From Saccoglossus kowalevskii (taxonomy: Eukaryota > Hemichordata > Enteropneusta > Harrimaniidae), in assembly GCF_000003605.2 (NCBI RefSeq), contig NW_003132853.1:105543-156314 (forward strand): a DNA stretch of 50,772 nucleotides. The letters are read 5' to 3'. The notes beneath the pieces were generated by a model. It made no database searches. It saw only the letters and a list, made by a program, of their open reading frames with translations, and was not told the DNA's origin. This document shows, one piece after another, positions 1 through 50,772 of the stretch. Made by a program: the position numbers and the translations under genes. Numbering within the stretch: the stretch's first letter is position 1; each line of letters starts with the position of its first letter.

Positions 1-429
1 GCATGTGCAGTGATTGTTTTGTACGTATTAAAAATTACCGTCATTTGGGTTAACCAAAAATTAAATTTGTGTTTTTGCGCAAGATGTTATAAGTACGACG
101 TTCAGACGTGTTTCCCACTTTTTATATTTACAGGTAATTGATATTTTTTTAATAGACGCATAAAATCCTTAGGAAAGGATAAAAAGGGTTTTACAAAGAA
201 ATTAAAAAAAAAAACAAAAAAAACTACAATTTAAAAAAGAAAAAAAAAAAAAAAACTTTTTTAAAAAAAAAAAAAAAACAAGTCAAAAACAAAAAAAAAT
301 ACAATTTGCAGCCAATGGTAAAACAGTGCGAGTTGTGAGCACCCCCCCCCCCCCATTACCGGCTTAGCTCACGTGGCAATAATAAAGTCCGATGAAATGT
401 GATTGCCAACTTTATGAAATTAATTATTA
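1..429. other. Non-coding left edge with A-tracts and a C-tract
   Basis: Holds long interrupted A-runs (about 195-302) and a run of 13 C (342-354). No gene is seen. It could be the end of an upstream gene or intergenic sequence, since AATAAA-like strings occur near 380. Confidence 0.5.
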
Positions 430-644
430 TTTTATATTACTAACCTTTAGCTGTCCAATCAATGAGAAGAATTCCAACATTTTCCTAACCTCTGAAGCCA
501 TGACATCAGTCGTTAATGTTGTGTTGTGTTGTATGCCACCAGTGTGTTGTTTTCCAATGCCGACCTGATGACCTCTGACCGAACTGACAAGCAGAACGTT
601 TTGTAAGTTGCCCTCTGATTGGATATTTTGTTGAGCACGACAAA
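430..644 (+). promoter_or_regulatory. MRPS28: Probable MRPS28 promoter and 5' leader
   Basis: There is no TATA box close to the start codon. A CCAAT (454-458 region) and an inverted CCAAT (GATTGG, about 617-622) lie upstream, and the start codon sits in a YY1-like AAAATGGC context. This is the usual make-up of a TATA-less housekeeping promoter. The transcription start cannot be placed. Confidence 0.4.
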
Positions 645-1069
645 ATGGCTGCGCCCATGCTGCGGTGCGGCTTTGAAAGTTTCCCTCGGATATTAGGCAG
701 AGCTCTGTCCCGAAGATCATTTTCATCGACGAACGGGAACGATTCCGACCAAACGGAGAATGAACAAACTGGCAGTGATGGAGGACTTGCCAACAACGAC
801 ACTGTCGATACGCAATCAAAAGTAACAGGTTTTGCAAAAGCTTTTGTGAAACATGCAACAATACTAGATGAACCACCTCCAATGGTGGAGCCTCCAAGGT
901 CCTTTGCCAGTATGTTCAGGAATTCTACTCTTGTCCACATCGGGGATGGTAAAGATGCCGTTGTCATCGGGAAAATATTTCACGTTGTTGGCGACGATTT
1001 ATATATAAATTTTGGTGGCAAGTTTCACTGTGTTTGTAAAAGGCCAAGTATTCCCGACATTGATCCGCG
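645..1069 (+). CDS. MRPS28: MRPS28 coding exon 1
   Basis: Encodes the presequence, linker and first part of the core, ending in phase 2 at a CG|GTAAGT donor. The open frame runs one codon into the intron and then stops. Confidence 0.92.
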
Positions 1070-1805
1070 GTAAGTGTTGATGTCCATAGCTAGATGTCAG
1101 TAGCTAGCCGTCACCTGTCCGCCATGCCTCGGCATTGGTGTAATTTGATGGTGTATGGGGGTGCCCTTCTTCAGCAGCATGAAGAACGTTGACCTTTCTC
1201 TCTAGAAGAGTTGTGCTATTACAATTTCTTCAAAATGATGGGGATTGGGAGAATGGTAATTAGTTCTTCTAGGTCTAGATATGGGCAAGTGATTGATGAG
1301 TGGAGTGATCACTCTTCTTAAAAAGTAAGGTCTGGTATACTTACATGTATGATTGTTAATGAACTTGCTTAATTAAACCATTTTCAACAATTTTTCTAAT
1401 AATGGTCTGATTTGTTGACATGTTGTTTCATTTTTCACATACAGTATTTCCTTAAGACAGGATGTAAATTTTAACAATTATTTACATAACCACACAATGA
1501 ATCATTAATTCTGGTGACTTGATTTCAATTAGCATATTTTTATTTTCTTGGTAATATACCAATGTGTTCTCACTGAAATGCACTAAAGATGACTGTACAT
1601 CACTGAAATGTACTAATTCTGTGCTATTGTCATATTCCACTGCTTATTCTTCTCTTCTCTTAATCACAGGAGATTTCATCGTGGTGTGAAAGTTCGTCTA
1701 CGTCTTCACGATTTGGAACTTGCTCAGCATTTTATTGGTGCTACTCATGATATCTCTCTATTAGAAGCAGATGCTACACTACTTGGACTTGCAGATAAAC
1801 AATGA
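645..1805 (+). CDS. MRPS28: Mitochondrial ribosomal protein S28 (bS1m), two exons
   Basis: A structural protein of the small subunit of the mitochondrial ribosome, acting in the matrix. Coding exons are 645-1069 and 1670-1805, joined through a GT-AG intron (CG|GTAAG donor, ATCACAG acceptor) that splits an Arg codon. The product is 186 residues, the usual length for this family. Residues 1-28 hold five Arg and one acidic residue, as expected for a mitochondrial targeting peptide. A polar linker follows, then the family core from about residue 70: [33 protein letters not shown], and in exon 2 [10 protein letters not shown] and FIGATHD. These match animal MRPS28 in order and spacing. The ATG at 645 lies in AAAATGGCTGC, both a good start context and a YY1-like site common at housekeeping starts. 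No frameshift or missing segment is seen. Identification is by recognition of the family sequence, not by a search. Confidence 0.95.
1670..1805 (+). CDS. MRPS28: MRPS28 coding exon 2
   Basis: Begins after TAATCACAG, completes the split Arg codon and encodes the C-terminal 45 residues, including [10 protein letters not shown] and EADATLLGL, ending with TGA at 1803-1805. It is short and therefore easily missed by ORF length filters. Confidence 0.92.
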
Positions 1806-2150
1806 GAAAATAGAGTACCAAATAACTGTACAGATACGAGACTTGTAATTGTAGACTGGTACTATAAGTGTTTATAGGAACACGCTTTAAGTAATGTTGG
1901 AATATCTAGCAGGATGCATTGTCAATAGTGTAAAAGACTTTGGGAGAATCCTGTTAAACACAACTGAAAAAAAAAACACTGATATCAGAATACAGAGTGA
2001 AAAATGCTTGTTTTACATCAGTTTTTTTTTACTGCAAAGCTACACTCGTTTTGATAACGTCTTGGGTGTACCTCATTATGTTTGTGTATAAGTGTTGTTC
2101 AAGTTGATCTACTATGTAAAAGACAATAAATACAATATTCCACTTCTGTT
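1806..2150 (+). other. MRPS28: MRPS28 3' untranslated region
   Basis: An AT-rich stretch between the TGA and a canonical poly(A) signal. The length of about 330 bases is ordinary. A 65-codon open frame inside it (1894-2091) has no recognisable content. Confidence 0.6.
2125..2130 (+). terminator. Poly(A) signal of MRPS28
   Basis: AATAAA, 320 bases after the MRPS28 stop codon. It is the first canonical signal downstream, followed by a T-rich stretch. Confidence 0.65.
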
Positions 2151-4300
2151 CACTACGATATCCATCATTATGTATGAAATCATATCATTCCAGTGATGGA
2201 AAAACATAGTTTGAGATTCGCAAACGCAAAAGTATTTTTTGGATATGTGCTATACACATTTAATCCAAGATCTATGACTTGATGATGGTCAATAATTTAA
2301 ATGAAGTAAGTATTTCTCAATGTCATATTCTCCTCAGAAAGATCATCATTTTGACATTCAGCTATGAATAAATTCATAATCAAATGAATCGTTTGATTTT
2401 TGCGGCAGACATTTGATCCCCCACCTTTCGCGCAATACGCAAGATCTCGAAGTGGACAGAAAATCACAGATTTAATGGTGACCAAATTCTCACTCTGACA
2501 GCTATTTTGATTTGACTTTTGGTTAAAAATTACAATGACACTCATTAGACTTGTTACAGTTTGCACTAGCAAGGACAAGTCAAGATGTGACACGGTCTTT
2601 GTTCATTTTGCAATTAAAGTTTGTACACATGTACTATACACCCTATGATACATCTTTACTTTGTGAATGCATTCATTCAAAACATACATGTATGTAAAAT
2701 ATTATAGTTATGTATCACAATTAAAATCTATCCATGAAGCCTAAGTTCTAGATCCCATAATGCCTTGGTATGCTTCTACTAGTGTACATGCATATGGCTC
2801 TGGAAACCCTTTCTTTAAAATAAGATAGCTGCCAATCAGCCATTTTGAATCAAAGCTATGAAATGAAGTCGTCAATGTTCCGTGAAGTACCAAGTTTGAG
2901 TTAAATCTATTCATGCACCACTGATTTGGTCATTTTGATTTGTTTTCACATAAGTACAAATGCTGCATTGTGGGATATGTGTTGTATATGATGTATGAAA
3001 TGGCCTCCATCTTGAACTGAATAGCGAAACAAATACATTTGTATAAAAAACGAACTAATAAAGTGTTTACAGGATTTTGTTACGACTCTCTGCTTGTAAA
3101 AGAATCATACGATGAATAAGTGATTTGCTAACATTTTGCTGGCTATGTCAGTTTGCAATTTCATAGAAACCTCAAGAATTATTTTGGTTCTACATCAAAG
3201 TTTTTCCTCACGGTTTCTATTGTGTATTTCGATGCATAAGCTGCCACAATAACAAAGATTTACAAGATGAGAATATTCAACTGTTTTAAGATGCATTGAA
3301 GATGAAAATTAAAGTCGCTCGAATTTCAGGATTATTTTCCATATATAATATTGCATGAAGTACAACTAAATAGACTTTAGAAGCAAATAGCAATCAAGAT
3401 TTCACTGAGCGAAAGGCCACAGTTGTTTTTGTTTCTCGAATAGCGTTATTCTCTTCAGTCATTGTGTCTATTGATACAAAAAATGGATGCAATGATGGAG
3501 AGATTAGACCATTTTTGGAGGAGCAAAAACAAATCTTGTATATTTGCTCCAAACAAGGTCTCGGCGGCCGTTTATGTCAAAGGTCAATAGCAAATCATTA
3601 TTTAGATGTCACTTGTACAGAACGTAAGGCTACTCGTTAACAAATCATGTGACATTACTTTTGAATATCGTGTCCCATGCAAACCTTTCATTATGAAGTT
3701 TTAATAAAATTGACATGCTGAAAAAAACGGTTCATGATTTTGTTTTTCTTGGAGGGGAGGGGGCAAAACAAAATCTGTCGAAGAATGTTGGAGAAATGAT
3801 TAGGGGCACAATAAAATAACACCAACATGGCTGCTAGTCAGCCATTTTGAATATAAAAAGACCTGCATCAAAATTCAATCTATGTATAAAGTTTGAACAA
3901 AATCACGCATGACTGAGACCGGTTCTGAAATGGTGGAAATGAATGATTTAAAATGGCTGCCATTCGGACATCTTGAATAGGAACATTACACAAATGTTCA
4001 TAGAGTCCATAAACGTCAAAGGTCGGATTACCGCCAAACAAACACGACATTTGTTTGTGTCGCGGTATACCCGGCTTTCGCTATTTATACACTCTCATAA
4101 TGTTTCATTTTATTGGAAAAACAACAACAAATAAACAAGCTCAATAAAATAAAAACACATTATTAGGCCACACCGACTTAATTTTATGAATGACATCCGC
4201 GCGCGCATTAGTTTTCGACTGTTCTCAAAAGAAAAGAAAAATCCGACGACGAGTCTCCACAGCGCCGGCTTGTCGTAAAACTCGTTTTGGACTACCTCAA
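2131..4300. other. Intergenic stretch with degenerate dispersed repeats
   Basis: No coding content is recognised. Three places (about 2828, 3000 and 3826-3990) repeat the theme of an ATGGCTGCC or ATGGCCTCC core with GCCATTTTGAAT or ATCTTGAA-type ends. A related segment lies at about 6040-6140, and a similar core near 45350. These look like decayed copies of one non-autonomous repeat family. Confidence 0.4.
3826..3990. repeat. Degenerate dispersed repeat with ATGGCTGCC core
   Basis: Starts AACATGGCTGCTAGTCAGCC and contains AAAATGGCTGCCATTCGG near its right end. The segment at 6040-6140 carries AAAATGGCTGCCATCG followed by a similar CTTGAAT string. The two shared blocks were aligned by eye, so the boundaries are approximate. 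Confidence 0.4.
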
Positions 4301-4332
4301 AACGTGCCAATTTTGTCGTAAATGATTCCAAC

Positions 4333-4458
4333 ATGGCGACCAGGCCACCAAAATACGTGAGCATAAAAGTTCAGAGGAAAAACGGGAAGATTGTTGTAGA
4401 CTGGTACGCAGATGTGACGTTTACACTGCTATACGAGAGACTGGTAGCGGCAAGCTAG
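4333..4458 (+). CDS. Candidate short ORF (41 residues), function unknown
   Basis: An ATG in AACATGGCGAC context, which is YY1-like and resembles the MRPS28 start, opens a 41-codon frame with a plausible composition (MATRPPKYVSIKVQRK...). It ends at TAG. The same frame then stays open past that TAG for 35 further codons. A possible donor is TAC|GTGAGC, eight codons in. A poly(A) signal lies at 5153-5158, so 4300-5180 could be a small transcription unit interrupted by the inverted-repeat element at 4525-4887. I do not recognise the product; it could equally be non-coding. Confidence 0.18.
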   Translation: MATRPPKYVSIKVQRKNGKIVVDWYADVTFTLLYERLVAAS

Positions 4459-4524
4459 TTTCGCCCAGACAACTTCAAGAACACATTGTCCAGAGTGGCT
4501 GTCCCACGTTTCCCCTTTCTTCAT

Positions 4525-4887
4525 GAAGGCGCGACAATGTCATATAAATCAATATCGGATATATAAAATCTAATGAAATGTTGGCAGAGATGTCTAACTT
4601 ATACATTTTTAGACATTATTAGACGCCCAGACAGACCTGTATAACTCAGACATTATTGGACGATTTTATCGATATTATCGATAATATCGGAGAAAAACGA
4701 ACTGTCCCAATAGTTGCCTCGACAGACCTGTCTAACTTAGACATTTTTAGACATTGTTAGACGATATTATCGGTAATATCGCAGAAAAAACGAACTGTTC
4801 CAATAGTTGCCCAGACAGACCTGTCTAACTTAGACATTTTTAGACGATAATATTGGATAACGTTAAAAAGTGCAATGTCGCGCCTTC
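4525..4887. mobile_element. Small element with GAAGGCGCGACA terminal inverted repeats
   Basis: The ends 4525-4539 and 4873-4887 are near-perfect inverted repeats (GAAGGCGCGACAATG against GAAGGCGCGACATTG). Inside are about 2.5 tandem copies of a roughly 92-base unit (about 4630-4857) that includes CAGACAGACCTGT, TTAGACATTTTTAGAC and runs rich in TATCGATAATATCG. It has no coding capacity, as expected of a non-autonomous DNA transposon. No clear target-site duplication is visible. Confidence 0.55.
4630..4857. repeat. About 2.5 tandem copies of a ~92-bp unit
   Basis: Copies begin near 4630, 4722 and 4813, each with GACAGACCTGT followed by AGACATT-type strings. The first two also carry AACGAACTGT and CCAATAGTTGCC near their ends. 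The units are internal to the inverted-repeat element. Confidence 0.6.
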
Positions 4888-5152
4888 CTCCGTTTCTTCT
4901 GCAACTATGAGAGAAATGGGAGAGGAGTGGAGGTGTATGGTGGCCTAAAAGTCGGTCAGGCGACAAGTCGGTTAGTTATTGTCATAAAGTAGTGATACAT
5001 TCCGCCTTGACTTGTACTGAAAATGGTGTTAATGCTGTACCTTGAATGCAGTGTTTCTGACTGAAGGTACTTCATCATGACTACATGTACTAGGCTTGTC
5101 TGAAATGGTTATACCTGTGACAGTAATTGTACATCAACATGTGCTTCCTACA

Positions 5153-5158
5153 AATAAA
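5153..5158 (+). terminator. Possible poly(A) signal
   Basis: AATAAA followed by a T-rich stretch (TTCTTGTTTTTTTG). It is meaningful only if the candidate transcription unit starting near 4333 is real. Confidence 0.2.
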
Positions 5159-5199
5159 GACTTCTTGTTTTTTTGATACACTCTGTTCTGTGGTTCAAT

Positions 5200-7500
5200 T
5201 CGTAATACCAGCCCCGTAGTCCTGTGGTTTTAGCAGCATTTTTTTTTTTTTTTTTGGCAGGATTTTTTTTTCGCCCTCTCGCATTAGTTTTGGGGTCTCC
5301 AGAGGATGTCATCCATCAGTGTGGCCTTATGATTGTTTGATATTAAACCACTCCTAGTTTATACAGCACATACAGATCAGACGTGGAGAATGTTTATTTG
5401 AGTCTCTGGCGGTTCTCATACTTGGAGTGAAAAAGAACACTTCATTTATGGGTATTTATGGAAAATTTGGCTGATTCCACTAGAAATGTAAATTCATCAA
5501 ATTAAAAACTAAATACAATGTAATAATAACATCCCCAGTTAGCCAATCTCAATGAAGCAAACAAAGTAAGAACAAACATAGAGAATTAAAAACACTAAAA
5601 GTAAAAACTAAAAAACCTGTTTAAAGTGCACTGGAATGATGAAATAAATAATGACTCCGCAAAAAAAGAAGAAATAAAATAGAACCTACCGGAGAGAATT
5701 CAAAAATTTATTTCATTTCAGGGCTTGAAATAATATTATATTTATTGGGCCATTGAAGTTAAAAATAACTGACACGGATCGCATATTATGTTTGTATTTC
5801 ATACATTGTTACTTGGTATTCTTGCCATATAAAGTTATGTTTTGGTTAGCCAGTGTCTTTCGTGTGTAGTTTGTTTTGTATTAGATTTCTTTATCTGGAT
5901 TTTCATTGTCGGTGTTATGTATAACCAATGTAATTCCTTCCAAGGAATTTTACATGTTTCAATAAACTATTGATACAACATTAATAGGCAATGTTTAACC
6001 CGACCCAGTCCGAAAAATGCACATATCACGGTGCCATTGCACGACTGAGATCCGGTGCAATGATCGTGAAATTGTGCGATTTCGATACAATTTTGAAAAT
6101 AAAATGGCTGCCATCGTTCAGCAACTTGAATCGGATCACTTAACAAATGCGCGTGCATATGTCCAACGTCTAATCGTATTCTAATCATATTTTCTCTATT
6201 GTAATACAAAATTCGATAGTAGTTCCGCCCACCGATCCGTGCTCGAAAACATAGCGCTGTACAAAAATATATGATATGTGGGTGTTTTCTCTGGGGGTGT
6301 TTTGTCCGGATACCGCTCTCTTTTCCAATATGATAGCATATGTAAAAAAAAAAAAACATCGACGCGACACCTTCTAATCTGGAAACGTGTGCAGACAATA
6401 CGATTAGTCAGTTGATCGCCTTGTGAAATCACCAGCAATTATGTACATTGAGTCACAATAAACACAGTGACATATCACCCACAGACAGGGGAAGACTGCA
6501 CACAATCTAGAAAACATAGTTACAACACATGTTGATCCGTTTCTCTTTCACAGCGCTTCCAGAACATGTATATAATTTGTCATAGATACACGGTGAATAA
6601 GTGATAACATAATAATGGAAGGAAAGCTCTAATAATGTACACCAACAACAACTACGTGTAATGCAATCTGAACAATAAAACCATGGCAACATTTCGTGAA
6701 AGTCGTCGACACTAGTCACAGCTGTCAATTCATTCACGAAATTGTTTTAAGGATTTTATTTTGGGTCAAGCTAATACTAATATTTGTTTCATTGTCGCTA
6801 CATATACCTAGGATAAATAAAGTTAAATTCATAAATTTACGTGCGATAGTGTCTCGATTTGGTATGTCTAATTTTTGGCAATTTATGCTTTCGGGTAGGA
6901 CAAGGTGTCATTGTAAGTTTATTGAAAATTATAGAGCCAATGAGATGAAGGTATGTTTTGTATTTACATGGTATTATAGCAATATTTTTTTAATACAGAA
7001 TATGTTTATAAAATTGTCGTTTATATGCAAGTATTTGTTTTATTATATAAAAAAAACTAAAGGCTTTAAAACGGAGCAATTATAAATGCAAAGAAATGCA
7101 TTACGTCTATATATGTACGTATTATACGAGTCGAGTTTCCGAAAGTCAAAACTTATGTTCTGCCACTGAGGGCGGCCTTGGACTACCGTTTCGTATTTTT
7201 GACCCATTTCTTCCTTTCCCGTGCTGCGTGGAAGGAAACCCACCTGGCTTTACCGGAAAATAACTGAGTAATGAATCACCTCCATGGCCTTGAGTTGAGT
7301 TTTACCTTCATTCTTATTCGATATTGTGCTCGTTGTTCGAATGCTGTCCATTTATCATATGCTGTATCGAGTTGGAATTGCCATGGGGGTCGCTATGGGA
7401 ATTAGACAACCTTAACAACTTGATCACAAGGTGCTAGTGAAAAGGAAGATATCAAACACTGGAATTGTGACCAAATGTCATTCAGTACGACACCCATGGT
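5200..7500. other. Gene-free stretch
   Basis: Apart from the dispersed repeat at 6040-6140 and T-tracts near 5239-5270, nothing recognisable is seen. Open frames up to 143 codons exist (5967-6398, minus strand), but they lack family motifs, plausible splice structure or biased composition. Confidence 0.5.
6040..6140. repeat. Second copy of the ATGGCTGCC dispersed repeat
   Basis: Shares GACTGAGATCCGGT versus GACTGAGACCGGT, then AAAATGGCTGCCAT and a CTTGAATNGG string, in the same order as the copy at 3826-3990. The matching order of separate blocks argues for common descent rather than chance. Confidence 0.45.
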
Positions 7501-7505
7501 TGTAA

Positions 7506-7635
7506 AAGGGTAGTAGTCGTCGCGCAGCGCTTGTTCGAATTTCATGTAAACAAACAACGTATTTTACACGCGTTGTATACGTCGCTATGAGTCCCATATC
7601 GAACAGGGCGCCGCGCGGCGACCACCGCTCATTAA
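7506..7635 (+). mobile_element. MITE-like repeat, copy A
   Basis: A ~130-bp unit with a core running from GTTCGAATTTCATGTAAAC to CCCATATCGAAC. Its ends are GC-rich inverted repeats (TAGTCGTCGCGC at left, GCGGCGACCACCGC at right). The same core recurs at 8291, 14603 and 19566. It has no coding capacity. Confidence 0.65.
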
Positions 7636-8290
7636 ACGCAACAGTCGTCGCCCCACACCCGACAACATTTAAAGCCCTTATCCAGCATTATAATAGGATG
7701 AACAAATAAGTCATTCACTGCAAAGTCAGCGAGCTACACACAAGAAACTCCATGCTACACAAAGCATTTTACTAAACCAGCACTGTTCTATGCACATGAA
7801 GTGTGAATATGTTACATTAAAAATATTCGCATTATAGTCTTTATAATATAGACAGTAGCAAATAATGAAGCAGAGCATTGTGGGTATTCTCTAATTAACT
7901 GCTCACAAACGTCAAAATGGTCATACCTTCATTCACATAAACATATCACTTTGCCCGTATGTTTTGTGTTATTTGGTGGAAAGTGAGTTGATGAGCATTT
8001 CGTGTGGTTGTGCAGTGATCGAATGTTCAGTAATGAATGACTTGTTTATTTGTTCATGTTATTATAATACTGCCAATGCCTTTGATTCACCACACATCAA
8101 AAACGCAGAAAAGCAAAGAAATATTGCCAACAACAATCAGAGAAATGATTTTATGAAAAAAAAAAAAAAAACATTTTCAAATAGATTGGTTGTTAAAAAT
8201 GACATACATAGCAATCAACAAAATGGGATATGAACTTTTACGTCTAAGCATGGACGTACTAGAGAGTATGTCCATGGTCTAAGTATGACA

Positions 8291-8426
8291 ATTTAAAGCG
8301 CTACAGTTGCCACGCAACACGTGTTCCAACTTTTTGTAAACAAATAATATATTTTACATGGTTGAATACGTTGCTATGGGTCCCATATCGAACATGAAGC
8401 ACTGCGATGACTGGAGCACTTCAAAT
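8291..8426 (+). mobile_element. MITE-like repeat, copy B (diverged)
   Basis: Starts TTTAAAGCGCTACAGTTG and ends CTGGAGCACTTCAAAT, which are inverted repeats of each other with mismatches. The core keeps TTTTGTAAACAAA and GTCCCATATCGAAC. It is more diverged than copies A and D. Confidence 0.55.
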
Positions 8427-8439
8427 AAACATTATTAGG

Positions 8440-8505
8440 GATAATATTGCATTTATTAGAAGCGCCGTTTCGAGACCGGTGGTAGAGGGACTGTGACTTA
8501 GTCTA
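8440..8505 (+). repeat. Dispersed repeat ending AGAGGGACTGTGA
   Basis: GCGCCGTTTCGAGACCGGTG is followed by AGAGGGACTGTGA at 8484-8496. The same block occurs inverted at 14788-14825, and the last 13 bases recur at 15617-15629. It may be the conserved end of a larger element that also includes copies B and C of the MITE-like repeat. Confidence 0.5.
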
Positions 8506-8509
8506 TTTC

Positions 8510-11500
8510 TTGTCTACCTTTTGCTACTCGTGAAAGTACCTTCTCTATGACACTCGAGTCCTTTGAACCATAGAATTATCTTTCGTCACTACAGTGACTG
8601 GTTTGGTGACAGCTGAGGGTAGTTTAAGTATGAGTCCGTGCCGTAGTCAATGTCTTGCCTAAATCACAAATACAATCACATACGCCCATCACTATTCATA
8701 CATTTTGAATTTCATTGGATTTTTTCAAGCGACAAGTTTATGGGTAAGACCTGAGCAAGACATTCCTTTTTCATCTTCCCTCTTTGCAAGTCATTGATAT
8801 GGTGATTATTATTGACGTTCAACTGCGCCGGCGCGTGCCTCAAATTAGTCGAACTACACCTATACCGTGTTTGATATTTACATAGTTGAACAAGAATAAC
8901 AATGACGATGGCGACTGTGCGTGTTTTTATTGATTTACACGCTGCGTTTATAAGTAAATAAATTAGTTAACTTATGGGCGCCAAAGTAAGAAGCGAGTTT
9001 GTCAAGGAGGCGGCTCCACAGTCTGATAGAAAATATTTTTACCAATCAAAAACTGACTCAATTGTTTTTTAAATACTGCAGAAATGTTTACGGTGTACCG
9101 GGGCAAACGTGTATTTTCTAGAGTTTTAAAAGAGGCAACTTTGGTGGACAGTAGACACCAATACTGCAGTGCTCATGAATATACCAGTAGCCTGTATTGT
9201 CACGTTTTAAGATTCTCCGGTTCAGAAAATGCGTGCATATAGCTATGGCTTTTTATGGGGGTATCTTCTCGGTTTAACCTTGGCTATTTCCAAAGATGTT
9301 AGTTTCTATTCAGGCGGCGTATTATGCACGAGTAGACCTATTATACCCTAGCGTCGCCGTGGTAGAGGTACGCTGAATGTCTTAAGACGAGAAAGTTCAT
9401 TTTTAAGTCGAGATTTGAACGACTGTCTAGCGAAGCATTTATAGTGCTACTAAATGTTGTTATTGTCAGTGTCGGGTAAAAAATCATTATTATAGCGTAA
9501 CATAATAGTGTAAGAAGCCTGAGTGATGTAAATTTCGTGTCGTTTGACTTATGATATGACGTTTGTATGCCCATGTTTGAACGTAATTCAGTCGCTGCAC
9601 CGTGTAGACACTTTTTTCTTGCTCTGCCGTCAGTTTTTAACGATTTTTCTTTTTTGAAAACTGACATCGTCGTCTCACTATAGTTCAGGATTACAAGAAG
9701 ATAACATGATTTTTTTTCAAGTAATATTCCTCTTCTTAACCAGGAATTTGAACTGTGTCAAATATGCGCTTGGAATTAAGTGGAAACTTTGTCTTTGTGG
9801 TCGTAGACTTCAAAAGGAAATAAACAACACGCTGACCCAACGAGAAGCGTGGTGACCCGGGGCAATGTTCTTTAATACTTGTAACTTGTAATAGCCCCGA
9901 AACATTTTGGCAATTCAAGGCTATCTCACAGGCTCTACTAAAATGGCACATTTATTGTATTTGATGCCGAAAAAACGCAGTCTTTCAGAAGTAACCAGTC
10001 CTTGAACATATAAGTACGGCCCAAAAGTAAATGGCTAGTTCGTCATAAATTGTACACAGATAAATAGACTGTGGTCCTGCGTGTTTTCCAACCAATAGTA
10101 GGAATACTCTATTTGTATTGACAAACAACGCGACGTTGGCTATCACAGGTCGCGTGCTTGTTCTTTGTTGGCATTTGGTTCACTATGCATATACGGTTTA
10201 TATCGAACATTTTGGGCGGTATTATATCAAAGACAATCTGAGACATTTTTGTACATAGAATCCTGGATCTTAGAAAAGTTAAAGTCTATGGCGGAACACA
10301 GTCTCGATTGCTCTACGGCTGCAAAAGATCGTATCGGATATCAAGTACTCATTTTTTTAGTCATATACATATAGTTTGTTCAGTGACACAAATACAGCCA
10401 ACCCAATTTGCATATATAGAACAAGGTTATACCCGAGTGAAAGTGGGTCGCTTTCAAGTGTTTCTGGCGTCGTACACACGCGACGTGGGAAATTTGTCGG
10501 TAATATATTTGCCCCATTTTAATATAAGATCCCACCTGCTCAATTCAATGTGTCCGGTAATCCGACTAGCCATAAACGGCACTCATTAATATGTCGGCCA
10601 TCATTATACCAATATAATAGGTACTGATGTTGAAAATTTGCCGATACAAAAACAGAGACTACAAAGAAAGAACGACAATCTTCGAGCATGATATAGCATT
10701 TATTCACCCGTTTCCTGTTTGACGTGAAAATGACAGACGTTTAGGTAATACCAATTAGATGATTGTTTTGGCATCTGTTAACGACCACTCGCCTCCAAGG
10801 GCACATTGACAAAACATAGAGAAGCAACACAAGCTATGAAATCAAATATAATACATTACTGGCAATCGTTAAATTTAAGAACATCTTTTATTGAAACTCA
10901 TGGAACAGCTGCACGACCGTGTTACAAATGTGAATTGACTTTCCAGGAAAAATTCGCATACCGTCAAAACGCCGGTCATGATGCTGGCAGTAAACGGTCG
11001 TCTGTTGCAATGTAAACAATTGACACTTGGCACGTGCCTTTACGGTCATTATTTTGCATTGAGACATCATTAGGTCTACTTTTATTATGACCACCGCTAA
11101 TTATAAGCCGGACGTGCTCCGTTCTACTTAGGGCGTCGTTATTTATCGACGCCGGTCCGCGTTACCCGATACCAACAGTGTTTTTTTTTCTACAATTTTT
11201 CTAAATAAAAAAGTGTGGGACATTGTTATTGATTACGTGAACGAAAAACCCCCTATTCCAAGCTATCAACACCGTGTCAACATTGAATGCACAATCCGAT
11301 ATAGAAGGATGCATCTTGATATCGGTGTTCCCATTGAGGTTAAACGCTACTGTCGATCGTTTAACTATATCGATTATAGATCATTTACAAGATGAAGAAC
11401 CAAAAATGCCCCACTTCCTCCCTGCCCCTGGATATTATCGACAATAACTGAATCCACTGACCGGCAATTAATTGCAATCCATACACTCGTATCGTAGAAT
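8510..11500. other. Gene-free stretch
   Basis: No gene is recognised. The only point of note is one perfect CSL-type site, CGTGGGAAA, at 10484-10492. Open frames of 60-110 codons on both strands look random. Confidence 0.5.
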
Positions 11501-11506
11501 TTTCAA

Positions 11507-11730
11507 TGTTTGTGATGGACGGACTGGGTGTACAATGAATATTAAGAATATTAATGAGTAAACAGTGTTTGTGATGGACGGACTGGGTGTGCAATGAATA
11601 TTAAGAATATTAATGAGTAAACAGTGTTTGTGATGAACGAACTGGGTGTACAATGAATATTAAGAATATTAATAAGTAAATAGTGTTTGTGATGGACGGA
11701 CTGGGTGTACAATGAATATTAAGAATATTA
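11507..11730. repeat. Tandem array, 3.8 copies of a 59-bp unit
   Basis: TGTTTGTGATGGACGGACTG starts at 11507, 11566, 11625 and 11684. The copies differ at only a few positions, and the fourth is cut off before AATGAGTAAACAG. The overlapping open frames on the minus strand are by-products of the repeat. Confidence 0.92.
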
Positions 11731-12217
11731 CAAACAAGCGTCTACCCATGAGCCTTTGCGTTTTTAGCGTGTGTTGTTATCGTCGCTTGGGACTCAATTC
11801 TCGCGCGTGCGCTCTAAGCCCGGTAACTTGTGAATAGAAGGTGTGGTACGTTCGTGAAAAAGTAGTTTCAGTCACTTCCACGGCACTCTGACATTTTTAT
11901 CTAGCGAGTGGTCATAACATTTGAGTATTTCTCAATTCATTTCAACAAATTTTATATATATATTGAGTGATTCACACTGCTGGAACATGGTTACTAAAAA
12001 AAACTATCCCTGACTGAAAATAGCATTTACTGAGTGTAATTCGCAGTTTTTCAGCAAACAGTGTATGTATTGTGTCGAGTAATGTGAAACTTGTTATAAT
12101 AGATAAAATATTGCATACTTCAAATATAAGTGTTGTTATTTTTGTGGGATAGTGGGTGTGAGTGATGTATGGCAGATGTGATTGTCATGGTGGATGTCTG
12201 TTCGATGTGATAAAATA

Positions 12218-12392
12218 AATAACACATGGTCATTCGGGCAATATCACGATTTGTTGTCTGCCCTCGGGCCGTTGGTCGTAACCATATTATTGATGATGCA
12301 TTCGGCTCTGGCATGATCAATATTATAGTCATGACCACTGTTCCTTGGGCAGGCAACAAATCGTGATATTGCCCTCACAAACATGTGTTATT
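12218..12392. mobile_element. Foldback (palindromic) element, 175 bp
   Basis: The sequence is an imperfect palindrome over its full length. The outer arms share AATAACACATG and GGGCAATATCACGATTTGTT, and the inner arms pair around TGATGATGC against GCATGATCA with a loop of about 11 bases. As RNA or single-stranded DNA it would form one long hairpin. It is probably a foldback MITE. Its right end abuts the minisatellite that starts at about 12393. Confidence 0.75.
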
Positions 12393-13797
12393 ATGTGGCC
12401 ACGTGAATAGGGGGGAAATGGCAGAAGCAGGCGGTTATGTCAGGTGTCGGCCACGTGAATAGAGGAAATGGCAGAAGCAGGCGGTTATGTCAGGTGTTGG
12501 TCACGTGATTAGGGGAAATGGCAGAAGCAGGCAGTTATGTCAGGTGATGGTCACGTGTAAAGAGAAAATGGCAGAAGCAGGTGGTTATGTCAGGTGTTGG
12601 TCACGTGAATAGATAGAGGAAATGGCAGAAGCAGGCGGTTATGTCAGGTGTTGGTCACGTGTATAGAGGAAATGGCAGAAGCAGGCGGTTACGTCAGGTG
12701 TCAGTCACGTGTATAGGGGAAATGGCAGAAGCAGGCGGTTATGTCAGGTGTTGGTCACGTGAATAGGGGAAATAGCAGAAGCAGGCGGTTATGTCAGGTG
12801 TTGGCCACGTGAATAGAGGAAATGGCAGAAGCAGGCGGTTGTGTCAGGTGTTGGTCACGTGAATAGATAGAGGAAATGGCAGAAGCAGGCGGTTATGTCA
12901 GGTGTCAGTCACGTGTATAGAGGAAATGGCAGAAGCAGGCGGTTATGTCAGGTGTTGGTCACGTGAATAGAGGAAATGGCAGAATCAGGCGGTTATGTCA
13001 GGTGTTGGTCACGTGAATAGATAGAGAAAATGGCAGAAGCAGGCAGTTATGTCAGGTGTTGGTCACGTGTATAGAGGAAATGGCAGAAGCAGGCGGTTAT
13101 GTCAGGTGTTGGTCACGTGAATAGGGGAAATGGTAGAAGCAGGCAGTTATGTCAGGTGTTGGTCACGTGTATAGAGGAAATGGCAGAAGCAGGCGGTTAT
13201 GTCAGGTGTCAGTCACGTGTATAGAGGAAATTGCAGAAGCAGGCAGTTATGTCAGGTGTTGGTCACGTGTATAGAGAAAATGGCAGAAGCAGGCGGTTAT
13301 GTCAGGTGTCGGTCACGTGTATAGAGGAAATGGCAGAAGTAGGCGGTTATGTCAGGTGTTGGTCACGTGTATAGAGAAAATGTCACAAGTAGGCGGTTAT
13401 GTCATGTGTTGGTCACGTGTATAGAGGAAATGGCAGAAGCAGGCGGTTATGTCAGATGTTGGCCACGTGAATAAAGGGAATGGCAGAAGCAGGCGGTTAT
13501 GTCAGGTGTCCGTCACGTGAATAGGGGAAATAGCAGAAGCAGGCGGTTATGTCAGGTGTTGGCCACGTGAATAGAGGAAATGGCAGAAGCAGGCGGTTAT
13601 GTCAGGTGTCGGTGACGTGTATAGAGGAAATGGCAGAAGCAGGCGGTTATGTCAGGTGTCGGTCACGTGAATAGGGGAAATGGCAGAAGCAGGCGGTCAT
13701 GTCAGGTGTCAGTCACGTGTATAGAGGAAATGGCAGAAGCAGGCGATTATGTCATGTGTCGGTCACGTGAATAGGGGAAATGACAGGCGTCTTCTTT
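12393..13797. repeat. 50-bp minisatellite, about 28 copies, two E-boxes per unit
   Basis: The unit reads GGTCACGTG, ATAGAGGAAATGGCAGAAGC, AGGCGGTTATGTCAGGTGTT. Most units are exactly 50 bases. Three (near 12601, 12851 and 13011) are 54, through duplication of ATAG. CACGTG is intact in nearly all units (one has GACGTG near 13611), and CAGGTG lies 11 bases before it, measured start to start. Diverged remnants with GGTCACGTG continue to about 13903. Confidence 0.95.
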
Positions 13798-13990
13798 ATA
13801 TGTCGGTCACGTGGACGTTAACATCGCAGCAACAAACGGTGCCGGTTACGTGGGCGGAAAAACTGCAGTAGCCAACGTCTTTGTCGGGTGTCGGTCACGT
13901 GATTTGGTCGATAAAACAACCACACCAATATGTATTATCACAATGTATAGACGGGCAAAATCAGAGTTTGTTTTCGTTTATCTAAAACCC
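13798..13990. repeat. Degenerate edge of the minisatellite
   Basis: Carries GGTCACGTGGACG, GGTTACGTGGGCGG and GGTGTCGGTCACGTGATTT at irregular spacing. This could be the unexpanded ancestral sequence or decayed units. The 60-codon open frame here has no recognisable content. Confidence 0.4.
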
Positions 13991-14602
13991 TAATTAAGAA
14001 ATCAATAGATCATTAATCGATCACAATTAGCCAACTAGCCACTCAATTTCACTGTACTTTGAACAAAATTATTGCCTCTTGTACTGACTTTCCCAATTGC
14101 CCGAAAGACATCGTGCATTTACTGCCTATATTAATACTACGCAGCTTGAAAATATACCAATGTGTGTGTAAGTTATACAAATAAGAGTTGTTTTCTGGCT
14201 GCTGGCTTGGAGGGCACTGAAAGAAAAGTAAACAATGATTACAATGTTTTCCAGTGTGCTCATCTTTACTATGTAGCTACGACGTTTTACTAAAGAACAC
14301 AATGCTTGTGCATATACAAGAAACATTCGAATTTCAAAATTATCATTTTTTTTTAAATTAGTAAAAATGTATTAGTAAGTTGTAGCGTCTGTCTTTCTTG
14401 TTATTTCTTGTTAAACCGCATTGTCCCGATATGTGCGGAAAATAGTTATGTAACACACAATCGAACGGATATTATACAATTGATCGCGGTTACAAAGCGA
14501 TTCTCAAAAAATGAAATGGAAAATGCACCATCACTTTTTTTTTTCTGAATTACGAATACTATATTTCCACCCAATTGTAACACATTTTCAAATTTTGATT
14601 AA

Positions 14603-14730
14603 TAAAGCAATATAGTTGTCGTGCTACGCCGTTTGCGTTCGAATTTCATGTAAACAGGTTGGTATGTTACAAGCGTTTATACGTCGCATGAATCCACATC
14701 GAACAGGACCGAAACATCTGAGTGAACGCA
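14603..14730 (+). mobile_element. MITE-like repeat, copy C (diverged)
   Basis: Has GTTCGAATTTCATGTAAAC and ACATCGAACAG at the same spacing as copies A and D, but its ends are poorly conserved. As with copy B, an AGAGGGACTGTGA block lies about 60 bases further on, here in inverted orientation. Confidence 0.55.
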
Positions 14731-14785
14731 TCGAGACGATTCACACGGGAGTTTAATCACCGATGCGGACTGATCCAATATAACT

Positions 14786-14828
14786 GATCACAGTCCCTCT
14801 ATCACTGGTCTGGAAACGCCTATTGTTT
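14786..14828 (-). repeat. Inverted copy of the AGAGGGACTGTGA repeat
   Basis: The reverse complement shows GGCGTTTCCAGACCAGTGAT followed by AGAGGGACTGTGAT, matching 8462-8497 at most positions. Confidence 0.55.
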
Positions 14829-14829
14829 T

Positions 14830-17440
14830 ACGTGTGAATCGGCGGGATGAGTGGGCTAACGCTTGAAACGGCTTCCCGCGAAGCGCGGTACTATACTGTT
14901 GATAGCTTCGAGATACATCGCGTTCAGTGCTGTGATCTATTTTTTAACGTTTCCAGAACATATTCGATACCGTATACAAAATTTTTTTACCATAGTTGAT
15001 TCGTAACGTCTTTATTTTTAAGGAGAGTATGTTTCGTTGTATACAATATGTTGATGCTCGACGTTTTCTTGTGTGAAATTATGTCTTTTTCACCTTTTGT
15101 AAACTGTGCCATGACTTGTAAACTGACTCGTTTTTCTGTTCCTCTCATTAACGGTACATTCTTGACAACATGACAACATTTGTGTTTTTGTTAGATTTGA
15201 AATACGTTTAGCACAATGGTCATGTTGAATATACGATTTTGATGATTGTTCGTTCAAAAATGACACTTATTTTTAAGAAGTAAACGGCGTAGTTAAAAAC
15301 AAAATGGCCGGTCCCAGTTACGATGTTGTACACATTTTACTTCGGTAATTTTTTTTCTGCTTATTTTGTTTTTCAGGCATATTAATTGCAACAACTATGT
15401 ATATCGGCAACACAATCAATTGAAATACTGTTTAATGTCACAAGATGTATGATTTTTGGGTCTTGGTTTTGCACGTCATTGTATTCACGACGGCGCCATT
15501 TTGGATCACATCATTCTCTCAGTCGTATACTAGTAACGCTAATTTCTGTTCCGACTACAAGGGAATGGGGTGATTCTCCAAATCCATTTTTATTTGGTGG
15601 TTAAAGAAACTACTTTAGAGGGACTGTGAACTGATCTATAATCCAATTTGAAGCTTAACCAAAGTAATGACTCTTTCTCATGACCGTGTTAGTCCAGATT
15701 GCACATACTTTTGTTTTCTGCAAAACAAGTGTTCTCAGCGACAACTGTTTAAAAGCAACGCGGTATTATATTTAATTGTATGTGTGTTTTAAAAATGATG
15801 CTTGGAGGGCTTCGTGTCAAGGTCATGGCCATTGTAAGGTTTCTGTGAACGGCCGTTTCACTTGATCCCCACGTTCACAGTCGTGGGATCTATTTGATCC
15901 CTGTGGGGTGAGACAGCTGTACGTCATTGGCATATACCATTACGATATTAGGGGCGAATGGCTTATCGTCAGGATACTTGCGTGTAAATATTTAAAGTCG
16001 GTAGTAATAAATTATTGTAATGATTTGGATCCCAATTTCAGTTTTTAAATTTTGTAATCAGTACTTTTTAGGAACAAGTATGGAGTGTGGGTGGAGAGAA
16101 TGCTTTGTTATGTCATTGAAAGGAGCACACTAATGGGACGAGACTAGATTTGTTTAGGGTTATAACGTAATTACATGTGAACAATTTACAAAGGTAGAAC
16201 GTAGTCACCGTGAAAAATGATTCTGATTGATATTACGCCTACAATAGTAATATAACAATAGTTACGGAAATGATTTCCGCGAAAGCATTGGGAGTCAAAT
16301 TAGAATGTTATCAACCATATTTATATAAAAAAAGTTTGAAAAATAAAAATTGCTTATTAAATTTATAAATCACAATGGTATGTTAAAACAGTGGTTATTG
16401 GCATTAGGAAGGCACGTTTGTTGAATTTCTACGGATTGCAGACAGCCAGAAACGTGTTATAATTGCTTGAATCGGCGTTTACAATGCAATGAAAAGGGTT
16501 TGTGTGTGCCAATCACGATACAGTAACATATGTCAGCAAATCAAATGCGAAATAAAATAGCTAATTAATTCAGAATTGTAAATCCCAAGCACATGACTTT
16601 GGTAGTGAGTGCGCCCCCAACATTGGTGTTTTTTTTTCTTCTCTAAAATAGAAAATGCAAGTAACGCCACTAACTTTTGTTGAAAGACACATGTTTGTGT
16701 GGTTACATGTTCAAATGACGATTTACTATCAGGAGATTTTTACTCAACGATAACAACATACAGATACATTTTAGAAAGCCAAAATTATAATTGTTTCACA
16801 ACTTCTAGAGCGCTCTTTCGCTATAGATCAGTTGTTTTTCTTTCAGTGCCAGAAAAAAAAAACACCGTGTTATATTTTCATTCAGGCTAGCCTGTGGTCA
16901 TTCTTGATGAGATACCGTGGCGGGCGCGGGTCGACGTCCCTTTGCGATCCCGCCAAGCGATGACGAAGATCGGAGCCCGTGTGTGTTGATTGATTGGCAT
17001 TCAAGTTGCAAGCGAATGCTGGATAACACAAGAATAACCAATACTTCGAGACTGATGAAAATGTTAAGTATTGAATCGACGAGTGGTAAACAACGACCTT
17101 CGCCAAAAAATAAAACAACACGGAAGCGAAACAAAAATTACAATGTCGGTATCCGTTGCAGACGCCTCTGTGGGATGATGCATTCAACGAGCCGCACGGG
17201 GCGCTGAGTTGTCGGATCCATGCATTAACGCGGAAATCAGTCGACAACTGACATTCCGTCATCTAGTAATAGCTATTAGTGATCTGACTGACTACCATAT
17301 CACGTGATCACAGATACTCGTTCAAGTTCATAATATAATGTTATTAAAAATAGAATAAAATTATAGAAACTGTGTGAGCCGTTTCCGAATACAATTTTCT
17401 GTTATAGCACTCTAGAAATTCAAGGTCATCATCGTAAATT
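14830..17440. other. Gene-free stretch
   Basis: No gene is recognised. It includes the isolated AGAGGGACTGTGA block at 15617-15629. A GC-richer segment at 16915-17215 is open on both strands for more than 90 codons, but the only start on the + strand is GTG and no family motif is seen. Confidence 0.45.
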
Positions 17441-17619
17441 TACTCCGCCAAGTTCGTGATGAAAACTTGTGAGAAAATAACTATTTACTAATTCAGAAAT
17501 CAAATATCTACAATCTGTCAGCGACTAGGAACCCAATCATTAATGGGACACAGTCAGATGGTTTATTATAAACCTTTTAAATTAAACATTAGCTGATATT
17601 TTTTGTCATATGCGTGTTC

Positions 17620-17830
17620 ATTTCCAGATTTAGTGCGGCGGCGGATTTATTAGCGGCATATGGCAAGGCTGGGGTTGTGCGCCCTGCTGGTCTGACGGAT
17701 TGTAATGTACGACGTTGATAGGGATTCAGTCTATCTAGTTGGAGGAGATATTAACGAGCAGCCCCGTCCATTAATAGTAACATTGTGGTCACTGAATTAT
17801 TAAAAGGCTTTATCGGATGTGACTATTGTT
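17620..17830. promoter_or_regulatory. Candidate cis-regulatory segment
   Basis: This segment stands out from its surroundings by higher complexity and closely packed recognisable sites. These include a GCGGCGGCGG-type CpG cluster, CATTAATAG (homeodomain-like), TGTGGTCA (RUNX-like), GAATTATTAAAAGG and TTTATCGG. It has no open frame of note. The call rests on composition and motif density only. Confidence 0.2.
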
Positions 17831-19373
17831 TGTACCTATAGACGAGATCTGTGCCTTTAACGCATTGCAATTAGCAGTAGGGTTGTGCCTGATCTACGAC
17901 ACGTGCACGCGACGTGTTTCCCTGCCCCGGCTTTCAAGTTACAGCGCGATGACAGATCAGCGTGCGATACTAAAAACCGTTTATAGGCGACCGGGAAGTA
18001 ATTGGCGATGTGTGGCCTTTTGTGTGTAGTTCCCGACTCCTGCTGGAAATCACGATACGTTGTTGATCGTTCAATCCCTATCGAAATAGGAGATCTCTTA
18101 TGCTCCCCTCCCCTCAGGAATGATAAGCAGTGACTTCATTCCACTCCTAGTGTCGGTAGTAAGTTAAAAGTTTATTGAAAAACAAGAGTTCAATTCTTTT
18201 CCGTAATCAGTTTCGATGTTTTCTTATTATTTAACTACTAACATAATGAACAAAATTATAAACTATAAATGAGTGTCGATATATGTGTGTAATTCTTTAT
18301 GCCAAATTATTTTATAATTTTGGTGGATAACAGTCTTTTCTGAAATATATATTTTAAATTCTATAAGAAAATATTATTGTGCCGTACAGTTTCAGTTTCA
18401 AACTAAGTTAAGTTAGTTAGAATATCACTCAAAGTTGCAGTCCCATTTTGTATCATATGCAGTCCCCCTCCCCAGCACCTCCAATTGACTTTTCTAATCA
18501 CTATGAAAAATGATTATAATATCAGTTGGCATGGCAACAAATCCTGAAATATTGGAAAGTTAAAGCTAGCCTACACCGAAGGTCATGTGTAATCGCCAAA
18601 TGAAACATACTTTTCATAATTGCAATTATTCGAGGCCACTCTATACATTTTAGGACGGTTTTATTGGATATAATTTTTCCTGAGCTGTACTGTACAAAAT
18701 CCAATGCTCTCGCTCCCCGATTCTAGCAGGGAAATAAGGAGTACAACTTTGAAAAACAATCTTTGAAGACGGATGTTTTGTGGTTTATGTTAAACACAAT
18801 ATCGCGTGTAAATTACGGTATAGTCACGTGGTGAGATACGTACACAGGAAACAAAGAAATAAACTAATGAACGGTATGGTATTTATTCTACACGACGTGT
18901 AAAGCATGGTTGCATTCCCGTGGTTTACATCCAATATTACTCTGATTATTTCCACAAGTCCGCTGTCATCAAAGATGACGGAGCGGACCTATTCATATAG
19001 GTGATTGTCCGTCGCCAACAATAGAAAATATATTTTCGACTTCTTCTCGAAAACTACCAGCTGATTGCTTTGATATGTAATTACATTGGAGAAACTCCAT
19101 CACATTTGGTCATTTCGTGATGATGTCATTAATCCTTTATTTTTAGCAATTTTGGGGTAATCTTTAGTGAAAATGCAATTTTGCCTTTTGAAAACCGCTA
19201 CCTCAATTGATTTGATACTTTGATACCCTGTTGATTAGTTCTTTTTTGAAATATGTCCTTTTGTGACATAAAGGGTACACTCTTTCCTTCAACATACTAG
19301 TATCCAACAAAGCCAAGGTCACGTGTTTCCCTACTATAATGATGTATATATAGCTACGCATGCCTTTATTATT

Positions 19374-19437
19374 GCTCTGCTCTGCTCCTCTGCTCTGCTC
19401 TGCTCTGCCCTGCTCTGCTCTGCTCTGCTCTGCTCTG
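19374..19437. repeat. (CTCTG)n microsatellite
   Basis: About 12 copies of a pentanucleotide with one deletion and one substitution. It creates a spurious EQSRA repeat in a minus-strand open frame. Confidence 0.95.
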
Positions 19438-19565
19438 ATAACATTAAAGCTATTCACAGCACTCAAAAACGAGACATTAAGGCCAAGAACATCGCTGAAT
19501 AAAGAATGAAAAACTACGGTAACAATAATGAAATAGTATGATAAGTTTACGCATTTCGAGTGCTG

Positions 19566-19700
19566 TTTAAAGCGCAGTGGTCGTCGCGCAGCGTGTGTTC
19601 GAATTTCAGGTAAATAAACAATGTATTTTACACGCGTTGTATACGTTTCTATGAGTCCCATATCGAACAGAACGCGGCACGACGATCACCGCCCTTTAAA
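19566..19700 (+). mobile_element. MITE-like repeat, copy D, with intact ends
   Basis: Bounded by TTTAAA on both sides (19566-19571 and 19695-19700), a possible target-site duplication or part of the terminal repeat. Inside them are inverted repeats, GCGCAGTGGTCGTCGCG at left and the complement of GGGCGGTGATCGTCGTG at right. The core matches copy A nearly base for base. This copy best defines the family. Confidence 0.7.
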
Positions 19701-22700
19701 TACGGCTATTACGCATGATTATTTGCAAGGGGCTTATAAGAATCATGCGAAATACATTGTTGTTGAATAAAAAAAAATGTTAAAATAACTTGAAACCAGG
19801 AGATACCTATAACTAAATTAACTCTACAACAGTTACGTATATCTCAAAGAATGTGGTAGAGTTGTGTGGACATTTAAAATGTCTAGTCATCTGGATAGCA
19901 AACTGACAATTTGTTTTCTTTTATAATTCCCAATAACTAGTGCTGATTTTCTCCCTTTAACTAAAGGCTTCATAAAGCAGATGGACACACACCATTCGGC
20001 ACAATTAATAGTATAATAAAATTATATTCCCTTATAAAATCCAATCAACTTTTCTATTTTGTTGTTGTTGTGTTGTTGTGTAAACAAATTCACACATAAT
20101 TTCTAATATATTGTTGTAAGATGTCAGAGTTTAGAATTTGTCATTCAATAAGTCATTTTAATAACTCGAATTTGAAATAAAAACTTTGACTAAAGATGAG
20201 GATTTATGTAATGTTCATGTATGTTTAATTTGGCGAGGTTGCTGTCCTATATTTATAAACATTCGAATTGACTTCCTAAAGAGTATGACTTGATGGTAAA
20301 ATCATCATTGTCGCTTTCTGTTGCCATAGAATAGCGTCCCACCCCACTTATCAGTGTCGACCAGCCTCACACTGTTGCCTATGCTTGAGCTTTGTAAATA
20401 AAACGAAATCCATTAAAGAAGAAAAGTGTGATACTAGTACTTCTGTGACCCGCATATGGAAACAGTTTCTTTCCCGATGGCGCACGCGGATAAACGCGCG
20501 GCCGTCAATTTGAGAGTTGTGGCGGAAACGAGAAGCAAAAGATGTAAAAGATTACATCATGTTTTCCCGTTGCTTGGACACCGTCTCCCGGTGGCACTTA
20601 ACTGATCTACATAACAGTACGGTGTTTCCATTCATCCTTACTCCAAATTGCTTCTAGAAAAGCCCGGGGCCAGTAAAGCTGATCAGACCATTATCTACAT
20701 CTCGGACTCCTGCAACTATGCTTCAGTATAAGATGACTGTTGTTAATGATACCACGAAGAGACGCGCTTGATTCAACAAACTCATCGGGAGACCTCTGTT
20801 TCCAAGGGACACTGGTTGAACCGTACTGGAATGTCGAGCGACAGATGCGACGCCTTGTGACGGGTCGGTGGGTGGACCTGTTGCCGAGCAGGCTGCTGCA
20901 ACGACGGCAAAAGGCGGTAACTCAGGTGGGGGTAATACTCCTGAATAGTGTTTTATCTCATTCTTCAAAAAAAATTCCACACAATGTTATTACCAATAAT
21001 AATGATAACTGATGATATAGATGAAAAATACGTACGCAGTGCAGTGAATGTGAGGCCTAATTGTTGTTTTGCCTCACAGTGACAGCTAACATTTTAGCTA
21101 TTCCATAATTTCAAGATATAATATATTCTCACAATGAGATAGATCGTGCTATACCTAAATTAACGTTTTGTTAATTCATTCATAGAGCGAAATACAAAAT
21201 GGCGTGTAACTATTTCAATGTGTGTTTTCAGTGTAAATAAGGCGCCAGTTACAGACTTGCTTAAGAAACAGACGCAACGCCACCAAGTTTGCAAGCGGTG
21301 TGGAATCAGATAACATCTCAAAAAATAATGCAAAAAATAAATCATGTTTATATTTACATAAAATCCTGACGACTTCAAATAATTGTACATGATTGGCGTG
21401 CGTGTGAGTGTGCGTGGAGCCTCTAGTATATTTTGCCGCGAGTTGTTTCACTATTCAAAACGTTTATTTCGTCACATACTTCTATGGCGAAGATTCATCT
21501 TGAAATACGATACCCAAGAACATTTTTAGAAAAGACGTATCATTGCGGAAGTATTTCAAATTTGGGAACTGGGGGAGGGCTTTCGAGCCGGACACGGATG
21601 AGGGGGTGTATTTCATAACGACGACGGCGGACATTTCCGGTTATTGGACAGATTATTTTAACGTCAAGGTAAACCTATATAATGATGTGAATGGATTGAT
21701 GAAGCACTCTGAAGGCCAAACTGTTTCATGCTTCTTATATTAAATAATTAACATTAAGACGTCATTTTCATAGTAACAGTTACGGTTATAAGTCATCAAC
21801 GCCGCAAACGTGTTCGTATTTAGTCGTATTATAATGGATATATAGTGGGAATGCAATAATTTCAGATAACAAGTTCTTGATGTATAATCCAACAGCTCCG
21901 CTCCACATTTCAATTAAAGAACCGAAAATATCATTAGAAAATGAACAAATCTGAAAAAGGTCTACCTGAGGTACCTAAATGTATAACATCAAAGCAATCA
22001 GATTTGCGATTTTAACAAGAAGTTTAAAAAATCACCATTTACTAAAAATTACAAAAATATTCATCAACATTAGAGAATTGGGGATATCATCACGAAATGA
22101 ACAAATCTGAGATTGTGCAATGTTTTGCACATATTTAGGTATTTTTCTATAATTTCTTTGTTAACTTTGGACCAGATAAACCCATTTTTTTGTTGCCATA
22201 TAGTCTTGATTAAAATGTTGAAACACTCTTTAGTCTTGCATTGATTACTATTTTAATTAGCAGATGACGTAGCAGAATGAGATAGTGTATTGTTATTGAA
22301 TTCTAATTAATGTGTCCCCAGCGAGACTAGATCGAGTGTGCACTCGATTTCTGTATTTTACACATATGCGTTTACGGAATTTATTGCATACACGAGGACA
22401 AAATTCCGCGAAAGTCACTGAAAACTGCTGTTGAGACCAAATTGTATTATGATTTATCATAAAACAAAAATATTGACTCTGCAACACACAATAGTATTAG
22501 TTTGACCTCATTACCTTTGACCCCATTCCCCCACGTGCAGTTCATTCAACTTTTATTTTACGTACCACAGCAGCGCGCATGCGTATTAGAGAATTTAAGG
22601 ATGAGCGCGACTAAACGGTAAGGAGTATGGAAACTTTGAAAGCAATGCAAAATCTTTTTCTGTGAGATATTTTTCTAGCATCGAGTAATGACAAAGAGAA

Positions 22701-25700
22701 AATAAAAGGAGAGGTGTTCCATTGTTTGGAAAGAATGTGAATTTTTCATACGACGAATTTCTCATACCTTTAAAACCTCAGTACTCCAGGCGATTTGAAC
22801 AGAAAATTTGTCACATTTCGAGCACATATCATATACTACCGTGTGCCTAATTTAGACTCGCCTTTGCCAACAATTTTCGTTAATGTTTTATGTTGAAGTA
22901 GTAGCTCACCGTGTTTATGTTGTTATCATTAAGCTGTCCACAACTAACGGCGATATTGGTATTTTATTTTAACACTTGTGTCATGTTTTATCACGAGCTT
23001 GAACTGCATTCACATTTTGGCCATGCGCAGTTCGTAAGATTTTACCACTTATGTTTATGAGTCATTCTTTATCATTTCTCTTAGCTTCACCATTTACTTT
23101 TTAGCTGCACACAGCATTACATGTATGTCAATTAAATCTAAGAATATTTTCCACGTTACGCTTCTCTTTGAAACATACACGGACAAACCCGTTTACGAAA
23201 AAGGCGGATATAAAAACCGAGCATGTCGCCCTCTTTCGACCGATAACTGCGACGGGTGTCCACATCGGCGCTCTCGGTGTACTTGTGTTCCCAAAAGACT
23301 GATAGGTGTTCCGTGAAGAACTGAAACAGTTTTGTTGATTATTAAATATTAATGTGAATTATCTTGTGAGCATGTTCAAGAAACAAAAACAGTCGCTTGG
23401 ATCACGATTCAGAGGAATCTCTGAGTCTTACCCCGAAGCGTGTGCGAATCAAAACAGAGCGCGTGAGCTATCACAAGTAAATTATTTTGTAAAAATGTGG
23501 TCTGTGTCACTTTGAGTGGGGACTTGCTTCATGTAGAGTCGACGTAGAACTTCATTAGCACAACGATGATTGGCGGGTCATGTCACGAGTCAACATTCCA
23601 TGTTTACGAAGTATCGAAAAATCACTGCATTGGACACAAATAAATTAGTCAAGCCTGTTTAATATAAGAACAGTAAACGTTATTTATTTTCAATATTCAA
23701 TTTTGTAGCTACATGCCGTGTTGGGGTAGATCTTATGGGACACATGGCAGGACCGTGCGTGACGAAGTCATGACGAACTTGAATCTATGGCAAAATTAAC
23801 CTAAACATTTGCGCCGTTTAATTGGCGATTTATAATTTGCTTTACAACATCAAAGGCACGTAGCACAATGCACGTAGCACAATGCGTGTGGATTTCTATA
23901 CACTGAGATTGATGACATTCAGCGTAAATCTTATGTCTAAGCAGGCAATACGTCTCTCATACCGCCGTTGAGGGAGTCTCTACTTCGGAAGTACCAAGAA
24001 CCGTTACAGTAACTATTTCTGCCTTAGTAGGCAAATCGCAAACTGACACTTAGTTTTCAAAGAAACCTTCCAAGCCCAGGGATTGCACCAAAGAATCATG
24101 GGATACTATTGTTTATGTTGTTTACAAAGTTAATCTATCTTTTGTTATCCATTGTAATTTTAATCCAGAAAGTAAATTTGCTGTGAGATTAGGCTTAACT
24201 GACAGTGTCCCTTTACTGGACTATGGCCTATGTATGGATAAAATACATTCAGCGTGTCTTGGTGTATTTGGGATCAGTTTGCTAGATGATGTAGGGGAGG
24301 GGATTGTCGTCAAACATACTACTAGTATGTTATTCTGGCTTCAAATGATGCACGGGTCGACAATTTGTTGAACACATGTACGCATATATTTATTTTTACC
24401 GCAATATTTACACATAATAGAAGTTATTTATAATGTTGACAACAGCGCGTGAATCTACGTATTTGTTTTTTTTACTGGCACGTTCAAGTTTGTATTCATC
24501 AAATTTGCACTCGATTCGAGTTATGTCCTGTTTTTTCAAGTGTTCAAGAGGTCGGACGCTGAGAGAACACGTCGCGTCATTGTCAAAATACGTGGCAGAT
24601 CATTTCTAATTTGTGATTTAACTTGAATAAAGTTGGCGATGAAGAAACTTTTACATTTATTGTGAGCAAGAAGTGAACAAGAAAATCCAACCCGCGTCCA
24701 TTACAAATTCAGATTTTGTTTTTGTCATTGAAATTGCTATTTTCCGTTTTCTTTTTATATCTGGAGAGTTTGACAACGATCTGTCGATGAGAATACGCTG
24801 TTTAATTTGACAGCAGAATTATTTTAGACGAATATATAAAATGATTGGCCGCACAAGAAGACCGTGTGTCGATTTCAGCGATGCGTTTACAATCCCTACT
24901 CGTGTTCTGTTATCCAAGAGGTAGTCCGTGTCAGTCACTTGCTGGGAGTCCGTTGTATTTTCATCACCACGTGCTATTTTTGTACCTGGGTTGATGTTGT
25001 GTTGGAAAGCGTGCAGTAAAAGTATGCAACGTTATCCGGCTCATGCCTGCCTTAATTGGCCAGGCTATGTTGGTTTTTATATCGCCTTATGTGAATATGC
25101 GAGGGATGAACCCCGACTGTGGGCGACTCCGTCGTTGTCTGCGTACTGTTTGGTGCGGGTGATGAGCTTTTTTTCAAAGACATATTGCGTGTATGGTCAA
25201 TAATCATCCCCAATCGAGTAATTCCACGTGTTCAAGCTCAATGCAAAAAATAACGAAACCAAGATCAAGTGACGTACGTCTTTTTCTATTATTGTGTTCT
25301 TCAAATTGGTTTTCTGAGTGGCCTCAAATTTATTGCTGAATTTTAACATTAAATCAGTTAGTAATAAACTGAAGAATTGTTGGACATGCGCAATATCATT
25401 GGGTCGGATGTCCACTACTTACACATTATTTCACATTCATCTCAATGGAAATTCAATGATTTCTCAAAGACTACCACCAGACGAACTGTTCATGACTTGA
25501 AAACATACCAGAGAGTTCGTATATCGGGCCATTGAGGTGAAAACATGATTGGGCGAAGCGACGCCTATTATACGAAGGAGAACACTGATATGTTCAGGCT
25601 GTTCATTTGTCGTCCGTTTATTTTAACCATAGATCATAATGTAGGGTCTGTGATTTAACGCTAATTTAGGTTGTTTTTATTTGGAATCGCGTTTCAGCTC

Positions 25701-28700
25701 CGAGTCATTCACGGAGAAATTGTGAGCAAATGAAAATTAATAAGTGATTGTCGGGCCTGTCCAGGGTCTTCGTCAGGTCTCTCCGGGGTCTTTGTTCGCT
25801 ATCAAATCGGTAGTATGATGAATTGGAATATGAAATGATAAAACAATATATGTATCATTAGTTATTTATTAATAAACCAGAACTATATTCACAAATACAC
25901 GCATATTGTTTTGCAGCAAAGACATGGGAACTATTTTGGGAAAAGAAATCACCACACCCAACAACGACAAATTGATCTTTTGGTCCCTGACCAATAAATT
26001 ATGATGTGACCGCCTGATGATTTTTCTCTCATCATTTCAGTTGAATTATCGATAGCTTTTTTTTTGTAAAGTTTGATTAAAAAAGCTCTGTTAGTATTTG
26101 TTAGTATTAAAGGGCCGCCTCAGTGACTACAACTGCGTCAAAGCTATCTTTCAGTAAAACCACGACTTAATTTGTAGATTTGTAGCCATACTGTTTAAAT
26201 GTGTTACGATCAGCCAGATTTCCCCCAGCACAGTCGGTTACTGATAACTTGTTGTTGCCCCGTGAACCGTGCAGCTGCCTGGCCGTATGTCGCACCGACC
26301 TTTACTTTCCTCGGTGTATTGGCACTGTTTCTAATGATATTTTTTTACTCAGATCGCACACTTTTTGAACGGCTACCAATATCCATCATCTAATCGTTTT
26401 TCGTTTAGTTTATGTCGGGTGATGTAATTACTAGGTGTTAGACTCAATAGCGCAATGCGCCTTACCGTGGGAGAAATGTTCGGAGCCGCTGGGAATCACA
26501 AAGCATCGATTCACGATGGGTACGCACCTTGAAATTCCATAGTGACATAAAATTGCGAAAACAACGCACACCTTCAATTTTATTGTTTCCATAGGGGATG
26601 GAGGGGAGCAACAGTCAGCTGCCTCTGGCTTATTGTCAATGCTCTGTTTTTTTCCAGAATTGTTCAAGTTTTTTTTTATCGAGTGTTTTTTTTTCAAGCA
26701 TATACAGGACAAGATGTATTTATGTTGGGTCATGATCCGCCTCGTAAATTAACGGTCTCAAAAATGATAGCGCCCGCGGCGTGTCTGGAGAGCGTCCAAT
26801 TTTGGACGGTGGGAACCTCGAATCTCCGCCCATTGCTGACAGCGAAAAATTAACACTCCGTGACTTCTTTGCTGCGTTTAACGTTAAACTCTATAAATAA
26901 TGTTATCGTTTTGAACGTAAGTCTTATAGTTAGGAAAATGCGAATTGGTTCGGCGCGTCAGCTGAAAAAAAGTGTACATGTTATATTAGGTACTATGAAA
27001 GGTGCCTAGGACTTCAAAAATCTTCAACCATACCTACATCGCAAGTCAGTGCAATTCAGGACGTTCCATATAAGATTATTACCCTGATTCATAAGACAAC
27101 GTCTTAGATATAGAAAACTGTAATTCATTATCTTGACACATATAATAACACATCATGAGTGCGCCCGCACATATACTTTAATAAACTTTACTGGACACAT
27201 ACATGGACAACTCCGTCATGACCTTAAGCCACGTGCATAACTCACGCATTCGGTCACGTGACATTTGAGAATAATTCCACCAATTCACTGTCGTAATACT
27301 CATGAAATGTCGTTTTTATATATTTCCCCTATTTCGGTACTTCGACTTCAGCAGTGTCGGGGATGATATGTTTTGGTCCACCGAGTATTACTGATTAAAC
27401 AACGGAACATCGACACTCTAACCCCCAGCCAATAAAATCGACCATCCTGATCGAAGGCAACAACAAAAACCCACATAGAGAAACGAATAAATGTCAAATA
27501 TTGAAGTTATTTACTTCAGTAGACAATATTTATTTTCTTCTTCACGTCATGTTTGATTTCTCTCCTGTGACGTAATGTGACGTCAGTAGATAACTGAAGA
27601 CTGTGACCGAGCACGGTCACTGTGAGTTGAGTTTGGAACTGAGAATCGTCGGCGGTATAAACCTAAAGATAATTAGGAAAAAGTATCTGAGCCTAGACTG
27701 AACCGTTTCAACGTTCAGCGTGGATATACAATTACCGGGTGGTTGATAGACGTATCATATACACACGTGTGTCGTTATGTACAGCCGCCCCTGCATACGC
27801 TCAAGTCACCTTCGAAAGCTCTGGATGACATCGGGTTGTGGACCGAGACGTTTTCAGGCAGTCGTACTACTAGAATTTCACGGATATAAGCCGGTTGTAT
27901 AACTTCGTAACGAGGCAAGATAGCAGGGCTACTATCAAGCATAGAAATAACACTTGTTACAACCGTGTATCAACGCAGCTGACGGCGGTGAGAGTACAAA
28001 CGATACATGTCCAACATGAGAATCGAGGCCATTTTTAACAAAGCAAAGCGAAGCGATCAATCGCGCGATGGGCACACTGACCGTTTTAACAGGGTGCCAA
28101 CACATTGGACGAACTTTTCTAATGAACGGGAGGATTAAATACTGTGTCAACTTTCCAGCCATCTTGTTTACGTCATGGGTATGAATGGGCTGTCCCAAAC
28201 TATATATAGGGGCGCAGATTGAACAGATAAGCTTCAAATGAAGGTCTTTGCGAAATTCAGATACGTTTTGGCATACAACGTTTTGTGAAAAATGTGAATC
28301 TCGTGAAGTTGCCACACACAAGTGTGCATCTATGGTCAACTCCAAACAATGAAAGAACGAATGATTAAAATAAATATTCTGATAATTCACGTCCACCATT
28401 TTATTTAGTTTGAGAAATTCTTGAATATGATCTTTTCATCGACATTCTATGATGGTTTCAAGTTCAAAATTCACAAGAACAAACTCTTGACGAAAAAAAA
28501 ACACGAAAAAGCAATAGAGGGAACAAACACGCTATAGATAGCGAGGCGGGCAAGGAACGCTTTATTTTCTAAAGTCTGGTGATAGTCACGTGTGTTTTTA
28601 CAGTTTATTGAGTACGACTGTATGCATGCGTACACGGTGTAGTGATCTGCAGACTCGTGCGAGTGAATTAATACATTTGTATTACGCAAGATTCGTCACG

Positions 28701-29300
28701 GCGTGCTGCTTCCAGCTCCGGGAAAACGTGATCACCGGAATCATGCCCATTGTCAAAGGGGTATGGGACTAAGGAGATTATAAGAGGCTACTGACTAAAT
28801 ACAAATATTTATATTCTACAATACATATTTTATTATCACTATTAGAGCCGTAATATTAATTTATTTATAGTCGCTAGAATACCAAAATGCTAAATATAAC
28901 GTGTATTAACCCCATTTCCAATACAAACTTTGGTACAACAATAATGCATTTTATTTTTTTGTTAATTTTTGGACCAAATGGACATACTTTTCCATTGGCC
29001 ACAGGTTTTGGTCAAAATCTTCGAAAATATATGGACAACAGGACAAGGTCGAACTAAAATTCAAGAGTGTTAAAATGCAAGATGTTTTAATAGATAAAGA
29101 TGAGAAACAGTGTGCGTTTCCATGGCCACTCTATAAAGTTGGAGTGGTTTTGATGAAATCTCTATCAAAGGCGAGAGCCAAATTTATGGAAAAAAACAAG
29201 AATGATTTCTTTGTTTTTGTTTTATTGTCAATCCAAGTGTGCTGTTGTTTAAATTAATATAGAAAACAAAAGATGAGTTTGCGAATACCCACTGAAGTAA
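19701..29300. other. Long gene-free stretch
   Basis: No gene is recognised in nearly 10 kb. Short dispersed blocks are seen: ATGAACAAATCTGA occurs twice (about 21942 and 22100), and GTTAAYTTTKGGACCARAT-like strings occur at about 22160 and 28965, with a weaker relative near 31840. A two-copy 15-bp repeat (CACGTAGCACAATG) lies at 23860-23890. A CRE-like pair (TGACGTAA, TGACGTCA) lies at 27568-27585. A stretch at 20723-21012 is open on both strands but has no recognised content. Confidence 0.45.
27935..28162 (-). CDS. Candidate short ORF (75 residues), function unknown
   Basis: On the minus strand, CAAGATGGCTGG gives a strong start context at 28162. The frame runs 75 codons to a stop at 27935 (starting MAGKLTQYLILPF). 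About 40 bases upstream is TATATATA (28201-28208), and between them is TGACGTAA-like sequence, so the arrangement resembles a compact promoter. The same frame is open further upstream. No family is recognised and no poly(A) signal was tied to it; chance is a real possibility. Confidence 0.15.
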   Translation of the reverse strand: MAGKLTQYLILPFIRKVRPMCWHPVKTVSVPIARLIASLCFVKNGLDSHVGHVSFVLSPPSAALIHGCNKCYFYA

Positions 29301-30136
29301 AATAGTCGAGCCCAATGCCCAGCCTGCACCAAAGCTAGGAACCAACCGTGGGAAAATAGTCATAACAATAGAAGGCTGCAAATTTCTGAATACATTAACT
29401 GATACTATACTAAACTTATCACAGGCGGCAAACAAAAGTTGGTAGCGACTATGGAAAATGTGGCGGTAGGCTATCTCGTAGTGAAGGCAGGAAGCACGGG
29501 CTTGTAGGAATTGGCGAGTGGTGCTGGCATGTGACAAGAGACACTGGTCGGACCGACGTGTGGGCAATAATCGACCGCTATCATTGTCAACTGTATTGGG
29601 ACAACACAGTTAGACTGCCAATTATGCAGTTATATACACCAAAGGAACGGGTCCCATTGTATGTCTGACCGTTACACTTCCATGGTACGGGTCATATTTA
29701 GTCAGACTAATAGCAGGACACGACACGTGCCAAAAATAGGCTTTCCGCTAAAAACAATAAAATCGCCTGTTTGTGACATCGGTTGATCCGGAGATTGCAG
29801 AACCACGTGTCGTAATCGTTGGATTTGTTTCAACAAATTACGCACCTCACATAAAAAACTAAAGTATTTTTGAGTTATGCCATAATAATGACTGATTCGT
29901 TAAACTTAGTTTCACTGATGTCATGTGCTCAATTTCAACTACACTGTATTACAATTCGAATAAATTACGGCTTCGCACGAAGTCCCCTGGCCCGGGAAAC
30001 ATTAACCATTTTTCTCTCTTTGAAACTTACTCTTTCGTTCAATATTCAAACTATTATACATTCATATCCGAAAAGAACGATACATTTTGTTCAAAGTTTT
30101 AAAGAAAAAAATGACATACTGACGATAAAGTCGTGG

Positions 30137-30210
30137 AATAAAATAAAATAAAATAAAATAAAATAAAATAAAATAAAATAAAATAAAATAAAATAAAATA
30201 AAATAAAATA
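30137..30210. repeat. (AAAAT)n microsatellite
   Basis: An uninterrupted pentanucleotide array of about 15 copies. It produces a spurious Phe/Tyr/Ile/Leu-rich frame on the minus strand. Confidence 0.95.
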
Positions 30211-33200
30211 ATGCATCTACATTCGTTTTGGGTTTGATTTGAGTTAACAAAGAACATACAGGGAACACTGAAACTAAAATGGTTATGGTTGGCAGTGGTT
30301 TGATATATTCAAATACCAACAATTCATCACGAATTTATCAGTGAGTTATATGGGATGACAAATAAATTTGTATTTCAGATACACTTGTGCCGTCACGTGA
30401 AAAATGTTTACTAGCGATTTTATTAATATCATTGTCTTCTTTTACGAATTCACTGAATAACTATTCCTAAAAAAAATACTATTCAAGTTTCTGCCATTCG
30501 ACCAAAGATATGTTTCGTGGTGGAACAAACTGTTTACAAAATTAACAAAAAGCGATCAAACGACTAATTGCCGGCTAAGAATCGAACACGGTGTCACACT
30601 GGGCGGTAATTATTACCTCTTGCCTGTGAATTGACACACAGACTTTCCAGTAATGAAATAACTAAATCAGGTTCGATAGAGCCTGGGAGCGGTATTCCAG
30701 CTATTCGATGGAAACATCCCGTTCCCACGGTAGACGCGAGCCGAGCGTGTAACGTTATTCCTATAGACCGCTCCATGTGATTGGTTCAGAGGATCGTGGT
30801 ACAAGCAAGGGTAGCGCACTGGATAAACCAATCAGGCGAGCCGTTCTTATTAGCATGAAACCCACTCAGCATGTTGACCCAACGCTGTGTGTAAGATAGC
30901 ATAACATTGTAATCTGTGGGCATGCTGGCATATTGTGGAGCATAAACTCGACGCTGACAGCTATCCGGCTACCGTGACCAAACATGCTGGCAAACATTCT
31001 TCCTTATTTTGCTCCCTTCGGCAGAAACTTTTGTCATCAATAATTCGGGACTTTAAACACCCGTCGCGGACTTCGCGTCGCGGAATGATTCCCGCTGAGT
31101 CATGAACAAACTTGAACGTCCAATATAGTATGCTAGTCCCTATACTAATATAATTTTAATTAAACGAATATAATCCCATCTATTCTCAACAGATATGTCA
31201 TACTCTGGTGACAACTGGCGGGTTAGAATATATCGCTGGACATCGCCGTGATGCGAAACCATGACAACATCTCGGTTACTGCTTTGGTGTTAATATGTTC
31301 CTAAACAGACACGTGTCACCTTAGGTTTAATGGTGGGATTGTAGAAGCCGTCGAAAAGAGCAGTTTATTTTCAAGTTCGCATCAATGAAATATATATTAA
31401 TTGTCAGAGTGTGGAAACCCCAGGGACCGCTCAGTGGTGCACCTGCACATTGACCAACCTATAGATACAGTACAGTATGAGGGTCGAACGATTCGTTCCG
31501 TGTGTGCATTAAATAATTTCCTCTATATACATTGAACATGCACGCAACAGCGTTGATTGACTAAACATCGGTGGTGGCACGATAACGCACTGACTCGACG
31601 TTTGACCAATTGGCGTAGGATTACGCCGTGAACGCGAAATGATGTAAATCTGAATCGCAATCGACACCAATCGCTACGCTAAGGCTGACACTTGGAACCA
31701 ATTCAAAAGTCGAAGCATATTAGCCCTAAAATAACAACATGAAAATGACCTATTTTATAGCCTGCTGGTCGCAGCTGAATCGTTTTAAGCACAAATTGAA
31801 AATAAATAAAAATATACACCGGTTTATCATCAAATTTAGGACCAGATGGAGCCAGTGTTATGTTCTTTTCGAATTGTTGCCATGGAAATGTTACGTTGGC
31901 GGAAAACGAATAAATGTGACGATGCTGTAGGAAATATCATAATTATTAAACAATGTTTGCTTTCAATATTTTGAGCAGAAACAATAATACTACTAAACAA
32001 AAAGACTGTGTAGTTATTTTAGGTTCGTAACAGCGGGAACAAGAATTTCACGGACAAGATCTCTTATTCGCCAACAACACATGCATTAGCACGCGAGCAC
32101 GACAAAGTCAGTGTGAGTCGTGTGCAGCGTCAAAGTGAGTGCGTTAAAGTTGTGCAATGTGCTTAAGCGTGTTGTGCGTACGACTGGCACGTTTTTGGAC
32201 AAGACAAGCTACCCTGTTTCGCTTTAAAATCGAACACACAGGAAAGGCGTAAACCCGACGACAAATTATACAATAAAATATTCATTGGTGAATATATTTG
32301 AATCAGCTATATCGATTCGTTGGTGTTGTAGACTTTTAAAATTACTCTTTGTGCCATTGTGAATTTTTTACAATAATATAGTAATTCTATATATATAAAA
32401 TAGTTTGTATTAAATATATATATATATATATATATCAATATGAATAATTGTTTCCTGTGGTCTCACACGCCGCTATGCGGGTGTAAAGGGTCACGCCTGG
32501 TGTTGATTTCCGGCGTATAAACCAATAATCGGCTGCTTTCCGATTGGTCATTCACGTTAGTTGGCAACGCATGAGATACACTAACTCTGCGATTTTAGCA
32601 ACTAACTCGGATATGCAGCTAAAATGTAAGCGATGACAATAACGAATCCCGTTTTCCCGTGTAATCATTTAAAAAGGTTTCATCGGACAGAATAGAGGGG
32701 GGGGGGCTCAATATAACAAAGATATCAAACGTTTGAAACATTGCAGTATACGCGTATACTATTCTGTTTGCGCCCCAGTCAGAGTTGGTCGAATTTTTCC
32801 ATGGGAAAATGTCGAAAACAATGGCAACAGACACTGCCTATACAATGCTCATTGGCCCGGGGCTAACGGCTAAAGATTTGTAAAGCAAATATACCAAACA
32901 ATGGTACGTAAAGGCCGGCATTGTGGAAGACTGCCAAGGGGCGCTCTTGGTATAGTCCATACACAATGCGCGCACACGCTCCTTTCAGTTGGCGTACCGT
33001 CACTCAAGGCAATCGCATTGTCCATTCTGGTGCTCGCCCACTGCCGTTTTCGGGCGGGTGAGTTTTTGTAACTGTGCCCGTTCTCATTTATATGCAAGTA
33101 TCTGCATCCCCTAGTGTCGTTGAAGCCAGGAATTTCATTTTAGTTACACCCGTTTGGTTTTAAACAAAGACAATTCAGCGAGGACGGGCGGCAATGAACG

Positions 33201-36200
33201 TTTTCATCCCGGTTTCAGTAGCGGCCACCCCTCTTTGGAGAAGTAGGTCCTTTTCTTTAATGGGAAGACAAGACACCTGCATACACGTGTACGGCCATAG
33301 AGATATTGCAGCTAATGTACACTTAGCTTTCTTCCAATACATTGTACATTAGGGCACACGTAGCCACACAATTTAACGCTTCAGTGAGAATGTTTGTCAG
33401 CAGTGTGAGAACAAACATAGTATACGCTATATTCGGCGTAAACACAGCAACACTTTCTGTCTCACCGTTCAGTGAACGTTACAAATGTGGAGGTAATTGT
33501 AACTACATATGGACTGTCTTGATATTTAAGACAAATAAGAATTGCATGTTTCTTGTACTAGTTATTGCTGCAGTGGGCTTCCTTGTTTATTTTAGTATTT
33601 AGTAGAACTTCATTTCAGGTGACTTTCCTCCAGCTTACATGTAAAACCCAGTGCCCTTTGCGATACCATCGGGGCATCATGGTGAGTGTGGGAAAATTCA
33701 GCGGGCAGCTGCAAGTCGGAATGACAAATTAGGGCCATAGAGAAGGAGAGCATTGTTATTCCGTGGAACATTTTTCGGGAGATCACAATTGCCCAGTTTT
33801 TCGCCAACATTAAATTGTGCTCCACAATGAAATTAAAAACGCGAATGACATTTCATCATTGAGACGAATCGTTAATGTATACACGTTGGAGTCAAAGTGT
33901 GAACTTGTCCCCGTTTGACCGGTCACGTATTGCAAACAAGGCACACTCCAGTACGTGGCAAAAGTGTCCAATGCGTTCGGGAGGGTGACACAGACAGTGG
34001 GAGGAGACCGTTTTCGCGCTCTATTGTCATTGTTTCGGAGTTCAACAACAGAAATGACAAAAACCATTGAAAAGGGGCCCGTTATGATGGTCGCCCAGTA
34101 TTAATCGTCAGTGTTTTTTTCACACGTGATAACGATTATGGATATCGATAGCTGGGGTTCCAGCTGAGAGAGACACACACATAGAGAACGAAACAGTTAT
34201 ATGTATATGAGAAGGAAACAAAGATATAGACGCGTTAATAACATTGACAAGAATAATTTCACCAACAATTGCATTGACGTGCTTAAGTAAACGGATATCA
34301 TTGCAAGGAGCGTGTACTTTTCCAAGTTTACGTTTTCACTAGTAAAGTCTCCCATCGGCCCCGTTAATGGAAACATTTTTAAATGGAGCATACTTCTGGA
34401 TTTATTACACTTTCTTATTAATTTTGCATTATGGTTATTTATTGAAAACCATTGCCTTAAAAATGTATTTAAATGCACGTTGCATACAATGGTAATAGCA
34501 CAGGAAAAACAATTAAGAGAGAAACGCGATTAAATAAAGATATTGTGGGAACTGTTTGTGGCTTAATTGGTCATAAAAAGAAGAATCATTGCCATCAATG
34601 CGGTGACGTCAGAGGAGAATCTGAAATGGCGACACATAACTCCCTAGTGGCCAGTTGTCGCTGTTCTCAAGGGATCAGTACCATACACAATACCGTGTGG
34701 GAAATTGTTCGTCTAGGGTTCTCTCAACGTTTTATCCCATGATTCAACAGTCGGAGATCACGATCATCAATTTAAATGCTTTTTTAATAGTCGATTTTTA
34801 CCGCGGTGATTTTTTTTTACAATTTCTGTTTCCAGGCCAGAAGCTTAAAGGGCATTTAAGAGAAGAAACTCTCGTAAAGATATACACATCACGTTTTGTC
34901 ACGTGACACAATTGGCGAGCACGGAGGCACGCATGTGCTCTGACTGTGTGCATCAGTACTGGCGACTGTACAGAAAACATTGCCAAAAAAAAAAAACAAG
35001 TATGCAGGGAGAGTCAATTATCGCCAGCCTTCTGACAGTTACTGCGAAGGACTGGTGCTTATGGCTGGACAGCGTGCGAACGTCTGCTCAGAGACCATCA
35101 ATCAACGTTTTATCTTCGTCATCCAGCGCATGGAGACCGTAGTTTTCCATAGCGTTGGTGCCTGGCCAATAAGTTATCTCAGCCCTGCTATGAAGCCGTG
35201 TTGTACATTTCATCTATACGCTCAGCGCCAAGGGAGGGCATAGGATAGTTAGCCTGGCAAAGATCTTAGGTTACACGACTGGGACCCTAACCGCCGTTCG
35301 CACGGCGATATGATTACAACTCACACTCTGTTCTGTGGGAAACTGTCGTTAATGTAATAGCCTATACCTCTACCATGACTCTGATTGGCTCTCTCCATTT
35401 CTCCCCAGACTACTCTAATTGTTGAGCGTCGCCCGATGTTTTAATCTATTGGCCTCCAATCAGAAGCATAAAGTTGACTTTAGTGTATTTATAAATCATC
35501 CGGTTGGTGCTAGGTGTTCAGCATGACCAGCGAACGTTGGGAAACATATTTGCAAAGTGAGATGCGATAGCTGAAAGAGAAATCAAATACTCAGCGATAC
35601 TCAGGTTCAAAAATAATCCCCTTTCCCACACGCAGCGCAGCCACCGATGTTGACGACCAGCTTCTTTTCACTGAACGACTTTCGGACGCTCGCCTCAATT
35701 TCCGCAACGTTTGCCAAGATAATATCTTCCAGTGTGCAAGCGTTCAGGCGCAAAGTCGGGTTATTCAAATATACACTAACCCGCCCGAACAACGTAACAT
35801 AATGTGTTTACTATTATATACTCTGCGATAATTTTAAGGAAACAGATCTACACAGAAAAAATAAAAACATACTGTAAAAATCACAGAAACAATGGTTACA
35901 AAAGTATATATAGCAAAGCACTCACATTTAATAGAGAAATCGAAAACAAAAGCAAAACAAAGCAGCAACACCCCCCCCCCCAATCTTGCTCCTAAGAAAA
36001 AAAAAATTTTTCAGTTTTATATTTCACTCAGGCTCTTCCAGAGCGGCCAGCCCCTAAGGCGTCACCGTAACTGTCGTCGAATCGATCTATTTATTGAAAT
36101 CAGTTAAAATATTTCAGACTAATGGATGACCCCTATGATTTACGTCCTACGCCCGATCAACACTTCAAAAAAATGTCCAAACATGTTAGGACTTCTCTAG

Positions 36201-38100
36201 ATACATGTACCCGAATTGGAAGGACTGGAAATTAAATGTCAACTTCCATGGAACAGTGGAAACGTGTATACATATCATATTATGAACTGAACATTTTCTT
36301 AAACTTTAATGCGTAAAAAATTGTATGCGACTAAAGCTACATACAAGTCAAATGCTCTTCAGTTTTAAACGAGAAAGAAATCGTTGATGAAATGCATAAA
36401 GTTGCTGGGATCAAACATTTCACACGACATCAGTTAGTAGATTATATGAGTCGTCGTCGTTGTAGCTTCACAGACAGTTAAGACGGATAAAACATCGAAA
36501 CTAAAATGAATTAAGGACCAATAAATTTCCACGTGACGTACCCCCCCCCCCACTTTTAAAATAGAACATAACATGCCAGTATTTCCGGATTTCTTTTTTT
36601 AAAATGTGCAATTTGATATTCTAAGAAAAATACCCACGTCGACGAGAAAATATCACCATTCATTTATCTACCACGACTGGGTGAAATGTGTCCATTACCA
36701 TACAGCAATTTGCGGTTTAGTCATACTGTGTTATAAACACGGTTGTTAGTAAAGATTATCGGTCACGCGCACGCGTGTCCAGTGGCCTGAGTGGAGAGCG
36801 ACCTCCGGGCCAATTATGATATCAACACCTAACACATGTCTCTTATCAGGCACACGCGAGTCGCTTTCCGTATCGCCAGTGTTGTTTTTGTCAAACAGAC
36901 GCACTAGTTAATACCTCATTCGGTTTTATTAGGCTTCAGTTTAATTCCCCCATCTCATTTTCGTTATTCGGAACAGTCGTGTTTTCAGCATCCTCTCGTT
37001 AAATGTACAACTCTTCCCCATCGCTGTTACTGACTCTAAGAAACACTATTTGAATGAGTCATCGTCATTTGAATGTATGATGAAGTGTCTAGAAACCGCC
37101 TATTTCAACTGAGTAGAGAAATAGACAACACTTGAATAGGAAACTAGAGACTCGCTGATCACCGAAAATTTTCTATTCGGAACATTGGTTCAACACGATG
37201 AGAAACTGATATTGAGATACAATGTGAACTTGAATGACGCCGAAATAAACATAATATTAAACGTATATAAATACAATACACGCAGTTTGGTGGTTCTGAA
37301 AATAATAACAAACACACACTTTATTTTATTTGAATGGTAATTGCTGATTTTGTAGCGGAAGTATTTAATAAACCATACTGTATATTTGCTCTGATTTACA
37401 TGAGTAGGGTGTCAATGTATGAATGCACCCGTGGAGCACGTCGTAGACTAATTATCTGGACAGTTGTCCAAGAGTCGATGGGTGTGGACGATGACAGAGA
37501 GGGTAGAGTGCCAAGTGTCCGTCACTGTGTCCCATACACATTCAGTGTGTGTCGCGTTTTATTGCCCAACGTTCATACTCAGTGCGATGAAAGAGGGTAA
37601 CAGTATTGATGAGTATCAGTCGCTGTCTCGACAGCTACCCACTGAAACAACAACAATCACAATGTTTTACAAATAAAAGTGCACTTTTATTTCGAGTCAT
37701 GGTGTATTTATGCGTGTTTGTCTTTGGCTACGCCCCCTTTATTGTCACCCCTCGATAATCTTTGTAAACGTACTGTGAGAAAGCTAGTTTTAGATCGCCC
37801 GAGGAGCAAGCGTACTTACTATCAAGTACATGAACAAGATACGGAACTGGGACACGAGATGTTTCGGACAGCTTCGAGTTTTGAATAATCCAAGCATCGT
37901 CTTGTTGAGTGCCTTGAACCAGCTGAGAAGAGCGTTTCCACCGTCTGCATAGTATTATGCGCACACACGACTAAAGTGGCGTTGAGAGAGTGATACACAG
38001 ACTGATCGGCCGGCCTACTCAATGACACACCGCCGCCTGTTAGCAATTATTCCCAATTCTGCCTTGTCACGTGTGTTTGGGCCGTGGAGCTAAAAATAAA
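30211..38100. other. Gene-free region upstream of Hey, rich in binding-site motifs
   Basis: No gene is recognised. It holds most of the CSL cluster, a TGACGTCA at 34604-34611, a GTCACGTGAC palindrome at 34898-34907, and CCAAT boxes in both orientations near 30780 and 30830. There are also an (AT)n run at 32413-32435 and C-tracts near 35970 and 36541. Open frames of 60-90 codons on both strands look random. Confidence 0.45.
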
Positions 38101-38116
38101 TAAACAAACAGCCGAC

Positions 38117-38125
38117 CGTGGGAAC
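38117..38125 (+). promoter_or_regulatory. CSL site CGTGGGAAC
   Basis: A perfect high-affinity Su(H)/RBPJ consensus 1.07 kb upstream of the Hey start codon. It is followed by GTTTTCCC, making an imperfect palindrome. Confidence 0.5.
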
Positions 38126-38221
38126 GTTTTCCCTCAGCGAAAATACTGTGTTTACACACAATCTGGTGCTTGATTCCCCCTGTACACCACCCACCCGGGA
38201 ATGTGAGGTGTTACCCAGGCT

Positions 38222-38230
38222 GGCACGTGG
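38222..38230 (+). promoter_or_regulatory. HES/HEY-type E-box GGCACGTGG
   Basis: Matches the GGCACGTG core preferred by Hes/Hey repressors, about 0.97 kb upstream of the Hey start. It is a candidate autoregulatory site, between the CSL sites at 38117 and 38567. Confidence 0.3.
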
Positions 38231-38566
38231 GGTTATTAAACAGAATTTTGTAATGATTTTAAAGAATTTGGCGTTGAAAGGTCCATGCTTGGCATAGTTT
38301 GGATAAAAACCGTGGAAGTGCCGAACGACCCGGCGTTCCGGCGATAGACATGCTGTACAAACGCTACCCTGTTCCTTGTTCGAATTCCCCCAACCGTTTT
38401 CCCTGCCCCTCAATATTAGGATCCGTTAAAATCAGAAGTTTTCCATAGCTCGGTAGAACGTTCACACGGTAAAATCCGACCGATGATCGGTGAAGCGAAA
38501 AGTACTTGTCAAACAAAAAAGTCGGCCAGCGGTCTTGTCATTGGCCAATTTTCTATAGCTGTGTAG

Positions 38567-38575
38567 GTTCCCACG
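38567..38575 (-). promoter_or_regulatory. CSL site CGTGGGAAC on the minus strand
   Basis: Reads GTTCCCACG on the + strand. It is the same nine bases as the site at 38117, in opposite orientation, 0.62 kb upstream of the Hey start. Confidence 0.5.
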
Positions 38576-38939
38576 ATAGAGCGCGTGCATGCCGCGCGTC
38601 TATTAGGAAATACACGGTTTCATGGTCCCCACCACATTCGGCGGGTCTTTTCATTATGAACGGGTGACAGTTAAGCCGCCAGACAAAGAAAAAACCTTTG
38701 ATAACCTGAAGAACGTGAGCTTTGAATTTATTCAGTCTAGTTCGCCCCGTATTATATATGCTCTGCGTTGAAATGAAATATTTTGGTTGCGATTTTTCAG
38801 CTCCATTTTGACAACGTCTATTGCACACAAATTCTCATGGTGCACTCACCCCCGACGTCATTAACGATTAGCTGAGTCCTAAAGGGATGGCACGCGACCA
38901 TATGGGGCCATACTAGTTGGGTCTCTTGAAACCGTCCAC

Positions 38940-39192
38940 ACGATGACCGATCACCTGGTCATGCGTGAACCAATCAAGGCGCGTGAAATTGACAACATGG
39001 CATGTCGACCAGCAAATGACCTGTCAATCATTGACGTTGCCCCGCTGGGTAGGAGTGAATTTCACACACTCGAACTTTTTTATTGAGCTCCAAGCGTGGG
39101 AAATAGAGTACAGCATTTGAGAGGAGAAGACGAACGAGTCAACACGTACTTCCTGATCGCTCCCGAGAACCTAACCAAAACACACTACGAAA
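38940..39192 (+). promoter_or_regulatory. Probable Hey proximal promoter and 5' leader
   Basis: Within 250 bases of the start codon lie a CCAATCA box (38970-38976), a decamer reading TGATTGACAG on the minus strand (39021-39030, the PBX-PREP/MEIS composite site), and a weak CSL-like TTCACACA (39061-39068). They are followed by TTTTTATTG (possible TATA-like) and a perfect CSL site, CGTGGGAAA (39095-39103). A CSL site close to the core promoter is typical of vertebrate Hes/Hey genes. The transcription start is not known. Confidence 0.5.
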
Positions 39193-39251
39193 ATGAAGAG
39201 GACGTTTAGTGAAACAGAAAGTGAGGACATTTTCGACGAAATGAACAAGAG
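39193..39251 (+). CDS. HEY: Hey coding exon 1
   Basis: Encodes 19 residues plus two bases of a split Ser codon ([19 protein letters not shown]). The acidic, Ser-rich N-terminus beginning MKR is typical of Hey proteins. The donor is AG|GTAAGA. Confidence 0.88.
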
Positions 39252-41908
39252 GTAAGAAAACCAAATTCGAAATATTTTTTTAAAAAATTGTTGCCTTGCT
39301 ACAATTTTTAAGACACGTGTGCAGGCGCTCTGAAATGGGTCTTAATGTGTTGATGTTTAACGCTTGCGTGTGGCATATTGTAATCAGAGTTTTTTCTTTT
39401 GCCGTTACAGCTCACCGAGTCAGTCATGTCCACTGGCGTCACGGAAAAAACGACGCGGGGTAAGTGTTTATTTCCGCTATTTATTATTATTATTATTAAT
39501 AATAATAACAAGTATACATCCGGAGAAATATCATTATTATGGTTTTCGGTTATCAACAGTTTAACTTGGTTTACTTTGCACGCGGATTCAATGTTTACGT
39601 TCGATGGCTGGAATAACTCGATACTTGTACTGTAGCCACAATTGAACGACCGGAACAGGCATGCCACATACCATGTAACCGTAGCATGCATGTATTCCCA
39701 ATCGGCAATAGAAGTGGCGATAGTCATGGCAAATAGAAGTGACGTTCTACAAGTTGTAGGAATGGCTGACGTAGCACCGATGGTATTTCACCCCCCTCCA
39801 CACTCACGCGGGCGGGCGGGCGGGCGGGCGTGTGTGTGTGTGTGCTCGGGCGGCGTTCTTTCAACGAAGCAATCAGCTGATCGGGTCCAGGAAGTGGAAT
39901 CGAGCAACACGCCACTCCACTATACAATAGGGGTGTCGCATGTCAACTCGTACTTGATCGACGAACCTGGCGAGGCTTTTGTGTGTTGTCGCCATGGCGA
40001 CGGATTTATCCTCCATGATTGGGATGTGATGTTGTCCGGCGTACATCGTGCTTTTACTTCATTTTTTAATTATTTTTTCTTTTCTTTTTTTTTTCAACAG
40101 ATAATCGAGAAGAGACGGCGAGACAGAATCAACAACAGTCTGTCGGAGCTGCGCCGGCTCGTGCCTGCGGCATTCGAAAAACAGGTAAAAACAATTTTAA
40201 TAATGGACATTTATATTGTTTAGTTTTATAAACATTTTGGATAACACATATTTTCAATAAATAACTCTCTAACGAGGAACCTTATCATCATGTTTTTCTG
40301 AAATGCCGCAATCTAAAAAAAATTCTATAGACAGTTTGTGGGAGGGCGACTCGTGCGTGCGGGGAATATATCATACAGTCTTGGATGGTATCTCTTTGAT
40401 TTGTTTTTTGTGAGAAAAATACTAAATCGCGTTCTTATATATATATATGACTAACGCCTACTTTGTTCTTTGTTTACGTTTTCAATAGGGCTCTGCTAAG
40501 CTGGAAAAGGCCGAGATATTGCAAATGACGGTCGACCACCTGAAAATGCTTCATGCTAAAGGAGCTTGTAAGTATTATCACTATTTTAATTTTTAAGTAA
40601 TAGAATGAGTTTTATTAGTCACCTGCACCCTCTTAACGGAGGTTTCAAGGAGATAGGCGTTCTAGTGGCGTGCAGTACAGTTCAGCCAGCCAGCAAACTA
40701 CGGGCGTGAGAAAATGCCGGAAACAATACATTAGAAGTACACAGGCTTGTGCGAATGAATGGGGATCGCGCAATTAGTTTTGAATACGGAAATGACAAGG
40801 CACTGTGTTGACAAGGCTCATTTGCTATTCATGCTATGGTCTTTTATACTGGCAGTGCGTTCAATGCTTTGCTCGTGTGTTGACCGAGATACATTGCCCA
40901 GATCTATGACAGGGGAACATTCTATTCTGGCTCCCACCTGTACAGATCTGAAATATAACGTGCCCACATTTGAGGCATTGATGGAAAACAGAAAGATTAT
41001 TTTCGTTAACGATATGGTAATGAAAACGGGCTCCGGTTCTTGTTTTCTGTCTAAGCAAGTCGAGTGTTGGCACCTGCCTCCAGCATAAACTGTGGAAGTC
41101 AATGCAAAGCTATCTACAAGATCACGCCTGATTGGCTACCCAGTCCTAACAGCTACCAATCAGAGAGTAGATTGTTTGTTGAACAATTTTTCCACATATC
41201 AAATTATGTTCTGTAAACTGCATAGATAAAGATAGATATGATAAGATGGGGAACGGTATTTGCTGTACTTTTGACACATGACTAATATTTTCTTTCCTCT
41301 CATTAACAGGTATCGATGGGTCGTTCCATCCTTATGGTGACGCGCATGCCTACGCTATGGATTACCGAGCCCTTGGATTCAGAGAGTGTGCAGCGGAAGT
41401 TGCTCGTTACCTAGTAACCGTTGAAGGGTTGGACATCCAAGACCCCCTGCGTCTCCGTTTGATGAGCCATCTCCAGTGTTACTCAGCACAGCAAGAAGCA
41501 CAACGCAGACAGGCCTGGAATAACGTTTCATCCCATCACAGCCAGTTCACATCCACCACCGTAATAAGCCAACACAACAATCCTACGGACCCACATCTGT
41601 CGATACCACCTGCAGCTCCTATACAAGCCACCTCAGAACCTATGAGACAGCCAATTATGACAAGTCAGGGACCAGACACAGCATCACTACCAACCTCGTG
41701 CCACCTTCGAATGCCGTCTTCAGTCACCAGTACAAGCTGTACGGCGCAGATATCACCACAGCTTCTGTCGTCAATGCCTGCCGTGCACACGCAATTCCCC
41801 ATGTCAGTGAGCACACTACCAGTACTATCGCCTAACGGATTCAGCCCAACGTCACATACTATTGTGTCAAAACCGTACAGACCGTGGGGATCGGAACTTG
41901 TTTACTGA
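39193..41908 (+). CDS. HEY: Hey-family bHLH-Orange transcriptional repressor, five exons
   Basis: A nuclear DNA-binding repressor and direct Notch effector that dimerises with itself or Hes proteins. Coding exons are 39193-39251, 39411-39459, 40101-40184, 40489-40567 and 41310-41908. All junctions are GT-AG and in frame, giving 289 residues, the normal size. The bHLH domain spans about residues 31-87, with basic region [17 protein letters not shown]; Gly36 replaces the Hes proline and marks Hey. The Orange domain spans about 107-151, starting [12 protein letters not shown] Ser/Thr/Pro/Gln-rich linker follows, then KPYRPWG with YRPW at 280-283. The last residues, SELVY, differ from the TE(I/V)GAF tail of vertebrate Hey proteins. 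Hey1, Hey2 and HeyL are vertebrate paralogues; this gene is probably the single pre-duplication Hey, but that needs a tree. Confidence 0.96.
39411..39459 (+). CDS. HEY: Hey coding exon 2
   Basis: Only 49 bases; encodes the start of the basic region through RKKRRG and ends in phase 0 at GGG|GTAAGT. The boundary just before IIEKRRRD is the same as in vertebrate Hey genes. Confidence 0.9.
39460..40100 (+). other. Hey intron 2 with simple repeats
   Basis: A 641-base intron containing (TTA)n/(AAT)n at about 39480-39509 and a (GGGC)n-(GT)n compound microsatellite at about 39808-39844. From 39642 it stays open in the frame of exon 3, so a transcript starting inside the intron could add a different N-terminus; there is no sign that this is used. 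Confidence 0.7.
40101..40184 (+). CDS. HEY: Hey coding exon 3 (rest of basic region, helix 1)
   Basis: 28 complete codons, from [14 protein letters not shown] to AAFEKQ, flanked by a strong polypyrimidine tract with CAACAG and by CAG|GTAAAA. Glu39, which reads the CA half of the E-box, and the following arginines are present. Confidence 0.95.
40489..40567 (+). CDS. HEY: Hey coding exon 4 (loop and helix 2)
   Basis: 79 bases encoding [20 protein letters not shown] and LHAKGA, the loop and second helix of the bHLH. It ends one base into a Cys codon at T|GTAAGT. It is too short to appear in ORF lists but essential to the domain. Confidence 0.95.
41310..41908 (+). CDS. HEY: Hey terminal coding exon 5 (Orange domain, linker, YRPW)
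   Basis: Starts after CATTAACAG, completes the split Cys codon and runs 199 codons to TGA at 41906-41908. It holds the whole Orange domain and the C-terminal tail, as in vertebrate Hey genes. The middle third is rich in Ser, Thr, Pro and Gln, including [10 protein letters not shown] and [10 protein letters not shown]. Confidence 0.96.
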
Positions 41909-42830
41909 ACACACATATAGCGGAACTTGTGCAGTTTCTGTGCCATTGGACACACTGCACGGCGCCAGGCCGTGACCTATTTGCAATATCTGTTGTACCA
42001 AATACGTCAACAATCGTCAGTTATGGTGTCCGTGTTTCAGGACAACCGGGGAAGCAGGCGAAATCTCACCACCGATATTTGTACCATTGAAATGACCATA
42101 ATTTATTACATCCCTCCACCGCTCAACGTCTTATGGAGCACAACAAGGACTTATATTGAGGAAAATATAAGCTGCAAATTTGAAGTCGGCCAACCTCCAC
42201 GAACACGTGATAACTAAAGTTCTCTGACGTCACAATTTAACATCGTCAACGTTCATGGAACCTGGCCAATTAATGCTAAAATCGCATTATAAATTTAGCT
42301 CCACTGACAGAACTTGCCAAGACACAAACTTTTATTTTTTTATGAATATATGATGTTTTGTACGAAACTTATCGCCTTGAGTACCAAGCATATGAAAGAC
42401 AATCTTTATATTTTGATAATTGTTTTTCTTTATTAAATAATGCGTGATTTGTTTTTTTTCTACGAACAGGCTTCAAGGTGCCTTATCTGAAATCCTTTTC
42501 TTGTACATAGTTAACAAGAATTTATGTTTGAAATTTGTTTTATAGTTATTTATTCTTTTGTTCTAGTTCATTTGTTTGCTGCCAAACAGCTAAAGCTTGA
42601 AGCTGTATTATTCGTAGTTGCCAACGCTACACGGACTAAGCGTGATTTATGTTAGATTGGTTGGCAGTCTCATTTTTGGAGGATACTTCTATGTGATGTA
42701 GTTCCCTAACTGTCACGCATATAATGTGGATCAGTTGCGGCACTGGTCCAACCAACTGATTTCATCTACAACTACCACGTTTTTTGTAAAACCAAAGAAA
42801 GATGCAATAAATGGTATGGTATAACAGCGT
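41909..42830 (+). other. Hey 3' untranslated region with post-transcriptional motifs
   Basis: About 900 bases up to the AATAAA at 42806. It contains TGTACATA (42502-42509), which matches the Pumilio element, and TGTGAT (42692-42697), a K-box hexamer. ACCAAAGA (42791-42798) is an 8-mer complement to the miR-9 seed. A TGACGTCA lies at 42225-42232. These are motif matches only. Confidence 0.5.
42806..42811 (+). terminator. Likely poly(A) signal of Hey
   Basis: AATAAA, 898 bases after the stop codon. No intact AATAAA was noticed earlier in the 3' region, though variants occur near 42430. Confidence 0.5.
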
Positions 42831-45465
42831 ATCCTCCAACACAATTAAGACATTGTACATTTTATTCATTTGAGAGAAATTAGAAAACTGACTTATTATA
42901 GAAAAAAGTAATTTCGGCAGAGGTTGAAACAGAGGACCAGTTTTAAAAAGGGCGTCTCTTTTTTGAGCACGTGCTCCGATGAGCCCCGTCTATGCAAGAT
43001 TGTTATATGTAAATTACTGTACAGGTTTGTGAAACCTTTCATTAAAAAAATGAAATATTTAAAACCGGTGTTTTATTTATCATCTTGTTTCTTGATGTAT
43101 GTTGTATAGTGAATGGCAAGTCAGTTTGCTCCAACAATCCAACAATATTCCCTTATCCCCACGTTATTTTAAGGAGTTTCTGACCGCCCTTACATGATTT
43201 GAAAAAAAAAACACGGTGATTGGAAATTAATCCCGGCGCGTAATGTGGAAAAGAAGAATCAAAATAGATAGTTACGTATTTTGTTATAAATGTATACACG
43301 TTATTGGATGTACGCCTTCCACCCACGTAACCCCCGCCTACCAAGATAAAACACATTTTTTTCGCACGATGCCTGACTAGTACTCCACCCAAATATAAGA
43401 ATCGTTTTCACTTTACAATACAGTACGAACGAGCTATTAAACCAACGTCCCACGAGACGTGTCTTTCTTTCGTGACGTGCCTTTGAACAACGTTTTAATT
43501 TATACGTACATTATAGAGTGGTGATGGTCGCGTGTAATACAGCTACACGTGTCAATGTGATTAAAAAGTCTTCAAAGAAAAAAACAAGTTTTACAGTGAC
43601 TGCACCTTCCCGGCCACATGACAACGAAGCGTAAAATGAGGGCGCTATACAATTTGCTTGAAACAGCCTGAGTTAGGCATCTGGTGGAAACGTCCCTAAC
43701 AAAAAAGGGGAACAAACTGAGCCAGTTACATTCGACAGGTCGTTAATTATAGTGGGCGGCGAGTCCGTGGCGAAGCAAATCTTTTATTTTACAAATTAGT
43801 CAGCCTTGGATGATAAAAATTATCTCACATGACATTAGTAATTCAGTTACGTGCACGGCGAGCCATGCAGCTTTACGCTGGCAATGATAATATTTGCACA
43901 CCGAGAAATTTGCGAACACAAAATTGCTTATCGGTCTGGAAAACACGTGTGTTTGTTTTATCTCAATATTAATAGACTGAGTTACTGAACGAAACTATGC
44001 GAGAAAAAACTAAAACTATTTCGGAACTGTCAAATAGAACCAACACTGGAAATTTACGTAATGAAGTAATTGTCAAGGACAACACAGTGATAAGAAAAAA
44101 AAAAGATAATTTCGGATAAATCTTCTCATCTTCTGTAATTATATTGAATACTATAGACAGAACAAGTATGAATCAAGAACAACGTTACAATTTGACATTT
44201 AACCATGGGATGCAAATATGACGTGTATCTCGTGTTGTATCAAGACACATCGTTTATAACCGTATGGTTTCTCCCATGTTTAGTCAGTACCCGGTAGCTA
44301 GCAAATCAATGACTGGTGGACTTGTCCGACTGTGGTCCACTTCATCGTAGCTACGTGACATACGTGACAGCCACCCGGCGTAAAATCAAATCGAAATTTA
44401 CATTAAATGGTGGTGCTTATTGTCACGTGATTCAGCGCTACCAAAGAATTGTTCTTCTTGACAAAGAGCAAATAAATAAACTTTTGCTGATCAATCTGTT
44501 GAACCACAGTGCCTTTGTTGGGGTGGTTCACAGATAAACCCATATATATATATATATATAAATGGAAACGATGTAAAAATTGGAAACTGTCAATTATTTC
44601 CAAAATTAACAAAGAAAAACACAGGAAACTGTACAAAATGTTGAGGGGGCTGGTGACGCAAGCTTGTTGTTTCGTTTCTCCACTAATGCAACATATGTGA
44701 TGAATTCAGATGTTGTAGGCATCATCAACTGTATGAACTCGGTGCTCGAACTGTTTTCACGGTAACTGTGTCTTTGCGATTCACAGCGTTAAACAATCCA
44801 GAACATAGATCAACATACATATAACTGAGGTTGGTAATCCACAAACTATTTTGCTTACCTTAAATGTTTGTGATGGACTTTCAAATATCTAGACTCATGA
44901 TATATTATAGCAACTTTTGAAGAGATCCCCGTATGACTCATCACGACTATGACCACCAATTATCTCTCCACGGCAAGCCTGAGAATATAACACATTATGT
45001 GGATTGGCTGTCTACCTTTCAATTGCAGTGGAATTTATACGCTTATGATATCACATCGACGTCTGATACGAATGTACTTGTATTATGACAATAAATAAAT
45101 TCCAATTGAGTCAAAAACAATCACCAGCATTAATAATACTACTACATTTTTGATACAATTCAACAATCAATCGATGAAAAAATATAAAGTAATTGGCATT
45201 ATTATACATCTGTCACCGTAACGCCATAAGTTACAACGTGCCGTAATTTTGCGGTATTTTACGGGTTATTTTCATTTTACCATATTAGGAAATGCGAATT
45301 CCAAAAATGGAATGATTACGCGCGTAAGAGTCCTCTAATAATAAAAACAAACATGGCTGCCACCAGGGTTTGACCGGACTCCACACAAGTTCGCTGATTC
45401 TGTTTTAAACTTACTGTATTTCGGCATACCCATAATGTATCGTTGGGATGAAAAGAAGTATAATA
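42831..45465. other. Gene-free stretch downstream of Hey
   Basis: No gene is recognised. It holds an (AT)n run at 44542-44561 and a TCACGTGA at about 44423. Open frames are short and random-looking. Confidence 0.45.
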
Positions 45466-45588
45466 ATAAGGTTATTACGAAGATACCTCAAAGTATGCAG
45501 CCAGACAGTACACCTCGCTGCGCGTCGGTTGATACTCCCGCTGTACTGTCTTCGTGCATACTTTGAGGTATCATCGTAATAACCTTAT
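45466..45588. mobile_element. Foldback element with 47-bp arms
   Basis: Arms 45466-45512 and 45542-45588 are inverted repeats, 43 of 47 matching by eye, around a 29-base GC-richer loop. They share GATACCTCAAAGTATGC, GACAGTACA and ATAAGGTTATTACGA. The strong match suggests a recent foldback MITE. A microRNA-like precursor is a less likely alternative because the pairing is longer and more perfect than usual. Confidence 0.75.
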
Positions 45589-45599
45589 ATTATGCATGC

Positions 45600-47090
45600 C
45601 CCCAAATGTAATGATCGATAAAATGTCGTTACAACCCACCGGGATGTGTGTGTGATCTTTGTTGGGGTAATGCATGAGGAGTTGGCCATTTGAAATCATT
45701 GGGGGAGGCATTTCAAGATATATAAAAATGCACGGAAGATATTTTAGTGAAACATTCAAGAAGATAACAATGTACAGATAAAATACACTGGTCACACCAT
45801 TTAAGTCACCCCATGATTTCAAATGATTTGCCTCTAAGGCATATTTGAATTGCGACAAGTCATTTTCATATAACTATCTCCGTTTTTCGTTTTTTTTGTT
45901 TCTAACTGGGTTAAAATTATTTATTTCACTTTTATCACATAAATAGTTTTCTACTCTTTCCCGTCAACTTTTTGTTCTAATTTTATGTATTTATTGGTTC
46001 CATTAAGAAACAGACAGTATTTGACATTTTGTACAAGTTTTAATAAGAATTCCCCACGATTTTTGTTGTTGTAAACATGCCAAACAAGAACAATGAAGGA
46101 ACCGGCCGGCCCAGTGCTTACGTGTATTACTCGAATCGTGAATATATTAAGAACGGGGAAAATAATTCGAAAAACTATTTTTTAATTATATTAAAAAGGA
46201 TGGAATGTCGCCTTTTCTGTATCAAAGTACTTAATACAGCTGGGCATTTCTAAAAAAATGGAGATGACTGGCGAGCCACGCACTTTCCCACACCGACGGA
46301 TTTACATATCAAAATGAGTCACACAACGGATTGGACTCACAATCATATGCTAAGACCACTATTTCATTTTTTTTCAATTTAACATCTTTTTAAATCGACA
46401 CAGAGAACTGTTATAATTATTGTGTCTCTCTTAATAATGCGCACTCAACCGTCATCGAGGAAACAAGTACTGAGTGGGGACAATCTCTATTTAAACCGCA
46501 CGAGCCGGCATCGTTTCATTGTTCCCGCGGACAATCCCCTTCTTTGTGCGCTTGTAATTTCGACAATTTTGCCGGGATCTTTTTAAACAATTGGCGACAA
46601 TGTTTTAACGAGATATTTGGGCAAATAATAAAGTCGGATATCACAATAGAGGTAAATAAGTTTCGCCTCGTTACAAAGCGTTTCCCACGGTATCAAACTA
46701 GGCAGGAGCGCTAGGCTGAGTGCGACCGGATGTTACTTTTAATGCGCCTGTCGGTTTCTCAATGTCTAGATGAAATCAACATTATCCCCGATAAAACAAA
46801 ATTATATTGCTTCAATGTGATTCAATAATTTTTCGACATCTGTAATATACGTTTTTTGACGCCGACAAATCTTATTATAGGGAATCTCTAAACACAAATA
46901 AGGTCGTCTACAAGGACTTGGTACAATTTCGTTTTTTCTTAATTAACTATTAAAACTGACGTAATTCCCGACGATGTTCTGTTTCAACAACGCTTAACAT
47001 TTTTGAAACATTTCGTGTTTAATTTTTCGTAGAAAACTTACTTATTTACTTGAGACATCATGTTTATACTGACGGAATGAACACAGTAGA
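45600..47090. other. Gene-free stretch
   Basis: No gene is recognised. Two CSL consensus matches occur on the minus strand (46284-46292 and 46681-46689). The rest is AT-rich sequence without clear structure. Confidence 0.45.
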
Positions 47091-47099
47091 TTTCGCATG

Positions 47100-47335
47100 G
47101 GGGAATCTGCTAGCCAACCTTGCGCCGAAGTCGCAACCTTACTAGGGGGGTCCGCGGCATGCTCCACCTACACATTTTTGAAATCTAGACCCTCTGAAAG
47201 GCTACTTCCTGCATTTTGAGGGGCAAGTTTTGCTTACACTAAGGGTTTCAGCTTGATTTTGGAGGGACGATGCCCACAACGTTTTTTTCGAGGGGCAACC
47301 ACCCCCCGCCCCGCCTGTGCAGCCGTCACCGCTAA
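47100..47335. repeat. Dispersed repeat of the GGGGGTCCGCGGCATGC type
   Basis: The segment runs from GGGGGGTCCGCGGCATGCTC through TTTTTGAAATCTAGACCCTC and CTTCCTGCATTTTGAGGGGC to a C-rich end, CACCCCCCGCCCCGCCTGTG. From memory, repeats of this general build, with GGGGTCCGGGGGCATGC-like strings, are scattered in many marine invertebrate genomes. The family name is not known to me, and the boundaries are approximate. Confidence 0.5.
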
Positions 47336-47907
47336 CAGTCACCACCCAGTTACAAATTTGAGCCGATTTGAGAAAGTTAAAGTTTTAGAAACATTAGTTG
47401 AAGATATGGTAATCTATTGGATAGGAAAACGTCGGCTAGGAACACTTCGGCTTCAACATGATAACGTTTGTTTTCATGCTGGATAAATTTTATGACATTT
47501 AATGTTTATATACTTTGGCAATATGGATGATTATATTTTATATCTGTGTGCTTAGTTCCAAAATATAAAATTTATCGTAAAGTCAGTAAAAACAGTTGCT
47601 TTTTTCACGTTAAAGAATTGCATTCGTTTGACACCACTATCAATTTGTATTACTGGAACGTACTATTAATTCAAAGTACTTTCGTATTTCCGTTATTGAA
47701 AATGTCACGTGACGAAATGAATGTAATCTTGTATGTGACGAAATAATGTAATTATTCAGTTTACTGCAAATCATAATCCAAAGGAGACTGGTCACCCAGC
47801 GACATCAAAAATGGTTCAGTAATGGAAAATGAACGAGTTTGGTAGATTACGCATATGTGATTGAAGATAATCGTTTCTATGACAACTGATGTTGGGTCCG
47901 AAGTCGT

Positions 47908-48010
47908 TTTAAAGCGTTACAGTTTGACATGGGTAATTTTAAAAATACAGTTTATTTATACGAAATTCGGTAGCTGTCTGACGTTCAAGTTCGTCACGTG
48001 ACGCTTTAAA
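47908..48010. mobile_element. Short TTTAAA-bounded inverted-repeat element, copy E
   Basis: Bounded by TTTAAAGCGTTACAG at left and by the complement of TTTAAAGCGTCACGTGACG at right. The left end resembles copy B (TTTAAAGCGCTACAGTTG), so it is probably a related family with a different core. It carries one GTCACGTGAC palindrome in its right end. Confidence 0.5.
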
Positions 48011-48049
48011 GCAAAAATACAAACATCAATACATCTAGAGTTTGTTTCT

Positions 48050-48106
48050 GAAATGGCCGTTAACTACAGAAATGGCCGTTAACTACAGAAATGGCCGTTT
48101 CATTCA
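48050..48106. repeat. 19-bp tandem repeat, about 2.5 copies
   Basis: GAAATGGCCGTTAACTACA is repeated head to tail from 48050. A further TTAACTACAGAA lies just after it. Confidence 0.85.
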
Positions 48107-48857
48107 TTTTACGTGCATTAACTACAGAATATATAGTGTATTAGGTACAGTAATACACCCCCTTTTTAATCGTTTGTAAAAAACAATACTCCGTGTGTAA
48201 AGAATAAAATAAAAACAGAACAATCTGCATGACTCTGTGAATACCTTGATTAAAAATGCGGATAAAAAACAGTTCAGTGTATTTACTTTTAAAGTTTGTC
48301 AAATTATTTTCTACGTTGAGCGAAGAAATGAAGAGTTGCGTACAACTGAAATATCTGCAAATTCATAGTATCTGGTACTTAATCGTGTATTATTTAAAAA
48401 AATGAATAATAACGATTTCTATAAATTAAAAACATGGCAGTTTCAAAGATCGCATTAAGAAGTATACAAAACTATGAACTGTTCGTCGACACGTTAACAC
48501 ATTTCTATTTAAATATATATGACGTGAAAGACTAGGGTCATTTATTTTTTAAATTTAGCGTATTTTTAAAATAAGGAATGTGGAACGGGGATGCGCTGTT
48601 GCCTGGGCAACCAGACACCTGTGCGAACAACGATCTCAAATGTTCATTGTTTTCATCAACGGAACACTGGGTTTCAATGAATCCACCTCGCTCCATTTGT
48701 TGCTCGCCTTTTGGGGAAGAGGATATTCACAACCTTGTTAAATAAGAGAGACGCTCTGTTAACAGAGACAAAAGAGCGCGAATATTAAATTAAGCCGGTA
48801 TTTAATCTTTGATTTTGTTTTCTTCTTAGAAGGCGAGAATAAATTGGGAGAAGTCAG

Positions 48858-48884
48858 TGACGTCACTCATCCGTTGCTCCACGT
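48858..48884. promoter_or_regulatory. CRE and E-box pair
   Basis: A full TGACGTCA palindrome (48858-48865) is followed 13 bases later by CCACGTGAC. Such pairs are common in promoters, but no gene start is recognised here. Confidence 0.25.
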
Positions 48885-49690
48885 GACTGCCTCGGGTTGG
48901 AACGGATACGGCGACGGAAGTTTAACACTAAAGAAACGAGTCGAGCACAAGACCGCACGATCCCCAAAGGCGTTGGTAAACAATACATACTCTTTGGCAA
49001 CACTCACCACGAATATAATACAACTATACAGTCTTAGAAAGTAATTAAAAACAGAGCCAAAGTGTGATTCCGCTACCAAATCATGATGGTTATTGAAATT
49101 GCTTATATCTGAATTATAGTTTGTATATTTTTTTGTGGCTGTTGTATGAAATTAGGCATTTATTGTAGCCGGCAAATAGTATAGGATTTTGTATTCCAAG
49201 GCACGGTTTGTGAAATGCGGAACAATTCATGCCAGTAGAGAATAATACGACGTAGATGTGTTTTTTACTGATCACGTCACCAACGGTCTTATCGCTACTT
49301 TATCAATGCATTGATTCCTTTCGTCGCCAGGGAGTATGACGTCCCCGATAGTCGGCATTATTCGTATTTGTACCGTACTCACATATAGCTATATATAGTA
49401 AATAGTTATATTTCATGTTTAGCATGTTTTGAATTGTGTTTTAATTATAATCGGCTTATTCGAAGTCGATTGTAGATTATGGTGAGAGATAAACAAATGC
49501 GGCGAGGGGCAGTGCGTACGGGGATGCGAAGTATCCCTTCACTGTGGATACTATGAATTACACATAAAATAATGCCCCAGTCCCTACTTGAACTTGCAGT
49601 GGCCACGTGGACTCTTTATAATGCAGTGTTCAGACGAGTAAAAGTTTCAAGGCATGTTTCAAAGCCGCAGCAGCGAAGTTAACCATTGCC

Positions 49691-49852
49691 ATGGCGATGT
49701 CAATCAGGCAGAAATCGGGAATCAGTCAAGGGTGTGAACTTGTTCAGAGATGTATCGGCCACTTTCTGGCGAATGCGGCCACCCTTCATGTTCTGTTCTA
49801 TATGCATAATCTTGAATCTGATAACGATGAGGGCCTACTTACATCTTTTTAG
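49691..49852 (+). CDS. Candidate short ORF (53 residues), function unknown
   Basis: GCCATGG gives an optimal start context at 49691. The frame runs 53 codons (MAMSIRQKSGISQG...) to TAG at 49850-49852, with even amino-acid composition. Upstream are CCACGTGG (about 49602) and TTTATAA (49615-49621), so a promoter is conceivable. It could be a first exon whose splice site I cannot choose. No family is recognised, and it may be chance. Confidence 0.17.
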   Translation: MAMSIRQKSGISQGCELVQRCIGHFLANAATLHVLFYMHNLESDNDEGLLTSF

Positions 49853-49859
49853 TGGTGAA

Positions 49860-50772
49860 CCAAACTATATGGCGGTAAATGGATTTTTAGAAAGGATTCA
49901 TTTGTGCGCAAAAATATCTCGATGTGTTTACTTTAGTGCAACCACTGGCGTTACATACGTGCTGTGGCGGTGGGCGCGAGTCGTTTACAAAAGGACGAAC
50001 GCGTGGACGAAACGCCGTTCATCGCACGTCCGATCGCAGGAATAGTTAGTTACTCAACTCATTGATACAATTCCTGGGACTGGGACAATGGGACTTACTA
50101 AAATACACACATACAAGGGACAGTGAACGGATCAAACACCAATGACTCTCTAGTTCCATATTAGTTACCTTCCTATTTGCAGAGTAACAATATTACCTGC
50201 ATGATAACATTCTCTGACACTGAACATAAGACCACGGTACAATTAATGAGTAGACACATGTCATAGCCACATACGTGTAAATGTGAAAGTATAATTACTG
50301 CCATATTTTAATGATATGTTGGTAAAACAAGTAACCATGACAACTGTATATCATTACCCACTTTATGCAAAAAGTCATATAACTGACGCCAACATAAGTT
50401 AACAATAGTTGGGAATCATATAAACTCCACAAAGTATTTCCCGTCAGCATAAATTCATATTTTATATGGCTCGTCCCAAACAAAGAAAATGAATCTATCC
50501 AAAACTGGCAATACAATGAAGATAGTCACTCATTATTATTCCGGGCGGAGCTACGTCACGGAACGTTCTATATTGCTTAGACGCGCACCACTGTCACGTG
50601 TTATTCTATAGGCTATGTGTGAGCTGCTGTGGAACGCCGGTCGAAAAGCCAATGAAAACAGTTTAAGTCGATAAAACAACACAAACTTAACTTTGATGTA
50701 ATTCCAAGTAACCAAATTCATATACGACACATGAGTACGGGATAGTCACGTTACATCGTGACTATTCAGGAG
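49860..50772. other. Gene-free right edge
   Basis: Nothing recognisable is seen. A CGTCAC-rich segment at 50540-50610 includes one GTCACGTG. Confidence 0.4.

Follow-up and report, generated by a model that had tools for sequence, protein, structure and literature searches.

Dispersed candidate CSL sites upstream of and within the Hey gene of Saccoglossus kowalevskii, with a parallel cluster at Hes

The Hey locus of S. kowalevskii carries 14 exact matches to YGTGRGAAM within 11.4 kb (positions 29347-40713), most likely CSL (RBPJ / Su(H)) sites that form several partly redundant Notch-response elements of Hey. CSL is the DNA-binding protein of the Notch pathway, and Hey is established as a direct Notch target in flies and mammals. 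The site excess at Hey, matched at Hes and absent at two relatives, argues that Hey is very probably a direct Notch target here as well, with Notch acting on it, as it does in flies and mice, by way of several dispersed elements. Positions refer to the window, the whole stretch of 50,772 nucleotides that was analysed; "strong" denotes YGTGGGAAM and "all" denotes YGTGRGAAM. The exact scan placed the 14 candidate CSL sites as follows, the two intronic ones being assigned by the splice model as well.

29347..29355, + strand: CGTGGGAAA, distal group
30721..30729, - strand: CGTGGGAAC, distal group
33404..33412, + strand: TGTGAGAAC, middle group; another GTGAGAA core lies 21 bases ahead
33687..33695, + strand: TGTGGGAAA, middle group
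34544..34552, + strand: TGTGGGAAC, middle group
34696..34704, + strand: TGTGGGAAA, middle group; one-mismatch partner TTCTCTC at N15
35334..35342, + strand: TGTGGGAAA, middle group
35622..35630, - strand: TGTGGGAAA, middle group
37774..37782, + strand: TGTGAGAAA, proximal group
38117..38125, + strand: CGTGGGAAC, proximal group
38567..38575, - strand: CGTGGGAAC, proximal group
39095..39103, + strand: CGTGGGAAA, 89 bases 5' of the Hey ATG
40409..40417, + strand: TGTGAGAAA, Hey intron 3
40705..40713, + strand: CGTGAGAAA, Hey intron 4

Scanning both strands of the whole window yielded 18 sites. An earlier sequence-only reading had counted 13 sites in the cluster, nine of them strong, with two more on either side; the cluster and the predominance of the strong form stood, the numbers were corrected to 14 and 10, and the outlying sites were recovered at 10484 and 17468 on the left and at 46284 and 46681 on the right. 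Twelve of the 14 cluster sites lie upstream of the Hey ATG (39193), spread across 9.8 kb, and one each falls in intron 3 (40409) and intron 4 (40705). The proposal made in that reading, of a distributed, putatively Notch-responsive landscape rather than a single promoter site, is supported by the genome controls and the parallel at Hes described below. A repeat-borne origin of the sites was rejected, as none lies inside a member of the 16 families or pairs of repeats identified between 29000 and 42000. One AT-rich repeat arm reaches the last base of the site at 40409-40417.

The gene itself is encoded by five coding exons with an intact reading frame.

39193..39251, + strand: Hey coding exon 1 (MKRTF...), splice model
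39411..39459, + strand: Hey coding exon 2 (...KKRRG), splice model
40101..40184, + strand: Hey coding exon 3, first part of the bHLH; Pfam HLH, with 27 of 28 residues identical to human HEY1
40489..40567, + strand: Hey coding exon 4, second part of the bHLH; splice model and comparison with human HEY1
41310..41909, + strand: Hey coding exon 5 with DAHA motif, Orange domain and stop; Pfam Hairy_orange and splice model

Both family domains were recognised by Pfam (HLH, E 3e-7, from one exon holding part of the domain; Hairy_orange, E 2.2e-13). The Hey family is marked by an MKRXX start, a DAHA motif and a glycine at bHLH position 6 (available text of PMC4172395), and the spliced protein, compared by eye, fits these marks with MKRTF..., GDAHA and KKRRGIIEKRRR. 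The core of the C-terminal KPYRPWGXEXGAF/Y is kept, but V stands in place of GA before F/Y. No Hey relatives were found in viral contigs.

Second-order simulations of the interval itself predicted 1.26 "all" and 0.62 strong sites, against 14 and 10 seen. In a best-interval scan conditional on the window totals, P was 0.0025 for all sites and 0.013 for strong sites; the strong-only value, conditioned on the window's own total, was counted against the CSL reading. Among regions fixed by the gene, ATG ±10 kb held 16 of 18 sites (P 2e-5) and 12 of 13 strong sites (P 1.2e-4), the region from -10 kb to the gene end 14 of 18 (P 4e-6) and 10 of 13 (P 1.3e-4), that from -5 kb to the gene end 10 of 18 (P 9e-5) and 7 of 13 (P 1.4e-3), and the last 1 kb two of 18 (P 0.048) and two of 13 (P 0.026). 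The whole gap between Hey and the upstream gene MRPS28 was not enriched (all, 14 of 18, P 0.46; strong, 11 of 13, P 0.29). When the columns of the motif were permuted with tandem arrays masked, YGTGGGAAM had the highest total of 7,560 permutations and YGTGRGAAM the highest of 30,240; the clustering score of the real motif was matched by no other permutation among those scored, namely those with at least 8 sites (5 strong, 241 all). The earlier reading had cautioned that the interval was chosen after the sites had been seen and that the excess needed a proper test; the cluster survives tests independent of that choice (the permutations and the joint Hey/Hes word ranking below). A scan with an RBPJ-like matrix gave 14 sites at both threshold 11 and threshold 12, where 2.8 and 1.9, respectively, were expected. 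Matrix enrichment rose with stringency, the excess being only about twofold at the loose thresholds of 8-9. GTGGGAA ranked first among the 4,783 non-low-complexity 7-mers of the interval, and 7th to 9th of 5,431 once low-complexity words were retained; when the interval is taken by itself and low-complexity words are filtered out, the leading 8-mers and 9-mers are others, CCATGGAA and ATTCAAATA, not the CSL word. Every one of the 10 GTGGGAA cores in the interval is flanked by Y...M, whereas in the background this holds for 8 of 20.

Four Orange-domain genes were found in the genome: Hey, Hes, a Helt-like gene and a Stich-like gene. Hes is a textbook Notch target, and its locus acts as a positive control as predicted, with a similar cluster and a promoter pair. 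Strong sites numbered 10 in 11.4 kb at Hey and 8 in 10 kb at Hes, against 0 in 10 kb at both the Helt-like and the Stich-like gene, whose loci had none or one site. When Hey and Hes were tested jointly against background, GTGGGAA came first of 6,415 7-mers (Hey 10, Hes 13, background 20 in 130,813 readable bases), TGGGAA first of 1,600 6-mers and CGTGGGAA first of 13,861 8-mers; at Hes the Y...M flanks accompany 8 of 13 GTGGGAA cores, which is not clearly above background. The sequence-only reading had named an equal density in unrelated regions as refuting its claim, and no such density was seen in the limited sequence that was readable. A small set of 19 control tiles (14 from the same contig, 62% N overall, 7 all N) contained 5 strong sites, the readable bases totalling 71,690. 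Among the first 100 strong sites listed genome-wide, three are followed by three sites within 11.4 kb, which is the maximum, where Hey has 10. The word CGTGGGAAC was counted 546 times in the genome sequence examined, with three occurrences within 7.9 kb at Hey; the 100 places listed, counted by eye, gave 4 pairs within 11.4 kb and not a single triple. Because the readable genome sequence is incomplete, these genome site densities are lower bounds. A CSL gene fragment and DSL-domain (Delta-type) matches are present in the genome.

The Hes promoter contains a head-to-head pair, GTGGGAA-N16-TTCACAC, which ends 167 bases 5' of the Hes ATG and scores one mismatch (GTGTGAA). The head-to-head form with N16 and TTCACAC is the CSL dimer site, or SPS, as at vertebrate Hes1. 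At Hey no exact head-to-head pair 15-17 bases apart was found, and this lack of a strong promoter pair was counted against the CSL reading; the core at 34697 with TTCTCTC at N15 is the sole head-to-head N15-17 pair in the window with at most one mismatch, and the 19 control tiles contained one head-to-head pair with one mismatch. A paired-site architecture as the main design of Hey is unsupported, with one weaker candidate pair at 34697. The likeness to SPS promoters of Hes1-type genes lies in the Hes promoter pair of this genome, whereas Hey has dispersed single sites and the one weaker N15 candidate.

From established Notch biology we infer CSL occupancy, Notch dependence, an on/off switch and a division into elements. 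The proposed elements would be two distal sites at 29.3-30.7 kb, a middle group at 33.4-35.6 kb, a group near the promoter at 37.8-39.1 kb and the sites in the two introns at 40.4-40.7 kb. In the unsignalled state CSL would keep co-repressors at the Hey sites; after cleavage, the intracellular part of Notch would join CSL there and Hey would be transcribed. The best explanation, several redundant CSL-bound elements distributed along 10 kb of upstream sequence and two introns, would be of a kind already described for Drosophila Hey and mouse Hey1. In Drosophila melanogaster, Hey has the shadow enhancers HeyUP and HeyIN2, whose sites were tested by CRISPR; three of these sites lie upstream, between about -1.9 and -2.2 kb and within the 3' UTR of the neighbouring gene, and four lie in intron 2 (PMC11353301). 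As in the fly, there is a single Hey gene with several YGTGRGAA sites upstream and in an intron; the fly elements are redundant and Notch-dependent, whereas the likeness here is one of sequence, and the accessible portion of that paper mentions SPS for E(spl) genes only (PMC11353301). Unlike Drosophila Hey, the present locus has its 12 upstream sites scattered across 9.8 kb and one site in each of introns 3 and 4, and a further difference is that 10 of the 14 sites have the GTGGGAA form. In the mouse, an enhancer that depends on Rbpj lies 18 kb upstream of Hey1, part of a mouse/human arrangement of a distal endothelial enhancer (-18 / -16 kb) plus a proximal region (PMC7762959), and the mouse distal enhancer is named Hey1-18 in the part of PMC11896612 available. 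Distal and proximal elements would be common to both, those of Hey1 being Notch/Rbpj-dependent with apparent redundancy; the mammalian enhancer was tested in vivo (PMC7762959), whereas the Hey elements here are proposed from sequence. The sites here are also spread over the whole 10 kb, unlike those of mouse and human Hey1.

Chance combined with base composition would account for the cluster if an interval slightly richer in G+C (41% against 38-39% outside) and in GTGGGAA words had been picked by eye once its sites had been seen, and the roughly twofold excess at loose matrix thresholds points the same way. Against this, the interval's own composition predicts less than one strong site where 10 are seen, the real motif beats its 7,560 permutations, matrix enrichment grows with stringency, the ATG-fixed regions of -5 to ±10 kb give P from 4e-6 to 1.4e-3, and the result is repeated at the independent Hes locus; we consider this explanation extremely improbable and take chance as the main cause to be refuted by the present tests. 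It is also improbable, to a degree that we would still call marked, that the sites serve another GGGAA-recognising factor instead of CSL. The GGGAA core is common to CSL and to Ikaros-like and NF-kB-like factors, and TGGGAA overall is overrepresented, with 15 occurrences in the interval where 6.9 are expected, but what is in excess is the complete CSL word, GTG side and Y...M flanks included, GGGRNWYYCC is absent from the window once tandem arrays are masked, and the same CSL word is enriched at Hes, beside the head-to-head N16 pair.

A reading that accepts CSL binding, in which the sites serve mainly for constant repression or are leftovers of turnover and expression needs no more than the proximal group, perhaps together with one other, seems possible, if rather doubtful. 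The Drosophila Hey enhancers are redundant, and removal of Su(H) sites from one reporter led to derepression (available text of PMC11353301); deletion of the mouse -18 kb enhancer caused no significant Hey1 drop in embryos (available text of PMC7762959). Against this reading, the concentration of exact words over 11 kb suggests upkeep by selection, an argument that is silent on which elements matter. Several partly redundant Notch-response elements stay the preferred account.

Other motifs were examined in a factor test of 27 rows, two of them CSL and some overlapping. CACGTG occurs 11 times in the interval against 3.9 expected, which is not significant against the rest of the window (P = 0.22), and CACGCG 10 times where 5.1 are expected (P 0.034, or 0.035 relative to the remainder of the window). 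Six CACGYG in 37900-39400 are equalled by other 1.5-kb stretches of the window. Hes/Hey autoregulation through CACGYG near the start is not claimed. Neither Sox ACAAWG (P 0.11) nor Fox TGTTTAY (P 0.31) was enriched compared with the rest of the window, their interval counts being 31 against 16.9 expected and 13 against 7.5.

Upstream of Hey lies MRPS28, which encodes mitochondrial ribosomal protein bS1m.

645..1069, + strand: MRPS28 coding exon 1; Pfam MRP-S35 PF10246 (E 2.3e-22), PDB and splice model
1670..1805, + strand: MRPS28 coding exon 2 with stop codon; tblastn and splice model, a start at 1670 or 1673 fitting equally

Exon 1 matched 28S ribosomal protein S28 in PDB (E 6.4e-24), and exon 2 the human tail by tblastn (50% identity, E 8e-12). 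Hey (ATG 39193) lies downstream of MRPS28 (stop 1805) on the same + strand, like the vertebrate MRPS28-HEY1 block, the human order and orientation being the same. Unlike the vertebrate block, MRPS28 is compact here, its two coding exons fitting into 1.2 kb, and it contains no CSL site; in vertebrates the enhancer hs1305 lies inside an MRPS28 intron (available text of PMC3599049). A hidden gene in the 37-kb gap was rejected, with no Pfam match for seven gap ORFs of at least 120 aa, and two such ORFs outside the gap likewise had none. The window yielded no Rfam match at gathering scores, no tRNA (bacterial setting) and, with human proteins as queries, no convincing STMN or TPD52 neighbours. Among the papers searched, one brings together MRPS28, synteny and Hey and none joins MRPS28, HEY1 and microsynteny; the accessible part of a sponge enhancer paper has nothing on Hey with MRPS28.

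More speculatively, Hes and Hey may each sit within a field, 10-13 kb long, of single high-affinity CSL sites, and such fields alone would distinguish direct Notch targets from close relatives, the Hey field occupying the end of a very old MRPS28-Hey regulatory block; we hold this only tentatively. Were it true, exact-CSL-word density could predict direct Notch targets from the genome alone, without functional data. The link between Notch and Hey is legible here in the sequence by itself, through a contrast within one family, Hes and Hey being rich in sites and the Helt-like and Stich-like genes poor, and through a Hes promoter pair like that of vertebrate Hes1. If the pattern holds in relatives, exact CSL words per ~10 kb would offer a cheap list of candidate Notch targets in non-model animals.

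The two genes placed in the window lie on the same strand, as follows.

645-1805, + strand: MRPS28 (domain match, protein match and splice model)
39193-41909, + strand: Hey, five exons, 289 aa (splice model with GT-AG introns)

The Hey protein has HLH and Orange domains (Pfam), an MKRTF N-terminus, DAHA and a glycine preceding IIEKRRR, features that agree, last residues excepted, with the Hey signature described in PMC4172395. Over the whole window, a scan of both strands found 18 matches to the CSL consensus YGTGRGAAM. The interval 29347-40713 accounts for 14 of these, and 10 of the 14 are of the strong form YGTGGGAAM; the sequence-only reading had put these two interval counts at 13 and 9, which the scan corrects, and its two sites to the left and two to the right stand. 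Twelve of the 14 interval sites lie upstream of the Hey ATG (39193); introns 3 and 4 of the gene carry one each.

To assess chance within the window, we ran second-order simulations of the interval, which gave expectations of 1.26 for YGTGRGAAM and 0.62 for YGTGGGAAM. A best-interval scan given the window's own totals returned P = 0.0025 for all sites and P = 0.013 for strong sites, the latter only modest in part because the cluster itself inflates the window total. With regions set by the gene, 16 of the 18 sites fell within 10 kb of the Hey ATG (P = 2e-5) and 14 of the 18 between -10 kb and the end of the gene (P = 4e-6); the final 1 kb before the ATG held 2 sites (P = 0.048), and there was no enrichment over the whole MRPS28-Hey gap (P = 0.46).

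Base composition was controlled by shuffling the motif columns with tandem arrays masked, and the real motif had the highest count both for YGTGGGAAM (7,560 permutations) and for YGTGRGAAM (30,240 permutations). Its clustering score, considered for permutations having at least 8 sites, was equalled by no other such permutation (5 for strong sites, 241 for all sites). Without masking, 9 of 7,560 permutations attained 10 sites in some 11.4-kb stretch, and the eight of them that were listed (19 to 22 sites) resemble, by eye, the 50-base minisatellite unit at 12396-13786. When no motif was presupposed, GTGGGAA ranked first among the interval's 4,783 7-mers with low-complexity words excluded, and 7th to 9th of 5,431 with such words retained; in the same filtered search, other words headed the 8-mers and the 9-mers. 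The Y...M flanks were present on 10/10 GTGGGAA cores in the interval, 1/4 to its left and 2/2 to its right.

Genome-wide counts cover the readable sequence of a 572-Mb assembly (4,830 contigs, partly N), in which YGTGGGAAM occurs 9,102 times versus 6,698 for the reversed word. Estimates of the strong-site rate came to 15.9 per Mb over all bases, N included, and to 70 per Mb across 19 control tiles with 71,690 readable bases between them (14 from the window's own contig and 5 from contig C2; 7 of the 19 wholly N; one tile, L030, left out because it overlaps another). At 76 per Mb, the rate of the window outside the interval, the Poisson probability of at least 10 strong sites in 11.4 kb is about 3e-8. 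Among the 100 strong sites listed first, 82 stood alone over the next 11.4 kb, 15 came as two and 3 as three, compared with 10 in the interval. The rare form CGTGGGAAC has 546 occurrences in readable sequence, three of them within 7.9 kb at Hey; among 100 places listed there were, by eye, 4 pairs and 0 triples in 11.4 kb. The cluster at Hey is borne out and withstands the simulations, permutations and genome comparisons run.

An Orange-domain search of the readable genome returned four genes, Hey included, and the other three differed in their CSL sites.

Orange-domain genes on other contigs of the genome (10 kb scanned for each)
C3856:29001-39000: Hes, YGTGRGAAM 10, strong 8
C1798:47001-57000: Helt-like, YGTGRGAAM 0, strong 0
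C367:174001-184000: Stich-like, YGTGRGAAM 1, strong 0

The names Helt-like and Stich-like reflect resemblance to Helt and Stich sequences. The Hes gene (WRPW C-terminus; exon 1 MPADKPASKASENRK) has 4 more strong sites in the 6 kb further upstream, giving 12 in 12.8 kb. Directly upstream of its TATA box, at about C3856:30620-30651, is the head-to-head pair TGTGGGAA-N16-TTCACACGAG, presumably the Su(H) paired site form of vertebrate Hes1; this pair and an N15 candidate at Hey each carry one mismatch against the plain consensus. Against a background of 130,813 readable bases, joint enrichment at Hey and Hes ranked TGGGAA 1st of 1,600, GTGGGAA 1st of 6,415 and CGTGGGAA 1st of 13,861 words, and Y...M flank conformity was less clean at Hes than at Hey (8/13 at Hes, 8/20 in background). 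Among the rows examined of a table in PMC4172395, the molluscs Lottia and Pinctada are alone in having both Helt and Stich. A Helt-like together with a Stich-like gene, each named from a short by-eye match, is therefore a slight hint of spiralian affinity; those molluscs have 11 and 8 Hes genes, whereas one was found in readable sequence here.

MRPS28 adjoins Hey in one orientation. We take the human MRPS28-HEY1 pair to have the same neighbour order and orientation, and the adjacency is possibly a very old microsynteny. Shared regulation may be what keeps the linkage. In PMC3599049, a human enhancer within an MRPS28 intron is assigned to HEY1 and STMN2. The both-strand scan found no CSL sites within MRPS28 of this window. 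The 37-kb gap contains seven ORFs of at least 120 aa, none with a Pfam match, and an Rfam search of the window at gathering scores gave no match. The window also contains a minisatellite at 12396-13786 (27.5 copies; CACGTG in the consensus unit) and shorter tandem arrays at 4625-4848, 11507-11730 and 48050-48099 (93-, 59- and 19-base units). CACGTG occurs 11 times in 29347-40713 versus 3.9 expected, an excess over the rest of the window that is not significant (P = 0.22). CpG observed/expected over the whole window is 1.07 and hence gives no sign of methylation-driven CpG loss there.

The readable genome has one match to the CSL DNA-binding domain, on another contig (C214), and two to the DSL domain (E 5e-17 and 6.5e-4), so parts of the Notch pathway are present. 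In the Notch switch, CSL elements repress without signal and activate with Notch. Because this switch is established and two precedents exist, Drosophila Hey and mouse Hey1, we propose that Hey would be controlled by predicted CSL-bound elements lying in three or more upstream groups and in two introns. These elements would keep the gene repressed when the signal is absent and would switch it on when Notch is active; the proposed partition into separate groups is our reading of site spacing. In Drosophila, YGTGRGAA sites number three upstream of Hey and four within an intron, and Notch-dependent expression is lost only if both enhancers lose their sites (PMC11353301). An Rbpj-dependent enhancer of mouse Hey1 lies at -18 kb, and deleting it by itself caused no significant Hey1 decrease in embryos (PMC7762959). 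In mouse cells, dynamic RBPJ sites are over-represented in enhancer clusters (PMC11109962). The earlier view of the cluster as a distributed Notch-responsive landscape is supported at the sequence level, and the Hey cluster is a well-marked yet expected kind of regulatory landscape.
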